This document shows positions 1-64,000 of a DNA stretch of 64,000 bases, one piece after another (positions within the stretch are counted from its first letter, which is position 1; the number at the start of each line of letters is the position of its first letter). The notes under the pieces were generated by a model. It did no database searches. It was not told where the DNA came from and saw only the letters and a list, made by a program, of their open reading frames with translations. The translations under genes and the position numbers were made by a program. Origin of the DNA: Pedobacter indicus (lineage in GTDB: Bacteria > Bacteroidota > Bacteroidia > Sphingobacteriales > Sphingobacteriaceae); contig NZ_QRGB01000001.1 in NCBI RefSeq assembly GCF_003449035.1, forward strand, positions 2,046,001-2,110,000, read 5' to 3'.

Positions 1-157
1 TATTGGTAAGCTCAGGCACTTTGATGTTCTCGCCATGTCGGGTGTAGCTTCTTAACACAAAGAAAACAGTGAAAACAAAGAGAGCAATAACAATAATGGC
101 AGTGATTAGGTTATTTCTAAAAGTTTGTGTTCGCAGATACTGAAAGAATTTGCTCAT
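1..157 (-). CDS. PASTA domain-containing membrane protein, N-terminal fragment
   Basis: This reading frame starts at an ATG at 157 on the minus strand and runs off the left edge, so only about 52 residues are visible. They show a short basic N-terminus, one strongly hydrophobic membrane segment (about residues 15-34) and then a periplasmic stretch with the motif VPEL, which is how PASTA repeats usually begin. PASTA domains bind peptidoglycan or muropeptides. In Bacteroidota a short PASTA protein commonly sits next to D-alanine--D-alanine ligase, and ddl is divergent here. The PASTA assignment rests on few residues and on this context. Confidence 0.6.
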   Translation of the reverse strand, partial: MSKFFQYLRTQTFRNNLITAIIVIALFVFTVFFVLRSYTRHGENIKVPELTN

Positions 158-286
158 ATTATTTTATTAAACCAACTGTTTCCAATCTAAGCAAATATTA
201 ATCCAAATGATGGATTAGCCTGTTTTTGCAAATTGAAAAATAAATTTATTTCCGTTTCAAACATACTTAAAATCTCAAAGATGCTC

Positions 287-294
287 TATATTTG
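287..294 (+). promoter_or_regulatory. Probable -7 promoter element of ddl
   Basis: The octamer TATATTTG matches the Bacteroidota -7 consensus TAnnTTTG and lies 18 bases before the ddl start codon. No good TTTG -33 box is seen at the usual 19-21 base spacing, so this is a half-supported promoter. Confidence 0.4.
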
Positions 295-312
295 TTTTCA
301 AATTAATAAATT

Positions 313-1311
313 ATGAAAAGAAAAATTGCCTTGCTCTGTGGTGGCTATTCAGGGGAAGCTGAAGTGTCAGTTAATAGTGCTTCTTTTGTTGAAAAAAACA
401 TTGACCGTAATCGTTTCGACGTATATTTAATTCATGTTTTTCCTGAGGGGTGGTATTATGAAGATGAGCAAGGTGAAAGATACTACATTGATAAAAATGA
501 CTTTTCATTAGTTCTTCCGGGTGGAAAAGTTCGCTTTGATCTGGCTTTTATTATGATCCACGGTGCACCAGGTGAGAACGGACAGTTACAGGGGTATTTT
601 GAAATGCTTAATATTCCTTTTACATCATGTGATTCTCTGACTTCAGGTTTGACCATGAATAAGGCTTATACCAAGGCTGTGCTCTATGATATTGAGGATA
701 TGTACATGGCACAGTCAGTTCAGCTTTTCGAGTGGGATATTGAGGGAGCTGCGGAAAAGGTTCTCGAGAAAATGCGTTTGCCTGTGTTTGTCAAACCTAA
801 TGCAGGAGGGAGTAGTATTGGTATGTCAAAGGTAAGTTCTGCCGCTGCTTTAAAAGATGCGATTGATTTAGCTTTTAATACAGCCAATACAGGGCGACAG
901 GTTCTCGTAGAAGAATTCGTGACCGGCAGAGAGTTTTCCGTCGGTGTATATCGGTTTCAAAATGATGTGGAGGTTTTGCCTGCGACGGAAGTGATTACAG
1001 GTCGTGATTTTTTTGATTATGAGGCTAAATATATCCCGGGTTTAACACAGGAAATTACACCAGCCAGGATAAATGAAGTTCAGGTGGCTCGTATGGAAAC
1101 GATCGTGAAAGAGATTTATAAGCGTTTAAATTGTAAAGGATTGGTGCGCATAGATTTTTTTCTGGAAGATGATACCGATCGTTTTTATTTTATTGAGATT
1201 AACACCATTCCCGGTCAAACTCAAACAAGCTTTATCCCACAGCAAATACGAGCCATTGGAAAAACGGAATCTGAGTTCTACGGGGAATGGATAGAAGCTT
1301 CTTTAATTTAA
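313..1311 (+). CDS. ddl: D-alanine--D-alanine ligase
   Basis: An ATP-grasp ligase that joins two D-alanines for the peptidoglycan precursor, in the cytoplasm. The 332-residue length is normal for the family. The N-terminus carries the family signature GGYSGEAEVS; the ATP-binding stretch VKPNAGGSSIGMSKV is near residue 160, and the Mg-binding C-terminal motif EINTIPGQT is near residue 297. It starts at an ATG 18 bases after a TATATTTG promoter box, is divergent from the PASTA gene and convergent with the MlaD-like gene. Nothing is missing or unusual. Confidence 0.95.
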   Translation: MKRKIALLCGGYSGEAEVSVNSASFVEKNIDRNRFDVYLIHVFPEGWYYEDEQGERYYIDKNDFSLVLPGGKVRFDLAFIMIHGAPGENGQLQGYFEMLNIPFTSCDSLTSGLTMNKAYTKAVLYDIEDMYMAQSVQLFEWDIEGAAEKVLEKMRLPVFVKPNAGGSSIGMSKVSSAAALKDAIDLAFNTANTGRQVLVEEFVTGREFSVGVYRFQNDVEVLPATEVITGRDFFDYEAKYIPGLTQEITPARINEVQVARMETIVKEIYKRLNCKGLVRIDFFLEDDTDRFYFIEINTIPGQTQTSFIPQQIRAIGKTESEFYGEWIEASLI

Positions 1312-1322
1312 TTCTTTAGATT

Positions 1323-2264
1323 TTAATTCTTTCGACCGAAAACAGAGAAGTGTAAATAGCGCTTCGGGTTTTCTTTCATGTCAACGATGAGCTTATCTAA
1401 ACTTTTAGAGGCATCTTCAAGGTTGTTGTAAAGTGAATCATCGTTTAATAATTTGCCCAGAGAACCGTCACCCTGGTTCAGATTGTTGGTGATGGATTGT
1501 AGGTCAGCAACTGCTTTGTCTGCCTTGGCCATGGTTTCAGTGAAATCTAGTTTTGCTGCATTATCTGTAATGGTTTCCATATTGGCAAATACTGCAGATA
1601 TACGAGTATTGTTTTGTTCCATGTTTTTTGAGATAGACTCTAGATTTGTTAGGATACCTGATATCTTTGATTTTTCCGCGCCGACCATGCCGTCGACCTG
1701 TCCGGCCGTATTCTCCAAAGTCTGCAAAGTATTGGCAATGCTAGCAAGGCTTCTATTTACATTTCGTTGGAAATCAGGATTAACGGTATTGTTAATTGAA
1801 GTTAATACCGAGTCTAACATCAAGAAAACAGCTTCTGCCTTTTTTTGAACTGGTTCTACTTTATCCATGATGTTCTGTTGGATATCTGCCCGCAAGGTAT
1901 CACCATTATCAGCGTATGTCGACGCGTTGCCAAGTTCGAAAACGATAGCTTTGCTTCCTAAGAGATCCGTACTAGCGATTCGTGCGATAGTATTTTCAGG
2001 GATATCATATTTTTTGTCAATTTTAAATTCAGTTAAAATATCGCCAGTCGACCTTAGAGTAAGGCCAGACACCCTTCCGATCTGGTAACCATTTACGAAT
2101 ACCGGTTTTGATACGGTGAGCCCGTCAACCTGGTCATAGGTGGCATAATAGGTGTTCTCTGATGTAAATACATCATTGCCTTTTAAAAAGCTATAACCCA
2201 GAACTAAGATAGCGATAGCCACTGTGGCAAGGATACCAACTTTTGTTTCGTTTGCAATTTTCAA
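1323..2264 (-). CDS. MlaD family (MCE domain) protein
   Basis: A membrane-anchored mammalian-cell-entry (MCE) protein of 313 residues. One N-terminal membrane helix (about residues 8-27) is followed by an MCE domain (about 35-115, including VFVNGYQIGRV). A long helical tail rich in Asn, Thr and Ala follows, probably coiled coil. In characterised systems MlaD is the periplasmic substrate-binding part of an ABC lipid transporter acting between outer and inner membranes. The ATPase (MlaF) and permease (MlaE) are not in this window, so the complex is inferred. It lies downstream of the amidase gene on the same strand, 77 bases apart, as is common in Bacteroidota. Confidence 0.88.
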   Translation of the reverse strand: MKIANETKVGILATVAIAILVLGYSFLKGNDVFTSENTYYATYDQVDGLTVSKPVFVNGYQIGRVSGLTLRSTGDILTEFKIDKKYDIPENTIARIASTDLLGSKAIVFELGNASTYADNGDTLRADIQQNIMDKVEPVQKKAEAVFLMLDSVLTSINNTVNPDFQRNVNRSLASIANTLQTLENTAGQVDGMVGAEKSKISGILTNLESISKNMEQNNTRISAVFANMETITDNAAKLDFTETMAKADKAVADLQSITNNLNQGDGSLGKLLNDDSLYNNLEDASKSLDKLIVDMKENPKRYLHFSVFGRKN

Positions 2265-2341
2265 AATAGTCGTTTTTTAACGTGTACACTCTGTTTTTTT
2301 AAGTCCTATTTGGAGCAATCCGTCTATCGCTACGTCTTACT

Positions 2342-3160
2342 TTACTTTTCTACCTCAGCTTTATAAGCTTTGATAGCGTCAGTTAAATTTTTGACGATTT
2401 CTGCCTGCCCTTCAGCTGAGGTCATATAGCGTTCTTCAGTACGATTACTGATAAACCCAATCTCGGTTAGTATAGCCGGCATCCCTGCGCGAGCTAAAAC
2501 TGCCAAGCCTTGCTCTTTAACACCACGATTTATTCTTCCTGATTTAGCAAATTCTTCTTGAACAAGACTTGCTAAATGAAAGCTTTGATTGCGATATTGA
2601 TTTTTCATTAATGAAAAGATAATCAAACTTTCCGGATCTGTTGGGTCAAAGTTGTAGTTTTCCTCATAATTTTCTTCTAAAAGGATTGATGCGTTTTCGC
2701 GCATTGCAACATCCTGTTCTCCCATGCGGTGAAATCCCGATATGAATGTCTCTGTTCCTCTTACTTTTTCTGTTCCCGGACGTTTCGGCATTGAGTTACA
2801 ATGCACTGAGATAAACAAATCAGCATTATTCGCATTTGCTATTTCAATTCTCTCATACAATTTGACGAATATATCAGTCTTTCTGGTATAAATTACTTTT
2901 ACATCTTTCATTTCCTTCTCAATACTCTTGCCAAGTTTTAAAGCAACTTGCAGCGCCACGTCTTTTTCACGTGCTATGACACCTCTTGTCGCACCATCAT
3001 GACCACCATGACCAGGGTCGATAACGATTGTTTTAATCTTGTACGGTGCACGTGCATCTTCTTGCACCTCATTTGTCGGGCCTGTAAATGAAAAAAATGA
3101 AAAAGATGATAGAATAGTGAAATAAAGGCAAAGAGTGTTGATCGAAATCTTGTGTTTCAT
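2342..3160 (-). CDS. N-acetylmuramoyl-L-alanine amidase (Amidase_3)
   Basis: A zinc peptidoglycan amidase that cleaves the bond between N-acetylmuramic acid and L-alanine. It has a hydrophobic N-terminal export signal (about residues 8-27). The catalytic domain follows: VIDPGHGGHDGA with the first zinc His near residue 50, SVHCNSMP with a second zinc His, and a C-terminal EIGFISN with the catalytic Glu. Its 272 residues fit a minimal AmiC-like enzyme without a binding domain. It is divergent from lptD and upstream of the MlaD-like gene, an envelope-biogenesis neighbourhood. Confidence 0.93.
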   Translation of the reverse strand: MKHKISINTLCLYFTILSSFSFFSFTGPTNEVQEDARAPYKIKTIVIDPGHGGHDGATRGVIAREKDVALQVALKLGKSIEKEMKDVKVIYTRKTDIFVKLYERIEIANANNADLFISVHCNSMPKRPGTEKVRGTETFISGFHRMGEQDVAMRENASILLEENYEENYNFDPTDPESLIIFSLMKNQYRNQSFHLASLVQEEFAKSGRINRGVKEQGLAVLARAGMPAILTEIGFISNRTEERYMTSAEGQAEIVKNLTDAIKAYKAEVEK

Positions 3161-3243
3161 AAGTACAACGGCAATTTTTTAAATTATTTTAAGTTAATAT
3201 AAGTAAATTCGGTTACGTACGAGATACCTCAATTAATTTTCCT

Positions 3244-3251
3244 TATTTTTG
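3244..3251 (+). promoter_or_regulatory. Probable -7 promoter element of lptD
   Basis: TATTTTTG fits the TAnnTTTG consensus, 46 bases before the lptD start. No -33 TTTG is seen at the expected distance. Confidence 0.35.
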
Positions 3252-3297
3252 ACGACTCAAGAACGTTATTACAAAAGTACTATTCATAGTCATAATT

Positions 3298-5982
3298 TTG
3301 AAATTGAGAAGCGGCATTTTTAAACTATTTTTACTCTTTATAACGGCTTTTTCTGTACTTTCTGTATCAGCACAGGAAGTGAGTTCTGCTGACACGACTC
3401 CAAACATTCAAGATACTTCGCTGAGAGTCAATCCGCTTAGCCCTCTCGATACAGCAAGTGTTATTACGAGTTTAAATGCGGATAGTTTGGCTGCCGACTC
3501 TTTGTCACAAGATTCTTTGTCACAAGATACAGTAGGAGGGCAGGGTAATGCAATAGATGCGCCTATTAATCAAGTGGGTGATACTACGATAACCGATTTT
3601 AAAAATAATCAGATCCATTTTCTAGGAAATGCTAAAATTAAGTATCAAGATTTTGAGTTGACGGCCGACTATATCCGTGTTGATAAGAATACAAATACGC
3701 TTTACGCTAGTGGATCTTACGATCATAATCATAATTATCGAGGTAGGCCGATCTTTAAGACGGCGACCGAGCCACCGACTACCACTGACTCTCTTTACTA
3801 TAACTTTACGACAAAGAAAGTTAAGGTCTTCGGTGTTTTTTCTGAAGTAGAAGGTGGGTTTATTCAAGCGCAAGAGTTGAAAAAGAATGAATATGATGAG
3901 GCTTCTATTAAAGATGCAATGTATAGTACGTGTAGCTTGCCGGAACCCCATACACATTTTGGTATCCACATTAGTCGTGGCGTGGTATCTGAAAAAAATA
4001 TTGTTACGGGGCCTGCTTACCTGGTTGTGGAAGACGTACCATTACCCTTTATTACAGTGCCTTTCGGGTTCTTTCCGAAGATGAACGAAAGAGCTTCAGG
4101 GTTTCTTTTTCCAACATTTGGAGAAGATTATACTCGTGGTTTTTTTATGCGAGATATAGGGTGGTATTTTGGCTTTAATGATTATTGGGATGCAGAAGTC
4201 CGGGGTACACTTTATTCAAAAGGGTCTTACGAAGGCTCAGTGAGGGCGCGTTATCGGAAAAATTATAAATATGACGGCGGTTTTAGTATACGTTATGCAA
4301 ATATTCGTTCGGGAGTAGAAGGTACGCCACAATATAACCCTCAGAAGAATTTTAACATTACCTGGAACCATAGCCAACGTCAGGAAGCGAATCCGGGTAC
4401 GTCTTTTACTGCTTCAGTAGATGTGGGTACTGGTTCGTACTTTAGAGAAACTGCCGCAGGTGGGAGCTACGACTTTGATCAGATTACAAAAAACTCCATG
4501 TCATCTTCGATCTCATATGGAAAGATTTTTGGAGATGGTCGTTTCAACTTTACCTCTTCTTTATCACACAGGCAGGATATTTCTGCAAAGACGGTGTATT
4601 TGGAATTGCCTTCGTTTAATTTGAACATGACGTCTTTTAATCCTTTTGATTCAAAAGATCGGATTGGAGAACAGAAATGGTATCAGCGTATCAATGTTGG
4701 CTATAGCCTACAGGGGCGGAACACGTTGAATGCTACGGAAAGTAATTTATTCGATCAGGAAACACTCAGACAGTTCCAAAATGGATTCCAACACAATATT
4801 CCTATCAGTTTATCTTTAAATGCCTTTAAATTTTTCCAATTTAACTCGAGTGTAAATTATACCGAACGCTGGTATTTCCAAACAATTCGGAAAGGTTTGG
4901 ACAACACTGCAGGTGGATTTGTTCAGAATACGGATACTGTCTCTGGATTTAGCCGTGCCTATGACTACTCGTTGTCATCGGGACTATCGACGAAGATTTA
5001 CGGAATGAAGGAGTTTAAAGGGAAATTGGCTGCAATACGTCACGTTATTACACCTTCGGTTAACTTCAACTATCGCCCGGATTTTTCTGATCCGCGATTC
5101 GGTTTTTATCGTCGTTTTCAAGATCAAACCGGTCAAGAGAATATTTATTCGATTTACGAGAATTCAATTTTCGGCGGCCCGGGTAGAGGAGAGTCTATGG
5201 GGATTGGATTTTCAATCGATAATAATGTGGAGGCAAAAGTTCGGTCGACGGAGGATAGTACTGGTTTTAAGAAGATTAAAATCTTGCAGGGGCTTTCATT
5301 CAACGGAAACTATAACTTTGTGGCAGACTCCTTTAAGCTTTCTAATATTAGTTTTTCGGGCAGAACAGCGCTTTTTGACGATAAGCTGGGGGTGAGTTTT
5401 AACGGCTCATTAGATCCTTATGTGTACGATAGTGAGCTAGGTCGGAGAGTCGATCGCTTTGCGATTGAGAATGGTACGCTAGCAAGGTTGACGAATTTTG
5501 GATTGTCGATGGATTATAGTTTGAACTCAGAGGCTTCGAAGAGCCGGAATGAGAAGCTGGATGTCCTAAGCGAGAATCCGGAAGGATTAACACCTGATCA
5601 ACGAAATCAACTAAACCGGATCACCTCCGATCCGAATGCGTTTGTGGATTTTAAGGTGCCGTGGAACGTAGCTGCGTCATTCAGCTTTTATTATTCAAAT
5701 CCAGGTAACCGAAGTAATATTACCAGTACTCTAAATTTGTATGGGGATTTGAGTATAACGCCGAAATGGAAAATACAATATAATACAGGCTATGATTTTC
5801 AGGCTCAAAAAATTACATTAACGCAGTTTAATATTTATCGTGATTTGCATTGTTGGGACATGTCGTTTGGATGGATTCCGTTTGGTACATACCGGAGTTA
5901 CACGTTTACACTTAGGATAAAAGCTTCTGTTTTACAAGATCTTAAGCTGACCAAGCGTAATGACTACTATAACAGTTTCTAA
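3298..5982 (+). CDS. lptD: LPS-assembly outer-membrane protein LptD
   Basis: The outer-membrane component that inserts lipopolysaccharide into the outer leaflet. The 894-residue protein has a signal peptide ending near VSAQ, then an OstA-like jellyroll segment (about residues 100-200, including GNAKIKYQDFELTADYI). A long C-terminal beta-barrel follows, rich in alternating aromatic strands and ending in SF. The start codon is TTG: the signal peptide begins exactly there and no in-frame ATG fits. In Bacteroidota the protein is often annotated only as 'putative LPS assembly protein LptD'. It heads a plus-strand run with cinA 18 bases downstream. Confidence 0.88.
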   Translation: MKLRSGIFKLFLLFITAFSVLSVSAQEVSSADTTPNIQDTSLRVNPLSPLDTASVITSLNADSLAADSLSQDSLSQDTVGGQGNAIDAPINQVGDTTITDFKNNQIHFLGNAKIKYQDFELTADYIRVDKNTNTLYASGSYDHNHNYRGRPIFKTATEPPTTTDSLYYNFTTKKVKVFGVFSEVEGGFIQAQELKKNEYDEASIKDAMYSTCSLPEPHTHFGIHISRGVVSEKNIVTGPAYLVVEDVPLPFITVPFGFFPKMNERASGFLFPTFGEDYTRGFFMRDIGWYFGFNDYWDAEVRGTLYSKGSYEGSVRARYRKNYKYDGGFSIRYANIRSGVEGTPQYNPQKNFNITWNHSQRQEANPGTSFTASVDVGTGSYFRETAAGGSYDFDQITKNSMSSSISYGKIFGDGRFNFTSSLSHRQDISAKTVYLELPSFNLNMTSFNPFDSKDRIGEQKWYQRINVGYSLQGRNTLNATESNLFDQETLRQFQNGFQHNIPISLSLNAFKFFQFNSSVNYTERWYFQTIRKGLDNTAGGFVQNTDTVSGFSRAYDYSLSSGLSTKIYGMKEFKGKLAAIRHVITPSVNFNYRPDFSDPRFGFYRRFQDQTGQENIYSIYENSIFGGPGRGESMGIGFSIDNNVEAKVRSTEDSTGFKKIKILQGLSFNGNYNFVADSFKLSNISFSGRTALFDDKLGVSFNGSLDPYVYDSELGRRVDRFAIENGTLARLTNFGLSMDYSLNSEASKSRNEKLDVLSENPEGLTPDQRNQLNRITSDPNAFVDFKVPWNVAASFSFYYSNPGNRSNITSTLNLYGDLSITPKWKIQYNTGYDFQAQKITLTQFNIYRDLHCWDMSFGWIPFGTYRSYTFTLRIKASVLQDLKLTKRNDYYNSF

Positions 5983-6000
5983 AAATTGTTTATCTAAACT

Positions 6001-7257
6001 ATGAAAGCTGAACTTATTGTAATCGGAGACGAAATATTAATCGGACAGATAGTAGATACAAATTCAAGTTGGATTTGCTCACATCTGGATGAGATTGGTG
6101 TGAATGTAATTCATATCTCAGCGATAGCAGACAATAAGCAGAAGATTAAGGAAGCTTTGGTTCTCGCTTCCGGACGGGTTGATTTGATCGTTATGACAGG
6201 CGGTTTGGGGCCAACAAAAGATGATGTAACCAAACAGGCTCTTCGCGAGTACTTTGATACGGAAATTGTAACTGATGCTAATGTGTTGTCACACGTGCGC
6301 GAGATTTTTGCTAAATATAAGCAACCTATGCTGCCAGAAAATGAGCAACAGGCCGAAGTTCTAAAAATTGCGGAGGTAATGTTTAATAAGGCGGGAACGG
6401 CTCCTGGAATGTGGATTGAAAAGAAAGGCGTTTGCTATGCTGTATTGCCGGGTGTGCCGACGGAGATGAAATATTTGATGAACCATGAAGTAATTCCGAG
6501 GCTGGAAAAAATGCCTGATAGGAAATTGCGCTTCCATAAGACGATTTTAACAGCAGGTATTGGTGAGTCTTTTTTAGCGGGAACCATCGCACCGGTAGAG
6601 GCTAGTCTGCCCGATTCGATCCAGTTGGCTTATCTGCCTACCTACGGACAGGTACGTCTTCGGTTGACAGCAATTGGGCGTGACGAGCAGTCGGAGACTG
6701 ATATAAGAGAAGAACTAGATCATTTTGCCGGTAATATTATCAATTTGATACCTACATATTATATTAATGATACAGGGGAGTCTCTCCAATACAGTTTTTT
6801 AAAAACGGTTGAAAACTTAGGGTTAACGGTTGCAGCTGCGGAAAGTTGCACTGGAGGCTATTTTTCACATCTAATGACTCAGGTGCCCGGTAGTGGTCAG
6901 GTTTTTTTAGGATCAATTATCAGTTATGCTGAATCAGTAAAAGAAGCTGAGTTGGATGTAAAAGCGGAAACATTGGAACAGTATACCGCTGTTAGCCAAC
7001 AGACTGCTGAGGAAATGGTTTCTGGAGTTAAAAGACGTCTCCAGAGTGACTATGCAGTGGCGATCACGGGGATAGCGGGACCTGATGGTGCAACCAATGA
7101 GAATCCGGTCGGCTCGGTATGGATTGCAGTGAGTGGATTGTCCAAAACTGTTTCGACAAAATTTTTGTTTGGTAAAAGGCGAGAAGACAATATAATAAGG
7201 GCTGCAACAAGCGCTTTGTTTCTATTGTTTCGTTTAGTGAAAGAGGAAAATTCGTAA
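6001..7257 (+). CDS. cinA: CinA family protein (competence/damage-inducible; NMN amidase)
   Basis: This 418-residue protein has both CinA parts. The N-terminal molybdopterin-binding-like COG1058 domain carries GDEILIGQIVDTNS and TGGLGPTKDD; the C-terminal amidase domain carries AAESCTGG near residue 280 and ITGIAGPDG. In characterised members the C-terminal domain hydrolyses nicotinamide mononucleotide to NaMN for pyridine-nucleotide salvage and the N-terminal domain has ADP-ribose pyrophosphatase activity. It lies 18 bases after lptD and 38 bases before the E2 gene, so it is probably co-transcribed. Confidence 0.92.
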   Translation: MKAELIVIGDEILIGQIVDTNSSWICSHLDEIGVNVIHISAIADNKQKIKEALVLASGRVDLIVMTGGLGPTKDDVTKQALREYFDTEIVTDANVLSHVREIFAKYKQPMLPENEQQAEVLKIAEVMFNKAGTAPGMWIEKKGVCYAVLPGVPTEMKYLMNHEVIPRLEKMPDRKLRFHKTILTAGIGESFLAGTIAPVEASLPDSIQLAYLPTYGQVRLRLTAIGRDEQSETDIREELDHFAGNIINLIPTYYINDTGESLQYSFLKTVENLGLTVAAAESCTGGYFSHLMTQVPGSGQVFLGSIISYAESVKEAELDVKAETLEQYTAVSQQTAEEMVSGVKRRLQSDYAVAITGIAGPDGATNENPVGSVWIAVSGLSKTVSTKFLFGKRREDNIIRAATSALFLLFRLVKEENS

Positions 7258-7295
7258 TTATTTAACTAACTTAGCTTACCTAAGAGTTGAAAAAT

Positions 7296-8708
7296 ATGGC
7301 AAAATATAATCTAATTCTTCCGCGGATGGGTGAAAGTGTTTCGGAAGCAACTATTGTTAAATGGCTGAAGCAACCGGGTGATTGGATAGAAGTGGATGAC
7401 TCAGTGGTAGATATAGCGACGGACAAGGTAGATTCGGATGTGCCATCGCCGGTTGAAGGTAAACTGATAGAGCAGCTTTTTACGGAAGATAGCATTGCCC
7501 AAGTAGGAGATGTGATCGCAATATTAGAGGTGGAAGGTGAGCGTGACGATGACGCATCTCAATCTGGGGAAAGAACTTCTGATTCAGGGTATTCGGAGCC
7601 GGCAAAAGGAGAGGATTCTGATGGCGCAGATGTGATAGTCGATATTGATGACTCTCAACAGTCATTAAACGTGGGAGATAGAGATAGCATCGATGATGAA
7701 GAGGGCAGGGTAATACCAGGGTTAGACTTACTAGGCGAGCGTGGAAAAGGTGGACGTTTTTACTCTCCTCTGGTTAAAAACATTGCTGCCGAGGAGGGGA
7801 TTAGTGAAGAAGAACTTGATCAGATAACTGGTTCGGGTTTAGAGGGACGGGTGACAAAACAGGATATTTTAAATTATATCGACGAGCGAAAGGACGCACC
7901 CGTCGCAGTAGAAAAAGCACCTATTTCAGAAACAGTTGGGTCATCTTCTGACTCTATGGAATCGAAAGATTCTTCTACCAGGACGATGGTGGCCGAGACT
8001 GGCGATGAGATTATTGAAATGGATAGAATGCGCAAGTTAATTGCGCAACATATGGTTGATAGTGTTCAAACATCACCTCATGTTTGCTCATTCATCGAGG
8101 TCGATGTAACGAACATCGTGAACTGGAGAAGCCGGGTGAAGGAGGATTTTGAAAAGAAAGAAGGCGTTAAAATTACATTTACTCCAATTTTTATTGAAGC
8201 AGTGGCGAAGGCGATCCGCGACTATCCAATGATAAATATATCAGTATCTGGTACTCAAATTATTAAAAAGGGAAATATTAATGTAGGTATGGCGGCAGCC
8301 TTGCCATCTGGAAACCTGATTGTACCTGTAATACGAAATGCGGATCAGTTAAACTTAGTCGGATTAAGCCAAGTGGTGAATGATTTAGCTGGTCGCGCCA
8401 GGGCAAATCGATTAAAGCCAGACGAGACCCAAGGTGGGACATTTACGGTAACAAATGTTGGCTCTTTCGGAAGTATGATGGGTACACCAATAATTAATCA
8501 ACCGCAGGTAGCAATATTGGCAATTGGTAGTATAGGTAAAAAGCCGGCCGTATTGGAAACAGAGTACGGAGATGTAATCGCTATACGTCAAAAAATGATT
8601 ATGTCTCTATCTTATGATCACCGCGTTGTAGACGGCGCATTGGGAGGGATGTTTTTAAAGAGAATTGCTGAGTATCTTGAAGGCTGGGATATTGATCGAA
8701 AGCTTTAG
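7296..8708 (+). CDS. Dihydrolipoamide acyltransferase, E2 of a 2-oxoacid dehydrogenase complex
   Basis: The acyl-transferring core of a pyruvate or branched-chain 2-oxoacid dehydrogenase complex. Domains run in order: a lipoyl domain with the lipoylated lysine K44 in ATDKVDSD; a long acidic Ser/Asp-rich linker; a peripheral-subunit-binding domain (FYSPLVKNIAAEEGI to GRVTKQDI, about 145-190); and a C-terminal catalytic domain ending in SYDHRVVDGALGG, with the catalytic His and Asp. I chose the ATG at 7296 (470 residues) over a TTG three codons upstream because MAKYNLILPRMGE is the usual E2 start. The E1 and E3 genes are not nearby, so which 2-oxoacid is used cannot be read here. Confidence 0.9.
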   Translation: MAKYNLILPRMGESVSEATIVKWLKQPGDWIEVDDSVVDIATDKVDSDVPSPVEGKLIEQLFTEDSIAQVGDVIAILEVEGERDDDASQSGERTSDSGYSEPAKGEDSDGADVIVDIDDSQQSLNVGDRDSIDDEEGRVIPGLDLLGERGKGGRFYSPLVKNIAAEEGISEEELDQITGSGLEGRVTKQDILNYIDERKDAPVAVEKAPISETVGSSSDSMESKDSSTRTMVAETGDEIIEMDRMRKLIAQHMVDSVQTSPHVCSFIEVDVTNIVNWRSRVKEDFEKKEGVKITFTPIFIEAVAKAIRDYPMINISVSGTQIIKKGNINVGMAAALPSGNLIVPVIRNADQLNLVGLSQVVNDLAGRARANRLKPDETQGGTFTVTNVGSFGSMMGTPIINQPQVAILAIGSIGKKPAVLETEYGDVIAIRQKMIMSLSYDHRVVDGALGGMFLKRIAEYLEGWDIDRKL

Positions 8709-8727
8709 TTGGTATTGAGCAGAATCT

Positions 8728-9168
8728 CTACGGACGAAGCATTTCGACATGTTCGATACCGTCTTCATGATAAGTATCACTGTCTGTCTTGAAGCCAAAA
8801 TTCTGATAAAATTTTAGTGCATAGGTTTGAGCGCCGATGCGTATCGGCTGCTCACCAAATAAGTTGTTCATTTCAACCAGAGCGATCTTCATTAATATTC
8901 TACCTAAACCTTTTCCGTGTTCCCTTGTTACGATCCGACCGATCGAATTTTCGAAAAATGTTAATCCAGCCGGTATTAATCGTGCATAAGCTTGTAATTT
9001 GTCTCTTTGGTCATAGATCAACAGGTGGTGACATTGGAAGTCAACACCGTCCAGATCCTGATACGTGCAAGCCTGTTCAACAACAAATATTTCCGAACGA
9101 AGTTGAAGTAAATCATATAACTCCTTGTTGGTGAGCTCCTCGAATGCTTTGCAGATTATATTCATCAA
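8728..9168 (-). CDS. ElaA-like GNAT N-acetyltransferase
   Basis: A 146-residue single-domain GNAT protein of the ElaA subfamily, which transfers an acetyl group from acetyl-CoA to an unidentified amine. It has the ElaA-typical LRSEIFVVEQ near the N-terminus, YQDLDGVDFQCHHL, and the acetyl-CoA-binding loop REHGKGLGRILM around residue 85. It is the last gene of a tight minus-strand group, one base after the ABC permease stop. It converges with the E2 gene, with a 19-base gap. The substrate is unknown. Confidence 0.85.
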   Translation of the reverse strand: MMNIICKAFEELTNKELYDLLQLRSEIFVVEQACTYQDLDGVDFQCHHLLIYDQRDKLQAYARLIPAGLTFFENSIGRIVTREHGKGLGRILMKIALVEMNNLFGEQPIRIGAQTYALKFYQNFGFKTDSDTYHEDGIEHVEMLRP

Positions 9169-9169
9169 A

Positions 9170-10492
9170 CTAGCGTTTATACCTAAACCACTTAATTAAT
9201 TCTTTATAACTAGCTTTTTTTCCATACATCAAAATACCCACGCGATAGATACGGGCAGCGACCCACGTGGTCAGAATAAAACCTCCGATAAGCAAGGCGA
9301 TTGAAAGTAAAATTTCCCATAGCGGAACACCAAAAGGAATTCGGACCATCATAGCTATTGGCGATGTTAACGGAATCATGCTCAACCAAAAACTTAGCGG
9401 TCCGTGTGGATCTCTTACTAAGAGACTAAACGCCATAACGTAAGTAAAGAGCAAAGGCATCGTAATAGGTAACATAAATTGCTGTGTCTCAGTTTCGTTA
9501 TCAACCGCCGATCCAACCGCCGCAAAAAGAGCACTATATAATAAATATCCTCCTAAAAAAAACACTAGAAAAAATCCGATGATATAGGGGAAGTTGATAC
9601 CAGCTAAAATGTTCTGTATGTCACCTATAACACCGTCTTGCGTCAAACTAGAGACTTGTGTCGTATTTGCGGCGCCCGCGACTGAAGGCATTTGTTCTAC
9701 ACTCATATCGGGCATCTGAGAAGCAAGGATCATGCTGCCTGCAGTCATTAATGCACCTGAAAGTATAATCCATAAAAAGAATTGAGTTAGTCCAACAAGT
9801 CCTATACCAACTATTTTTCCCATCATCAATTGGAACGGTCGTACAGAGGAAATAATCACCTCAACTATTCGATTGTTTTTCTCTTCAATGACGCCACGCA
9901 TAACCTGTGCTCCATAAATAAATAAGCTCAAATAAATCAGCATAGCGGCCGCCATACCGATTCCCATAGCAACACCTGCATGAGATTCTTTTTCTCCAGC
10001 TTCAGTAACCTCCAGAGCGGTAATACGTACATTCGGATTGATAGATTCTAAGGTTTTCTGATCAATACCTGCTTCTTTCAATTTAATCGTATTCAGAACA
10101 CTTTCTACTTGGCTCTCTATTTCAGATTGAATAAATATACTTGCTTTATTTGAAGATAGTAATTGGAGCCTTTCTGATTCAGTGATGTCAGAGGGGATAA
10201 GGAGAAGGTACTGATCCTCTTCATCAAGTATAGCTTTTCGCTCGGAGTTCTCATCACCCACGGCTTTTTCAAATGTAATTGAATTTGTGTTTGATAGTTC
10301 ATTCAATATTAATCCACTGTCATCTATAACTTTAATAACTGCATTAGACGAAGAATCTTGGATGGAGATAGCAATAATTCCTCCCCACATACCGATGAAG
10401 ATTAATGGGACTAAGAAAGTGCCGACAAGAAATGACTTCTTTTTTACACGACTTAAATATTCACGTTTGATAATAAGAAATATCTTTTCCAT
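9170..10492 (-). CDS. ABC-2 type transporter permease (NatB/YhaP-like)
   Basis: The membrane subunit of an ABC-2 exporter, 440 residues. It has one membrane helix near residues 23-45, a large extracytoplasmic segment (about 45-175), and then five hydrophobic segments in the C-terminal half. GVIEEKNNRIVEVIISSVRPFQLMMGKI, a signature of the NatB/YhaP group, precedes the third helix. NatAB-type exporters move sodium ions in Bacillus, but many relatives have unknown substrates, so no substrate is assigned. The stop and start with the ATPase gene are one base apart, so the two form one transporter. Confidence 0.9.
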   Translation of the reverse strand: MEKIFLIIKREYLSRVKKKSFLVGTFLVPLIFIGMWGGIIAISIQDSSSNAVIKVIDDSGLILNELSNTNSITFEKAVGDENSERKAILDEEDQYLLLIPSDITESERLQLLSSNKASIFIQSEIESQVESVLNTIKLKEAGIDQKTLESINPNVRITALEVTEAGEKESHAGVAMGIGMAAAMLIYLSLFIYGAQVMRGVIEEKNNRIVEVIISSVRPFQLMMGKIVGIGLVGLTQFFLWIILSGALMTAGSMILASQMPDMSVEQMPSVAGAANTTQVSSLTQDGVIGDIQNILAGINFPYIIGFFLVFFLGGYLLYSALFAAVGSAVDNETETQQFMLPITMPLLFTYVMAFSLLVRDPHGPLSFWLSMIPLTSPIAMMVRIPFGVPLWEILLSIALLIGGFILTTWVAARIYRVGILMYGKKASYKELIKWFRYKR

Positions 10493-10493
10493 C

Positions 10494-11411
10494 TTAATGA
10501 GTTTCCTTTACTTTTTGAACAAATATGTCATGAATGCTAGGGATGATTTCTTTCAATTCATGTACTTCAACTTGGTCAATAAAATAAGTAAGTACATCGT
10601 TAATGCTACGTCCCTCTGCTACCTCAACCTTACTATCATATCCAAGTTCGGTTGTTTTGGTTTCGATGATCCGGAATATATCAGTATCCACAGGCTCACT
10701 TATAGGCGCTCCTGTTTGACTGACATATCGAATGTGAAACCGGTTATTCCGATAGGCATTTTTTATATTAGATACCTTTCCATCAAGTATTTTCTGTGCT
10801 TTATTGATCAAGACAATGGAATCACAGAGCTCTTCTACGGATTCCATGCGATGTGTTGAAAAAATAATAGTTGACCCATTCTTATTCAGGTTGATAATTT
10901 CACTTTTGATAATATCTACGTTAACAGGATCAAAGCCCGAGAATGGTTCGTCGAGAATGATGAGGTCTGGCTGATGGATGACAGTTGCGACGAATTGTAC
11001 TTTCTGCTGCATCCCTTTACTGAGATCTTCTACCTTCTTGTCCCACCAACTTTGCATTTCCATTCTTTCAAACCAATGTTTAATGCGTTCGGTTGCTTCC
11101 TTTTTTGAGAGACCCTTCAGTTGTGCTAAATAGAGCATTTGGTCACCAATCAGCATTTTTTTGTAAAGACCTCTTTCTTCAGGTAAATAGCCTATTTTTG
11201 AGATATGATTTGGATTTAATGGTTCACCATTAAATAAGATTTGACCGTGGTCGGGAGCTGTTATTTGATTGATAATACGAATCAAAGAGGTTTTACCAGC
11301 TCCATTCGGACCTAAAAGGCCAAAAATACTTCCTTTCCGTATCGAAAATGAAACGTGGTCTAAAGCTGTGTGTTTCGCATATTGTTTGACAATATCGTTG
11401 ATTTCTAACAT
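10494..11411 (-). CDS. ABC transporter ATP-binding protein (NatA-like)
   Basis: The ATPase subunit of the exporter encoded just downstream. It has Walker A GPNGAGKTS near residue 37, the signature motif DLSKGMQQKVQF, Walker B LIILDEPFSGFDP and the H-loop STHR. An extra C-terminal domain of about 90 residues is typical of DUF4162-containing NatA/YhaQ ATPases. The frame is open from a GTG at 11417, but the ATG at 11411 gives the usual MLEINDIVKQY start (305 residues), so I use it. The gene sits upstream of the dnaJ terminator and reads away from it. Confidence 0.92.
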   Translation of the reverse strand: MLEINDIVKQYAKHTALDHVSFSIRKGSIFGLLGPNGAGKTSLIRIINQITAPDHGQILFNGEPLNPNHISKIGYLPEERGLYKKMLIGDQMLYLAQLKGLSKKEATERIKHWFERMEMQSWWDKKVEDLSKGMQQKVQFVATVIHQPDLIILDEPFSGFDPVNVDIIKSEIINLNKNGSTIIFSTHRMESVEELCDSIVLINKAQKILDGKVSNIKNAYRNNRFHIRYVSQTGAPISEPVDTDIFRIIETKTTELGYDSKVEVAEGRSINDVLTYFIDQVEVHELKEIIPSIHDIFVQKVKETH

Positions 11412-11470
11412 TCGCACTAGATTTTACTCATTTAGACTAGAAAAGCGAGCTTTCGTTACATGAAAAAATA

Positions 11471-11508
11471 AAAAAAAGCCCGCCATATGAATATGGTAGG
11501 CTTTTTTT
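11471..11508 (-). terminator. Rho-independent terminator of grpE-dnaJ
   Basis: A hairpin with arms AAAAAAAGCC-CG-CCATAT and ATATGG-TA-GGCTTTTTTT: a GGC/GCC clamp, a 2x2 internal mismatch, a 6-bp upper stem and a 2-base loop. It has T-runs on either strand, so it can work in both directions, and it lies 34 bases after the dnaJ stop on the minus strand. On sequence alone it is one of the two clearest terminators in the window. Confidence 0.88.
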
Positions 11509-11541
11509 GTGATCCAGTCTGGATGTCTATCTTTTACGAGG

Positions 11542-12690
11542 TTAATCAAAATATTCTTTCATCCTCTCAAAAAAGCTTTTTTCACCTTTACGAGGTTGTG
11601 GTTTGAAATTGTTCGACTCACGTAAGCCTTCCAGTTGTGCTTTTTCTTCTTTAGAAAGATTTTTTGGCGTCCAAATATTGACATAAACCAATTGGTCTCC
11701 TCGGTGATAGGAATTAACCTCAGGGATACCTTTTCCTTTTAAGCGCAAGATTTTCCCTGCTTGTGTACCTGGTTCAATTTTAATTTTAGCTTTTCCACTT
11801 ATAGTTGGTACTTCTATCGATGTACCTAATGCAGCATCTACAAAACTTATGTAGAGGTCATAAACTATGTTTATGCCTTCCCGTTTTAAGATCTCATGAG
11901 GAACCTCGTCAATAACAATGATCAAGTCACCAGGAATACCATCATGCGGCGCTGCGTTCCCTTTTCCTGACATCGATAGTTGTATGCCTTCTGTCACCCC
12001 GGGAGGGATGTTAATTGAAATGGTTTCCTCTCCTTTATGCACGCCCTCACCATGGCATGTTTCACATTTATCCGTGATGGAGTTTCCTGTTCCGTTACAA
12101 GTAGGGCATGTGCTTGATGTTTGCATCTGACCAAGAATGGTATTAGTTACACGACGCACGGTACCTGTACCATTACATGTAGAACATGTGCTGAATGCCG
12201 CAGCATTTTTAGCGCCTGTCCCATTACAAGGTTTACATGATACATTTTTGTTTACCTTGATCTTTTTTTCTACTCCGGAAGCTATTTCTTCAAGAGTTAG
12301 TTTGACCCGAATCCTTAGATTACTACCGCGAGCCGTTCGGCGACCACCGCTGGAAGCTGCTCCTCCGAAGAAGCTATCAAAAGGGCTACCACCAGCCGCT
12401 CCCCCAAAAATATCTCCAAATTGACTGAATATGTCGTCCATATTCATGCCTCCCTGACTTCCGCCGAAACCACCACCAAAGCCAAACTGGTCAAAATTGC
12501 TCCGCTTTTTTGGGTTGCTCAGAATTTCATAAGCTTCTGCAGCTTCCTTGAACTTCTCTTCAGCTTCACTGTTATTAGGGTTTTTATCCGGATGATATTT
12601 GATTGCCAACTTCCTATAGGCTGATTTAATTTCAGCCTGAGTAGCCGACCTTGAAACTCCTAATACATCATAATAATCTCGCTTCGACAT
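11542..12690 (-). CDS. dnaJ: Chaperone protein DnaJ
   Basis: The Hsp40 co-chaperone that delivers unfolded proteins to DnaK and stimulates its ATPase. Full domain order is present in 382 residues: J domain with YHPDKNP; Gly/Phe-rich region (about 72-115); four zinc-binding CxxCxGxG repeats ([32 protein letters not shown]); and C-terminal substrate-binding beta domains. It follows grpE by 25 bases on the same strand and is closed by a strong terminator. dnaK is not in the window. Confidence 0.97.
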
Positions 12691-12715
12691 TGTTTTGTTT
12701 TTATCCTACAGCTAT

Positions 12716-13297
12716 TTAACTTCCTACTACAACTTTGGCGTAACGAAGTACTTTATCATTTAAAAAATATCCTTTTTCCACTTCGTCTATGACCTTACCT
12801 TTTAGATCATCACTTGGCGCTGGGATTTTGGTTACAGCTTCATGCAAATCTGCGTCAAATGGTTGGTTGATAGACTCCATTGGTTTTAGACCCTTTAGCT
12901 CCAAAGTCTTTTTTAATTTCTGCGAAATTAATAGAATTCCTTCTTTCACAGAATCGATATTCTCAGTGCCTTCAGCAGCTTTAATTGCACGATCAAAATC
13001 ATCAATAATCGGTAATAGGTCATTAATGACATCTTTTCCTGCAGTTTGTAAAAACTCTACACGTTCTTTAGAAGAGCGTCTTTTATAGTTGTCAAATTCC
13101 GCATACAGGCGCACATATTTATCTTTTGCTTCTTCTAGTTCTTGCTTTAAAGAATCTTCCGAAGAAACGGCATCATCATCTGAACTGTCTTCACTATGAG
13201 ATACGTTTTTTGCATGTTTACGAGCTTCATTCACCGATTCTAATTCGTCCGTAATATTTTTATTGTCCAAATGTTCTTCTGGATGTTTATTTTCCAT
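12716..13297 (-). CDS. grpE: Nucleotide exchange factor GrpE
   Basis: GrpE releases ADP from DnaK in the Hsp70 cycle. The 193-residue protein has an acidic, Ser/Asp-rich N-terminal tail, a long helix (about residues 48-110, containing KYVRLYAEFDNYKRRSSKE) and the C-terminal beta domain with DLHEAVTKIP and GYFLNDKVLRYAKVVVG. It forms an operon with dnaJ. A possible sigma-54-type promoter lies 35 bases upstream, listed separately. Confidence 0.96.
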   Translation of the reverse strand: MENKHPEEHLDNKNITDELESVNEARKHAKNVSHSEDSSDDDAVSSEDSLKQELEEAKDKYVRLYAEFDNYKRRSSKERVEFLQTAGKDVINDLLPIIDDFDRAIKAAEGTENIDSVKEGILLISQKLKKTLELKGLKPMESINQPFDADLHEAVTKIPAPSDDLKGKVIDEVEKGYFLNDKVLRYAKVVVGS

Positions 13298-13331
13298 TTG
13301 AATAATTTATTTAATGGTACAGGAAAGTCTT

Positions 13332-13348
13332 ATCAATTGTATTGCCAA
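13332..13348 (-). promoter_or_regulatory. Possible sigma-54-like promoter of grpE-dnaJ
   Basis: On the minus strand the bases TTGGCAATACAATTGAT match the -24/-12 layout of sigma-54 promoters: TTGGCA, correct spacing, then TTG, with the usual GC reduced to GA. It lies about 35 bases before the grpE start, a sensible distance. The -12 half is imperfect, so this is a candidate only. Confidence 0.35.
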
Positions 13349-13383
13349 ACGTTTTTGTCCGCCAACATGTCAGTTTTTCACTT

Positions 13384-14073
13384 CTACTGAATGTCAATAT
13401 TGTCCAATAACGAACCTGAGTGGGTTTTGATAATACGTGATGGTAAGTTTTTGATAATTTGATAGTCATGTGTAGCCATAAGAATGGCAGTTCCGCTACG
13501 GCTGATTTCTCGAAGCAGTAGCACGATTTCTTCAGAGGTATCTGGATCTAAATTACCTGTTGGTTCATCAGCTAAGATAACTTCCGGATTATTGAGAAGT
13601 GCACGTGCAATCACAACTCTTTGCTGCTCACCACCAGACAGTTCGTGAGGCATTTTTTTGAGCTTTGAACGCAGTCCAACCTTTTCAAGTACGTCCAGCA
13701 TTCTTTCGTTCATCATATTTTTGTCTTTCCAGCCGGTTGCTTTTAGAACAAATTCAAGGTTTTTCTCAATTGTTCTGTCAGTTAGTAAATGAAAATCTTG
13801 AAAGACGATACCTAGTTTCCGACGTAAAAACGGAATATCCCGTTCTGCCAATTTCTTTAGATCGAAACCTGCGACCATTCCTTCGCCCGCAGCAATTGGC
13901 AAGTCGCCATAAATAACCTTTAGTAAACTGCTTTTTCCGGATCCTGTTTGACCGATAAGATAAACGAATTCGCCAGATTGTACACTGAGCGCGACGTTGG
14001 AAAGTACTAAATGTTGAGGTTGATATATGTCTACACTTTTAAGAGCGATAACTGTATTCTGATCCATGTTCAA
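13384..14073 (-). CDS. ftsE: Cell-division ATP-binding protein FtsE-like ABC ATPase
   Basis: A 229-residue ABC ATPase of the FtsE/LolD group. It has Walker A GQTGSGKSSLL near residue 39, the Q-loop VFQDFHLLTDRTI typical of FtsE, signature LSGGEQQRVVIARAL, Walker B VILADEPTGNLDP and H-loop ATHD. FtsE works with the permease FtsX at the division septum to activate cell-wall hydrolases. No FtsX-like permease lies beside it, as is often so in Bacteroidota, hence some doubt about the symbol. Its start overlaps the stop of the 67-residue gene by four bases (ATGA), which indicates translational coupling. Confidence 0.82.
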   Translation of the reverse strand: MNMDQNTVIALKSVDIYQPQHLVLSNVALSVQSGEFVYLIGQTGSGKSSLLKVIYGDLPIAAGEGMVAGFDLKKLAERDIPFLRRKLGIVFQDFHLLTDRTIEKNLEFVLKATGWKDKNMMNERMLDVLEKVGLRSKLKKMPHELSGGEQQRVVIARALLNNPEVILADEPTGNLDPDTSEEIVLLLREISRSGTAILMATHDYQIIKNLPSRIIKTHSGSLLDNIDIQ

Positions 14074-14273
14074 AGTTCTAATTTTCTTATAATTCCAAAA
14101 GGCATTTCATTAATAACGCTCATAATAGCGTCTTTCTGATCTCCAAGTCCCAGCTTTTCTAACGATTTGTCTGGTCTGTCAACCCGGAAATAGGCGAGGA
14201 GCGTAAACTCTTCGTCTCTCAACTGCACATAATCTGGAATTTTTGCAACTCCTTTTACTTTAATAATGTACAT
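14070..14273 (-). CDS. Small conserved protein of unknown function (67 aa)
   Basis: A soluble protein with no signal, no cysteines and no membrane segment. It is rich in charged residues, with a beta-strand-like start (MYIIKVKGVAKIPDYVQLRD) and a C-terminal helix-like segment. I do not recognise the family. Its start lies 20 bases after the acyl-CoA reductase stop, and its stop overlaps the ftsE start as ATGA, so the frame is almost certainly real and translated. By context it could belong with either the reductase or the FtsE-like ATPase. Confidence 0.7.
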   Translation of the reverse strand: MYIIKVKGVAKIPDYVQLRDEEFTLLAYFRVDRPDKSLEKLGLGDQKDAIMSVINEMPFGIIRKLEL

Positions 14274-14293
14274 GACCCAAAGTTAAGGATAAA

Positions 14294-15316
14294 CTACCTA
14301 TTGGCATTTAAAAAATCCAAAATATTTACACCATCTGCATAATCGCTAAGTCCTGGTTTCTGACTTTTACCAAACGGGACGGAGGGAGAGATTCCGTCAA
14401 TATTTGTATGACCTACGATGCATTGGATTTTCTCAGCTTCTATAACGAGTCGCTCATTTAATTCCTGCAAGTCTTGGTACTCTTCGAAATAAATAACACC
14501 GAGTGGCGAGGCGATACGCTCGTCTCGTTTCAAAAGCAAAAAGCCATTATCCATATGTTCATCGCCGTTTACAAGGTAGATAGCTTTGTTATATTCATAA
14601 TTATTGTTGTATTTGTAATGGTTGCTTATGTCAGCATATTCTTCGATGGCTTTAAAAAAAACAGAATAGTCAAAAGCAGCAGGGAAGAAAATTTTTGAAA
14701 CGTTACGACACCCCAGTCCGAAATAATCCAATATATCTTTGCCCAATTTTTTAAAATCAGCTTCTGTATCGTCCTTCATGATCAGAGCAACACCGTTCCT
14801 GTTTTTTCTAATGATATGGGGAACATTTCTAAAATAATAGTCAAAATAGCGAGCAGTATTATTACTTCCTGTAGCAATAATAAGATCGAAGTCGTTAAGC
14901 TTATCGACGATATTTATTTTAGCCGTAAATTCTGGTTCAATTGCAATTAATTGATCGAGTATATAAGGAATTATGATATCATCATCCGAAGAAGTTTTGA
15001 TTTGTACATTAAAGCCAGCTATAAGGCAAGTTAGAACATCGTGAAAACCAACCATAGGTATATTCCCAGCAAGGATTAGACCTACTGTTTTATCCGTTCG
15101 TATCTCAAGATTTTCATGATAAGGTTTTATCCACTCGTCCAAGTTTGCCTGATCTAGTAGATTTAGATTAGAATGGATAGCTTGTCGAATATTATCTGGC
15201 GTAAACCAAGCGTTGCGTGAATAGGCTTTTGATATCACATCTTCTAACATATCGTTGTTAGCTAAGATGCGATTCTTCAATATTGAAAAAGCCGCCAATC
15301 GTTGATAAGTTGTCAA
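14294..15316 (-). CDS. Acyl-CoA reductase, LuxC-like
   Basis: A 340-residue protein of the LuxC/acyl-CoA reductase family, a branch of the aldehyde dehydrogenase superfamily that reduces acyl thioesters to aldehydes with NADPH. Visible features are GLILAGNIPMVGFHDVL (about residues 80-96), LIIATGSNNTARYFDYYF, and the candidate catalytic cysteine in LGLGCRNVSKIF near residue 203. Luminescence partners (luxD, luxE, luxAB) are absent, so a lipid or other aldehyde role is more likely. It is divergent from a ferredoxin gene and followed by the 67-residue protein and ftsE. Confidence 0.85.
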   Translation of the reverse strand: MTTYQRLAAFSILKNRILANNDMLEDVISKAYSRNAWFTPDNIRQAIHSNLNLLDQANLDEWIKPYHENLEIRTDKTVGLILAGNIPMVGFHDVLTCLIAGFNVQIKTSSDDDIIIPYILDQLIAIEPEFTAKINIVDKLNDFDLIIATGSNNTARYFDYYFRNVPHIIRKNRNGVALIMKDDTEADFKKLGKDILDYFGLGCRNVSKIFFPAAFDYSVFFKAIEEYADISNHYKYNNNYEYNKAIYLVNGDEHMDNGFLLLKRDERIASPLGVIYFEEYQDLQELNERLVIEAEKIQCIVGHTNIDGISPSVPFGKSQKPGLSDYADGVNILDFLNANR

Positions 15317-15354
15317 AATCTCTACGTTTTTACTATAATTACTTAATAATGCCT

Positions 15355-15374
15355 TATATTTGTGTACAAAAATA
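15355..15374. promoter_or_regulatory. Back-to-back -7 elements of the ferredoxin and reductase genes
   Basis: On the plus strand TATATTTG (15355-15362) and on the minus strand TATTTTTG (15367-15374) both match TAnnTTTG. They sit four bases apart in the 138-base divergent gap between the LuxC-like gene and the ferredoxin gene. Neither has a clear -33 TTTG at the standard spacing. Confidence 0.4.
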
Positions 15375-15418
15375 GGAAACTTATTTTTAAGCTTAATGCA
15401 AGTATGTTTCTTAGGTAG

Positions 15419-15805
<387 letters not shown>

Positions 15806-15877
15806 GAGTGAGTGAGAGTGAACCCTCTCACCACATAGAATCGTAAACTTTCAATTTAAAATTAAAACCCAATTTGC

Positions 15878-16348
15878 TTAACTATCAGTCTTATTTGGTA
15901 CGATAAGAACTGGACATAACGATCTGCGAGCGACGCCTTCGGCCACGCTACCTGATATAAAATGATCAAATCCTGTGCGCCCATGCGTCCCTAATATAAT
16001 TAGATCAGCTTTCCATTCCTCGGCTGTGTTGAGTATTTCGATACGCGGGTTGCCGATTTTACTAAAAGTAAGAAGTTCTTTGCTGCTATTCCATTTCGAC
16101 TCATAACGTTCTAGGATAGCTTTTGATGTTTCCTCTTGCATTTCTGTAACCTCTGGAAGTACCAGTGGTTGCTGCCCTAATAGCGGGTCACCAGAATAGG
16201 TAGTTGCTGGTGGATCCATAACATTTAATAATGCTACACTAGCATTCATAACATGCGCTAAATGAAAACCATATAATGCGGCCTTTTCAGAATAAGGGCT
16301 ATCATCAATGGCAATAAGGATACGTTGAAAATTATTGATTACTGACAT
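15878..16348 (-). CDS. Universal stress protein (UspA family)
   Basis: A single-domain Usp of 156 residues with a Rossmann-like alpha/beta fold. ILIAIDDSPYSEKAALYGFHLA forms the first strand and helix, and GTHGRTGFDHFISGSVAEGV matches the ATP-binding signature Gx2Gx9G(S/T), so it is predicted to bind ATP. Usp proteins respond to starvation and stress, with roles that differ between species. It converges with the ferredoxin gene and is preceded by the WD40 gene at a 79-base gap; no operon is obvious. Confidence 0.92.
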   Translation of the reverse strand: MSVINNFQRILIAIDDSPYSEKAALYGFHLAHVMNASVALLNVMDPPATTYSGDPLLGQQPLVLPEVTEMQEETSKAILERYESKWNSSKELLTFSKIGNPRIEILNTAEEWKADLIILGTHGRTGFDHFISGSVAEGVARRSLCPVLIVPNKTDS

Positions 16349-16427
16349 CAGTTTTTTGCTTTTGATTACCTAAATATAACAAAAAAACGACAATGTAGTT
16401 TTTAATCAGAACAGAATGTTTTGAAAC

Positions 16428-17345
16428 CTAGACACTGCTGATATTCCACACGTAGGCTAATTTTTCATCACCTACTGAAATAAGTTGATCTGAATTTCTA
16501 TTCCAGACAATTTTGTTGATCGATAGTTTATGCGCATCGTATCCCTTTTCAAAACTGATTGTTTTAATTAGTTCAAATGTTTCAGCATCCCAGAGCTTGA
16601 TGCTTTTGTCCCGACTACCTGTAGCAAACAACGGAAGGTGGGGGTGATAAGAAATGCCATACACAGTAAACATATGTGCAGTAATATCCTTGATTAATGA
16701 GAAGTCGAAAGCATCATAAATAAATAACTTTGCATCCCTGCCGCCCGAAAGAAAGTAACGCCCATCCGGCGAGAACGTCATTGAGGTGACTGGCATCGTA
16801 TGCTGTTTAACTAATTTTTTGAAACTATAGTCTTCCGTGTTGAATATATAAATCCGCGAGTCTTTGGCCCCGAATGCAACCGTTTTTTGATCCGGACTAA
16901 TAGCGATGGTTCGTATTGTATCTTGTGATATGTCAAGATGGTGCAGTTTCTTAAAAGTTTTTAGACACCATATACTTACTTTGCCATCTTCGGATGCAGC
17001 TAACAACTCTTTTTTCTCATTTAAGGTAGCAATATCAAATACAGGTTTTTCATGATAAAGAAGAGGAGAAAGGTTTTTCTCTTCCTTAAAACTATAAATA
17101 TTGATTTTTCCATTACGTTCACCTACAAAGAGAACGTCAGTGTTGGAATCGTAGTGAGCCGAATAAATTGATGATTGTACTGGTAGTAGAATCTTTTCAA
17201 AATTCATCTTTTCTAAGTTCCACAAAACCAGTCCTTTGTCGTTTCCGCCGGTGAATAATTGATACGGTTCCGGGCCATTCTCAACCGTATATATCGGATT
17301 TTGATGTCCACTTAATATTGCGTCTAACTCGATTGAAAGTTTCAT
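16428..17345 (-). CDS. WD40 repeat beta-propeller protein
   Basis: A cytoplasmic WD40 protein of 305 residues, enough for one seven-bladed propeller. Repeats end in WD-like dipeptides (LVLWNLE, VSIWCLK, RIYIFNTE, KLFIYDA, IKLWDAE, AYVWNIS) and contain GH or TGG/SGGRD turns. It has no signal peptide, so it is likely an intracellular scaffold. I use the ATG at 17345; the frame also opens at a TTG three codons earlier. It sits 17 bases past hisIE on the same strand and may be read with the end of the his operon. No partner can be named. Confidence 0.88.
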   Translation of the reverse strand: MKLSIELDAILSGHQNPIYTVENGPEPYQLFTGGNDKGLVLWNLEKMNFEKILLPVQSSIYSAHYDSNTDVLFVGERNGKINIYSFKEEKNLSPLLYHEKPVFDIATLNEKKELLAASEDGKVSIWCLKTFKKLHHLDISQDTIRTIAISPDQKTVAFGAKDSRIYIFNTEDYSFKKLVKQHTMPVTSMTFSPDGRYFLSGGRDAKLFIYDAFDFSLIKDITAHMFTVYGISYHPHLPLFATGSRDKSIKLWDAETFELIKTISFEKGYDAHKLSINKIVWNRNSDQLISVGDEKLAYVWNISSV

Positions 17346-17362
17346 ACACGCCAATATATCGC

Positions 17363-17947
17363 TTATTTATGTCTGCTTTCTAAGTTTTTTGCAATTTTTT
17401 TCAGTGAAATGTTCTTTTCTTGTAATAAAACGATAAGATGAAACAACAAATCTGAACTTTCGTTAATAAAATCTTTCTCCGTTTCATTTAACGCTGCAAT
17501 CACCGTTTCAGTAGCTTCTTCGCCAACTTTTTGAGCGATTTTATTGATTCCCTTTTTTCTCAGTTTGTTAACATAGGAGTCTTCGGTTGGGTTCTTATAC
17601 CGATTTTTGACAATTTGCTCCAAATAGAAAAGAAAGTTCTGGTTGAATTTTGTTTGAAAACAACTTCTAGATCCTGTATGGCAGGTAGGACCTGCAGGTT
17701 TGACCTTAATCAAGATGGTATCTTGATCACAGTCAATATGTGTCGAGACCACTTTCAAAACATTTCCGCTTTCTTCACCTTTGGTCCATAGTCGGTTTTT
17801 AGACCGAGAAAAAAAGGTCACCAATTTCTCTTCTTTTGTTTTATTCCATGCTTCTTCATTCATATAACCAAGCATGAGAACTTCCAATGTATAATTGTCT
17901 TGGATTACAACAGGAATGAGGCCGTCGTTTTTCTTGAAATCGATCAT
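17363..17947 (-). CDS. hisIE: Bifunctional phosphoribosyl-AMP cyclohydrolase / phosphoribosyl-ATP pyrophosphatase
   Basis: Steps 2 and 3 of histidine synthesis in one 194-residue protein. The N-terminal HisI half carries VIQDNYTLEVLMLGYMNEEAW, TFFSRSKNRLWTKGEESGN, the metal-binding DCDQDTILI and a CHTGSRSCF cysteine motif. The C-terminal HisE half (about residues 105-194) has KVGEEATETVIAAL and ESSDLLFHLIVLL. It is the last gene of the his operon, five bases after hisF. Confidence 0.96.
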   Translation of the reverse strand: MIDFKKNDGLIPVVIQDNYTLEVLMLGYMNEEAWNKTKEEKLVTFFSRSKNRLWTKGEESGNVLKVVSTHIDCDQDTILIKVKPAGPTCHTGSRSCFQTKFNQNFLFYLEQIVKNRYKNPTEDSYVNKLRKKGINKIAQKVGEEATETVIAALNETEKDFINESSDLLFHLIVLLQEKNISLKKIAKNLESRHK

Positions 17948-17952
17948 GAAGT

Positions 17953-18747
17953 TTAGAGTCTTATTTGTATTCCTTTGTCGATTAATTTTTGTTTTAATTC
18001 GTTGATTTTTATTTCACCGTAGTGAAACACTGACGCAGCCAAAGCTGCATCGACATCGCTCTCTTTAAACACATCTATGAAATGCTGAATATTTCCTGCA
18101 CCTCCAGATGCAATAAGTGGGATAGATAAGTTTTTGTTTACCTGTCTAAGTAAATCGATGTCAAAGCCATTTTTTGTACCATCGAAGTCCATAGACGTAA
18201 GTAAGATCTCTCCAGCACCGAGTGATTCGGCTTGCTTTATCCAGTTGAACGTCTCCCAGTCAGTTTTAATTCTTCCGCCGTTTAAATGAACATAATTTTG
18301 GTCACCAACAAATCGAGTGTCAACAGCTACAACCACGAATTGCCTGCCGAAAGCTTTGGCTAAATCTTCTATTAACTGCGGATTTTTAACAGCTGCGGAA
18401 TTAATAGAAATCTTGTCCGCTCCGGCTTCTAAAAGGGCATCGGCATCTGAGAGCTCTGAAATACCGCCGCCAATTGTAAAAGGTATATTGATATTCTGCG
18501 CGACGTCTTTTACCAATTCAACTGTAGTTTTTCGACCTTCATTTGTTGCTGAAATATCAAGAAAAACAAGTTCATCGGCACCGTGCTGAGAATATTGATA
18601 AGCTAGCTCAACCGGGTCGCCGGCATCTTGAAGATTTACAAAATTAACGCCCTTAACAGTTCGTCCATCTTTCACGTCCAGGCAGGGTATAATCCGCTTG
18701 GCCAAGTTACTTTCTTTTAAAATTTGATTAGCGATCTGAGGTTCCAT
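17953..18747 (-). CDS. hisF: Imidazole glycerol phosphate synthase cyclase subunit HisF
   Basis: The TIM-barrel cyclase that uses ammonia from HisH to form imidazole glycerol phosphate and AICAR. Catalytic Asp residues lie in [10 protein letters not shown] and in [13 protein letters not shown]; phosphate-binding loops are GGGISE and ASGGAGN. From the ATG at 18747 the protein has about 14 extra residues before the usual [10 protein letters not shown] start and overlaps hisA by 31 bases. A TTG at 18705 would give the normal HisF N-terminus and remove the overlap. The start is therefore uncertain while the identity is firm. Confidence 0.95.
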
Positions 18748-19451
18748 TCTTTGATTTCTTCGATGCTAATATGATTTTCATAAATAGCTTTTCCGACAAC
18801 TGCAGCTTCGATTCGTAGCTGAGAAAGCTCTTGAATATCTTTCATTGAACTGATCCCACCTGAGGCGATCAGTTTGATAATCGGTGAGTGGCCCAGTAAT
18901 TTTTTATAAAGTTCCACACCTGCTCCATTTAGCTTGCCGTCTTTGTTTATATCCGTACAAAGGAAACGAAAGAAACCCAAGCCTAAGCAGCGATCAATGT
19001 AGTCGATCAATTTTACGGGTGAGCTTTCCATCCAACCAGAATATTTTATAACCTCGTCTAATACGTCGATCGCAATGACGATTTGATCTGAACATTTTAG
19101 CGTGCTCAATTCATCTAAAAATGTTGGTTTTGTTAATGCCTGTGTGCCAACAATTACACGATAAATACCTTCGTCGGTCAGTTTCTTGACCATGTCGATA
19201 CTGCGTATACCACCGCCGTATTGGATCTTCATGTCTACTTTCTTAACAATATCAAAAAGGTATTTTTGATTGGTAAAGTCTCCTTTAGCCCCATTTAGGT
19301 CAATGACGTGAATGATCTCGGTGCCGTTAGCTTGGTACTTTTCGATCATTTCTTCTAAGCTTACGTCATATGTGGTAACTTCTTCATAATTACCTTCGCG
19401 TAGGCGAACAACTTTTTTGTCTAAAATATCGATTGCTGGAATGATATACAT
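18717..19451 (-). CDS. hisA: Phosphoribosylformimino-AICAR ribotide isomerase HisA
   Basis: A TIM-barrel isomerase, step 4 of the histidine pathway, 244 residues. Family motifs: [15 protein letters not shown] with the catalytic Asp at the N-terminus, YGGGIRS, the second-half Asp in [12 protein letters not shown] and the phosphate loop ASGGISS. It lies 18 bases after hisH, and its 3' end overlaps the annotated start of hisF. Confidence 0.96.
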
Positions 19452-19469
19452 AGTTATTACTTAATATTT

Positions 19470-20084
19470 TTAAAGTGTGGCGAAATTTTTCAGAAGAGTT
19501 TCTCCGGCTTTACCTGACTTTTCAGGGTGAAACTGAACTCCATAAAAGTTTTCATTTTGTATGATTGCAGAAAAGTTTAATCCATAATTGCATGATGCGA
19601 CGGTAAATTTAGGATTATATTCAATATAAAACGAGTGAACAAAATAAAAATAGGTGGTATTTTCGATATCAGTCAGAATTGGTGATGCCTGTTCGAAATG
19701 GATCATATTCCACCCCATATGTGGAACTTTTAACTCAATCTTTTTGTCAAAAGCTGCAGTTGTAAGGGGCACTAGATCAAGCAGCATTGTATTTCCTTCT
19801 TCTGAGAAGCTTGTCAAAAGCTGCATACCCAAACAGATACCTAATACGGGTTTTTTTATCTCTTTGATAGCTTGAACCATTTTAAAGTGTTCCAGTTTCT
19901 CCATTGCTTTTGCGGCATGCCCTACACCGGGAATAATAATACGATCAAAACAATCCAATTCTTCAGGTACATTAACTATGCCATAGTGAATATTCTGACG
20001 TCTCAGTGCAGCCGTTAGTGAAAAGATATTACCTGCACCGTAATTGACAATGCCGATGGATGTTCCTGTTCCGACCATATTCAT
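19470..20084 (-). CDS. hisH: Imidazole glycerol phosphate synthase glutamine amidotransferase subunit HisH
   Basis: A class-I glutamine amidotransferase of 204 residues that supplies ammonia to HisF. The catalytic triad is visible: Cys in GICLGMQLL (about residue 84) and His/Glu in GVQFHPEKSGKAG near the C-terminus. The oxyanion-strand motif NYGAGN is at the N-terminus. It starts directly next to the hisB stop, without any gap. Confidence 0.96.
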   Translation of the reverse strand: MNMVGTGTSIGIVNYGAGNIFSLTAALRRQNIHYGIVNVPEELDCFDRIIIPGVGHAAKAMEKLEHFKMVQAIKEIKKPVLGICLGMQLLTSFSEEGNTMLLDLVPLTTAAFDKKIELKVPHMGWNMIHFEQASPILTDIENTTYFYFVHSFYIEYNPKFTVASCNYGLNFSAIIQNENFYGVQFHPEKSGKAGETLLKNFATL

Positions 20085-21239
20085 TTATAACAATCCTTTT
20101 GTGCTTGGTAACTGCATATTGTCAACATCACGTTTTACAGCCATTTTAATACATTTAGCAAAAGCTTTGAATATCGATTCAATTTTATGGTGTTCGTTAT
20201 TGCCCTCCGCTTGAATATTCAGGTTGCACTTCGCAGCATCGGAGAATGATTTGAAGAAATGTGAGAACATTTCCGTCGGCATTTCCCCGATTTTTTCGCG
20301 ATTAAACTCAGCGTCCCAAACCAACCAGTTTCTACCACCAAAATCGATCGCAACTTGTGCCAGACAATCATCCATAGGTAAGCAAAATCCGTAACGCCCA
20401 ATCCCTCTTTTATCACCTAGTCCCGATAGAAAAGCTTCTCCTAATGCTATTCCCGTATCTTCAATCGTATGGTGTTCATCGATATGCAAATCGCCTTTCG
20501 TGACAATTTTCAAATCGAGACCTCCATGTCGTGCAATCTGATCCAGCATATGATCAAAAAAAGCAATACCGGTGTCGATAGATGATTTTCCACTACCATC
20601 GATGTCAAGCTCGATCACGATGTCTGTCTCATTGGTTTTCCGCGCATGACTAACTTTCCTTTTGCCGACTTTCAGGAATTCGTAGATACTTTTCCACGAT
20701 CCGCTTTCCAATGCCACCACTTCCTTATTAAGGATGTGATTTTCCTTGCTGCCTAAATGAGGATTATTGTTTAACCAAATTGCTTTTGCACCTAAGTTCT
20801 CAGCTAACTTAACATCGTTTATCCGATCTCCTATAACAAAGGAGTTTGCAATATCGTATCGATCATCATTTTCCAAATATTCAGTTAGTAATGCCGTTCC
20901 AGGTTTTCTTGTAGGAGCATTTTCATGAGGCCATGTACGGTCGATATGTTCCGCTAAAAACTCAACCCCTTCCGATTGCAATGTCTGAATAATAAAATCA
21001 TGGACGGGTTGAAAATTCTCTAAGGGATGAGATTCTGTCCCCAAACCATCTTGATTGCTGACCAGTACCAATTTGTAATCCAATTCCTTCGCAATTCGAA
21101 CAAGGTATTGGATAGCCTCTGGGTAAAAGCGCAACTTATTGAAACTATCAATTTGTTCATCGTCAGGTTCAATAATAATTGTTCCGTCTCGATCGATAAA
21201 AAGAAGTTTTATTGGTGGGGTATTTTCTACTTGTGACAT
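20085..21239 (-). CDS. hisB: Bifunctional histidinol-phosphatase / imidazoleglycerol-phosphate dehydratase
   Basis: A fusion of 384 residues catalysing two his steps. The N-terminal HAD phosphatase (about 1-190) shows [10 protein letters not shown] with the nucleophilic Asp, VSNQDG, and [19 protein letters not shown]. The C-terminal dehydratase (about 195-384) has the manganese-binding motifs [30 protein letters not shown] and [15 protein letters not shown]. The same fusion occurs in enterobacteria and is usual in Bacteroidota. Confidence 0.97.
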
Positions 21240-21242
21240 ATT

Positions 21243-22304
21243 TTATTTAAATTCTTTTAAAACTTCCAAAAGACGATTGTTTTCCTCTGGTGTGCCAATG
21301 GTGATACGTAAGCAGCCCTCACAAAGAGAAACTTTCGAACGATCCCGAACAATAATTCCCATTTGATTTAAATGCTGGTAAATTTTTAAAGGGTTATTGG
21401 TTCTAACTAAAATAAAGTTCGCGTCAGAAGGATATACATGCTCAATAAAATCAAACTTGAGCAGATTTTTGACCAAAAGTGATCGTTCATCAATAGTTTC
21501 TCGAATCCATTGGTTTATCTGATCAATGTTCGTTAATGCATCCAATGCCAGCTGCTGTGAAGCCTGATTTACATTGTATGGAGGTTTTATTCTATTGAAA
21601 ATATCGATAATTTCTTGACTGGCAAAAGCTATTCCGATACGCAGACCTGCTAAGCCCCAAGCCTTGGAAAGTGTTTGTAAAACAACAAGATTTCCATATT
21701 CGGTCAATTCTTGAATAAATGATTTCTGTCTAGAATAGTTAATATAGGCTTCGTCGACCACCACGATCCCGTTAAAGTTGTTTAACACAATCTCAATATC
21801 CTCCCGAAAAATTGAATTCCCAGTTGGGTTATTAGGTGAACACAAGAATATGATCTTTGTATTCTGGTCGATCGTATCCGCAATGCTATCTAGGTCTAGT
21901 TGATATTGAGGTGTAAGATTTACCTTCTTTATCTCTACATCATTGATATTGGCCGAAACCTCGTACATGCCATATGTTGGTGGGAATACCATGATGTTAT
22001 CAACACCAGGCCGACAAAATGCGCGTATTAATATGTCAATTGCTTCGTCACTACCATTACCGATAAAAGTATTATAGGGAGGTACGCCTTTTATTTTGCT
22101 GAGTGCTGTCTTTAACTTCTCCTGAAACGGGTCAGGATAGCGATTGTAGTTTTGCTTTAAAGCAGAACCATAAGGGTTCTCATTGGCATCCAGAAAGACG
22201 GATGCCGAGCCCGTATACTCATGGCGCGCACTAGAGTATGGGGTTAAGTTTTTAATGTTTTCCCGTAAAATTGATTGAATATTGAAATTGGACATATCGA
22301 ACAA
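21243..22304 (-). CDS. hisC: Histidinol-phosphate aminotransferase
   Basis: A class-I/II PLP aminotransferase of 353 residues that converts imidazole-acetol phosphate to histidinol phosphate using glutamate. ANENPYGS near residue 37, CSPNNPTGN and VVDEAYINYS (PLP-contacting Asn and Asp/Tyr) are visible. The PLP lysine is in TLSKAWGLAGLRIGIA near residue 214, and the C-terminal Arg in LRITIGTPEEN. It is one base after hisD and three bases before hisB. Confidence 0.96.
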   Translation of the reverse strand: MFDMSNFNIQSILRENIKNLTPYSSARHEYTGSASVFLDANENPYGSALKQNYNRYPDPFQEKLKTALSKIKGVPPYNTFIGNGSDEAIDILIRAFCRPGVDNIMVFPPTYGMYEVSANINDVEIKKVNLTPQYQLDLDSIADTIDQNTKIIFLCSPNNPTGNSIFREDIEIVLNNFNGIVVVDEAYINYSRQKSFIQELTEYGNLVVLQTLSKAWGLAGLRIGIAFASQEIIDIFNRIKPPYNVNQASQQLALDALTNIDQINQWIRETIDERSLLVKNLLKFDFIEHVYPSDANFILVRTNNPLKIYQHLNQMGIIVRDRSKVSLCEGCLRITIGTPEENNRLLEVLKEFK

Positions 22305-22305
22305 T

Positions 22306-23613
22306 TTACCTGTTATTAATCTGTTGCAATCGGATACTTACTGCGTTTTTATGAGCATCCAGACCTTCAATCGCTGCCAAAGATTCTACTACTGGTCCTA
22401 AATTTCGGATACCTTCTTCATTAATCTCTTGAAACGTGATCTTCTTGACAAAAGAGTCAACCGAAACACCCGAATATGCTTTTGCGTATGCACTCGTGGG
22501 CAAAGTATGGTTGGTTCCAGAAGCATAATCACCCATGCTTTCAGGTGTGAGGTGCCCATAAAATACTGAGCCCGCGTTGGTTATTAATGAATTGTAACTC
22601 GCTGGGTTATCAACCGATAAAATCAAATGCTCTGGGGCATAGTTGTTGCAAAAAACCATTAATTCTTCTATACTTTCGAAACTCATCATATAGGAGTTGT
22701 GAAGCGCTTGAAGAGCTATTTCTTTCCTTGGCAAGTCAACTAATTGCTTTTCGATCTCCGCTTTTACTTTATCGATTAATTGATAATCACTGGTGAGCAA
22801 AATTGCTTGACTGTCTGTACCGTGTTCGGCTTGTGCTAATAGATCGGCAGCCACAAAAGCGGGTCTACTGGTTTTATCACCTACAACAATTACTTCTGAC
22901 GGCCCTGCGGGCATGTCAATGGCCGTTGTTGATAGGGTTTGTATCAGAGATTTGGCCTGCGTGACGTATTGATTTCCTGGACCGAATATTTTATCAACCT
23001 TCGGGATACTTTCTGTGCCGAACGCCATAGCAGCAATCGCTTGAGCTCCACCCGCTTTGTAGATAGTATCTATTTTTAGCAGCTTTGCACAATAAGCAAT
23101 AAATGGGTTCAACTCACCGTTTGCTTGCGGCGGCGTACATACCACAATCTTCGAGACCCCAGCAATACGGGCGGGCGTTCCTAACATTAAAAATGTACTC
23201 GGTAAAACCGCTGAGCCTCCTGGTATGTATAATCCAACACGCTCTATGGGCCGGTTTTCACGCCAGCAAATCACACCCTTGCTTGTCTCTATTTTTTTCT
23301 CTCGTCGGAGTTGTCCTTTGTGAAAGGCATAAATATTATTAAAAGCGATTTCCAGAGCACGGGCAGCGGGACGCTCTACCTTGCTGACTGCATTGTCAAT
23401 CTCATCTTGTCGATAAGCAAGCTCCGTTAATTTGGTGTTGTCAAAGCGTTTAGCAAAATCAACCAAAGCTTTATCTCCGTCACTTTTTACCGAATCGATG
23501 ATCGCCTCCACCTGGCTTCTGATTTTGTAATCAGTGTCGTTGTTTCTGACAATCAGTTCATCAATTTTTTGTTTACTCAGGTTTTTATATTCAAAACAGG
23601 GTATCATAGCCAT
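22306..23613 (-). CDS. hisD: Histidinol dehydrogenase
   Basis: The last enzyme of histidine synthesis, a zinc-dependent NAD enzyme oxidising histidinol in two steps, 435 residues. Family motifs include YIPGGSAVLPSTFLML, PAGPSEVIVVGD, LLAQAEHGTDSQAIL (zinc ligand His) and GHLTPESMGDYASGTNHTLPT. It is the second gene of the operon, 28 bases after hisG. Confidence 0.97.
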   Translation of the reverse strand: MAMIPCFEYKNLSKQKIDELIVRNNDTDYKIRSQVEAIIDSVKSDGDKALVDFAKRFDNTKLTELAYRQDEIDNAVSKVERPAARALEIAFNNIYAFHKGQLRREKKIETSKGVICWRENRPIERVGLYIPGGSAVLPSTFLMLGTPARIAGVSKIVVCTPPQANGELNPFIAYCAKLLKIDTIYKAGGAQAIAAMAFGTESIPKVDKIFGPGNQYVTQAKSLIQTLSTTAIDMPAGPSEVIVVGDKTSRPAFVAADLLAQAEHGTDSQAILLTSDYQLIDKVKAEIEKQLVDLPRKEIALQALHNSYMMSFESIEELMVFCNNYAPEHLILSVDNPASYNSLITNAGSVFYGHLTPESMGDYASGTNHTLPTSAYAKAYSGVSVDSFVKKITFQEINEEGIRNLGPVVESLAAIEGLDAHKNAVSIRLQQINNR

Positions 23614-23641
23614 ATCTTATTAATGTATCAACCGTTTCGGG

Positions 23642-24493
23642 TTACATAATGATTTTTTCAATTGGCATAACAACAATACCTTGGGCACCGACAGATTTAA
23701 GGTTGTTAATTTTTTCCCAGAAGTCCTGCTCTGAAATAACCGTGTGAACAGCCACCCAATCCTTCTCCGCTAATGGAACAACCGTCGGGCTTTTAACGCC
23801 TGGAAGTAATTCTAAAATGGAAGGGAGCCCGGCTTTTTTTACATTCAAGACTACATATTTCGTCTCTTTAGCCCGTAAAACGGACTGGATACGCTGTAAA
23901 AGCTCGCAAACAACTTCATGCTCTTTTACATCCTTTTTTCCAATCAGGATAGCCTGAGATGACAGCACATCGGCAAAAGGCTCCAAACCGTTGTTTTTCA
24001 ATGTGCTTCCTGTAGAAACAATGTCACAAATGGCATCGCTCAACCCCAAACCAGGGCCAATTTCAACAGATCCCGATATCGTGCGAATATCTGCCTGGAT
24101 TTTATGCTGATCCAAAAATTTTTGAAGAATGACCGGATAGGAAGTAGCAATCGATTTTCCATTTAGATCATCAATATAATTAAGAGGTTTTTCTTTTGGG
24201 ATTGCAATTTTCAAAGTACATTTTCCAAAGCCCAACTCTTGCAGATATTCAACTGAAACTTCTTTTTCCTGAATAACATTTTCTCCAACAATGCCTAGAT
24301 CGGCGATACCGTCTTGTACATATTCAGGTATATCATCGTCTCTCAAAAAGAGAATTTCAAGAGGAAAGTTGGCAACAGAAGTAATTAGTGAACTTTTGTA
24401 GTTTTCAAAAGAAAGGCCACAATTCTTAAGAAGTTCGACTGATTTTTCATTTAGGCGGCCAGATTTTTGGATGGCTATTTTTAATGCTTTCAA
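23642..24493 (-). CDS. hisG: ATP phosphoribosyltransferase, long form
   Basis: The committed step of histidine synthesis. At 283 residues it is the long, self-regulated HisG: an N-terminal catalytic part (IAIQKSGRLNEKS, DLGIVGENV, SGSVEIGPGLGLSDAICDIVSTGSTLKNNGL) and a C-terminal ACT-like regulatory domain of about 75 residues that binds histidine for feedback inhibition, so no HisZ is needed. The start codon is TTG (24493); the family-typical MKALKIAIQKSG begins there and no ATG fits. It follows the his leader region by 58 bases after the leader stop codon. Confidence 0.95.
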   Translation of the reverse strand: MKALKIAIQKSGRLNEKSVELLKNCGLSFENYKSSLITSVANFPLEILFLRDDDIPEYVQDGIADLGIVGENVIQEKEVSVEYLQELGFGKCTLKIAIPKEKPLNYIDDLNGKSIATSYPVILQKFLDQHKIQADIRTISGSVEIGPGLGLSDAICDIVSTGSTLKNNGLEPFADVLSSQAILIGKKDVKEHEVVCELLQRIQSVLRAKETKYVVLNVKKAGLPSILELLPGVKSPTVVPLAEKDWVAVHTVISEQDFWEKINNLKSVGAQGIVVMPIEKIIM

Positions 24494-24520
24494 AAGATAT
24501 TATTATTAATAAAAATTTAA

Positions 24521-24577
24521 CACTTGGGTTTACGCTCCACGTAGAAACATACTAATATAAATCGCCACAATGGCGAT
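24521..24577 (-). promoter_or_regulatory. his leader secondary-structure elements (attenuator candidate)
   Basis: Read on the minus strand, a perfect 7-bp hairpin (ATCGCCA, loop TTG, TGGCGAT; 24561-24577) overlaps the last His codons of the leader peptide. A second hairpin follows the leader stop: GTTT-CT-ACG pairs with CGTAAAC around the loop TGGAG (24529-24547). It is followed, after some bases, by a T-rich run. A ribosome stalled on the His codons would cover the first hairpin and so change folding downstream. The exact alternative structures need a folding calculation. Confidence 0.5.
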
Positions 24578-24611
24578 GGAAATGTAGATGATGTCGTTTT
24601 GCGTAATTCAT
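24552..24611 (-). CDS. hisL: his operon leader peptide (19 aa)
   Basis: A 19-codon frame reading MNYAKRHHLHFHRHCGDLY then TAG. Five histidines fall within eight residues (HHLHFHRH, positions 7-14). It sits between the his promoter and hisG: its ATG lies about 35 bases downstream of the -7 box and its stop lies 58 bases before the hisG start. A His-rich peptide exactly here is the hallmark of ribosome-mediated attenuation, as in the enterobacterial hisL: when charged tRNA-His is scarce the ribosome stalls and the operon is read. Too short for standard gene callers. The gene name is given by analogy. Confidence 0.85.
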   Translation of the reverse strand: MNYAKRHHLHFHRHCGDLY

Positions 24612-24645
24612 GTCTTTTTTAACAATAATTTGCTGCATTGAATTG

Positions 24646-24676
24646 CAAATATAGTCGCTTTTTTGTGGGATACAAA
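24646..24676 (-). promoter_or_regulatory. his operon promoter (Bacteroidota type)
   Basis: On the minus strand TTTG (24673-24676) is followed after exactly 19 bases by TATATTTG (24646-24653). This matches the Bacteroidota primary-sigma consensus TTTG-N19-21-TAnnTTTG in both boxes and spacing. Transcription should start near 24640, about 29 bases before the leader-peptide ATG. It is the best-matching promoter in the window. Confidence 0.75.
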
Positions 24677-24833
24677 TTAAATTAAAAATAATATGTTGTT
24701 TTTATTGGCAAATTTTTAATTGCTCCTATTATATTTCTACAATTAATGAATAGTGATATATATTAATTTCTGTTGACCATTCCTATTTAGCCCGAATTAA
24801 TGTAAATTGGGTCAAAGAATTACCGAAAGATTT

Positions 24834-27284
24834 ATGATTGAAAAGTTTAACACACCTCAAAAGCTCAGAGATGAGTGGACTAACCAGTATGAGGAAGAGA
24901 TTCATCATACGAATAACCCAGTATTGGACCCACCCAGCATCGAGAAAAAATACCTGAAACCAATCCGGCAATATCTTCAACAGGCAAATAGCTTCTACTT
25001 TCACGATGGATCTGCGACGATTGAAGTGAAAGTTGTCAGTGACGAAATTGTCCGAGTTCGTCTAGCTCCAAATTCGAGCTTTCTAGACGACTTCTCCTAC
25101 GCAGTAGATAATTCTACGAAACATGTCGATCTTTTTGAGTTGACCGAAGACGAAAATAGCTACCAAGTCCGCACCAATACGGTTACCTGTCTGATAGAGA
25201 AAGAAAGTTCATTGGTTGCTTTCTCTGACCGCAATGGGAAATTGTTTAGTAAAGATGCCGCGCCCATGCATTGGGAAGAGAATGCCGATTTCGGTGGTTA
25301 TTATGTTTATTGTACGAAAGAGGCTGCATCAAATGAGAGCTTTTTCGGATTGGGCGATAAACCGACTCATTTGAATCTCCGAGGCAAGCGCTTGGTCAAT
25401 TGGAACTCAGATACATATTCTTTCGGATTTAATCGCGACCCACTTTATAAAAGCATACCATTCTATATCGGCTTGAAGAATGGCGAAGCTTATGGAATAT
25501 TTTTTGACAATACCTTTAAAACCTATTTCGATTTTGCCGCCGAAGATCCTACTAAAACCAGCTTTTGGTCTGAAGGCGGGGAGCTCCAATACTACTACAT
25601 TCACGGGCCATCGATAGAAGATGTGATTAAGCGCTATCATTTGTTAACGGGGACACATTACCTGCCGCCCAAATGGGCTCTGGGGTATCACCAGTGTCGG
25701 TGGAGTTACTATCCTGAAAGTAAAGTGCGTGATTTAGCAAAGCAGTTTAGAGAACGAAAAATACCATGTGATGCCATTTATCTTGATATCGATTATATGG
25801 ATGGATACCGATGCTTTACCTGGAATAAAAAATATTTCCCCGATCACAAGAAGATGATTTCTGATCTGTCTGCCGATGGTTTTCAGACCGTTGTCATGAT
25901 CGACCCCGGAATCAAAGTAGATGAGAATTATTGGGTATATAAGGAGGCAGATAAAAATAGCTATTTCTGTAGGCGTGGTGATGATTATTTTATGGAAGGT
26001 TATGTATGGCCAGGACGATGCAAATTTCCTGATTTTACGAATCCGGCTGTTCGAAAATGGTGGGGTAGCTTATACAGAGATTTAGTCGAGAGCGGTGTTT
26101 CCGGGGTTTGGAACGATATGAATGAACCTGCTGTTTTTGGTCGGGGAACCTTCCCTGATGATGTCCGTCATCACTTTGATGGCAAGCGGGGCTCACACCG
26201 AAAAGCTCATAATGTATATGGAATGCAAATGGTGAGAGCCACCTATGATGGTTTGAAAAAACTGTTGCACGGGAAACGTCCTTTTACAATTACCAGAGCG
26301 GCTTATTCAGGAACTCAACGTTATGCTTCTGTGTGGACGGGCGATAATATAGCAACTTGGGAGCATCTGAAGATCGGATCTTTGCAATTACAGCGGTTAG
26401 CGATGTCCGGACTGTCTTTTTGCGGAACAGATATCGGAGGGTTCAGTGGAGAACCCAGTGCTGAGCTGTTTAGTCGCTGGCTACAATTTGGCGTGTTTTC
26501 ACCATTTATGAGAGCTCACTCCGCTGGAGATACTGCAGAAAGAGAACCATGGAGCTTTGGCGAAGAATATGAATCAATCAACCGAAAATTCATCGAACTC
26601 CGATATCAGTTGCTATCGTATATTTATACGGTGTTTCATGAGCACGCCCTTAACGGAACACCCATTTTGAAGCCTTTGATCATGTTGGAACAATCCGATA
26701 GTAATCATCATCGGGAAGAGGAGTTTTCATTTGGTGACAAGCTATTGGTATCGCCAGTTTTGGAAGATGGACAACGACAAAAAACAATTTATTTACCCAC
26801 TGGTTATTGGTATGATTACTGGTCCAATCAACTTATGAATGGAGGGGTGGAGCATTTGGTTGATACACCACTTGACAGAATGCCGCTATTTATCAAAGCG
26901 GGTGCCGTTTTGCCAATTAATCCGATTGTTCAACATGTTAATGAAAAGGTAATCGACGAGTTGAGTTTGCTGGTCTACTATCTGGAAGGAAGTTTGACAT
27001 CCGCACTCTATGAAGATGATGGCGAGTCATATGCGTATGAGGACGAATATTTTCTTTATAAAAAATATAAGTTACATGGAACCGAAAGCTCACTTACGAT
27101 TCAGCAAACAAGAGAGGGACGCTATATTGAACCGTATACCAATTATAAAATAAACTTAATTGGGATCCCGTTCGAGATAAATAAGATTTCGATAGATAAT
27201 GATATGGTTGATTTTCAAAGGAATGAAGATGGGATCTATCGACTGACCGCTCCCAAAAATTTTGATAAGATAATTGTATCATAA
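24834..27284 (+). CDS. Glycoside hydrolase family 31 alpha-glucosidase
   Basis: A retaining alpha-glycosidase of 816 residues with no signal peptide, so probably cytoplasmic. The GH31 nucleophile is D428 in WNDMNEPAVF and the acid/base is D504 in WTGDNIATW; an N-terminal beta-sandwich and C-terminal beta domains flank the barrel. Likely substrates are maltose-like or glycogen-derived alpha-glucosides, as the gene starts a block with glgB, glgA and glgC. I use the ATG at 24834; the frame also opens at a TTG nine codons upstream. The gene is divergent from the his operon leader. Confidence 0.9.
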   Translation: MIEKFNTPQKLRDEWTNQYEEEIHHTNNPVLDPPSIEKKYLKPIRQYLQQANSFYFHDGSATIEVKVVSDEIVRVRLAPNSSFLDDFSYAVDNSTKHVDLFELTEDENSYQVRTNTVTCLIEKESSLVAFSDRNGKLFSKDAAPMHWEENADFGGYYVYCTKEAASNESFFGLGDKPTHLNLRGKRLVNWNSDTYSFGFNRDPLYKSIPFYIGLKNGEAYGIFFDNTFKTYFDFAAEDPTKTSFWSEGGELQYYYIHGPSIEDVIKRYHLLTGTHYLPPKWALGYHQCRWSYYPESKVRDLAKQFRERKIPCDAIYLDIDYMDGYRCFTWNKKYFPDHKKMISDLSADGFQTVVMIDPGIKVDENYWVYKEADKNSYFCRRGDDYFMEGYVWPGRCKFPDFTNPAVRKWWGSLYRDLVESGVSGVWNDMNEPAVFGRGTFPDDVRHHFDGKRGSHRKAHNVYGMQMVRATYDGLKKLLHGKRPFTITRAAYSGTQRYASVWTGDNIATWEHLKIGSLQLQRLAMSGLSFCGTDIGGFSGEPSAELFSRWLQFGVFSPFMRAHSAGDTAEREPWSFGEEYESINRKFIELRYQLLSYIYTVFHEHALNGTPILKPLIMLEQSDSNHHREEEFSFGDKLLVSPVLEDGQRQKTIYLPTGYWYDYWSNQLMNGGVEHLVDTPLDRMPLFIKAGAVLPINPIVQHVNEKVIDELSLLVYYLEGSLTSALYEDDGESYAYEDEYFLYKKYKLHGTESSLTIQQTREGRYIEPYTNYKINLIGIPFEINKISIDNDMVDFQRNEDGIYRLTAPKNFDKIIVS

Positions 27285-27290
27285 ACGATA

Positions 27291-27299
27291 AGAAAGGAG
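27291..27299 (+). promoter_or_regulatory. Strong Shine-Dalgarno sequence before glgB
   Basis: AGAAAGGAG ends six bases before the glgB ATG. A near-perfect anti-16S match is unusual here, because most genes of this window lack one, as is typical for Bacteroidota. Confidence 0.6.
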
Positions 27300-27305
27300 T
27301 GGTAT

Positions 27306-29231
27306 ATGGCCGATTCTGTTCAAGCTATTTCAAGGTTCTCTGATTACGATATTAGTTTGTTTAAAGCGGGTAAGCACTATAGACTTTATGAAAGACTAGG
27401 TGCCCATGTTTTAGATTATGAGGGCTATAAAGGGACATATTTTGCTGTTTGGGCACCGAATGCTGAATCGGTTTCCGTTATTGGTGATTTTAATGGATGG
27501 AACCGTTATGCACATCCACTCTATGTTCGCTGGGACGAGTCTGGAATATGGGAGGGCTTTATCGCAAATGTTGATCTTGGTGAAATTTATAAATACTCGA
27601 TTGTAACGCAGAGCGGGGCCGTACTCGAAAAAGGCGACCCTTTTGCATTGCAATGGGAGGTGCCGCCGAAAACAGCCTCAATTGTTCAGCATACTTGGTA
27701 CGAATGGAAAGATGAGGATTGGCAAAAAAGCAGGTTTGAAAAAAATGCGCTGAATAAACCCATTGCCGTTTACGAAATGCATCTAGGTTCGTGGATAAGA
27801 GATCCAGCCAGTCCCGACGAATTTTTGGACTATCGACAAATCGCAGATAAACTAATTCCGTATATATTGGAGAGTGGTTTTACGCATGTTGAATTGATGC
27901 CGGTTATGGAGCATCCTTATGCCCCCTCTTGGGGATACCAGATAACAGGCTTTTTTGCACCAACCTCACGTTTCGGTGCACCACAAGACTTCATGTACCT
28001 TATTGAGCAGCTTCATTTGCACGGAATTGGCGTTATCTTAGATTGGGTGCCCTCTCATTTCCCAGGCGATAGCCATGGGCTTCATCAGTTCGATGGAACT
28101 CATTTGTATGAACACGCCGATCCCAAAAAAGGCTTTCACCCCGATTGGAATTCTTATATTTTTAATTTTGGTCGGAATGAAGTTCGTTCGTTCCTTATCA
28201 GTAATGCACTTTTTTGGTTAGATCGTTATCATGTTGACGGTCTTCGGGTCGATGCTGTAGCGTCTATGCTTTATTTAGATTATTCAAGGGGCGAAGGCGA
28301 ATGGGTGCCGAATGACTTTGGTGGACGAGAAAACCTGGAGGCCGTTAGTTTCCTGAAAGAGCTTAATGAAACCGTTTATCAAGAGTATCCCGATGTACAG
28401 ACGATCGCCGAGGAATCAACCGCTTGGCAAGGTGTAAGTAGCCCAACTTTTAGTGGCGGGCTCGGATTCGGTATGAAATGGATGATGGGGTGGATGAACG
28501 ACACATTAGAGTATTTTAGTGAAGACCCTATCTATCGAAAATATACTCACGGGAAGATAACCTTTAGTACAGTTTACGCTTTTACTGAGAATTTTATGCT
28601 TCCTCTTTCACATGACGAGGTTGTGCATGGAAAACGTTCATTGATTTATAAGATGCCGGGTGACGATTGGCAAAGATTTGCAAACTTGCGACTCTTGTAT
28701 CTATACATGTACACGCATCCCGGTACGAAGCTTCTTTTTATGGGAGGTGAGTTCGGTCAGACTTCTGAATGGAATTTTAATCAGTCGCTGGATTGGCACT
28801 TGATGCAGCATCCTGGTCATATTGGTCTTTTTGAATTTGTAAAAGCATTGAATTTTCTCTATCGTGCGGAGCCTTCTTTGTATGAAATCTCTTTTAAGAA
28901 CGACGGTTTTCGATGGATAGAGGTGGGCGATGCTGAAAATTCAATTCTTGTGTATTTGAGAAAGGGACTGCATGCAATGGATGATTTACTGGTGGCTCTC
29001 AATATGACTCCACAGGTACATGAAAATTTTAGAGTAGGAATACCTTCAGCAGGAACATGGAATGTGCTATTAAATTCTGACGATAAGATCTACCACGGGT
29101 CTGGTATTTATCAAAGTCCGGTACAAAGTGACCCGATTGTTTGGATGGATCAGCCGGTTTCCGCTGAGATTAACTTGCCACCACTGGGTGGTGTCGTTTT
29201 GAAAAGATGTAAAGCAACTGAACCTAAATAG
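27306..29231 (+). CDS. glgB: 1,4-alpha-glucan branching enzyme
   Basis: A GH13 enzyme of 641 residues that creates alpha-1,6 branches in glycogen. An N-terminal CBM48 domain (YFAVWAPNAESVSVIGDFNGW, about residues 45-65) is followed by the catalytic barrel. The barrel has DWVPSHF, the nucleophile Asp in GLRVDAVASMLY, the acid/base Glu in TIAEEST, and LSHDEVVHGK. It is 21 bases after the GH31 gene, preceded by a clear Shine-Dalgarno sequence, and six bases before glgA. Confidence 0.96.
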   Translation: MADSVQAISRFSDYDISLFKAGKHYRLYERLGAHVLDYEGYKGTYFAVWAPNAESVSVIGDFNGWNRYAHPLYVRWDESGIWEGFIANVDLGEIYKYSIVTQSGAVLEKGDPFALQWEVPPKTASIVQHTWYEWKDEDWQKSRFEKNALNKPIAVYEMHLGSWIRDPASPDEFLDYRQIADKLIPYILESGFTHVELMPVMEHPYAPSWGYQITGFFAPTSRFGAPQDFMYLIEQLHLHGIGVILDWVPSHFPGDSHGLHQFDGTHLYEHADPKKGFHPDWNSYIFNFGRNEVRSFLISNALFWLDRYHVDGLRVDAVASMLYLDYSRGEGEWVPNDFGGRENLEAVSFLKELNETVYQEYPDVQTIAEESTAWQGVSSPTFSGGLGFGMKWMMGWMNDTLEYFSEDPIYRKYTHGKITFSTVYAFTENFMLPLSHDEVVHGKRSLIYKMPGDDWQRFANLRLLYLYMYTHPGTKLLFMGGEFGQTSEWNFNQSLDWHLMQHPGHIGLFEFVKALNFLYRAEPSLYEISFKNDGFRWIEVGDAENSILVYLRKGLHAMDDLLVALNMTPQVHENFRVGIPSAGTWNVLLNSDDKIYHGSGIYQSPVQSDPIVWMDQPVSAEINLPPLGGVVLKRCKATEPK

Positions 29232-29237
29232 ACTAAA

Positions 29238-30644
29238 ATGAATATATATCATATCAGCGCAGAATGCTACCCTGTGGCGAAAGTTGGTGGTTTAGGAGAT
29301 GTTGTTGGTGCTTTGCCGAAATACCAGAATCGTTTATCTGTAAACGCATCGGTCATTATGCCTTGGTATGATCGAGATTTCGTCAATGAACACGAGTTTG
29401 AGGCTATATTCTCGGATGAGATCAGACTCGGTACACAACTGTATAGGTATCAGGTTCTCAAGAATGGAAAAGTTTTGGGCTTTAATTTATTCCTTGTCAA
29501 AATCCCTGGCTTGCTTGACCGGAAAGAGGTTTATGGTTACGCAGATGAACATATCCAGTTTATCGCTTTTCAATATGCGCTATTACATTGGTTATGTGCC
29601 AAAAAGGATAGACAACTATTATTGCATTGTCACGATCACCATAGCGGCCTAATCCCTTTTTTTATTGAGCATTGTGATGAATTTGAAATACTGAAAGGCA
29701 CACCGACCGTTGGTACAGTTCACAATGGACAGTATCAAGGATGGATGGACTGGCAGGAGGCAGTTTTGATGCCGAAATTTGATTGGAACCACAGAGGCTT
29801 GCTCGACTGGGATGGAGTGATTAATCCCTTAGCTGCACTGATTAAATGTTGTTGGGCATATACGACCGTGTCTGAAGGGTATCTTGAAGAACTATTCGAT
29901 GAAGCCAATGGCTTAGAAACACTGTTTTTCTCAGAGAAACAGAAAGCGCACGGAATTGTCAACGGTATTGATTTTGAAGTGTGGGATCCATCGAAAGACC
30001 CCCTGATAAATCATAACTATCAGCATGAAGAAATTGAGGGCAAGCAAAAGAATAAAAAAGCATTTTGTAAGCAATTTGGATTCTCTTATCGCTTACCATT
30101 ATTTTCTTTTATCGGCCGGCTGGTTTATGAAAAAGGAGCTGATCTGTTACCTCTTTTTATTGACGATATGATGAATACCTATGCCGACAAGTTGAGTTTT
30201 ATGGTTTTGGGATCAGGTAGTCTGGCTTTCGAGCGAGAATTACTAAACCTACAAGATGCGTATCCGGGCCGCGTTGCTGTCAAGATCGGTTACGACGAAA
30301 CATTGTCTCATCAGATCTATGCAAGCTCTGATTTCCTTTTTATGCCATCAAGGGTAGAGCCTTGCGGTTTAAATCAGCTATATGCCATGCGTTACGGTAC
30401 GATGCCAATCGTCCGAAAGACGGGTGGATTAGCCGATACCGTGACCGATGTTTCATTAGGTGGTACGGGAATCTCATTTGAGAATGAGAGCGTATCAGAA
30501 GTCTCTTCGGCGATCGGGAAGGCGATTGCCATCCATAAAAGGAAGGTTGAACTAAATCGGAATCGAAAAAAAATGATGGAGCAAGATTTTTCATGGCAAA
30601 GATCTGCTCAAAAGTATATTGACATTTATAAATCGTTGATCTAA
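29238..30644 (+). CDS. glgA: Glycogen synthase
   Basis: A GT5 glycosyltransferase of 468 residues extending alpha-1,4-glucan from ADP-glucose. It has the ADP-glucose-binding KVGGLGDVVGALP near residue 15, HCHDHHSGLIPFF, the GIDFEVWDPSKDP loop, and the C-terminal MPSRVEPCGLNQLYAMRYG with the conserved Glu. It is located between glgB and glgC, completing the classical GlgC-GlgA-GlgB pathway. Confidence 0.94.
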   Translation: MNIYHISAECYPVAKVGGLGDVVGALPKYQNRLSVNASVIMPWYDRDFVNEHEFEAIFSDEIRLGTQLYRYQVLKNGKVLGFNLFLVKIPGLLDRKEVYGYADEHIQFIAFQYALLHWLCAKKDRQLLLHCHDHHSGLIPFFIEHCDEFEILKGTPTVGTVHNGQYQGWMDWQEAVLMPKFDWNHRGLLDWDGVINPLAALIKCCWAYTTVSEGYLEELFDEANGLETLFFSEKQKAHGIVNGIDFEVWDPSKDPLINHNYQHEEIEGKQKNKKAFCKQFGFSYRLPLFSFIGRLVYEKGADLLPLFIDDMMNTYADKLSFMVLGSGSLAFERELLNLQDAYPGRVAVKIGYDETLSHQIYASSDFLFMPSRVEPCGLNQLYAMRYGTMPIVRKTGGLADTVTDVSLGGTGISFENESVSEVSSAIGKAIAIHKRKVELNRNRKKMMEQDFSWQRSAQKYIDIYKSLI

Positions 30645-30654
30645 AAAATAAATT

Positions 30655-31929
30655 ATGAAATCGAATGTAATTTCCATTGTTCTAGGCGGAGGGCGGGGAA
30701 CGCGATTGAACCCACTGACATTGACTCGTTCAAAACCAGCCGTTCCGATAGCGGGTAAATATAGATTGGTCGATATTCCAATATCCAATTGCTTGAATTC
30801 TGAATTGAATCGTATTTTTGTTCTTACACAGTACAATTCAGCTTCACTGAATTCTCATATCAAAAACACCTACAACTTCAGTGTTTTTGACAAGGGTTTT
30901 GTCGATATACTCGCTGCGGAACAAAACATGGATGGAGATCGTTGGTATCAGGGTACCGCAGATGCCGTGCGCAAAATTCGCCGTTATCTGGAAGTTCATG
31001 ACTACGACTACATTCTCATTTTATCAGGGGATCAACTTTATCAAATGAATTTTCAGAAACTGATTGATTTCCATATTCAGAATAGTGCAAAAATTACCTT
31101 GGCGACAATCCCCGTATCCGCAAAAGATGCAACCTCCTTTGGTATTCTTAAGTCAAATGAAGAAAGTCAGATAACTTCATTTATTGAAAAACCGAGTGCG
31201 GATCTATTAAGTGAATGGAAATCGGAAGTGAGTGAGGAGATGCGGACTAATGGTCGTGAATATTTAGCTTCAATGGGAATTTATATGTTTGACAAAGGGG
31301 TATTGGCCGATCTGTTAATAGAAAACGATGGTTTGGATTTTGGGAAGGAGCTTATTCCTTATGCAATCGAGAAGTCCAATGTTTTTAGTTATCAATACGA
31401 TGGTTATTGGACTGATATCGGAAATATCGACTCGTTTTTTGAGGCAAATATTGGTTTGACGGACGATATTCCAGCTTTCAATCTTTTTGATTCGAATACG
31501 ATTTTCTCTCGATCGAGGATGTTGCCTCCTTCCAAATTTGCTGGTTGTTTATTGGATAGGGTTATTGTGGCGGACGGCTGTATTATCAATGCAGACAAGG
31601 TTGAACGTTCGGTAATCGGGGTCCGGTCCCGAATTGGGAGGGGAACGGTTATTCGAAATACATATATGATGGGGGCTGACTACTACCAAGACCTAGATGA
31701 GATAACCCAATATCAGCGAGTTGGTAGACCACTCATCGGTGTGGGTGAACGTTGTTATATCGATAACACCATTATTGATAAAAGTGCTTGCATCGGTAAC
31801 GATGTTCGTATAAATGGTGGTAAGCACCTAGAAGATGGAGACTTTGATACCTATACGGTGAGAGACGGCATTGTTGTTATTAAGAAAAAAGCCGTTATTC
31901 CAAACAATACGGTAATCGGTGCAATCTAG
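30655..31929 (+). CDS. glgC: Glucose-1-phosphate adenylyltransferase
   Basis: Makes ADP-glucose, the regulated step of glycogen synthesis, 424 residues. It has the N-terminal nucleotidyltransferase motif GGGRGTRLNPLT, KPAVPIAGKYRLVDI, QGTADAVRKI, ILSGDQLYQM with the catalytic Asp, and a C-terminal left-handed beta-helix. It is the last gene of the glycogen block, eleven bases after glgA, and followed by a strong terminator. Confidence 0.96.
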   Translation: MKSNVISIVLGGGRGTRLNPLTLTRSKPAVPIAGKYRLVDIPISNCLNSELNRIFVLTQYNSASLNSHIKNTYNFSVFDKGFVDILAAEQNMDGDRWYQGTADAVRKIRRYLEVHDYDYILILSGDQLYQMNFQKLIDFHIQNSAKITLATIPVSAKDATSFGILKSNEESQITSFIEKPSADLLSEWKSEVSEEMRTNGREYLASMGIYMFDKGVLADLLIENDGLDFGKELIPYAIEKSNVFSYQYDGYWTDIGNIDSFFEANIGLTDDIPAFNLFDSNTIFSRSRMLPPSKFAGCLLDRVIVADGCIINADKVERSVIGVRSRIGRGTVIRNTYMMGADYYQDLDEITQYQRVGRPLIGVGERCYIDNTIIDKSACIGNDVRINGGKHLEDGDFDTYTVRDGIVVIKKKAVIPNNTVIGAI

Positions 31930-31934
31930 GAATG

Positions 31935-31981
31935 AAAAATACAAAATATTCACGCTGTATTAGTGAGTATTTTGTATTTTT
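31935..31981 (+). terminator. Terminator after glgC
   Basis: A near-perfect 19-bp stem: AAAAATACAAAATATTCAC pairs with GTGAGTATTTTGTATTTTT around a nine-base loop, with one G-T pair. It has T-rich tails on both strands and starts six bases after the glgC stop. It separates the glycogen block from the dihydroorotase group. Confidence 0.9.
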
Positions 31982-32120
31982 GTTTCTTAATGGGAACAAT
32001 CCACGAATTAAACTACTCGGTTTTAGCTGTTCGTTTTTCTTATTTTTCTGCCGAAGACATTCTTCGTGTCATGAAGAGTCTCTCATTGTTTCGCTTCACT
32101 CACCGTCTTAATTTATTTTT

Positions 32121-33389
32121 ATGGAAAAGCTGATCGTTAAGAATGCAACAATTCTTTTTTCTAATTCCACATTTTATAAAAAACAGGCAGATGTTCTTAT
32201 TGAAAATGGAATTATTAAGAAGATTGAAAAACCAGGTAAGATTACAGTTAAAAATATAAACGTCATTAATGCTCGTGACCGGTTTCTAGCTCCCGGCTTT
32301 TTTGATCTGAATTGTAATTTTGGAGAACCCGGTTATGAAACCAAGGAAGATTTGATCACCGGGGCCGCCGCCGCGGCTGCGGGTGGTTTCACCGAACTCG
32401 CGCTTCAACCTAATACAAATCCACCGCTCCATAGTCGGTCGGAAGTAGCGTTCATTGTAAATAGTACACGAGATTTAATTGTTAACGTCTATCCGGTTGC
32501 TGCGGTCAGTAAGAATCGTGAAGGAGGTGAATTGGCGGAGCTTTATGACATGAGGCTGGCAGGTGCAGTTGCTTTTAGTGATGGCAATCGTAGTATACAA
32601 CATTCAGGTTTAATGAGCAGAGCTTTGTTGTATAGCAAAGGTTTCGGAGGATTGGTTTTTTCTTATGCCGAAGATAAATCGATTGCGGGCAATACAAAAA
32701 TGAATGAAGGGGAGATGAGCACCTATTTGGGAATGAAGGGTAATCCGAATATGGCTGAAGAGGTCATGATTTCACGGGATTTATTTTTGGCCGAATATAA
32801 TGACACCCCAATACATTTTAGTACGATTACCTGTGCTGGATCGGTCGATTTGATCCGCCGCGCCAAAAAGAAAGGTTTGCGGGTTACTTGCGACGTTGCC
32901 GCTCATCACTTACTTTTCACAGATGAAGAGGTAAGCTCGTTCGACAGTAATTATAAGGTCAAACCTCCATTACGCACTAAAAAGGATCGTTCCGAATTAA
33001 TAAAAGGAGTGAAAGATGGAACAATTGACGCAATCGTATCTCAACACACCCCTCATGAGGTTGAATTCAAAACCGTGGAGTTTGAAATTGCTGAATTTGG
33101 AATCACGGGCCTTCAAACCCTCTTACCAATATTGTTAAAAGTAGGTTTGTCTTTAGAAATGATTGTCGAAAAATTAGCAGTGAACCCACGTAAAATATTG
33201 AATTTACCTGAACCTACATTGGAAGTGAATGCATCTGCAAATCTAATTTTGATTAATCCAGATGAATTATGGATATTTGACCAGCATACGAATCGATCAA
33301 AGGCCACTAATAACCCTCTTTTTAACTCTAAATTGAAAGGCAAGGTCGATCTTTTAGTAAACAAGGGTCATACGTTGAACCTATCGTGA
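32121..33389 (+). CDS. pyrC: Dihydroorotase, PyrC class I-like
   Basis: An amidohydrolase of 422 residues annotated in Bacteroidota as dihydroorotase (pyrimidine synthesis, carbamoyl-aspartate to dihydroorotate). The core ARDRFLAPGFFDLNCNFGEPG replaces the first metal motif HxH of active enzymes with LNCN. Other segments follow the family, such as ALQPNTNPPLHSR, HFSTITCAGSVDLIRRAKKKG, CDVAAHHL and SQHTPHE. Because the HxH metal pair is missing, this may be a catalytically reduced form, as known for the PyrC' subunits of some ATCase complexes. The next gene follows with a six-base gap from the chosen start. Confidence 0.75.
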   Translation: MEKLIVKNATILFSNSTFYKKQADVLIENGIIKKIEKPGKITVKNINVINARDRFLAPGFFDLNCNFGEPGYETKEDLITGAAAAAAGGFTELALQPNTNPPLHSRSEVAFIVNSTRDLIVNVYPVAAVSKNREGGELAELYDMRLAGAVAFSDGNRSIQHSGLMSRALLYSKGFGGLVFSYAEDKSIAGNTKMNEGEMSTYLGMKGNPNMAEEVMISRDLFLAEYNDTPIHFSTITCAGSVDLIRRAKKKGLRVTCDVAAHHLLFTDEEVSSFDSNYKVKPPLRTKKDRSELIKGVKDGTIDAIVSQHTPHEVEFKTVEFEIAEFGITGLQTLLPILLKVGLSLEMIVEKLAVNPRKILNLPEPTLEVNASANLILINPDELWIFDQHTNRSKATNNPLFNSKLKGKVDLLVNKGHTLNLS

Positions 33390-33394
33390 CGATT

Positions 33395-34066
33395 ATGAAT
33401 GAACAAGTAAAAAGAGCCTTAAAAGCGTCTATTCAAGAATATACGCAAGTTAATAACCAGAAGTCAGATGTTTTCTCATCTCGCGTATTTGATGCCTTTG
33501 ATGCCGAACTTCCTTATTTGGAGAAAGTAGGTCTCTTGGACAGGATTTTCGATGATTTTGTGCATTTTGATGATTTAAGAGAACCTTATTTCGATTTGCT
33601 GCTGATCAACTTTTTTACGAAAGATGTTGAAAGGCTAGAAGCTGATTATTTGGAGTCGGCAGAATGGGAACGAATCGAAGATGAGACAATAGACCGCGGT
33701 ACAGAATTATTAAATCTTCTATTGTATTTGCGTGAGTGTCAGGACGAGAAGATTGAACCAGACCTCGATGATTTTTTGAAGGAGTTTCTCTTGGTTGAAG
33801 AAGACGAATTTCAAGATGAACACCGTATTTACGAGCCATTTATTGTAAATCAGATATTAGTAGATAGTAATTATTCAGAAATAGCCCGCGTGGCAATGGG
33901 CTTAGAGCCGGAAACAGAACTGGAAGATCTGTTCTATCCGATGATGTGTTTTTTCTCGGAACCCGAACCTACGGAAGGACAATTTGATGAATTTGTAAAT
34001 AATAGCAAAAACAAAGCTTTTGATGCCGCTATTTACGCCCTCGTTGTAGCTTTTAATCAATCATAA
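33395..34066 (+). CDS. Conserved acidic protein of unknown function
   Basis: A soluble, very acidic protein of 223 residues without signal, membrane segments or cysteine motifs. It is rich in Asp, Glu, Phe and Leu and seems mostly helical. I do not recognise a domain. The ATG at 33395 is preferred to a GTG at 33386 that would overlap the pyrC stop. It is tightly linked between pyrC and the DUF4199 gene, and this grouping is typical of Sphingobacteriaceae, so the frame is very likely real. Function unknown. Confidence 0.75.
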   Translation: MNEQVKRALKASIQEYTQVNNQKSDVFSSRVFDAFDAELPYLEKVGLLDRIFDDFVHFDDLREPYFDLLLINFFTKDVERLEADYLESAEWERIEDETIDRGTELLNLLLYLRECQDEKIEPDLDDFLKEFLLVEEDEFQDEHRIYEPFIVNQILVDSNYSEIARVAMGLEPETELEDLFYPMMCFFSEPEPTEGQFDEFVNNSKNKAFDAAIYALVVAFNQS

Positions 34067-34082
34067 ACTTAAATTAATCGAC

Positions 34083-34682
34083 ATGAATCACACAACTTCA
34101 AACGGCAACATTTCGGCCACATCTCTTGCAGTAAAATATGGTTTAATTTGGTCTGCGATAAATATTGTTGTTTTTCTGTTGGTGTACTACGGTATGCCGC
34201 AAATTATGGGTACTTGGAAACACTCAATCATCCAGTTTGTCGTAGGTATAGGCCTGGCAATTTATTTTACGCTAGAAATCAGAAAACAAATCGGAGGGTT
34301 CTGGAGCTTTAAAGAAGCGTTGAAAAATATTTTTATTTTGTTTATTATTCCGACAGTTGTTGTGTATTTCTTTTCGATCATTTTTGGAAAATGGATTGAG
34401 CCTGAATATCCAGCCAAGATTACCGAAATCAGTCTAAATGCAACCACCGAAATGATGGAAAGCATGACGACCGACCAGGAAGTAATAGATGAGACTATCG
34501 CCGAGATGGAAAAGGGCTTAGAAAAGCAATTCAATCCTGGGATTATGGATATTTTGCAGTCGATTGCTATTTCTGCTTTAATATATTTTGTCGGTGCTTT
34601 GATCTGGGCTGCCATCTTTAAAAGAGATCGTCCTGTTTTTGTCGCACGCGAACCCGAAAATGAAGATCCCCTAAATGAATAG
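34083..34682 (+). CDS. DUF4199 domain membrane protein
   Basis: A 199-residue membrane protein with four predicted helices (about residues 17-38, 44-63, 78-101 and 158-178) and an acidic segment between the third and fourth (TEMMESMTTDQEVIDETIAEMEKG region). The layout fits DUF4199, a Bacteroidota-specific family of unknown function that usually precedes a glycosyltransferase gene. Its stop overlaps the start of the next glycosyltransferase by eight bases, pointing to translational coupling and perhaps a shared role in envelope glycan or lipid glycosylation. Confidence 0.8.
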   Translation: MNHTTSNGNISATSLAVKYGLIWSAINIVVFLLVYYGMPQIMGTWKHSIIQFVVGIGLAIYFTLEIRKQIGGFWSFKEALKNIFILFIIPTVVVYFFSIIFGKWIEPEYPAKITEISLNATTEMMESMTTDQEVIDETIAEMEKGLEKQFNPGIMDILQSIAISALIYFVGALIWAAIFKRDRPVFVAREPENEDPLNE

Positions 34683-35637
34683 AAACATCGATCTTTCGAT
34701 AGTCGTTCCCTTATACAACGAAGAAGAGTCTCTACCCGAATTAGCTGAGTGGATCGACCGTGTATGTTGGGGTAATAAATTGAGCTATGAACTGATTTTT
34801 ATTGACGATGGGAGTACCGATCTCTCGTGGCAGGTAATTGAGGACTTGAAGGCGGCAAACCCTTCCATAACTGCAGTGAAGTTTAGGCGCAATTATGGAA
34901 AATCTGCAGCTCTTAACACAGGTTTTGCTATGGCAGCCGGACAGGTGGTTATTACGATGGATGCTGATCTGCAAGACAGTCCGGATGAAATACCTGAACT
35001 ATATCGAAAGATTGTTGTCGAAGGCTATGATCTTGTTTCAGGATGGAAAAAAGAAAGACACGACCCTCTTTCGAAAACCTTGCCGACCAAGCTGTTTAAC
35101 TCCGTCACCCGATCTATGTCTGGGATTGACAATTTACATGATTTCAACTGTGGTTTAAAAGCCTACCGTTTGGATGTCGTAAAAAGCATTGAAGTGTATG
35201 GCGAAATGCACCGTTACATACCGGTTATAGCGAAGTGGGCCGGATTTAAGAAAATTGGCGAGCAGGTAGTTAGGCATTATCCTCGAAAATACGGTAAGAC
35301 TAAGTTCGGAATGAGTCGTTTTATCAACGGTTTTTTAGACTTGATTTCTATTTTCTTCGTCGGAAAGTTCAGCAAAAGACCGATGCACTTTTTTGGAACG
35401 ATGGGGGCACTAAGCTTTTTTGCCGGTTTTGTTATCACTCTGTGGTTGTTATACCAAAAATTATCCGCTATTTCATCTCATACTGAGTATAGAGATGTAA
35501 CGGATCAGCCTTTATTTTACCTAGCCTTGGTTGCTATTGTTGTAGGTTGTCAGTTGTTTCTTACCGGATTTATTGCTGAGCTGGTGTCACGAAGTTCTTC
35601 AGAAAGGAATAACTATCAAATCGAACGCGTAATCTAA
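34675..35637 (+). CDS. Membrane-bound glycosyltransferase family 2 (DPM1/GtrB-like)
   Basis: A GT2 enzyme of 320 residues. The N-terminal GT-A domain has VVPLYNEEESLPEL, FIDDGSTD and MDADLQDSPDEIP with the metal-binding DxD. Two C-terminal membrane helices (about 235-262 and 276-303) match polyprenyl-phosphate glycosyltransferases such as GtrB or DPM1, which load a sugar onto a lipid carrier on the cytoplasmic face. The sugar and acceptor are not evident. It overlaps the DUF4199 gene and is one base before the second glycosyltransferase. Confidence 0.88.
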   Translation: MNRNIDLSIVVPLYNEEESLPELAEWIDRVCWGNKLSYELIFIDDGSTDLSWQVIEDLKAANPSITAVKFRRNYGKSAALNTGFAMAAGQVVITMDADLQDSPDEIPELYRKIVVEGYDLVSGWKKERHDPLSKTLPTKLFNSVTRSMSGIDNLHDFNCGLKAYRLDVVKSIEVYGEMHRYIPVIAKWAGFKKIGEQVVRHYPRKYGKTKFGMSRFINGFLDLISIFFVGKFSKRPMHFFGTMGALSFFAGFVITLWLLYQKLSAISSHTEYRDVTDQPLFYLALVAIVVGCQLFLTGFIAELVSRSSSERNNYQIERVI

Positions 35638-35638
35638 G

Positions 35639-36598
35639 ATGTTTTTTTCGATTATAATTCCACTCTACAATCGCCCTCAAGAGATCGATGAACTATTGGC
35701 TAGTCTAACCCGACAGGATTATGCCGATTTCGAAGTTTTGATTATCGAAGATGGATCAAAACTGAAAGCTGATGAAATTGTGAAGTCCTACCAAGATAAA
35801 CTTACCCTAAGCTACTACTATAAGGAAAACGAAGGACAGGGTTTCGCACGTAATTATGGGTTTGAGCGTGCCAAAGGCGATTACTTCATAATCTTTGATT
35901 CGGACGTTATCTTGCCATCTAACTACCTAAGCATTGTCAATCGGTTTCTTGAAAATACATATGTGGATGCTTTCGGAGGCCCCGACTCAGCGCATGATTC
36001 ATTTACTCCGGTACAAAAGGCGATCAGTTACTCAATGACATCTCACTTTACAACAGGGGGGATTCGAGGGAATAAAAAGCATATTGGTGTTTTTCATCCT
36101 AGAAGTTTCAATATGGGGGTTTCACGAAAGGTTTGGGAATCCGTCGGAGGGTTTTTGCTGACTCGTTTAGGTGAGGATATTGAATACAGCATCCGAATTC
36201 AAAAAGCCGGATTTAAAACGGCTCTCATACCAGATGCTTTGGTCTATCATAAGCGTAGAACCGATTTCTTACAGTTTTACAAGCAATTGCATTTTTTCGG
36301 AAGAGCCCGGATCAATATCTATAAACATTTTCCATCTGAGCTGAAGGTTGTCCATTTTTTTCCAGCAGCCTTTGTGTTTTTTCTTGGCTTTACGATCATC
36401 ACTAATCTTTTCGATTTGGGTATTACTCCTTTGTGCAATACCTTGTTGTTAATTTATACCATCTTGCTTTTTTTTCACGCATTGGCTACAACGAAAAGTT
36501 TGCAGGTAGCTGCCTTATCGGTTATCGCTTCATTTATTCAACTAATTGCCTATGGTCTGGGCTTTATTCAAGACTTTTGGAAACGGGTAGTTCGCTGA
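35639..36598 (+). CDS. Glycosyltransferase family 2 protein with C-terminal membrane helices
   Basis: A second GT2 protein of 319 residues. The N-terminus has IIIPLYNRPQEIDELL and IIEDGSKLKADE; the DxD-like motif is IIFDSDVILPSNYL, and the acceptor-side motif LTRLGEDIEYSIRIQKAG contains the conserved ED. The last 80 residues are hydrophobic, with about three helices. It probably acts on a membrane-bound acceptor in envelope glycan synthesis. It converges with the DeoR regulator gene, nine bases apart, with no hairpin between them. Confidence 0.87.
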   Translation: MFFSIIIPLYNRPQEIDELLASLTRQDYADFEVLIIEDGSKLKADEIVKSYQDKLTLSYYYKENEGQGFARNYGFERAKGDYFIIFDSDVILPSNYLSIVNRFLENTYVDAFGGPDSAHDSFTPVQKAISYSMTSHFTTGGIRGNKKHIGVFHPRSFNMGVSRKVWESVGGFLLTRLGEDIEYSIRIQKAGFKTALIPDALVYHKRRTDFLQFYKQLHFFGRARINIYKHFPSELKVVHFFPAAFVFFLGFTIITNLFDLGITPLCNTLLLIYTILLFFHALATTKSLQVAALSVIASFIQLIAYGLGFIQDFWKRVVR

Positions 36599-36607
36599 AA
36601 GAGACCA

Positions 36608-37357
36608 TCATAATACCGTAATCCCTTTTTGAATGTAGGGTGTTAAAAGCGTATCCGAAGAATCCAGCTCCGTAACCAAGTAGTCGATCTGAGAAGTTGA
36701 ACATATATTTAGCCATTTATTGCTATTGAGTTTTTCAGATATACTTATAACCGCAACTTTTTTTGCCGATCGGATAAGCGCTTTTTTCACCTCAACGATT
36801 TCCCAGTCCATATCCGTTAAGCCTTCTTCGGCAGAAAATGCATTTGCACCTAAGATGCATAAATCTGCTCTGATGTCTGCAAGAAGGTTGACAACACTCG
36901 CACCAGTATGTAGATTAGCGTTCTTTGTTAGCCGACCGCCTACACTGATCACATTGAGGTTGTCGTGCTCCGATAGCATGATGGCTACTTGTGGACTGAT
37001 TGTGATAATTGTTAATCGTAAGTTCTTTGGGATGACTTTAGCGAGTTCCAAAATCGTTGTACCTCCTTCGGTAAGAATGACCATGTTGTTTTTAAAGAGA
37101 GCCAATGTTTTTTGAGCTATTGAGCGTTTCTCTTCAAGTGCATATACTTGATTTTCAGTATTAAATGGCTTGACAAACGATTTGCTGACAGCGCCGCCAT
37201 GAACGCGGATAATCTTTCCATCATTTGCTAACTCTTTCAAGTCACGACGAATGGTGTCATCGGAAACATTGAGTTCTTCACTTAAGTCAACAGAAAGCAT
37301 TTTATTATGAAGTTCAATCTGTCTTAAGATCAGCGCTTGCCTTTTATGTTTTTTCAC
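36608..37357 (-). CDS. DeoR/GlpR-family transcriptional regulator
   Basis: A sugar-responsive repressor of 249 residues. An N-terminal winged helix-turn-helix carries the DeoR signature (LSEELNVSDDTIRRDLKELA, then GKIIRVHGGA). The C-terminal sensor domain (VILTEGGTTILELAKVI, GGRLTKNANLHTGASV, GANAFSAEEGLTDMDWEIVEVKK) normally binds a phosphosugar. The frame opens at 37411, but a -7 promoter box (37388-37395) lies inside that extension. A GTG at 37357 gives the typical MKKHKRQALILRQI start, so I use it. It is divergent from the DegT-MurQ-ceramidase module and is its likely regulator. Confidence 0.85.
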   Translation of the reverse strand: MKKHKRQALILRQIELHNKMLSVDLSEELNVSDDTIRRDLKELANDGKIIRVHGGAVSKSFVKPFNTENQVYALEEKRSIAQKTLALFKNNMVILTEGGTTILELAKVIPKNLRLTIITISPQVAIMLSEHDNLNVISVGGRLTKNANLHTGASVVNLLADIRADLCILGANAFSAEEGLTDMDWEIVEVKKALIRSAKKVAVISISEKLNSNKWLNICSTSQIDYLVTELDSSDTLLTPYIQKGITVL

Positions 37358-37387
37358 TACTAAATTCAGATTATTGTTAGATTCACT

Positions 37388-37395
37388 CAAATATA
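37388..37395 (-). promoter_or_regulatory. Probable -7 element of the DeoR gene
   Basis: TATATTTG on the minus strand, 31 bases before the GTG start at 37357. The upstream -33 box is not clear. It helps decide the start, since transcription would begin downstream of the ATG at 37411. Confidence 0.45.
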
Positions 37396-37687
37396 TTAAA
37401 TATTTATCCAATATTTATTCCGATACACGCATTTTGTAAATTGATATAGCGCATTAATTTTCCTTAGGTCTTTCCGAGTTTTATAGCATTATTGTTTCCT
37501 AATGTATTTTTATTAATTTATAGTTTAATATTGCAGGTGAATTTATTTTTGAGTTAACATTGAGGTGTTAAGGGGTTGGATGTTTGTCTTTTTTATTTTT
37601 GCGTTTTTTATTTTGCGTTTTTGAAATATAATTCCTTAATTGCATTAAATATGCAATGGTATTCATTTGCGCCTTCGGGATCCTGAC

Positions 37688-37705
37688 GGCCATAACCTGA
37701 TGGCC
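37688..37705. promoter_or_regulatory. Inverted repeat GGCCAT-N6-ATGGCC, candidate operator
   Basis: Perfect 6-bp arms around AACCTG, also readable as a direct repeat of GGCCATAA with a 14-base period. It lies about 54 bases before the first DegT start in the region shared with the DeoR gene, a natural place for that regulator to bind. Binding is inferred from position. Confidence 0.45.
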
Positions 37706-37758
37706 ATAATACGAGCGAACCAATTGTTTAAAGATAGAGTTTTAAAGAAACTTAAATT

Positions 37759-39102
37759 ATGAAAACTAAATACAATAGAAGAGATTTTATTTCTGCAGCA
37801 GCTATTGCAGGCGGCGGTATTGCTGTCGGAGCGCCTTACTTTTCTTTCGCGGATGATGGGAAACCTGCAATTCTTGGTGGATCAAAGGCAAAGGCCGACA
37901 GTTTTACGAATTGGCCGCTTTTTAATGAAACGGAAGAAAGGGCACTAATAGACGTATTAAAGAGTGGGAAATGGGGTCGGTTAAACGGAAAAGTGGTTGC
38001 CGGCTTTGAAGGTGAATATGCGAAATTATTGGGCGTTAACCACAGTCTGGGCGTGTCCAGCGGCACCAGTGCTCTGTATACGATTTTGGGGGCGTTGGAT
38101 GTTGGACCGGGAGATGAGGTTATTATGCCTGTTTACACCTTTATCGCAACTTATAATGTCGCCGTTTTAAACTATGCCTTGCCAATTTTCGTCGATACCG
38201 ACATCGAAAGCTTTCAAATAGATTCGACAAAAGTCGAGTCAGCTATCGGTCCGCAAACGAAAGTACTTATGCCGGTACATATTGGCGGTTCCCCATTTAA
38301 TATAGATCATTTTCTTCAAATAGCTGATAAGCATAACCTTCCATTGATTGAAGATGCTTGCCAGGCACATATGGCTGAATGGAAAGGGAAGAAAGTTGGA
38401 TCTTTCGGTCTGGCAGGTGCTTTCAGTTTCCAATCGTCTAAAAACCTGAATTGTGCGGAGGGTGGAGCTATAACCAGCAACAATGCCGATTTTATTAAAA
38501 CTTGCTATAATTTCCACAATCAAGGGCAGGGGGGCACAACGACATCATTCGGAACGGGTACGGGCACAAGAGGAACAAACTTGAGATTGACGGAGTTTCA
38601 GGGAAATATCTTGCTCGCACAGATGACAAGATTAAGAGAGCAAGCTGCTACTCGTGATAGAAATGCAAGATATCTGACCAGTCTTTTAAACGAAATAGAA
38701 GGAATAGAGCCTGCCAAGCTTTACGAGGGCACAACAGCAGGCGCTTATCATCTATATATGTTCCGGTACCTTAAGGAAGGGTTTGGAGGATTAAGCAGAG
38801 ATAAGTTCATTAAAGCATTACAGGCCGAAGGAATACCTTGTTCGCAAGGCTATGGTCAAATGAATAAGGATGAATATGTTACGGGTTTAGCTAAAAACAA
38901 ACACTATCTGAAGATTTATGGTGAAAAGAGAATGCAGGAATGGCTGGAACAGAATGAGTGTCCTCAGAACGATAAATTAACGAGTGAACAATCCGTTTGG
39001 TTTCTTCAGTATATGCTATTGGGTAACCAGTCGGATATGGATAAAATAGCTGCCGCTATTAAAAAAATAAAGAAATACGCAAAACAAATCAATAGCTTAT
39101 AA
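37759..39102 (+). CDS. Tat-exported DegT/DnrJ/EryC1/StrS aminotransferase, copy 1
   Basis: A PLP enzyme of 447 residues of the DegT sugar/aminocyclitol aminotransferase family. It begins with a twin-arginine signal (NRRDFIS, then a Gly/Ala-rich hydrophobic stretch to about residue 30), which is odd for a family that normally works in the cytosol. The active site is intact: D199 in EDACQA and Schiff-base K228 in SFQSSKNLNCAEGG. The C-terminal part with NECPQNDKL and MLLGNQSDM resembles scyllo-inosose/2-deoxy-inosose aminotransferases. It heads a module with murQ and a ceramidase-like gene. Predicted periplasmic; the amino donor and acceptor are unknown. Confidence 0.85.
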   Translation: MKTKYNRRDFISAAAIAGGGIAVGAPYFSFADDGKPAILGGSKAKADSFTNWPLFNETEERALIDVLKSGKWGRLNGKVVAGFEGEYAKLLGVNHSLGVSSGTSALYTILGALDVGPGDEVIMPVYTFIATYNVAVLNYALPIFVDTDIESFQIDSTKVESAIGPQTKVLMPVHIGGSPFNIDHFLQIADKHNLPLIEDACQAHMAEWKGKKVGSFGLAGAFSFQSSKNLNCAEGGAITSNNADFIKTCYNFHNQGQGGTTTSFGTGTGTRGTNLRLTEFQGNILLAQMTRLREQAATRDRNARYLTSLLNEIEGIEPAKLYEGTTAGAYHLYMFRYLKEGFGGLSRDKFIKALQAEGIPCSQGYGQMNKDEYVTGLAKNKHYLKIYGEKRMQEWLEQNECPQNDKLTSEQSVWFLQYMLLGNQSDMDKIAAAIKKIKKYAKQINSL

Positions 39103-39124
39103 TAATATAGAAATATAGAGACGG

Positions 39125-39946
39125 ATGGACCGCATTACAGAACAGCAATCAAAATACCGAAACTTAGAACAAAAATCGACCGCTGAACTGGTCGCCGCGA
39201 TCAATTCGGAGGATAATAAGGTTGCCGTGGAGATTGAGAAAACCCTGCCCATGATCAGTGATCTTATCGACGTGATTGTGAATAAATTGGAAAAAGGCGG
39301 ACGATTGTTTTACGTAGGTGCCGGAAGTGGCGGTCGCCTTGCTGTGCTAGACGTTATTGAGCTGCCCACAACCTACGGTATACCTAAAGGGGTCTTTAAT
39401 GTGATTTTGGCCGGTGGAGTAGATCACCTGGTCGACGCATTGGAAGAGGAAGAGGATAACACGACAGAGGGTTGGCATGAGCTAAAAGAGAAGCAGGTTA
39501 ATCCGAATGATATCGTAATTGGCATTTCTGCAAGTGGCACGACACCTTTTGTGCTTGAGACTTTGAAAAAGTGCAAGGAAGAGGGGATTGCTACCGGGTG
39601 CATCGTCAGTAATCCAGAATCACCTATAGCAAGTTATTCAGATTATCCGATCGAAGTAGTTACCGGACCTGAATTTGTTACGGGCAGCACGAGAATGAAA
39701 TGTGGGACGGCGCAAAAGATGATTTTCGATATGATCAGCACTACAACGATGATCCGTTTGAACAGGGTGCAGGATACCAGTATGATCCACGTGGCGTTGA
39801 TCAATGACAAGATTACTGATCGGGCCGTAAAGATACTGATGAAAAACACCGGAATCGAAAACTATGGAGAAGCTAAGGCTCTTTTATTAAAGCATGGAAG
39901 TGTTGATAAAGCACAGAAAGCGCAACAGTCGTTTCCTCATAAATAG
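39125..39946 (+). CDS. murQ: N-acetylmuramic acid 6-phosphate etherase (MurQ-like)
   Basis: A SIS-fold lyase of 273 residues. MurQ removes the lactyl ether from MurNAc-6-phosphate to give GlcNAc-6-phosphate in cell-wall recycling. The phosphosugar-binding signature YVGAGSGGRLAVLDVIELPTTYG includes the Glu of the catalytic strand; ISASGTTPFVLETL and GSTRMKCGTAQKMIFDMIS are also typical. It is cytoplasmic, unlike both neighbours. It is a little shorter than the usual 300 residues because the C-terminal helical domain is short. It lies 22 bases after the DegT gene and 6 before the ceramidase-like gene, so an amino-sugar substrate is likely for the module. Confidence 0.85.
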   Translation: MDRITEQQSKYRNLEQKSTAELVAAINSEDNKVAVEIEKTLPMISDLIDVIVNKLEKGGRLFYVGAGSGGRLAVLDVIELPTTYGIPKGVFNVILAGGVDHLVDALEEEEDNTTEGWHELKEKQVNPNDIVIGISASGTTPFVLETLKKCKEEGIATGCIVSNPESPIASYSDYPIEVVTGPEFVTGSTRMKCGTAQKMIFDMISTTTMIRLNRVQDTSMIHVALINDKITDRAVKILMKNTGIENYGEAKALLLKHGSVDKAQKAQQSFPHK

Positions 39947-39952
39947 AAAACA

Positions 39953-41572
39953 ATGATCAGCTCGCGAATATTAAATGTTTTGTTCCTTGTAGCCTTGCCC
40001 TATCTTTTGTTAGGACAAACGGTGTACCAGGTTGGCAGCGATAAACAGCCAATTGAACCTTCTTCCTCAATCTTCTCGGTTGCACTCGCCGGTTATGGCG
40101 CGCCAAGAGACGGACGATTTAGCCTGGAGTGGATAAAAGTTGACAACGAATCCATCCCGTTCAAAATTTTTGACAAAGATGAGCAAGCAGGTAAACGTGC
40201 AGAGAGAAGTGAAATTCAGCCTGTTGATTTCGCAGTATATAAAAATAAGGTATACGGATTAACGGGAAATAACGAGTTATTGCGGTATCAGGGTCATGGA
40301 GAATGGTTACGTATTGCCATTCAAAATGGCATAACTTATACGCAAGATATCGTGAAAATTGGTGTGCACAAAGATCGATTGTACGGACTAGATGCATCGG
40401 GTACTGTGTTTATCGCTCAGCATAAAACCGATAATAACCTTTTTACACATACCCTTTCGATTGAAAATAACAAAGAACACGTTCTTCTGATTTCCCTTGA
40501 TCTGTGTGGTTTTGACTACGCTTTTATAAATCAGGTGAAAGCAGCTATTTCCAAAAAGCACAAAATCCCTGCATCGGCCATCTTGATCAATGCTTCACAC
40601 ACGCATTTTGCTCCTGTCTCACAAAACTGGTTCACTTGGGGAGAACATTGTCAGCGGCCCAACCCTGAATACATGGAGGCTGTCGTAAAACCCGCTATAA
40701 TCACATCCGTTAAAAACGCTATCAAATCCGCGAAATCCGCGACTATATCCTTCGGTCGCGGGCAGGTGGAGATTGGGTCTAACCGAAGGTTTCCGGATGG
40801 TCCTTACGATCGGGATGTTGATGTTATTAAGATAGCCTATCAAGGTCAGCATACGAATAATATTTTGTTTATGCACGGCTGTCATCCCGTTTTCCAAAAT
40901 GCAGGGGAAGAGGGGGTAACGGTAAGTGCTAATTATCCCGCCGTCGCAAGAGATCTGATCAACAGGAAATCTGGCGGTGAAAGTATGTTCATCCAAGGAA
41001 CCGCAGGTGATGTGAATCCGATCGATTCAGATCATCGGCTCAGCGGAGAAAAACTGGCAAATGCTGTTCTTGATGTACTGGATAATCAATTAATGGAAAT
41101 TTCCGGCGAGATCGACTACCATTTGGACTCCGTCAATTTTCCAGTTAAAGCTTGGTCTGTAGATGCGCTGGAAAAATTCAAAAAAGAGAATAGCGGGAAA
41201 GAAGGAGATGTAGGTGCAGAGAAGAACGTGCGATGGGCCGATCTGATGCTGAAGCACCACCGGGAAGGCACGATGCCCGAGTCAATGCCGGTTTATATCC
41301 AAACAATAAATATTGGAAACTGGAAGTTAGTAGGCTTGTCTAGGGAAGTGGTTTCCGAATACGGCCTCGGCATAAAAGCTTTATATCCTGACAAGATTGT
41401 TAGTGTAGCCGGATATACGAATGATGTAGCGAGCTACTTGCCTACCATTCGCCATATTAAGGCCGGTGTTTATGAAGGCGATGAATCGTTTTTCTGGTAT
41501 GGCCAACCCAATATATTCCCCGACAATGTATATGACCAGATCATTTCGGCTGTAAAGGCCAATAACCGCTAA
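39953..41572 (+). CDS. Neutral/alkaline ceramidase-like secreted hydrolase, copy 1
   Basis: A 539-residue exported protein with a signal peptide ending near LLGQT. About 120 residues without clear family follow, then the neutral-ceramidase N-terminal domain with the zinc-binding ASHTHFAP and the HGCHPVF strand. At the position where true ceramidases carry the serine nucleophile (GDVSPN) this protein has GDVNP (N355). It may therefore not hydrolyse ceramide. The C-terminal ceramidase Ig-like domain is absent. It is the third gene of the DegT-murQ module; the substrate is unknown. Confidence 0.78.
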   Translation: MISSRILNVLFLVALPYLLLGQTVYQVGSDKQPIEPSSSIFSVALAGYGAPRDGRFSLEWIKVDNESIPFKIFDKDEQAGKRAERSEIQPVDFAVYKNKVYGLTGNNELLRYQGHGEWLRIAIQNGITYTQDIVKIGVHKDRLYGLDASGTVFIAQHKTDNNLFTHTLSIENNKEHVLLISLDLCGFDYAFINQVKAAISKKHKIPASAILINASHTHFAPVSQNWFTWGEHCQRPNPEYMEAVVKPAIITSVKNAIKSAKSATISFGRGQVEIGSNRRFPDGPYDRDVDVIKIAYQGQHTNNILFMHGCHPVFQNAGEEGVTVSANYPAVARDLINRKSGGESMFIQGTAGDVNPIDSDHRLSGEKLANAVLDVLDNQLMEISGEIDYHLDSVNFPVKAWSVDALEKFKKENSGKEGDVGAEKNVRWADLMLKHHREGTMPESMPVYIQTINIGNWKLVGLSREVVSEYGLGIKALYPDKIVSVAGYTNDVASYLPTIRHIKAGVYEGDESFFWYGQPNIFPDNVYDQIISAVKANNR

Positions 41573-41603
41573 TTTTTTTCATTCAGTTTGTTTTTTGTGT
41601 TCT

Positions 41604-41633
41604 GAGCTTTCGTGCAATCCCGCATGAAAGCTC
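41604..41633 (+). terminator. Hairpin after the ceramidase-like gene
   Basis: GAGCTTTCGTGC pairs with GCATGAAAGCTC around a six-base loop (one G-T pair), 31 bases after the stop. It lacks a T-run after the stem, so it is a weak or non-canonical terminator. Confidence 0.45.
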
Positions 41634-41769
41634 ATTGTGTCGTTAAAGTTAAAATACACTGCGCTTATAACGTTAGGGTTAATTTCTGTGTATACTTTTA
41701 TCTAAGCCAAAGCGTAGTCAGAACATAGTCGTATGTCATTCGGAGATTAATCGGGTATACACGACTAAT

Positions 41770-41808
41770 GTCCGAATGATGTCCGAACAATGTCCGACTA
41801 AAGTCCGA
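41770..41808 (+). repeat. Tandem 11-bp repeat with GTCCGA core, four copies
   Basis: GTCCGA occurs at 41770, 41781, 41792 and 41803, exactly 11 bases apart, with variable A/T-rich spacers (consensus unit AATGTCCGAAT). The cores lie on the same face of the helix. It could be a multimeric regulator site or a family-specific dispersed element; no gene reads directly from it. Confidence 0.8.
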
Positions 41809-42020
41809 CTTGAATAGGCAGAAAATATCTCGATTTTACGGTGAAAAATACTACAAAAACAATTTGTTGTCGGTTTGTTTCGTTATAAAACGTTTGCCGT
41901 TTGCTGCTTGGATATTTAACTAAAAGGAAATATACAGTTACTGTATTGCGGGGCTAATTTTAATTTTATCAAATGAAAACTGAGAGTAATCAGCACGGCT
42001 TTTGCCGGTTAAGCCGATTT

Positions 42021-43049
42021 CTAAGATAGTTTTGGTGAAGATGATTCGCGGACGATCAATTCTGGTTCCAGCACAATTTTGGGTGGGGTGGATTCTTTAT
42101 AGAAGTTTTTAGCTGGGAGCGACAAGAAAAGTTTAGCGGCCTCTTCGCCCATTTCGATGTTTCGTTGATTGACTGTCGTGAGGCTGGGTGTGATGTATTC
42201 CCCGAAAGCTTCATTGGCAAATCCAACTAAGCCGAATTGGCCAGGCATATGAAGTTTACGCTTTTTCAGAACTTGCAGGGCTCCGAGAGCCATGAAATCC
42301 TCGGCTGCAAAAATGGCGTCCGGGCGTTCGGTCAGATCTAAAAGTACTCCTGCTGCTTTTTCTCCTGATTGGATGGAAACATCCCCCGGTATAATGTTAG
42401 ATTCTTTGAAAGGGAGTTCATGATCTTCGAGTGCCGCCTTATAACCTAAAAGACGATCTTCAAAAATCTTGATATGTTGCTGTCCGCAGATATGTGCGAT
42501 GTTGGTATACCCCTGATCGATCAGGTGACTGGTTGCCATGTAGGCACCTTTGAAGTCATCGATGACAACTGAAGGGAAACCGAGTGTATCGTTCGTTCGG
42601 TCAAATAGAATCAGCGGTACGCCTTGCTCTTTTACTTCTAGAAAATGATCGTAGTTTGTCGTTTCTTTCGAGATCGAAACGATGATCGCATCGACATTTG
42701 ATTGAAGAAGTGTATTAATTCCTTCTTTTTCGTTCGTATATTTTTCGTTCGTTTGGAAAAGCAGGATTTGATAACCGCTTTTGCGCGCGACCGATTCGAT
42801 ACCATGCACTACAGACCCGAAGAAGCTGATTTTTGCACTCGGGATAATTACGCCGATAACGAAGGTCTTGCCCGAACGAAGAGACATGGCAATCCGGTCT
42901 TGACGATAGTTGAGTTTTTTTGCCATTTCCTGAACCCGCTGTTTCATGGCCATTCCGATTGAAGGATTGTTGTTGAGGGCTCTAGATACCGTTGCCGCGG
43001 TTGTGTTCAGTTCTTTGGCAATATCGTGGATGGTGACTCTTTTTTTCAA
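42021..43049 (-). CDS. LacI-family transcriptional regulator
   Basis: A 342-residue repressor. The N-terminal LacI HTH (VTIHDIAKELNTTAATVSRALNNNPSIG) is followed by hinge and a periplasmic-binding-protein-like sugar-binding domain (IGVIIPSAKISFFGSVVHGIE, VPLILFDRTND, ADAIFAAEDFMALGAL, TPSLTTVNQRNIEMGEEA). It is divergent from galK, and a palindrome with the central CG typical of LacI operators lies just before galK. It is therefore likely to control the galactose operon. The effector, galactose or a derivative, is inferred. Confidence 0.92.
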   Translation of the reverse strand: MKKRVTIHDIAKELNTTAATVSRALNNNPSIGMAMKQRVQEMAKKLNYRQDRIAMSLRSGKTFVIGVIIPSAKISFFGSVVHGIESVARKSGYQILLFQTNEKYTNEKEGINTLLQSNVDAIIVSISKETTNYDHFLEVKEQGVPLILFDRTNDTLGFPSVVIDDFKGAYMATSHLIDQGYTNIAHICGQQHIKIFEDRLLGYKAALEDHELPFKESNIIPGDVSIQSGEKAAGVLLDLTERPDAIFAAEDFMALGALQVLKKRKLHMPGQFGLVGFANEAFGEYITPSLTTVNQRNIEMGEEAAKLFLSLPAKNFYKESTPPKIVLEPELIVRESSSPKLS

Positions 43050-43123
43050 AATTAGAATATAATATGCGCAAGATAATAATTTTCATCAAATGCATTGATC
43101 GAAATCTATTTCAATAATATTCT

Positions 43124-43131
43124 TAGTTTTG
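43124..43131 (+). promoter_or_regulatory. Probable -7 element of galK operon
   Basis: TAGTTTTG fits TAnnTTTG, 62 bases before the galK start. No -33 TTTG is visible at the standard spacing. The LacI-type operator lies about 40 bases downstream, so repression would block elongation rather than RNA polymerase binding. Confidence 0.4.
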
Positions 43132-43170
43132 ATTTTTATTTTAAATTCTTTTTTGTAATTATGTAGTGAC

Positions 43171-43182
43171 GTAATCGATTAC
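43171..43182. promoter_or_regulatory. LacI-type operator before galK
   Basis: The perfect palindrome GTAATCGATTAC with a central CG, ending eleven bases before the galK ATG. Flanking TAGT and ACTA extend the symmetry imperfectly. It lies between the LacI-family gene and galK, so autoregulation and galK repression are the natural reading. Confidence 0.65.
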
Positions 43183-43193
43183 ACTATAGATAA

Positions 43194-44378
43194 ATGAATA
43201 ATATAGAAAATGACAATGCAGCTGAGATTATCATTGAAAAAGTAAAACACCGGTTTTCTGAGCTGTATGATACGGAGCCGAGTATTTTTACATCTCCTGG
43301 GCGAATTAACCTGATCGGGGAGCATACCGACTATAACCAAGGCTTGGTTTTGCCGGCCGCTATCGATAAAGTAATCGTGCTTGCTATTTCGAAGCGTGAA
43401 GATGCACAGATTAACATTTTTTCAGAAAGCTATCAGAAGCTTTATGCGGGTACGCTTGAAAATTTAGAGCCATCGGGGATATTATGGCCAGATTATATTC
43501 TGGGTGTTATCGTTGAATTGCAAAAGAGAGGTTGTGAGTTGAGCGGTGTCGATATCGTTTTCGATGGGAATATTCCTCAGGGAGCGGGTTTATCATCTTC
43601 GGCAGCCTTGGAATGTGCTGCAGCATTTGGTATTAATGAGATTTTTGATTTAAAATTAAGTTCATTGGAGATCGCTAAGATCGGTCAGGCTGCTGAGAAT
43701 AATTTTGTTGGAGTTCAATGTGGTTTAATGGATCAATTTGCCAGTGTTTTTGGTAAATCAGACCATTTAATAAAATTGGATTGCGAGAGTTTTGAATTTA
43801 ATTTTATACCTTTCAATGCTAAAAATTACAAGGTCGTTCTTTTTGATACCGGCGTGAAACATTCACTTGCGTCCTCTGCTTACAATGAGCGCAGGTCGCA
43901 ATGCGAATCTGGGGTAGAATTGGTTCAAGAACATCATCCGGACGTCGACAGTCTGCGCCGGGTTAGCCAGCAGATGCTAGACGATTATGTCAAAGGGGTT
44001 GATCCGGTGGTTTACAACCGATGTGCTTATGTGGTGAAGGAAATCCAGCGACTTCAGGATGCATGCGAAGATTTGTTGAAAGGGGATCTGGAAACATTTG
44101 GGAAACGGATGTACGAAACCCACGAAGGTTTGCGCGACGAGTATGAAGTTAGCTGTGAGGAACTGGATTATTTAGTCGATCGGGTCAAAGCGCATCCAGA
44201 AGTTATTGGAGCTAGAATGATGGGCGGGGGGTTTGGAGGCTGCACGATTAACCTGATACAATCAGAATCGGTTGACAGGGTTGTTGAGGAAACAAGCAAT
44301 GCTTATAAAAGGGATATGGACAGAGAGCTGAAAGTATATTTTGTGTCGATTGAGGATGGAACAAAGCGAGTATTATAA
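43194..44378 (+). CDS. galK: Galactokinase
   Basis: A GHMP kinase of 394 residues that phosphorylates galactose at C1. The galactokinase signature GRINLIGEHTDYNQGLVLPAAI is near residue 30, the ATP-binding loop IPQGAGLSSSAALE near 125, the catalytic Asp in CGLMDQFASVFG, and the C-terminal MMGGGFGGCTINLI. It is the first gene of the galK-SGLT-galM operon. galT and galE are not in this window. Confidence 0.96.
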   Translation: MNNIENDNAAEIIIEKVKHRFSELYDTEPSIFTSPGRINLIGEHTDYNQGLVLPAAIDKVIVLAISKREDAQINIFSESYQKLYAGTLENLEPSGILWPDYILGVIVELQKRGCELSGVDIVFDGNIPQGAGLSSSAALECAAAFGINEIFDLKLSSLEIAKIGQAAENNFVGVQCGLMDQFASVFGKSDHLIKLDCESFEFNFIPFNAKNYKVVLFDTGVKHSLASSAYNERRSQCESGVELVQEHHPDVDSLRRVSQQMLDDYVKGVDPVVYNRCAYVVKEIQRLQDACEDLLKGDLETFGKRMYETHEGLRDEYEVSCEELDYLVDRVKAHPEVIGARMMGGGFGGCTINLIQSESVDRVVEETSNAYKRDMDRELKVYFVSIEDGTKRVL

Positions 44379-44405
44379 ATAAACTAAATTATAGAATTCT
44401 AACCA

Positions 44406-46079
44406 ATGCAGGTATTACACAACATTGACTACGCGGTATTTTTCTTCTACTTTCTAGTCGTAGCATTTTATGGTCTTTGGATTTATTACAAGAAGAAAAA
44501 GCTGCAGACGGATTCAAAAGACTATTTCTTAGCTGAAGGCTCATTGACATGGTGGGCGATCGGTGCATCGTTGATTGCGTCTAATATTTCGGCCGAGCAG
44601 TTTATCGGGATGAGCGGTTCTGGTTTTCAGATGGGATTGGCGATCGCCGCCTATGAATGGTTGGCCGCTGCTACGTTGATTGTTGTCGCCGTCTTCTTCT
44701 TGCCGGTGTATATCAAGAATAAAATATACACGATGCCGCAATTTCTGAACCAACGATATAACAGTACGGTGAGTATGATTATGGCAGTTTTTTGGCTTTT
44801 ACTCTATGTGTTGGTGAATTTAACATCGATCCTTTATTTAGGTGCTTTGGCGATCAACGGTATTTCGGGACTGAACCTGACGGCCTGTATGATTATTCTG
44901 GCCATCTTTGCGATCATCATTACTTTGGGCGGTATGAAGGTCATCGGCTATACGGATGTAATCCAGGTTTTCTTTTTGATCTTGGGTGGTCTCGCTACGA
45001 CCTATTTAGCCTTGAACCTCGTGTCTGAGCACTTTGGTTCGTCGGGTGTATTGAATGGATTTAATATCATGAAGGATCAGGCGGACAGTCATTTTCATCT
45101 GATATTTGATAAGACGCACCCCAACTATCTTGATTTGCCAGGATTGTCCATTCTGGTCGGAGGTATGTGGATTGTAAATCTGAACTATTGGGGTTGTAAT
45201 CAATACATCACCCAACGTGCATTGGGGGCCGATTTAAAAACTGCACGAAACGGTTTGCTGTTTGCTGGTTTTCTTAAATTATTGATGCCCTTGATCGTTG
45301 TAATTCCGGGTATTGCGGCTTTTGTTCTTTACCAGAATGGTGCCTTTCAGACAGAAATGTTGGTCGACGGTGAAATCAACCCAGATAAAGCATATCCTGT
45401 TCTATTAAACCTATTGCCGGTCGGATTGAAGGGTTTGGCTTTTGCTGCTTTGACGGCTGCTATTGTTGCTTCTTTGGCTGGTAAGACAAATAGTATTGCG
45501 ACGATATTCACACTGGATATTTACAAGAAGGTGTTCAATAAGAACGCATCGGAGAAGCATATGGTGAATGTGGGTAAGATTGTCATCATCATATCCATCT
45601 TTTTGGCGGTTATCATTGCTCCTTTCATGGGAATTGATAAGAAAGGCGGGTTCCAATATATTCAAGAATATACTGGTTTCGTGTCGCCGGGTATTTTTGC
45701 TATGTTTTTATTAGGGTTCTTTTGGAAAAAAACAACTTCTAATGCAGCTCTCTTTGCAACGATTGGCGGCTTCATCCTTTCGATTATCTTTAAGGTATTA
45801 CCAAATTTCGTAGATCTGGAATTTTTATATCAATTCGGTTTTGCGGTGCCAAACGCGGAAGGCGTATACGAAATTCCATTTATCGATCGGATGGGTTTTG
45901 TATTCATTATATGCGTAATCATGATGATTATCATTACGAAGTTGGAACTTGGTTGGAAAGGTACGAATCCGAAAGGGCTTGAGGTTGAACCTAAAATGTT
46001 TAGAACGTCACCGGGTTTTGCCGTTGGGGCGCTTATTATCATTGGAATATTGGTAGCTTTATATACCGTATATTGGTAA
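44406..46079 (+). CDS. Sodium/sugar (galactose/glucose) cotransporter, SSS family
   Basis: A 557-residue inner-membrane symporter with about fourteen hydrophobic helices, related to vSGLT of Vibrio. It has GSLTWWAIGASLIASNISAEQFIGMSGSG near the N-terminus, the SSS-typical WWLNLNYWGCNQYITQRALGA-like region (residues about 255-280) and AALTAAIVASLAGKTNSIATIFTLDIYKK, which holds residues of the sodium site. Being between galK and galM it most likely imports galactose with sodium. The neighbouring genes are 27 and 28 bases away. Confidence 0.92.
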   Translation: MQVLHNIDYAVFFFYFLVVAFYGLWIYYKKKKLQTDSKDYFLAEGSLTWWAIGASLIASNISAEQFIGMSGSGFQMGLAIAAYEWLAAATLIVVAVFFLPVYIKNKIYTMPQFLNQRYNSTVSMIMAVFWLLLYVLVNLTSILYLGALAINGISGLNLTACMIILAIFAIIITLGGMKVIGYTDVIQVFFLILGGLATTYLALNLVSEHFGSSGVLNGFNIMKDQADSHFHLIFDKTHPNYLDLPGLSILVGGMWIVNLNYWGCNQYITQRALGADLKTARNGLLFAGFLKLLMPLIVVIPGIAAFVLYQNGAFQTEMLVDGEINPDKAYPVLLNLLPVGLKGLAFAALTAAIVASLAGKTNSIATIFTLDIYKKVFNKNASEKHMVNVGKIVIIISIFLAVIIAPFMGIDKKGGFQYIQEYTGFVSPGIFAMFLLGFFWKKTTSNAALFATIGGFILSIIFKVLPNFVDLEFLYQFGFAVPNAEGVYEIPFIDRMGFVFIICVIMMIIITKLELGWKGTNPKGLEVEPKMFRTSPGFAVGALIIIGILVALYTVYW

Positions 46080-46107
46080 TCAATTAAAATACATAACACC
46101 TGTTATT

Positions 46108-47265
46108 ATGATGAAAGTAAATAATTTATTGCTCGGGGTTCTAGTAGCTGCTACTTGTCTGAGTTCTTGTGGAAATGAAACTAAAGAAAATATGAATACT
46201 TCAGAATATTCGACTCTTTTACCTGACAAGGTATCGTTTGAAGATACAATCGATAATAAAGCAACACATTTGTATGTGATCAAGAATAGTAAAGGCCTTG
46301 AGGCCGCGATTACAAATTATGGTGGTCGGGTGGTCGGCTTGGTTGTGCCGGATAAGGATGGCAATCCAACCGATGTGGTTATTGGAATGGATTCGCCGAG
46401 TGGCTATGCTGAAGCGACGGAACCTTACTTGGGTGCGCTGATCGGTCGGGTAGGAAACCGTATTGCCAAAGGGAAGTTCTCGGTAGATGGTGTTGAGTAC
46501 TCTGTGTTTCAAAATAATGGCCCAAATGCCTTGCACGGAGGGAAAAAAGGCTTTCAATACGTGGTTTGGGACGGAGAGCAGGTCAATGATTCTACACTGG
46601 TGCTTCACTATGAATCGGCAGATGGTGAGGAGGGTTTTCCCGGAAACTTAAAAGTTAAGGTAACCTATACAGCAACGGAAGATCAGGGATTGAAAATTGA
46701 CTATGAGGCAACGACGGATAAACGGACGCCGGTGAACTTAACAAACCATGCTTTCTTCAATCTCAATGGTGAGGGTTCGGGAACGATTAACGACCATGTT
46801 TTACAAATTTACGCCGATCAATATACCCCTGTCGATAGTACATTGATACCACTCGGCGAGCAGGCAACTGTTGAAGGTTCGCCATTCGATTTTAGAGAAG
46901 CGACCCGTATTGGAGAACGAGTGGATCAAGAGGATGTTCAGCTCGGTAATGGCGATGGTTATGATCATAATTTTGTTTTGGCCAAAGACCCTTCAGGATT
47001 AGCAGCAAGAGCGGTAGGTGACAAAAGTGGTATTGTTATGGAAGTGTATACCGATGAACCGGGACTTCAATTTTATGGTGGTAATTTTATGCAAGGGAAG
47101 AATACACTGAAAAGTGGTGCCAAGGATGAATATCGTACAGCATTCTGCCTGGAAACACAACATTTCCCCGATTCGCCTAACCAAGAAAATTTTCCTTCCA
47201 TTTTGTTGGAACCGGGCGAGGTGTATAAAACCTCAACTGAATACGTATTCTCGGTAAAGAACTGA
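46108..47265 (+). CDS. galM: Galactose mutarotase (aldose 1-epimerase), lipoprotein
   Basis: Interconverts the alpha and beta anomers of galactose so that the alpha form reaches galactokinase. The 385-residue protein starts with a lipoprotein signal (lipobox LSSC near residue 21), so it is predicted to be periplasmic and lipid-anchored, as often in Bacteroidota. Catalytic His residues are in NGPNALHGGKKGF and NLTNHAFFNL, and the catalytic Glu in FCLETQHFPDSPNQ. It closes the galactose operon and is followed by a long inverted repeat. Confidence 0.94.
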   Translation: MMKVNNLLLGVLVAATCLSSCGNETKENMNTSEYSTLLPDKVSFEDTIDNKATHLYVIKNSKGLEAAITNYGGRVVGLVVPDKDGNPTDVVIGMDSPSGYAEATEPYLGALIGRVGNRIAKGKFSVDGVEYSVFQNNGPNALHGGKKGFQYVVWDGEQVNDSTLVLHYESADGEEGFPGNLKVKVTYTATEDQGLKIDYEATTDKRTPVNLTNHAFFNLNGEGSGTINDHVLQIYADQYTPVDSTLIPLGEQATVEGSPFDFREATRIGERVDQEDVQLGNGDGYDHNFVLAKDPSGLAARAVGDKSGIVMEVYTDEPGLQFYGGNFMQGKNTLKSGAKDEYRTAFCLETQHFPDSPNQENFPSILLEPGEVYKTSTEYVFSVKN

Positions 47266-47275
47266 GATAAGTAAA

Positions 47276-47336
47276 AATAAATTTTCAATTCGTAAAGGAA
47301 TAATAAAATATTCGTTGGATGAATTGAAAATTTATT
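47276..47336 (+). terminator. 16-bp inverted repeat after galM, terminator candidate
   Basis: AATAAATTTTCAATTC (47276-47291) is exactly repeated in inverse at 47321-47336, around a 29-base loop. It starts eleven bases after the galM stop. The stem is AT-rich and the loop long, so termination is likely but less certain than for the glgC hairpin. Confidence 0.55.
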
Positions 47337-47374
47337 CTATCTTAGAAGATAGTAACACGATAATTGTTGTTGCC

Positions 47375-47392
47375 TATTACGGGTACGTACAC
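47375..47392 (+). promoter_or_regulatory. Shared operator/promoter motif before DegT copy 2
   Basis: TATTACGGGTACGTACAC: an imperfect TAnn-type -7 box running straight into GGGTACGTAC, whose core GTACGTAC is a palindrome with central CG. The same layout occurs before DegT copy 3 and the SSS gene. It lies 36 bases before the start codon. Confidence 0.55.
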
Positions 47393-47427
47393 CGATTTTG
47401 TTATAACCACCGTTTTAACCTTTTATT

Positions 47428-48792
47428 ATGACACATAAAAATGATTTTAGCCGTCGAAAGTTTCTTTCTGCTGTTGCTGCAACGTCATTTGCTGCTGCGG
47501 TTTCCCAATCGTTTCCTACCTATGGAAAGCTTGGCAACACATCTGGAAAATTAGCAGCTTTAGGGGGCTCGCCGATAAGGACGAACAAAGCAATCGGCCC
47601 GAAATGGCCCTATGTTAATGAAAAGATGGTTGAGAACATCGTGTCAACCACAAAGAGCGGTATATGGAGCCGAATACAAAAAAAGGGCGGGAATGTCGAT
47701 ACGTTCGAAACTGAGTTTGCTGCGCTGATCGGTGCGAACCATAGCGTCGGGACGGGCTCCGGTACCCAGGCATTGAGCACATGTGTTGAAGCACTGGGCA
47801 TTGGTCCGGGTGACGAAGTAATTACATCACCCTATACGGATATGGGGACAATATCGTCCATATTAACCAGTAGAGCGTTACCCGTTATGGTTGACCTTGA
47901 TCCGGATTCGTATCAACTCGATCCGGATGAGATTGAAAAAAGGATTAATAAAAATACAAAAGCGATTATGCCCGTACACATTATGGGAATGCCCGCTAAT
48001 ATGGAGCGTATCAAGGCTATTGCAAAGAAACATAACCTACGGGTTATTGAAGATTCCTGTCAAGCTCCTTTTTCGAGATATCAGGGGAAAGCTATCGGTA
48101 CAATTGGAGATTTAGGCTGTTTTAGTTTTCAGGCGAGTAAAGCGATTGCTTGTGGAGAAGGAGGAGCGGTTGTTGGTAATGATACAGCCTTAATGGATCA
48201 GTGTTTTACTGTTCAGAATAGGGGCGCTTCTAAGGAGGGTCGCAACGAAACAATTGGTCCGAAGTATCGGATGAATGAATTTGAAGCTGCGATTTTATTA
48301 GGTCAATTGCCTTCAGCAAAAGAACGGTTTGAAATCAGAAATAAAAATGCGGATTACATAAATGCTCAACTAAAGGGTTTTCCCGGACTCGTACCGCAAA
48401 AACGCTATGAAGGAACGGAAAGCGCTTCCTATTATCATTATGCGCTAACTTATCATAAAGAGCACTTTGATGGAGCTGATAGAAGTAAGTTTTTAAAAGC
48501 TGTTAATGCTGAAGGCATCGGTTTTGGTTCTTATATCAGAAAAGGTCTCCATCGGGAACCATGGATACAGCATATCTTAGGTCTGGATGGTTTTAAAACC
48601 ATGTATTCCGAGGCACGATTAAAAGAGTATCAGGAAGGGATGAATTTGCCTAACTGCGATCGGATATGTGATGAGACCTTAGTTTCCATATGGGGTTCGG
48701 GAACACTGCTAGGCTCAAAAAATGACATGGATGATATTGTGAATGCGATTATGAAAGTATATGACAACCGCGCTCAACTTAAATCTTTATAA
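47428..48792 (+). CDS. Tat-exported DegT-family aminotransferase, copy 2
   Basis: A 454-residue PLP aminotransferase with a twin-arginine signal (FSRRKFLSAVAATSF, hydrophobic to about residue 32). The PLP site is complete: D209 in EDSCQAPF and K238 in SFQASKAIACGEGGAVV. The N-terminal catalytic region has GSGTQALSTCVEALGIGPGDEVI and the C-terminus GTLLGSKNDMDDIVNAI. It differs more from copies 1 and 3 than they do from each other. It heads a run of seven genes, through the ThuA-like gene, with small gaps. It is predicted to act in the periplasm; the reaction is unknown. Confidence 0.85.
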   Translation: MTHKNDFSRRKFLSAVAATSFAAAVSQSFPTYGKLGNTSGKLAALGGSPIRTNKAIGPKWPYVNEKMVENIVSTTKSGIWSRIQKKGGNVDTFETEFAALIGANHSVGTGSGTQALSTCVEALGIGPGDEVITSPYTDMGTISSILTSRALPVMVDLDPDSYQLDPDEIEKRINKNTKAIMPVHIMGMPANMERIKAIAKKHNLRVIEDSCQAPFSRYQGKAIGTIGDLGCFSFQASKAIACGEGGAVVGNDTALMDQCFTVQNRGASKEGRNETIGPKYRMNEFEAAILLGQLPSAKERFEIRNKNADYINAQLKGFPGLVPQKRYEGTESASYYHYALTYHKEHFDGADRSKFLKAVNAEGIGFGSYIRKGLHREPWIQHILGLDGFKTMYSEARLKEYQEGMNLPNCDRICDETLVSIWGSGTLLGSKNDMDDIVNAIMKVYDNRAQLKSL

Positions 48793-49731
48793 ATGAAGCT
48801 AATTAACCGAAGGGCATTTGTTGCCAGATCACTGGCTGCGGCAGCTGTCATGTCAGCTACCTCGGGGATCGCTAAAGCGGAAAGTTCAATCTCTTTATTA
48901 TCGGGTAATCCGCAGGCGGGTCCAGCACCCTCTATTATTGATACCAACATAAATCTATTGAATTGGCCTTTTCGTAAGTTTAAATATGGAGAGACAGACG
49001 CTCTGGTGAAGAAGTTGAAAAAACATCATATTTCCCAAGCTTGGGCCGGTAGTTTTGAAGGACTTTTTCATAAAAACATAGACGCTGTTAATAAGAGATT
49101 AGCTGCTGAGTGCAAGAAGAGTGGGCGCGGATTTCTACTTCCTTTCGGTACGGTAAATATTGCTTGGCCAGATTGGAAGGAAGATCTCAGACGCTGTGAT
49201 GAACAGTATGGTATGAAGGGTGTGAAAATCTTTCCTATTTATCAGACCTTTAATTTTGAACAACCTGAATTTGTAGAGCTATTGGAAGAAGTGGCAAAGC
49301 GTAACATGATTTTACAGGTTGTGGGTGATATTGATGATTTACGTAATATTCACCCCATCGTAAAAGTAAGAAGTGTGAAGTTTGAAGCGATGGTGGATGC
49401 AGTGAAAAAAGTTCCAAATGCGAAGGTCGAACTCGTGTATTGGAACAACCGAGTTGGGGGTAAAGTGCTGGATCGCTTTGTTGGAGAAACGAATGTGTTT
49501 TTTGATATCTCCAGGATCGAAACAAACGGAGGGCTCGGTTTGCTGATCGAAGGTAAACCATGGAATGGTACGACCAAGCCTGTTCCTGCTAAAAGAATTA
49601 TGTTTGGTTCACATGCACCTTTTTTTCCGGTAGAAACTAATCTGTTAAAGCTTTTTGAATCTCCACTTGAAAAGCAGGATTTTATTGATATAGCTAACGG
49701 CAACGCCAGCAGCTTTCTAAAAACCTCTTAA
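48793..49731 (+). CDS. Tat-exported amidohydrolase-2-like protein without HxH
   Basis: A TIM-barrel amidohydrolase-2 (PF04909-type) protein of 312 residues with a Tat signal (INRRAFVARSLAAAAVMS, cleavage near AKA). At the first strand, where metal-dependent members carry HxH, it has DTNIN (D50 to N54), followed by WPFRK. The last-strand motif is GSHAPFF instead of GSDxP. It therefore probably lacks the usual metal centre. The same NxN/S-WPFRK form recurs at 52977. Its start follows the DegT stop without a gap; the next gene encodes an HxH partner lacking a signal. Confidence 0.75.
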   Translation: MKLINRRAFVARSLAAAAVMSATSGIAKAESSISLLSGNPQAGPAPSIIDTNINLLNWPFRKFKYGETDALVKKLKKHHISQAWAGSFEGLFHKNIDAVNKRLAAECKKSGRGFLLPFGTVNIAWPDWKEDLRRCDEQYGMKGVKIFPIYQTFNFEQPEFVELLEEVAKRNMILQVVGDIDDLRNIHPIVKVRSVKFEAMVDAVKKVPNAKVELVYWNNRVGGKVLDRFVGETNVFFDISRIETNGGLGLLIEGKPWNGTTKPVPAKRIMFGSHAPFFPVETNLLKLFESPLEKQDFIDIANGNASSFLKTS

Positions 49732-49740
49732 CCTAAAAAA

Positions 49741-50628
49741 ATGAACCAAGAATCTTTTGTCTTCGATCCTAAAGCCTATGGCCTTCCCGATCTGCAGCAG
49801 TTGCAAGCATTAAGAATATGGGATACGCATTATCATGGTTTATGGACGACAAATAATCCGATCGGGCAACACCAAAGGATGATGTATTATGTAAATCGAA
49901 TGGGAATTGAACGGGTTGTGTCAGTCGATATCGGAGGAACCTTACAAAACCCGCTCGATATAATGCCTTATGATAATGACCTTAAAGTTTTGTTGGAGAA
50001 AGAATCATCACATGTGTCAGGCATTATACCTATTGATCCCGGTTTCCCCGATGAAAGCTGTGCAAAAATGGAGAAGTGGATTAAGAATGGTCCGTGTATA
50101 GGCATCAAATACGTTGGTGGTAATAAATTAGGTATTACCTGTGATCATCCTAATAATGATCAGATTATAAAATATGCTTCGGAATTAGGTTGTGTTATTT
50201 ATATCCATACGTGGATAAAAATTGGGGGTGATCCGTCATACCCTGGAGGTGGGAATCTGTCGGGTGAATCGACACCTATGAACGTTGCCACTTTAGCGCA
50301 GCGCTTTCCCGATGTAGCGCTGATATGCGGGCACGCCGGAGGGGACTGGGAGCTGGGAACGAAAGCCATCAGACCGTACGAAAATGTTTTCTTTGAGTTT
50401 GCTGGAGCTGATCCACATTCAGGTTCCGTTGATTTTGCTGTTAACGAGTTGGGTGTAGATCGGATCGTCTGGGGTGGGCATGGGCCGTCCCGTTCCTTTG
50501 CAACAGAGCTTTCAAAGGTTTTGGACGCTTCACTTTCTCATGATGAGCAAATGAAAGTTTTTGGAAGAAATTACAGAATGTTAGCCAGAAAGATATTTGA
50601 TAGTAAAAATGTGCCGCTAACTGTCTGA
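49741..50628 (+). CDS. Amidohydrolase-2 family metal-dependent hydrolase, no signal
   Basis: A 295-residue amidohydrolase of the PF04909 type with the metal motif DTHYH (H30, H32), then IYIHTW, ICGHAGGD and a last-strand GGHGPSR in place of the usual GSDxP. It is probably a metal-binding enzyme, such as a lactonase, decarboxylase or C-C/C-O hydrolase. It has no export signal, although the gene just before it (9 bases) codes for a Tat-exported relative without the metal motif. Co-export as a pair is one explanation; a cytoplasmic role is the other. Confidence 0.75.
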   Translation: MNQESFVFDPKAYGLPDLQQLQALRIWDTHYHGLWTTNNPIGQHQRMMYYVNRMGIERVVSVDIGGTLQNPLDIMPYDNDLKVLLEKESSHVSGIIPIDPGFPDESCAKMEKWIKNGPCIGIKYVGGNKLGITCDHPNNDQIIKYASELGCVIYIHTWIKIGGDPSYPGGGNLSGESTPMNVATLAQRFPDVALICGHAGGDWELGTKAIRPYENVFFEFAGADPHSGSVDFAVNELGVDRIVWGGHGPSRSFATELSKVLDASLSHDEQMKVFGRNYRMLARKIFDSKNVPLTV

Positions 50629-50656
50629 TGAACTCGTGAATTTTAATTTCAACGTT

Positions 50657-52027
50657 ATGAATCGCTATGTGTTTAAAATATATCTTTTAACTTTCTTTAT
50701 AACCTCAATGGTTTTTAGTCATGTTTTTGGATCTGTTGATTCGGTTCGATATTCAGTTGGCACGGCCCAGATGGATATTACTCCGGATGTGCGTGTGAAA
50801 AACTGGGTGACCGGAAAGCCGTATGAAGGGATAACTGACTCATTGAGTGTGAGTGCAACTGTTCTAAGTGATGGAAAGAATAAGGTTGTAATGGTGTCAT
50901 GGGATCTGGTGGACGCAGGCGAATCTGCTACCGATGAGGTTCGTAAGCGGGTTTCTTCTAAACTGGGTATTGATAAAGCTAATATTTGGGTCAGCGGTAC
51001 ACATAACCACTCCGCACCATGGTCACCTGTCTATAATGAGGGCTACCGCGGAAAGGAAAGAGATACGTGGTGGGCAATTCGGTATATGCCAGAGCAGAAT
51101 GAAGATCCCTTCTTTAAGAAATGGATGGAGTATCTGATGGATCAAACATTGAAAGCGGTAACGGTGGCTAATGAGTCACTTCAAGAAGCTACCGTTTGGA
51201 TAGGACGAGCAGATGCTTCAGAATTTATGAATAACCGACGCCCGCGGGCTCCACAATGGGGTGTGGCAGAAGACAATACACCAAAGGGTTATGGTTATAA
51301 GCATGAAGCATGGAATCCGAAAGTGCTACCGGGTGGATTTAGCTATGGGCCTTTAGATAGAACCTTATCACTGGTTTCTTTTAGAGATGACAGCGGCAAT
51401 AATATCGTTTCATTTTTTAACACGGCAATTCATGCTGTTTCGATCTATCCTTATTCCAATGCAGTATCGAGCGATTGGCCGGGCGAGGCAGCAAAAAAGA
51501 TTCGAGCGCGTATTGGTGGGCACGCTGTTTTTTTTCAAGGAGCGGCGGGCGATGTGAACCCTTGGAAAAGAGGCAGCCAAGCTGTCGAGGAGATGGGAGA
51601 AGGAATCGCCAATTTGGCTAAAGCCGCCTTTCAGTATAGCGTTCGGCTGACGAACAGTGAGCTTCGGGTTTATACTGCGAAAATCGGTTTGCCCTTAAAC
51701 GAAAGCGGTAAGGAGCGTACCGGTATGGATCATGTTGATGCAGAAGTCAAACTCGTAACCATGGGGCCATTGGCTTTTGTAAGTTTACCAGGAGAACCAT
51801 TGACAGATTTGGGTAAAAATATTCGGGAGCATTCGCCTTTTCCTCAAACAATTGTATTGGGTTACTCAAATGGTAATGGTGTTCATTATGTCGGAATGCC
51901 CTGTGAGCAAAAATTTGGTGGTTATGAAATGACGATGGGAACAGTCGGTGAAAAAGAAGCAGGGATTATGTTGGTTGAAACTGCCAATCGCTTGTTGGAC
52001 CAGGCTTATGAAGATGTGAAAAAATAA
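50657..52027 (+). CDS. Neutral ceramidase-like secreted hydrolase, copy 2
   Basis: A 456-residue exported protein. The ATG at 50657 gives a normal signal peptide (MNRYVFKIYLLTFFITS, to about residue 27); a GTG seven codons earlier is less likely. The ceramidase N-terminal domain is recognisable by GTAQMDITPD, the zinc-site GTHNHSAPW, FNTAIHAVSIYP and GAAGDVNPWKRG. The ceramidase serine is replaced by Asn (N301). It ends without the ceramidase C-terminal domain. It lies between two amidohydrolase pairs in the DegT copy 2 run. Confidence 0.78.
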   Translation: MNRYVFKIYLLTFFITSMVFSHVFGSVDSVRYSVGTAQMDITPDVRVKNWVTGKPYEGITDSLSVSATVLSDGKNKVVMVSWDLVDAGESATDEVRKRVSSKLGIDKANIWVSGTHNHSAPWSPVYNEGYRGKERDTWWAIRYMPEQNEDPFFKKWMEYLMDQTLKAVTVANESLQEATVWIGRADASEFMNNRRPRAPQWGVAEDNTPKGYGYKHEAWNPKVLPGGFSYGPLDRTLSLVSFRDDSGNNIVSFFNTAIHAVSIYPYSNAVSSDWPGEAAKKIRARIGGHAVFFQGAAGDVNPWKRGSQAVEEMGEGIANLAKAAFQYSVRLTNSELRVYTAKIGLPLNESGKERTGMDHVDAEVKLVTMGPLAFVSLPGEPLTDLGKNIREHSPFPQTIVLGYSNGNGVHYVGMPCEQKFGGYEMTMGTVGEKEAGIMLVETANRLLDQAYEDVKK

Positions 52028-52051
52028 CTTGTCTAAAGATTTAAATATACG

Positions 52052-52987
52052 ATGAAAAAAAATATGGATCGAAGGGAGTTTGTTGCTCATAGCGCTGCTG
52101 TTGCAGGTGTTGTATTGGGTTCAGGGCTTTTTGGCTTTACCCATCCGCAAGAACCCTTGTTTGATTATCGAAATGGAAGCAATAGGTCTTATGATTTGAT
52201 GAGCGAAGTGCTCAAATACCGTAAAATAGATGCACATGCGCATGTCGGCCTGGGTCCAGAAACTCCACGTGACCATATAGACATTGCTGACCGCTTGGGC
52301 ATAGAGACATTGGTCATATCGAAGCCAGTGACACGAGGAGAGGGTCCGCCGTCAGAATTTATTGCTAATAACGAGTTTGTCCTCAAAGCAGTTAAGGAAT
52401 TTCCCGACCGTTTTAAAGGACAGATGACCGTCAATCCGCGTTACCCTAAAGAGGCGATGGATGAGATTAACAGACGGGTAGACCAAGGTTTTGTCGGCAT
52501 GAAATTGTATACTCAGGTTAAAATAAACGATCCTGCTTTTTATCCGATTATCGAGCGGTTTATTGAACTAAAAATGATCATACTCATGCACACAGGTATT
52601 GGTAATGCGCGTGTTATTATGAATGAGACCGAGCCAGAAGGAATGAGTATGCCAGAGGATTTTGTGGATGCTGCAAAGCGTTACCCTGAAGCTATGTTCC
52701 AGCTGGCACATTTGGGTGGGGGAATAGATTGGGAGAATGCGTGTAAAACTATTAAAGACTATAAAAACATTTATGTGGATGTATCTGGTAGTAACAACCA
52801 GTCCGATATCATAGATTATGCAATGAAGTATTTAGGTGAAGACCGTATGTTTTTCGGGTGTGACAATAGCTTTTATCAGGGTGTGGGGCACGTGATCGCC
52901 GCAAATCTAACTGAAAGACAACGCGAAAAAATTTATTTTGAGAACTATAACAACATATTGAGAAAGGCAGGTAATCATGTTGATTGA
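52052..52987 (+). CDS. Tat-exported amidohydrolase-2 with HxH metal motif
   Basis: A 311-residue TIM-barrel amidohydrolase with a Tat signal (DRREFVAHSAAVAGVVLG). The metal site looks complete: H62 and H64 in DAHAHVG, GMKLYTQ, LMHTGIGN with a His, QLAHLGGG with a His, and GCDNSF with the last-strand Asp. This is the reverse arrangement of the first pair: here the exported protein has the metal ligands and the downstream overlapping gene lacks them. The stop overlaps the start of 52977 by eleven bases, so both are translated together. Confidence 0.8.
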   Translation: MKKNMDRREFVAHSAAVAGVVLGSGLFGFTHPQEPLFDYRNGSNRSYDLMSEVLKYRKIDAHAHVGLGPETPRDHIDIADRLGIETLVISKPVTRGEGPPSEFIANNEFVLKAVKEFPDRFKGQMTVNPRYPKEAMDEINRRVDQGFVGMKLYTQVKINDPAFYPIIERFIELKMIILMHTGIGNARVIMNETEPEGMSMPEDFVDAAKRYPEAMFQLAHLGGGIDWENACKTIKDYKNIYVDVSGSNNQSDIIDYAMKYLGEDRMFFGCDNSFYQGVGHVIAANLTERQREKIYFENYNNILRKAGNHVD

Positions 52988-53765
52988 TGCAAACGTGTCT
53001 ATAGGACACTGGCCGTTTAGAAAATTGCAATATAACAGTTGCGATATGTTGTTGGAAAGGATGGACCGCTTTGGTGTGGATCGGGCAGTGGTGGGTAATT
53101 TTAATGGTATTTTTTACAAAGATGCAGAGGCGGCAAACGCAGAGCTGTTCAAAGAGCTTCAGTCGAAGAAAAAGTATCGGGATAAATTTATTCCTTTCGG
53201 AGTTGTTAATCCGATATTCAACGGGTGGCAGGATGACTTGACACGGAGTGTTCAAAAATACGGCGTGAAGGGGATAAGGATGTACCCCAAATATCACCGT
53301 TATGATTTGCTGCATCCCGCGTCAGTTGAGCTCGTGAAGAGGTGCAGAGACTTAGATTTGCCGATAGCCTTGACGTTACGGATCGTTGATAGACGACCTA
53401 GCTCGTGGCTGGATATTGACAAGGAGTGGGCTTTGGCTGATACGATTCCCATTATAAGGGAGGTTCCTGATGCGAAATTTTTGATTCTGAATATTGCTAA
53501 TGGTGCTTATCTCAATGAAGCCGACACGGAAGTAATTAAAAGTGCCAATGTGTTAATGGATACTTCGGGTAGAGCATTGAGCAATCTGGGGCGGCTCTTG
53601 GAACAATATGGTAAAGATAAGTTTACGTTTGGGACGCATGCTCCAATATTAGATTATTGTACAGGATTACTGCGGGTTGAGGCTTTGAGAGAGAATGAGG
53701 CGACCGATAAGGAAAAGAATCTGTTGCGATATGAAAATATAAGTAAATTTTTAAACTTGACATGA
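52977..53765 (+). CDS. Amidohydrolase-2-like protein without HxH and without signal
   Basis: A 262-residue barrel protein closely similar to the C-terminal part of the 48793 product. It starts with MLIDANVSIGHWPFRK, so HxH is NxS, and ends with GTHAPILDY in place of GSDxP. It has no export signal. It overlaps the previous gene by eleven bases and the ThuA-like gene by ATGA, suggesting strict co-translation and perhaps a complex with the Tat-exported HxH enzyme. It may be a structural or regulatory subunit. Confidence 0.75.
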   Translation: MLIDANVSIGHWPFRKLQYNSCDMLLERMDRFGVDRAVVGNFNGIFYKDAEAANAELFKELQSKKKYRDKFIPFGVVNPIFNGWQDDLTRSVQKYGVKGIRMYPKYHRYDLLHPASVELVKRCRDLDLPIALTLRIVDRRPSSWLDIDKEWALADTIPIIREVPDAKFLILNIANGAYLNEADTEVIKSANVLMDTSGRALSNLGRLLEQYGKDKFTFGTHAPILDYCTGLLRVEALRENEATDKEKNLLRYENISKFLNLT

Positions 53766-54523
53766 TGAAAAGCGTATTGATAACCTTTTGTCTGCTATTT
53801 TTTGCTGCAGTTCCTTCTTATATAGTAGCAGGTGAGAAACCGCATCTTGTTTTTCTGGTAAGCAAAGACACGCTCAACTATGAAGCCCACCGTACAATAC
53901 CTCAATTTGCAAAGGAGTTGGATAAGCAATATCGTGTTACAGTTATCGAGAGTGAAGGAACTCTGCAATCTTCGAGTTTTCCCGGGATTGAGGTTTTAAA
54001 AGACGCCGATTTGTTGGTTGTGTTTTGCCGGCGGCTTGCGTTGCCCGCTAAGGAAATGCAGTTGATTCAAGCATATGTTAACAGTGGTAAGCCGATTATG
54101 GGGATACGGACGGCTAATCACGCATTTTCGGTGATGAGCGGTCCGGTACCAAAAGGTTATCTCGACTGGCCTGAATTTGTAGCCGACGTACTTGGTTGTG
54201 AGAACAGGGGCTATGGTCCTACGGAACCTGGTACAGATGTTAAATTGGTGGCGGGAGCTAATGAACATGAAATTATGAAAGGTGTAAAACCTTTGGAATG
54301 GCATAGCGAAGGAAATGTCTATCTCGTAGATCCTTTGTTGGATCAAGAAGCTGTTGTGTTATTAGAAGGTTATTCGGAAGATTTGGTTCAACCGATCGCT
54401 TGGACAAGATTGAACGCAAAAAAAGGAAAGGTTTTCTATACATCTTTGGGATACCCGACCGACTTCAATAAACCCCAATTTAAAAAAATGTTGAAAAATG
54501 CAATCACATGGCTGACAAAATAG
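53762..54523 (+). CDS. ThuA-like domain protein, exported
   Basis: A 253-residue protein with a signal peptide (MMKSVLITFCLLFFAAVPSYIVA). The ThuA domain follows, a class-I glutamine-amidotransferase-like fold lacking the catalytic Cys; NYEAHRTIPQF, DLLVVFCRRLAL, GIRTANHAF and GKVFYTSLGYPTDFN are typical. ThuA is named for trehalose utilisation, but most members of the Bacteroidota family have unknown roles, often beside Gfo/Idh/MocA and dehydrogenase genes. It is the last gene of the copy 2 run and is followed by a weak terminator. Confidence 0.82.
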   Translation: MMKSVLITFCLLFFAAVPSYIVAGEKPHLVFLVSKDTLNYEAHRTIPQFAKELDKQYRVTVIESEGTLQSSSFPGIEVLKDADLLVVFCRRLALPAKEMQLIQAYVNSGKPIMGIRTANHAFSVMSGPVPKGYLDWPEFVADVLGCENRGYGPTEPGTDVKLVAGANEHEIMKGVKPLEWHSEGNVYLVDPLLDQEAVVLLEGYSEDLVQPIAWTRLNAKKGKVFYTSLGYPTDFNKPQFKKMLKNAITWLTK

Positions 54524-54537
54524 GTAAAAACAATCAC

Positions 54538-54562
54538 AAGATTTTTAGTATAAATCTTTTTT
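54538..54562 (+). terminator. Weak terminator after the ThuA-like gene
   Basis: AAGATTT pairs with AAATCTT around a seven-base loop, followed by TTTT. The 7-bp stem has only one G-C pair. It lies 15 bases after the stop, and its position just before a new promoter motif supports it. Confidence 0.45.
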
Positions 54563-54579
54563 AAGTCTAATTTTTCACT

Positions 54580-54599
54580 TATATTCGTGTACGTTACCG
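54580..54599 (+). promoter_or_regulatory. Shared operator/promoter motif before DegT copy 3
   Basis: TATATTCG, one base off the -7 consensus, runs into TGTACGTTACC. It aligns with the motifs at 47375 and 63784. The start codon is 33 bases downstream. Confidence 0.55.
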
Positions 54600-54631
54600 A
54601 GTAAAAAGCATACTAACCGAATCTCATAATT

Positions 54632-55990
54632 ATGTTAAAAAATTATTCTCGCCGCGATTTTATTCTTCAAAACCTGATGGTAGGCGCGGGGATGGGTTTA
54701 ACTTCCATGGTGCCTTACCGGCCGAGGAAAGATGATTTGCCCGCGATACTTGGCGGGCCTAAAGCACATGCGGGCGACTGGTCACGCTGGCCAATTTGGA
54801 AACCAGAGACAGATGAAGCGCGTGTGTTGGACGTTCTGAGAAGTGGCAAATGGTCTCGAGCTAATGTGGTTGCCGACTTTGAAGCCCGATGGGCTGAGTT
54901 GATTGGTTCCAAACGTTGTCTGACCTTAGTGAATGGTACAAATTCTCTTTTTGTTTCCTTGCTTCAGTTGGGCATCGGTGGCGGAGATGAAGTTATTTTA
55001 CCTCCTTATACGTTTATTGCTTGTCCGCAAGCCATTTTGGCTACAGGTGCAATTCCGGTTTTTGCGGATATTGATAAAGCGACTTATCAGATTGACCCGA
55101 AAAAATTAGAAGCGAAGATAACGCCTCGCACGAAAGCGATTTTACCTGTCCATATTTTAGGGTTTCCTTGTGATATGGTGTCGATTATGAAAATTGCAAA
55201 AAAGCACAATTTGGTGGTTGTAGAGGATGCCTGTCAAGCATGGTTGGCTGAGATTGACCATAAAAAAGTGGGAACATTTGGGGATGCGGGCTGCTTTAGC
55301 TTTCAAAACTCGAAAAATATACCCATGGGTGAAGGTGGCGCTATTGTGAGCGATAATGACGAGTTTATGGATCGATGCTATTCCTATCATAATTATGGAC
55401 TAGCCCATGGGTCGGTTAAGCCTGAGCCTGGCGGGTCTTTTGTTATGGCGGGGACAAAATTGAGGTTAACAGAATATCAGGCAGCTATCGGTTTTAGTCA
55501 GCTCGTTCGTTTTCAGGATCAAACCGATTTGAGAGAACGAAATGCGGCTTACTTAAAGTCACTTCTTGAAAATATTCCAGGAATCATAACGTACTCTGTG
55601 TACGAGAATGTAACGAAATCGGTATTTCATCTTTTCCCATTTAGGTATGATCAGGAACAGTTTAAGGGGTTGCCCAGGTCGGAGTTCTTAAACGCTCTTC
55701 GTGCCGAAGGTGTGCCTTGTTCTTCGGGCTATGTCCCTTTAAATAAGATGCCTTATTTAGAGCATGCATTCAAGAGTAAAAATTTTCAAAAGATGTATAC
55801 TGCTGAGGAGTTGGATATTCAAAAATACAACGAAAATAATAGCTGTCCGCTGAACGATGAGCTCTGTGAAGAAGCTGTTTGGCTTTCGCAGAATATGTTG
55901 CTTGGAAACCGGACAGATATGGAGAATATAGCTCACGCAATTCAGAAAATACACAAAAATGCCGATAAAATCAAAAAGCAGAACGCGTAG
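54632..55990 (+). CDS. Tat-exported DegT-family aminotransferase, copy 3
   Basis: A 452-residue PLP aminotransferase with a Tat signal (YSRRDFILQNLMVGAGMGL). D199 in EDACQA and K228 in SFQNSKNIPMGEGGAIVS are at the same residue numbers as in copy 1, and the C-terminal NNSCPLNDELCEEAVW and MLLGNRTDM are also shared with it. This places copies 1 and 3 as closer paralogues. The C-terminus resembles inosose-type aminotransferases. It overlaps the next gene by 32 bases. No cytosolic partner enzyme is evident. Confidence 0.85.
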   Translation: MLKNYSRRDFILQNLMVGAGMGLTSMVPYRPRKDDLPAILGGPKAHAGDWSRWPIWKPETDEARVLDVLRSGKWSRANVVADFEARWAELIGSKRCLTLVNGTNSLFVSLLQLGIGGGDEVILPPYTFIACPQAILATGAIPVFADIDKATYQIDPKKLEAKITPRTKAILPVHILGFPCDMVSIMKIAKKHNLVVVEDACQAWLAEIDHKKVGTFGDAGCFSFQNSKNIPMGEGGAIVSDNDEFMDRCYSYHNYGLAHGSVKPEPGGSFVMAGTKLRLTEYQAAIGFSQLVRFQDQTDLRERNAAYLKSLLENIPGIITYSVYENVTKSVFHLFPFRYDQEQFKGLPRSEFLNALRAEGVPCSSGYVPLNKMPYLEHAFKSKNFQKMYTAEELDIQKYNENNSCPLNDELCEEAVWLSQNMLLGNRTDMENIAHAIQKIHKNADKIKKQNA

Positions 55991-57362
55991 GTTCGTGTTT
56001 CGGTTTACAATAGTCTTCATGGCTTATTTTATAAGTTCTTTTGTCTCTGTGCAAGCGCAAGAGTCTTCAGGATCGTGGAAGGCTGGTGTAGCAAAAGTTA
56101 ATATTACACCATCTGAACCGCACTGGTTGGCAGGTTATGCGAGTCGTACAGCACCTTCTGATGGCAAATTAACAGATCTGTGGGTAAAAGCATTGTATTT
56201 GGAAGATGCGGGTGGAAAGAGGTCTGTTTTAATAACAAGTGATTTGTTGGGAATGCCAAAGGCATTGTCAGATGATATACGAACAGAAATAAATAAAAAA
56301 TACGGATTGAAAATTGACGAGGTGTTAATTAATAGTTCGCATACACATTCAGGGCCGGTTTTGGAAGCAGCATTAGTGGATATTTATGAACTCGACGAAA
56401 AAAACAAGCAGCGGGTAATTGCTTACTCCGCTCAACTTGGAAAGCAAATTGTTGAGTTGGTAGGGATGGCGATGAAGGATATTAAGCCAGTCAAGATATT
56501 TTCTGAAAACGGTGTTACCAGGTTTCAAGTAAATAGGAGAAACAATAAAGAAGCAAATCTAGAGCAGCAGACTTCGCTTAGCGGTCCGAATGATTATGCG
56601 GTTCCTGTTCTGAAAGTTATTGATGCTGAAAGCAATAATCTGATGGCCATAGGCTTCGGATATGCGTGTCATCCGACTGTATTATCGTCGAACGAATGGT
56701 CTGGTGATTATGTGGGTTTTGCTCAGATAGAACTTGAAAAAGAATACCCGGGAGCGTTAGCGATGTTTTTTCAATGTACAGGTGCTGATCAAAACCCTCT
56801 TCCGAGGCGGACAGTAGGGCTCGCGAAGCAATATGGAAAAACATTGGCTGCTGCGGTGACTCGTGTATTGGAAGAAGATATGAAGGAGTTGGCACCGATA
56901 CTTACAACCGGTTATAAAGAAATTGATTTAAAGTTAGCAACCCCGCCTACGCGGGAAGAACTAGAGAAAGTGGCAGCGGAGGCTTCGGGTTATGAAAGTC
57001 GCTGGGCAAAAAGGATGATAGAGAAAATCGATCGAAAGGAGAAACTCCGAACTTCTTATCCATACCCAATACAACTTTGGTCACTAGGAGATCAGAAGAT
57101 TGTAGCTTTAGGAGGTGAAGTTGTGATTGAATATAGTATTCAGGTAAAAAAGCTTTTGGGAAAGGACACCTTCGTTCTGGGATACTCAAATGATGTGATG
57201 GCTTATATTCCTTCGGATATTATCTTGAAAGAAGGTGGTTATGAAGGTGATACATCGCAAAAAGTATATGGCTTGCCAGCGAAATGGGCAGAAGGTATCG
57301 AAAAAAGTATTTTAACAGGGGTGTCGGATTTAGCGGGACAAAGCATTAACAACAAAGAATAA
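55959..57362 (+). CDS. Neutral ceramidase-like secreted hydrolase, copy 3
   Basis: A 467-residue exported protein with a basic N-terminus and signal (RRFVFRFTIVFMAYFISSFVSV) cleaved near VQAQ. Ceramidase-type motifs are VAKVNITP, the zinc-site NSSHTHSGPV, GYACHPTVL and CTGADQNPLPRR. At the ceramidase serine position it has Asn (N279), and the motif GDV is GAD. It shares the family with copies 1 and 2 and again sits directly after a Tat-DegT gene, with a 32-base overlap that implies coupled translation. Confidence 0.78.
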   Translation: MPIKSKSRTRRFVFRFTIVFMAYFISSFVSVQAQESSGSWKAGVAKVNITPSEPHWLAGYASRTAPSDGKLTDLWVKALYLEDAGGKRSVLITSDLLGMPKALSDDIRTEINKKYGLKIDEVLINSSHTHSGPVLEAALVDIYELDEKNKQRVIAYSAQLGKQIVELVGMAMKDIKPVKIFSENGVTRFQVNRRNNKEANLEQQTSLSGPNDYAVPVLKVIDAESNNLMAIGFGYACHPTVLSSNEWSGDYVGFAQIELEKEYPGALAMFFQCTGADQNPLPRRTVGLAKQYGKTLAAAVTRVLEEDMKELAPILTTGYKEIDLKLATPPTREELEKVAAEASGYESRWAKRMIEKIDRKEKLRTSYPYPIQLWSLGDQKIVALGGEVVIEYSIQVKKLLGKDTFVLGYSNDVMAYIPSDIILKEGGYEGDTSQKVYGLPAKWAEGIEKSILTGVSDLAGQSINNKE

Positions 57363-57411
57363 TAAATGTCAGTCAAAAATATATTAGATAACTAAAATTA
57401 AAAAATAGTCA

Positions 57412-59526
57412 ATGAAACGATCAATAATAGCTAGCAGATTTGCTTTATGGTCTCTAATACCAGCCGTGTTAGTAGCATCCTGTTCGAATGAGCGATATCC
57501 AGGACCCATGACTCCAGAAGAATCATTAGAGCATTTTGAACTGCATGAGGATTTTGAAATTGAAATATTTGCTACGGAACCACATGTTCAGGATCCAGTT
57601 TCAATGATATTTGACGAAAATGGCAATGCATACGTCGTAGAGATGCCAGATTACCCCTTTAAGCCGGAACCGGGTCAAGGAAAAGGACGAATTAAGCTTT
57701 TACGGGACACAGATGGTGATGGAAAGGTAGATTCTTCTACTGTATTTGCGGAAAATATATCGGAGGCTACAAGTATGTTACCTTGGAAAGGAGGGATTAT
57801 CCTAACTGCCGCGCCTCATATTCTTTATCTGAAAGATACGGATGGGGATCATGTTGCAGATGTGCAGGAAAAGCTTTTTTCGGGTTTCTTCGAAAATAAT
57901 TCGGAAGCACAAATTACAAACCTTCGCTTTGGTGTTGATAACTGGATCTATGCCTCGAACCACGGGCAGGCTGGAAATGTTACATTTAGCAAAAAGCCAG
58001 AGGCTCCCGCTTTGTCGATGGCTGGTGCGGATTTTAGATTCCGTTTGGATCGGGATGAGTTTGAGGCGGAAACTGGTCCGGGACAATTTGGTCATGCTTT
58101 GAATGATTGGGGCCATCGTTTTTTTACACAAAATACGCTCCACATCCAACAGTCTGTTATACCGTGGAGGTATAATCATCGTCATCCTTATTTGCCATCA
58201 AGCAGAGGATCATTTAATATAAATGATCATGATTTAAGAATGTATCAATTAACGCCGACGCCTTATTGGAGAGAAGAGCGCAGTAGCAGAAGGCAGGCTT
58301 CGTATGATGAGCAAGGCTTGGATCGAATTGAGCATCCAAGAGATCATTTTACTGGTGCTTCGGGTGGAACATTCTATGGTGGCGACGCTTTCCCAGAAGG
58401 GTATTATGGCAATATTTTTACAGGAGAAGTAGCAGGAAACTTAGTTCACCGAGATATTTTGGTTCCGCATAAAACTGAACCACGCTTTATAGCTCAAAGA
58501 GCGGAAGGTGAAGGTGACCGGGAATTTTTAGCATCTACCGACACGTGGTTCAGACCATCTAATTTTACAGTTGGTCCTGACGGAAATCTTTATCTTATTG
58601 ACATGTATCGTCAACACATCGAAACACCGGTATCAATTCCTGAAGACCTGAAAGAAGACATGGACTTTATGCGCGGAAGTGACATGGGTAGGATTTATCG
58701 GATTGTTTCGAAAGAGAAAAAAACAGGAGAGCTGGTCGGAAATTCGAGCAACCGAAGTGCCCAGGAATACGTTGAATTGCTTTCTCATCCGAACCAATGG
58801 TGGCGTCTACAAGCTCAGCGACTTTTATTAGAACGCCAGGATAAGTCCATTATCCCCGCTGTTACTGCTCTGTTCAATGATAGTGAAGATCCCAGAACGA
58901 GATTGCATGCGCTTTATGTGTTAGAAGGATTGAATAGTTTGAACGCTTCTCTTGTTCAGCAAGCTATTGGCGATGAGCACCCCGGTGTTCGTGAACATGG
59001 TGCAATCTTGGCAGAACGCTTTCCTGATTTGTTGCCGCAACTGATCGGTTTGACAGAAGATAGCGATCCGCGGGTAGCGTTTCAGGCAACGCTTAGTATC
59101 GGTGAGTTTTCATCTGCTAATGTAGCAGCAGCATTAGCAAAAGTTGTTGAACAACGAAACAAGGTGTCGTGGTTTAGAACGGCCGTTTTAAGTTCCAATA
59201 TCGGATCGTCCATGCAATTGGTGAGCGCTTTGGATAAGACTCAGTTCTTTGGTCAAGTAGATGATGATAAAAAGAAATTTGCTAATGACTTGGCCTATGT
59301 ATTTGGTGCTCGAAATGCCAAAGGGGAAGCCGCAGCTTTGATAAAAGCCATTGCAAACAAGGATCCTGAATGGCATGAGGCATATTTAAACGGTTTACTA
59401 AAAGGACTTGAAAAATCAGAATCGGAAAATAAAGTTGACAGTGATCTTGAAAGTGCTCTGTCAGCTTTGGAGAGCAATACGAGCGACAAGAATAAAGAGG
59501 TTATAGGAAAAATTAAAAGTCTTTAA
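57412..59526 (+). CDS. Membrane-bound dehydrogenase-like lipoprotein (propeller plus HEAT)
   Basis: A 704-residue lipoprotein (lipobox VASC near residue 24). The N-terminal beta-propeller resembles the 'membrane-bound dehydrogenase' domain common in Planctomycetes and Verrucomicrobia, with FEIEIFATEPHVQDPVSM, the calcium-binding-like DTDGDGKVD and DTDGDHVAD, and NFTVGPDGNLYLIDMYRQH. A HEAT-repeat-like helical region follows (about residues 440-600). Full-length members usually end in a cytochrome c domain with CxxCH; none is present. It may oxidise a sugar or alcohol in the periplasm and pass electrons to a separate carrier, such as the HiPIP encoded next. Confidence 0.72.
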   Translation: MKRSIIASRFALWSLIPAVLVASCSNERYPGPMTPEESLEHFELHEDFEIEIFATEPHVQDPVSMIFDENGNAYVVEMPDYPFKPEPGQGKGRIKLLRDTDGDGKVDSSTVFAENISEATSMLPWKGGIILTAAPHILYLKDTDGDHVADVQEKLFSGFFENNSEAQITNLRFGVDNWIYASNHGQAGNVTFSKKPEAPALSMAGADFRFRLDRDEFEAETGPGQFGHALNDWGHRFFTQNTLHIQQSVIPWRYNHRHPYLPSSRGSFNINDHDLRMYQLTPTPYWREERSSRRQASYDEQGLDRIEHPRDHFTGASGGTFYGGDAFPEGYYGNIFTGEVAGNLVHRDILVPHKTEPRFIAQRAEGEGDREFLASTDTWFRPSNFTVGPDGNLYLIDMYRQHIETPVSIPEDLKEDMDFMRGSDMGRIYRIVSKEKKTGELVGNSSNRSAQEYVELLSHPNQWWRLQAQRLLLERQDKSIIPAVTALFNDSEDPRTRLHALYVLEGLNSLNASLVQQAIGDEHPGVREHGAILAERFPDLLPQLIGLTEDSDPRVAFQATLSIGEFSSANVAAALAKVVEQRNKVSWFRTAVLSSNIGSSMQLVSALDKTQFFGQVDDDKKKFANDLAYVFGARNAKGEAAALIKAIANKDPEWHEAYLNGLLKGLEKSESENKVDSDLESALSALESNTSDKNKEVIGKIKSL

Positions 59527-59556
59527 ATTGAACGAGGAATTAGAAATAGACATAAG

Positions 59557-59916
59557 ATGAAAAAAGATTATTCTAGAAGGTCATTTATAAGAAAATCAGC
59601 TTTTTTAAGCTCCATGCTAATAGGAGGTGGATTCATTCTGAATGCATGTAATTCATCAACCCAATCAACTACAGAATCAGAAACGGCTTCAGCTCCGGTA
59701 GACTCTTGCAATGATTACAGCAACGTAAGTGACGTTGAGCTTCAAAAAAGAGAGAGCCTGGGTTATGTTGAGGAAACACCGATCCCTGATTCGGATTGTG
59801 CTAATTGTCAATTGTATATAAAACCTAATGAAGGTGAAAAGTGCGGTGGCTGTCAGTTGTTTAAGGGGCCGGTTTTTGAAAATGCCTATTGTACCTATTG
59901 GGCGCCGATGGTGTAA
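59557..59916 (+). CDS. High-potential iron-sulfur protein (HiPIP), Tat lipoprotein
   Basis: A 119-residue protein with a Tat signal and lipobox together (YSRRSFIRKSAFLSSMLIGG, then LNAC), so it is folded with its cluster, exported and lipid-anchored. The mature part has the cysteine pattern CANC, CGGC and YCTYW at the C-terminus, which fits a HiPIP 4Fe-4S site (Cx2C, C, C). HiPIPs carry electrons in the periplasm. It lies 30 bases after the dehydrogenase-like lipoprotein and 51 before the Gfo/Idh/MocA gene. Confidence 0.85.
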   Translation: MKKDYSRRSFIRKSAFLSSMLIGGGFILNACNSSTQSTTESETASAPVDSCNDYSNVSDVELQKRESLGYVEETPIPDSDCANCQLYIKPNEGEKCGGCQLFKGPVFENAYCTYWAPMV

Positions 59917-59967
59917 GTTTGGTGTATCGATTGCGCCATTTGTTGACGAAGAAAAAAGAACGATAAG

Positions 59968-61023
59968 ATGAATAATAAACTATTTGGTTTTGCAATTATA
60001 GGAACGGGTGCTATCGCGAGTATTCATGCTAAGGCAATAGATGCTATTCCGAATGCGAAATTACTTGGGGTGTTTAACCGCACAAAGGAAAAAGCAATTG
60101 CTTTTGCGAAAGAATATGATTGTATAGCTTATGATTCGATTGAAGAACTATTAGAGAACAATGATGTCGACATCGTATGTATATGTACTGCATCAGGACT
60201 GCATCGCGATCCTGCAATGAAGGCAATTGAGGCCGGGAAGCATTGTCTTATTGAAAAGCCGCTGGAAGTGACGCTTGAGAAGAGTGATGAGATCATTAAC
60301 GCCGCTTCGAAAAAGGGTGTTAAAGTGGCTGTGATCTATCCAACTCGTTTTTATCCAGCAAGTCAGCAGATCAGAAAAGCGCTGGACGATAACAGATTTG
60401 GTAATTTGGTATTAGGAAGTGCTTATGTAAAATGGAGTCGGGATGAAAAATATTATGCGTCTGCAGACTGGAGAGGGACATGGGAGTTTGACGGCGGCGG
60501 GGCATTAATGAACCAGGCGATCCATTCCGTAGATATCTTGCAATGGTACATGGGGCCGGTAGAGTCTGTACAGGCTATAACAGCAAATGTGCGCCATAAG
60601 AATATTGAGGTTGAAGATACGGCTGTTGCTATATTAAGGTTTAAAAATGGTGCGGTCGGGACAATTGAATGTTCGACGGCTGTTTTCCCTGGATCATTTA
60701 AAAGAATTGAGGTTATGGGTACGAAGGGTAGCGCCGTTATCGAGGAGAATAGTCTTACCCAGTGGCAGTTTTCAGAAGATACGGAAGCTGACGCTAAATT
60801 ACGTGAAACTTATTCGGGAGGCGGGCCTTCACAAGGTGGTGTTGCCAATCCGATGGATATTGGGTTCTATGGCCATCAAAAACAGATTGAGGATTTGATG
60901 GAAGCAATTTCTGAGAATCGGACGCCTTTGGTCGACGGGATTGAAGGGCGTAAATCAGTCGAAATTGTAAGGGCAGTCTACGATAGTGCGCGAACAGGAA
61001 AACCAATTGTGATTTCTGAATAG
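59968..61023 (+). CDS. Gfo/Idh/MocA family oxidoreductase
   Basis: A 351-residue NAD(P)-dependent oxidoreductase without export signal. The Rossmann motif AIIGTGAIASIHAKAI is at the N-terminus, with VFNRTKEKA after the second strand and EKPLEVT holding the catalytic Lys near residue 96. The C-terminal alpha/beta domain has GGALMNQAIHSVDILQWYMG with His and Asp of the active site. The family includes inositol dehydrogenases, glucose-fructose oxidoreductases and 3-keto-sugar enzymes. It is likely cytoplasmic and would act after uptake of the product made outside. Confidence 0.9.
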   Translation: MNNKLFGFAIIGTGAIASIHAKAIDAIPNAKLLGVFNRTKEKAIAFAKEYDCIAYDSIEELLENNDVDIVCICTASGLHRDPAMKAIEAGKHCLIEKPLEVTLEKSDEIINAASKKGVKVAVIYPTRFYPASQQIRKALDDNRFGNLVLGSAYVKWSRDEKYYASADWRGTWEFDGGGALMNQAIHSVDILQWYMGPVESVQAITANVRHKNIEVEDTAVAILRFKNGAVGTIECSTAVFPGSFKRIEVMGTKGSAVIEENSLTQWQFSEDTEADAKLRETYSGGGPSQGGVANPMDIGFYGHQKQIEDLMEAISENRTPLVDGIEGRKSVEIVRAVYDSARTGKPIVISE

Positions 61024-61036
61024 ATAAAGAATAATC

Positions 61037-62206
61037 ATGTTTTTCAAAGTAAAAGAGTTACTGTGTGGTATGTTTCTGTTCATGCTTTCGTTGAGTGTAG
61101 GCGCACAGGAACCTCAGTCTGATGCATTAGAAAGAAAACGGATTTGGAGTAAAATTTCTCGTTATTTTACACCTCCCGCAGAGTTTCGAGGGGATTTTGG
61201 AAGCTACCGCTCATTGTTGGAATTTTACGATGGTCGGAAAGTCAAGACGAAAGCTGACTGGCCTGCTCGTCGTCAAGAAATTTATAACCGTTGGTCAGAA
61301 TTAATGGGCAGATGGCCAGCGCTCCTCACTGATCAGAAATTGACTATACTGGATTCGGTACAAGAAGAAGGTTATAAACAGTATAAGGTGAAATTTCGGT
61401 GGCTTCCGAATGAAGAAACTACAGGTTTCTTATTGGTCCCTGATGGTGACGCTGAGAAACCTGCCGTTATCTCAGTTTATTATGAACCTAATACTGCAAT
61501 TGGGGATGGAAAGCCTTATCGGGATTATGCATTGCAATTAGTAAAGCGAGGATTTGTTACGCTTTCATTGGGAACTACAGAGGCCTCCAAAGACCAGACT
61601 TTTTCTTTATATTATCCTTCGATAGAAAAAGCAGAAGTGCAGCCACTTTCGATGCTCGCCTATGCAGCCGCAAATGCTTGGCATGCATTGGCGAAAGAGA
61701 ATAATGTGGATTCGACTAGGATCGGAATAGTCGGACATTCATTTGGAGGAAAATGGGCGATGTTTGCCTCGACCTTATTTGACAAATTTGCCTGTGCTGT
61801 TTGGTCGGACCCAGGTATCGTGTTTGACGAGGCACGTGGATCCGTCAATTACTGGGAGCCTTGGTATTTGGGCTATCATCCAAAGCCGTGGCGCAAAAGG
61901 GGGATGATAACAGAAGAAAACCCAGTCGTTGGTCTGTATCCTCGATTGGTAGAGGAGGGCTATGATTTACATGAACTCCATGCTTTGATGGCTCCCCGAC
62001 CTTTTCTCGTTTCAGGAGGCTCGGAAGATCCTCCAAGTAGATGGATTCCTTTAAACCATACGATCAAAGTGAATGATTTATTGGGGTATGAAAACCGGGT
62101 GGCAATGTCAAACCGACCTGAGCATTCGCCCAACGAAGAGGCTAATGAGATAGTCTATTCGTTTTTTGAATATTTCCTAAAATATAATGGTATTGAAACT
62201 AAATAA
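61037..62206 (+). CDS. Exported alpha/beta hydrolase (esterase/peptidase-like)
   Basis: A 389-residue protein with a signal peptide (MFFKVKELLCGMFLFMLSLSVGAQ). The fold is alpha/beta hydrolase with the nucleophile Ser in GHSFGGKWAMF near residue 236, a candidate acid in the GGSEDPPSRW strand and His in NRPEHSPNEE near the C-terminus. It resembles acetyl-xylan-esterase or dienelactone-hydrolase-like proteins found in Bacteroidota glycan clusters. The substrate is unknown. Its stop overlaps the next start by 20 bases. Confidence 0.82.
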   Translation: MFFKVKELLCGMFLFMLSLSVGAQEPQSDALERKRIWSKISRYFTPPAEFRGDFGSYRSLLEFYDGRKVKTKADWPARRQEIYNRWSELMGRWPALLTDQKLTILDSVQEEGYKQYKVKFRWLPNEETTGFLLVPDGDAEKPAVISVYYEPNTAIGDGKPYRDYALQLVKRGFVTLSLGTTEASKDQTFSLYYPSIEKAEVQPLSMLAYAAANAWHALAKENNVDSTRIGIVGHSFGGKWAMFASTLFDKFACAVWSDPGIVFDEARGSVNYWEPWYLGYHPKPWRKRGMITEENPVVGLYPRLVEEGYDLHELHALMAPRPFLVSGGSEDPPSRWIPLNHTIKVNDLLGYENRVAMSNRPEHSPNEEANEIVYSFFEYFLKYNGIETK

Positions 62207-63680
62207 ATTCTTCTTATTATTCCTAATTATCGCTTGTTTTGGTTGTGGTCGGGAAGTTGAGTTTACACACGATATTGATGTTAATATTCAGCTTGATAAA
62301 ACGCCGCTCGGTGTAAGTGTAATTGCGGATAGTTTAGATATTCCGTGGGAGATTGCCTGGGGACCCGATGACCAAATATGGGTGAGTGAACAACCGGGTA
62401 TTATTAGTAAGATAGATCCCGTTACGGGCAAAAAGACAGTGTTGTTGAATGTCGATAGTGTATGGATGAAGAGAACTTCTGGTCTATTGGGCATGGCCGT
62501 CCATGCTAATCAGCAGAAGTATCCCTACGTATTTATTAATTATACTTTAGAGCGCGATGGGGGTTATTTTTCGCGTTTGGAGCGCTATACGGTTGAAGGC
62601 GATACATTAGTTTCACCCTTGACACTTTTGGAGATACCAGCAGGAACAGGACATAATGGATCTCGTATAACGATTGGAGGGAAAGGAGACCGTTTGTTTT
62701 GGGCCACAGGCGATATTGCAAAGGATGGAAATGCACAAGACATTCATAATTTAAATGGAAAGATACTCTGTATGGACTTTGACGGGAATATACCTGCCGA
62801 TAATCCTGACCCAGATTCTTATGTATGGGCATTCGGGTTTCGAAATATTCAGGGTTTGGTATATACCCCGAACGGTAACCTATATGCATCGGAGCACGGC
62901 GATGCCATTGAAGACGAAATTAACCTAATACGCCCTAAGCGTAATTACGGCTGGCATGTTATCGAAGGTTTTCATGATCAATATTATGAGAAAGAATATG
63001 CACAGGAGCATAACGCAATAGAACCAATGAAGTCATGGACGCCTACGATTGCACCGGCCGGGCTCGATTACTATACGTCAGAGGCTATTCCAGAATGGAC
63101 AAACTCGTTGGTTCTTGTTACTTTAAAAGGTCAGGGTTTCAGGGTTCTTAAGTTGAATACAAAAGGCGAGAAGATTGTAGATGAAAAAATATTTTTGGAG
63201 AAAGAGTACGGACGGATCAGAGATCTTTGCATATCGCCATCTGGGGAGTTATATATTTCGACCAGTAATCGTGACTGGAACCCAATGACAGAACCTGACG
63301 CAAAAGATGATCGGATTTTGAGAATTGCTAAGGTCGATTCCGTTGGAGAAAATGTATTGTATGCCAAGACAGAAGTAGAAAATTCCAATATTGAGATGAC
63401 CGGGGAAGTTTTGTATCAAAAATACTGTTTGGCTTGTCATAAACTAAATGGAAAGGGAGTCCCTGAAGTGTTTCCTCCTTTAGCAGGGTCTTCGGTTATA
63501 ACTAAACATGAAGAGTTGATCCCGTTAGTTCTAAATGGGTATAAAGGAGCCGACGTAGAAATGCCATCTTTTAAGTTTCTAAGTAATAGTGACTTATCTA
63601 AAGTATTGACATATATTAACAGTCAATGGGGAAATAAGGGGGCGGAGATAACGGAAAAAGAAATTGAAGTCTATCGTTGA
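62187..63680 (+). CDS. PQQ-type sugar dehydrogenase fused to cytochrome c, lipoprotein
   Basis: A 497-residue lipoprotein (lipobox CFGC near residue 19). The central six-bladed propeller matches soluble aldose sugar dehydrogenases (DSLDIPWEIAWGPDDQIW, GTGHNGSRITIG, AFGFRNIQGLVY, YASEHGDAIEDEIN, NYGWHVIEG). A C-terminal cytochrome c domain has the heme motif CLACH (C414, C417, H418) and an axial Met in MPSFKFLS. It would oxidise a sugar with PQQ and hand electrons to heme. It is the last gene of the run; pqq synthesis genes are not visible here. Confidence 0.88.
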   Translation: MVLKLNKFFLLFLIIACFGCGREVEFTHDIDVNIQLDKTPLGVSVIADSLDIPWEIAWGPDDQIWVSEQPGIISKIDPVTGKKTVLLNVDSVWMKRTSGLLGMAVHANQQKYPYVFINYTLERDGGYFSRLERYTVEGDTLVSPLTLLEIPAGTGHNGSRITIGGKGDRLFWATGDIAKDGNAQDIHNLNGKILCMDFDGNIPADNPDPDSYVWAFGFRNIQGLVYTPNGNLYASEHGDAIEDEINLIRPKRNYGWHVIEGFHDQYYEKEYAQEHNAIEPMKSWTPTIAPAGLDYYTSEAIPEWTNSLVLVTLKGQGFRVLKLNTKGEKIVDEKIFLEKEYGRIRDLCISPSGELYISTSNRDWNPMTEPDAKDDRILRIAKVDSVGENVLYAKTEVENSNIEMTGEVLYQKYCLACHKLNGKGVPEVFPPLAGSSVITKHEELIPLVLNGYKGADVEMPSFKFLSNSDLSKVLTYINSQWGNKGAEITEKEIEVYR

Positions 63681-63783
63681 AAATACTCAGAATGCAGACT
63701 GGTGTTTTCGAGCTTAGGGGAAGTAATGTGAAACTTGAAACAGAAAAAAAGCAGTAATTTTTTTTTATTTTGAAATAAACTCT

Positions 63784-63802
63784 TACCTTTCGGGTACGTA
63801 CC
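63784..63802 (+). promoter_or_regulatory. Shared operator/promoter motif before the SSS transporter
   Basis: TACCTTTC, one base off the -7 consensus, is followed by GGGTACGTACC, with GGTACGTACC a perfect 10-base palindrome. It aligns with the motifs at 47375 and 54580. The start codon of the transporter is 48 bases downstream. Confidence 0.55.
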
Positions 63803-63850
63803 TCACGGTGCTTCGCATAAACCATTAAATTATACTTAACTAATTGAAAC

Positions 63851-64000
63851 ATGCAAACAATTGATTATCTGGTTATCGTAGGCTTTTTTGTCCTTCTAAT
63901 AGTAATCGGAATTTACAGTTACACCAAGGTAAAGAACTCTGCTGACTTTTTTACTGCTGGTGGTAAATTGCCGTGGTGGCTATCGGGAATTTCACATCAC
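63851..64000 (+). CDS. Sodium:solute symporter (SSS), N-terminal fragment
   Basis: The first 50 codons of a gene cut by the right edge. The visible part has a first hydrophobic helix (about residues 5-24) and the SSS-typical TKVKNSADFFTAGGKLPWWLSGISHH, so it belongs to the same transporter superfamily as the 44406 gene but is a different member. With the shared motif upstream it may import the product of the preceding exported pathway. Substrate unknown. Confidence 0.82.
   Translation, partial: MQTIDYLVIVGFFVLLIVIGIYSYTKVKNSADFFTAGGKLPWWLSGISHH

Follow-up and report, generated by a model that had tools for sequence, protein, structure and literature searches.

Tat hitchhiking, in which a subunit without a signal peptide is exported together with a signalled one, is already known in a few redox enzymes. 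According to the passages of PMC4273604 that deal with them, the signal-less subunit of E. coli HybOC and PaoABC crosses with its Tat-signalled partner after assembly in the cytoplasm, and each of these enzymes has one named carrier. The amidohydrolases described here, which we call W (the 'WPFR' protein) and H and which are known from their genes and a structural model, resemble them in joining one signal-less and one Tat-signalled partner. HybOC and PaoABC, as presented in the same passages, are redox enzymes built of unlike subunits, whereas W and H are paralogous amidohydrolase barrels whose signal carrier varies by lineage and which also exist in fused form. Literature searches on amidohydrolases with Tat hitchhiking gave no match, and among the matches listed for Tat co-export, heterodimers, pseudoenzymes and DegT/amidohydrolase/ceramidase clusters no such pairs appeared by title or abstract.

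By fold, the nearest solved structures belong to the ACMSD / gamma-resorcylate decarboxylase branch of the amidohydrolase superfamily: the W half of our model mcef72e1a12fe matches chains of both enzymes with Z up to 23.6. ACMSD and gamma-resorcylate decarboxylase are built from a single type of subunit, every copy with a metal site of its own, whereas W/H has two types. ACMSD is described in a passage of PMC11650718 as a dimer in which an Arg is supplied by the adjacent subunit. This Arg239 lies beyond His228, whereas Arg140 of W follows beta-5, and the two are probably not in the same position. The W half also matches 2-aminoisobutyrate hydroxylase AibH1H2 (8ful, Z 20.5), an enzyme type marked by a dinuclear Mn/Fe site, among many other amidohydrolases. 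In the passages on AibH1H2, however, AibH1 retains a Zn site and a Tat signal goes unmentioned, whereas W has lost HxH and exported W/H pairs bear a signal. AibH chains were absent from the PDB profile matches of H1 and W1 up to E = 1, and no AibF/AibG-type partner was found among the first 25 neighbour families listed for the scanned ORFs. A PDB sequence search with W2 returned chance-level matches only, and a PDB profile search with W1 weak matches only.

The window, i.e., the whole 64,000-nucleotide stretch of Pedobacter indicus DNA that was analysed, contains two W/H pairs. Their features are as follows, with the basis of each assignment in parentheses:

47428..48792, + strand: DegT/DnrJ/EryC1-type PLP enzyme with a Tat signal, a recurrent neighbour and the control partner of W1 in the fold test (ORF, Pfam, neighbour comparison)
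48793..49731, + strand: W1, 'WPFR' amidohydrolase-fold protein with a Tat signal and without HxH (ORF, Pfam, alignment)
48793..48882, + strand: Tat-type signal region of W1, NRRAF followed by a hydrophobic stretch and AKA (direct reading, mechanical signal rule)
49729..49740, + strand: junction from W1 to H1, a single in-frame TAA and three codons (sequence)
49741..50628, + strand: H1, partner without a signal; HxH (DTHYH), beta-5 and beta-6 His, beta-8 His in place of Asp (GGHGPS) (ORF, Pfam, alignment)
50636..52027, + strand: Ceramidase_alk-like protein separating pair one from pair two, a recurrent neighbour (Pfam, neighbour scan)
52052..52987, + strand: H2, Tat-signalled amidohydrolase with HxH, H180, H220 and D271 (ORF, Pfam, alignment)
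52052..52141, + strand: Tat-type signal region of H2, DRREF followed by a hydrophobic stretch (direct reading, mechanical signal rule)
52977..53765, + strand: W2, 'WPFR' partner without a signal and without HxH (ORF, Pfam, alignment)
52977..52987, + strand: overlap of H2 and W2, 11 bp (sequence, length comparison across H-carrier pairs)

All four amidohydrolase ORFs match Pfam Amidohydro_2 (PF04909), W1, H1, H2 and W2 scoring 30.8, 47.9, 83.4 and 53.5 bits, respectively (gathering cut-off 26.4). The N-terminus of W1, MKLINRRAFVARSLAAAAVMSATSGIAKAES, is Tat-type, and the place of HxH is taken by D-T-N-I-N; H1 has D-T-H-Y-H there and starts three codons past an in-frame stop, which leaves no room for a signal. 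H2 begins with MKKNMDRREFVAHSAAVAGVVLGSGLFG and has D-A-H-A-H, while W2 begins with MLIDANVSIGHWPFRK, has D-A-N-V-S and is preceded by an in-frame stop five codons upstream, so that a signal has no room here either. The sequence-only reading had described precisely this arrangement, with a signal and NxN on W1, HxH on the signal-less H1, a signal and HxH on H2 and NxS on the signal-less W2, and with small or overlapping gaps; all of it was confirmed at the coordinates listed above, W1 and H1 being 9 bp apart and H2 and W2 sharing 11 bp. Its listing of the four ORFs was correct but incomplete: it left out that H1 lacks the beta-8 Asp and that a third set in the same genome (locus L008, W3 at 11717-12523 and H3 at 15158-16084, separated by two genes) has HxH in neither member. 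The genome contains one TatC match (E 4.3e-64).

W/H pairs are spread over Bacteroidota, Daejeonella lutea among them, as well as Verrucomicrobiota, Planctomycetota and one Oscillospiraceae genome, with H adjoining or fused in 129 of 136 W loci. The seven W without an adjacent H, which were excluded from the pair counts, include three contig ends (L094, L173, L189) as well as L146 and L147, where no H neighbours W within 3.2-3.7 kb of sequence. Two more pairs were excluded as ambiguous, one at a contig edge (L051) and the apparently frame-broken pair of H-carrier type in L062. By hand reading of the N-termini, with lists drawn up for W, none and ambiguous and the remainder assigned to H, 67 of the 127 classified pairs carry the signal on H, 19 carry it on W and 39 have none; two are fused, and no pair has a signal on both members. 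A stricter automatic rule used earlier gave H 58, W 14, none 54, both 1 and fused 2, with six W alone and one more W alone with a signal. A mechanical signal rule agrees with the hand reading in 121 of the 125 unfused pairs, differing in L025 (RK for RR) and in three apparent double-signal pairs, which we judged spurious, the second signal being in frame upstream of the start codon of the family. Exactly one signal was read by hand in each of the 86 exported unfused pairs (the mechanical rule differs in 4/86).

In 62 of the 67 H-carrier pairs the two genes share the 11-bp overlap, and in 58 of the 67 the W frame is closed at most 20 codons before beta-1, L055 being counted among these owing to its missing W start. 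The open frame before beta-1 of H in W-carrier pairs extends for 24 to 534 codons, so that calling H signal-less there depends on which start codon is chosen. Nine W-carrier pairs have the gene order W>H and ten have H>W. Taken together, the HxH-free W in 136 sequences, the conserved overlap and the recurrence across phyla make a pattern that exceeds chance. Cys content, considered as a marker of compartment, did not distinguish the compartments.

HxH was found in the alignment in none of the 136 W proteins, at least one row (L055) lacking that stretch, and the W of L181 has a His at the first HxH position only. HxH is present in 121 of 129 H rows; since L071 is without the stretch and L144 is misaligned (WHEH is visible), six clear losses remain, including both W-H fusions, and pairing therefore outlives the canonical metal site. 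The beta-8 Asp is found in H2, in H of all 67 H-carrier pairs and in H of all 39 signal-less pairs, and His replaces it in H1, in H of 17 of the 19 W-carrier pairs, in both fused H, and in W1 and W2. The suggestion that signal and metal motif are swapped between the pairs was therefore abandoned: as far as the sequences go, a pair that has HxH has it on H, and it is only the signal that moves by lineage. The description of the 'WPFRK' subunit as non-catalytic is right in that HxH is gone, but the pocket of W is kept (Arg140 in 127/127, Asp138 in 124/127), and we did not accept that W is inert because of these residues.

AlphaFold2 applied to the in-frame W1-stop-H1 read gave pTM 0.87 and pLDDT 89.3, with a 4-residue link that forces proximity, and the control read of DegT-W1 gave pTM 0.60 and pLDDT 83.8, an imperfect comparison, since this read is joined by a longer linker, differs in row numbers and has W modelled with less confidence. 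Alignment rows for W1-H1 were picked by correct placement of the halves before any fold score was obtained; a first mixed alignment, in which W rows fell on the H half, was replaced. The model suggests that W1 and H1 dock.

The carrier state changes among W, H and none at least seven times on the W tree and six on the H tree (126 classified rows each, L067's short W being omitted from the former), and phylogenetically independent contrasts were too few for a sign test. Two closely related natural fusions (L177 and L193, 644 codons stop to stop), which probably stem from one event, have the W1>H1 order in one open frame, in each case with a single Tat-type signal N-terminal to the W half. In 29 H-carrier loci, the distance correlation is 0.87 for W-H, 0.44 for W-DegT and 0.49 for H-DegT.

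The conserved linkage, the single signal per pair, the ligand pattern, the exchange of carrier and the natural fusion lead us to propose, with a probability of about 0.72, that W and H form an ancient obligate heteromer of two related amidohydrolases that is exported folded by Tat on the signal of one subunit. Co-export of this kind had been put forward in the sequence-only reading, and it is now favoured also by co-evolution and by the W1-H1 model; the export itself remains a proposal. Each pair would consist of two TIM barrels, H usually with a metal site and W without HxH but with a conserved pocket, both chains being translated from frames that adjoin in W1/H1 and overlap in H2/W2. W and H would fold and assemble in the cytoplasm, where H would also take up its metal, and the complex would then cross the inner membrane via Tat on a single signal peptide, contributed by W in pair one and by H in pair two. 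Both subunits would end up in the periplasm, where W may support the active site of H and where, together with exported DegT and ceramidase-like proteins, they may help to break down a nitrogen-containing sugar or some similar compound. A bolder version, which we hold only tentatively and would sooner doubt than accept, is that W completes the active site of H in trans through Arg140 and the pocket, and that a cytosolic pair became exported several times with the signal on either subunit but never on both, once by fusion.

The neighbour families, scanned in 56 of 118 and 50 of 104 listed neighbour ORFs, include DegT, Ceramidase_alk, SusD, DUF7133 and CN_hydrolase, and no pathway could be named from the families of the neighbours scanned. 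DegT is near 45 of the 125 unfused classified pairs, many loci being too short to tell. In three of 27 loci examined, namely L060, L064 and L203 (which is the L169 locus), a Tat-type signal is present on DegT but on neither W nor H, which means either that DegT export is not always tied to a signal on the pair or that DegT can carry the pair. These DegT loci, the lone W of L146 and L147 and the split W3/H3 were counted as points against the heteromer.

It is conceivable, though unlikely, that the partners are divided between compartments, the signalled member acting in the periplasm and its signal-less neighbour carrying out another step in the cytoplasm, with linkage being only regulatory. 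The signal-less members indeed have no export signal, and the three loci with exported DegT beside signal-less W and H indicate that clusters can mix compartments. However, the exported member is W or H depending on the lineage, which is hard to square with an order of reactions that fixes the compartment; in the fusions both partners form a single polypeptide headed by one Tat-type signal, the co-evolution of W with H is tighter than that of either with DegT, and W1 and H1 dock in the model. Far less probable is a larger Tat cargo, a ternary complex of DegT, W and H that the signal of DegT would carry in some genomes: the recurrence of DegT and the same three loci fit it, but exported pairs beside Tat-signalled DegT, e.g., both pairs of the window, bear a signal of their own too, and the low pTM of the DegT-W1 read and the W-DegT correlation also argue against it. 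Similarly improbable is that W and H are independent paralogues adjacent by chance or operon inheritance. Two W genes with no H next to them (L146, L147), the separated pair of L008 and the fact that vertical inheritance alone would also raise the tree correlation speak for this reading; against it, H is beside or fused to nearly every W, with three of the seven exceptions at contig ends, the 11-bp overlap is kept, and W-carrier pairs are retained through inversion of their order.

With the heteromer as the preferred reading, the W/H family would offer, outside redox metabolism, what looks like a single complex in four versions: without a signal, carried by W, carried by H, and fused. With it one can test directly whether it matters to Tat on which subunit the signal sits, what course the evolution of co-export takes, and why a paralogue without the metal motif has been kept beside an amidohydrolase. 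In the bolder version given above, the heteromer would also be a natural evolutionary experiment in Tat hitchhiking.

The two pairs lie inside one run of plus-strand genes in a host genome of 3.47 Mb, and their neighbours include Tat-signalled DegT/DnrJ/EryC1-type PLP enzymes (DegT) and Ceramidase_alk-like proteins. Each pair joins W, a 'WPFR' amidohydrolase-fold protein, to its relative H, which normally carries the HxH metal site:

W1, 48793-49731, + strand: Amidohydro_2 protein, Tat-signalled, no HxH
H1, 49741-50628, + strand: Amidohydro_2 protein, no signal, HxH
H2, 52052-52987, + strand: Amidohydro_2 protein, Tat-signalled, HxH
W2, 52977-53765, + strand: Amidohydro_2 protein, no signal, no HxH

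The open reading frames match the assignment of signals and HxH motifs made for both pairs in the sequence-only reading. W1 and H1 are read in one frame, with a lone TAA and three further codons between them; the overlap of H2 with W2 measures 11 bp. The best reading of the sequences and of the structural model, to which we give a probability of about 0.72, is that W and H constitute an ancient amidohydrolase heteromer, probably exported whole on a single Tat signal.

H is adjacent or fused to W at 129 of 136 distinct W loci. Three of the remaining seven lie at contig ends (L094, L173, L189); the others comprise the L008 set (counted as L006), whose genes are split, an odd fragment (L163), and two loci, L146 and L147, at which no H adjoins W in the DNA examined around them. 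Of the 67 pairs with the signal on H (H-carrier pairs), 62 share the 11-bp overlap, and the pairs with the signal on W (W-carrier pairs) are ordered W before H in 9 cases and H before W in 10. Over 127 pairs the distance matrix of W correlates with that of H at 0.91, a value in which shared ancestry still counts, as permutation leaves it in. Where an H-carrier pair has a DegT neighbour (29 loci), the correlations are 0.87 for W-H, 0.44 for W-DegT and 0.49 for H-DegT; with every kind of locus included (45 loci) they are 0.94, 0.47 and 0.53. The DegT set may contain paralogues.

Within the host's family, taken to be the Sphingobacteriaceae (Bacteroidota), 19 of 151 genomes gave matches at an E-value of 1e-3 or lower, a number of these being weak; one genome of the family, G041, has its matches at coordinates of Daejeonella lutea. 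As lower bounds, since only part of each genome's first-look candidates was scored, at least 3 of 395 genomes in the phylum sample match at E 1e-12 (the own genome being one of the three), as do, at E 1e-15, at least 17 of the 223 genomes from the order to which G545 (Opitutus, L072) belongs and at least 28 of the 294 from the phylum that includes G537 (Planctomycetaceae, L061). Scanning a single genome of each species with a pattern identified 66 loci. The survey sets were drawn with W-like queries and are therefore silent on H without W. The verrucomicrobial genome of L068 (G542) has an expansion of 13 W-profile matches.

When N-termini were read by hand, the signal was placed on H in 67 cases, on W in 19, on a fused chain in 2, on neither partner in 39 and on both in none; 2 were ambiguous and 7 were W alone. 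A mechanical signal rule agreed in 121 of 125 unfused pairs. It disagreed at L025 (H with RK), at both W of L047 and at H of L070; in the L047 and L070 cases the signal-like stretch occurs only in frame upstream of the relatives' start codon, and at L047 it overlaps the H gene. In 58 of the 67 H-carrier pairs an in-frame stop lies within 20 codons before W beta-1, too close for a signal on W to have been missed; L055 counts among the 58 because its W lacks the start. H of W-carrier pairs has an open stretch of 24 to 534 codons, so its start codon is a judgement. At least 7 changes of carrier state are needed on the W tree (3 for the W signal, 5 for the H signal) and at least 6 on the H tree (2 and 4), both being quickly built trees in which many forks are weak; independent contrasts gave a sign test too little power. 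L055 is a Bacteroidota-type pair with a broken W frame on a contig labelled Acidobacteria, through either transfer or a binning error.

At L177 and L193, W and then H, the order of pair one, form a single 644-codon frame (stop to stop) behind one Tat-type N-terminus, with TTG as the sole start codon within the first 60 codons. The two loci are sisters on the W tree, and the fusion is therefore probably one event.

A structure prediction for pair one suggests that the partners may dock. AlphaFold2 gave the in-frame W1-Q-PKK-H1 read (611 aa; 46 alignment rows, of which 2 joined, 36 W and 8 H) a pTM of 0.87 and a pLDDT of 89.3, against 0.60 and 83.8 for an imperfect DegT-Q-W1 control (767 aa; 37 rows, of which 3 joined, 17 DegT and 17 W), a comparison affected by covalent nearness, by differing depths, by the control's disordered linker of ~40-50 residues and by the habit with which related barrels may dock. 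A two-domain chain of unsure placement should score near the control. The closest solved folds among the matches listed are gamma-resorcylate decarboxylase, ACMSD and kin; in a second comparison the matches listed align to the W half.

HxH is absent from all 136 W sequences. Among 127 paired W the first place is usually filled by Asn (114), and at the second Tyr or some other residue is commonest; in L181, W has a His, but only at the first of the two. W conserves Asp4 (126/127), Trp12 (120/127), Asp138 (124/127) and Arg140 (127/127), which the predicted strands would put near the C-terminal face of the barrel. Of the 67 H-carrier pairs, 65 have HxH on H; all 67, like all 39 signal-less pairs, have the beta-5 His, the beta-6 His and the beta-8 Asp there. 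A His takes the place of this Asp in 17 of 19 W-carrier pairs and in both fusions, and thus H1 has no textbook metal site. HxH is clearly lost from H at L054, L056, L062, L172, L177 and L193, the fused H halves reading DSYFT. At L062 an H-carrier type pair (5691-7456) looks degenerate, with no clear RR signal and a short H, and the adjoining W-carrier pair is intact. Extra H-like genes lacking HxH stand beside an intact H at L021 (10010-10945, AYGN), L022 (1772-2770, AYC), L037 (6028-7002, AYAN) and L082 (5051-6010, AYAN).

The host genome has a third set, its genes in the same direction with two others between:

W3, L008 11717-12523: no signal
H3, L008 15158-16084: export-type N-terminus with RK in place of RR

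H3 reads D-G-Y-A-T at the HxH place, so neither member has the motif.

Among 27 loci examined, L065, L207, L208 and L209 combine a signal-less pair with a signal-less DegT neighbour, and from their sequences the entire set looks cytoplasmic. A real complication comes from L060, L064 and L203, where DegT has a Tat-type signal and W and H have none; these pairs either remain inside or are carried by something else.

Three Tat-signalled DegT-type proteins lie in one region of the window (37759-39102, above the DegT family cut-off; 47428-48792; 54632-55990), with Ceramidase_alk-like genes nearby (Pfam; 50636-52027 and 55959-57362) and a gene of similar appearance at 39953-41572. DegT, W1 and H1 occupy a common frame at 47428-50628 with single stop codons between them, and DegT and W likewise share one frame at L054 and L062. 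The shared DegT-W1-H1 frame is probably chance, though reminiscent of the fused form.

Among known precedents, Tat hitchhiking is established by HybOC and PaoABC (PMC4273604), AibH1H2 combines two different amidohydrolase-superfamily proteins in a heteromer, the one catalytic and the other auxiliary (PMC7782822, PMC12141560), and ACMSD takes an Arg from the neighbour subunit (PMC11650718). Among the papers listed by a literature search with few subscription journals in its coverage, none reported an amidohydrolase hitchhiker. Through carrier exchange and natural fusion, an oddity of one locus becomes a case in which the evolution of Tat co-export can be tested.
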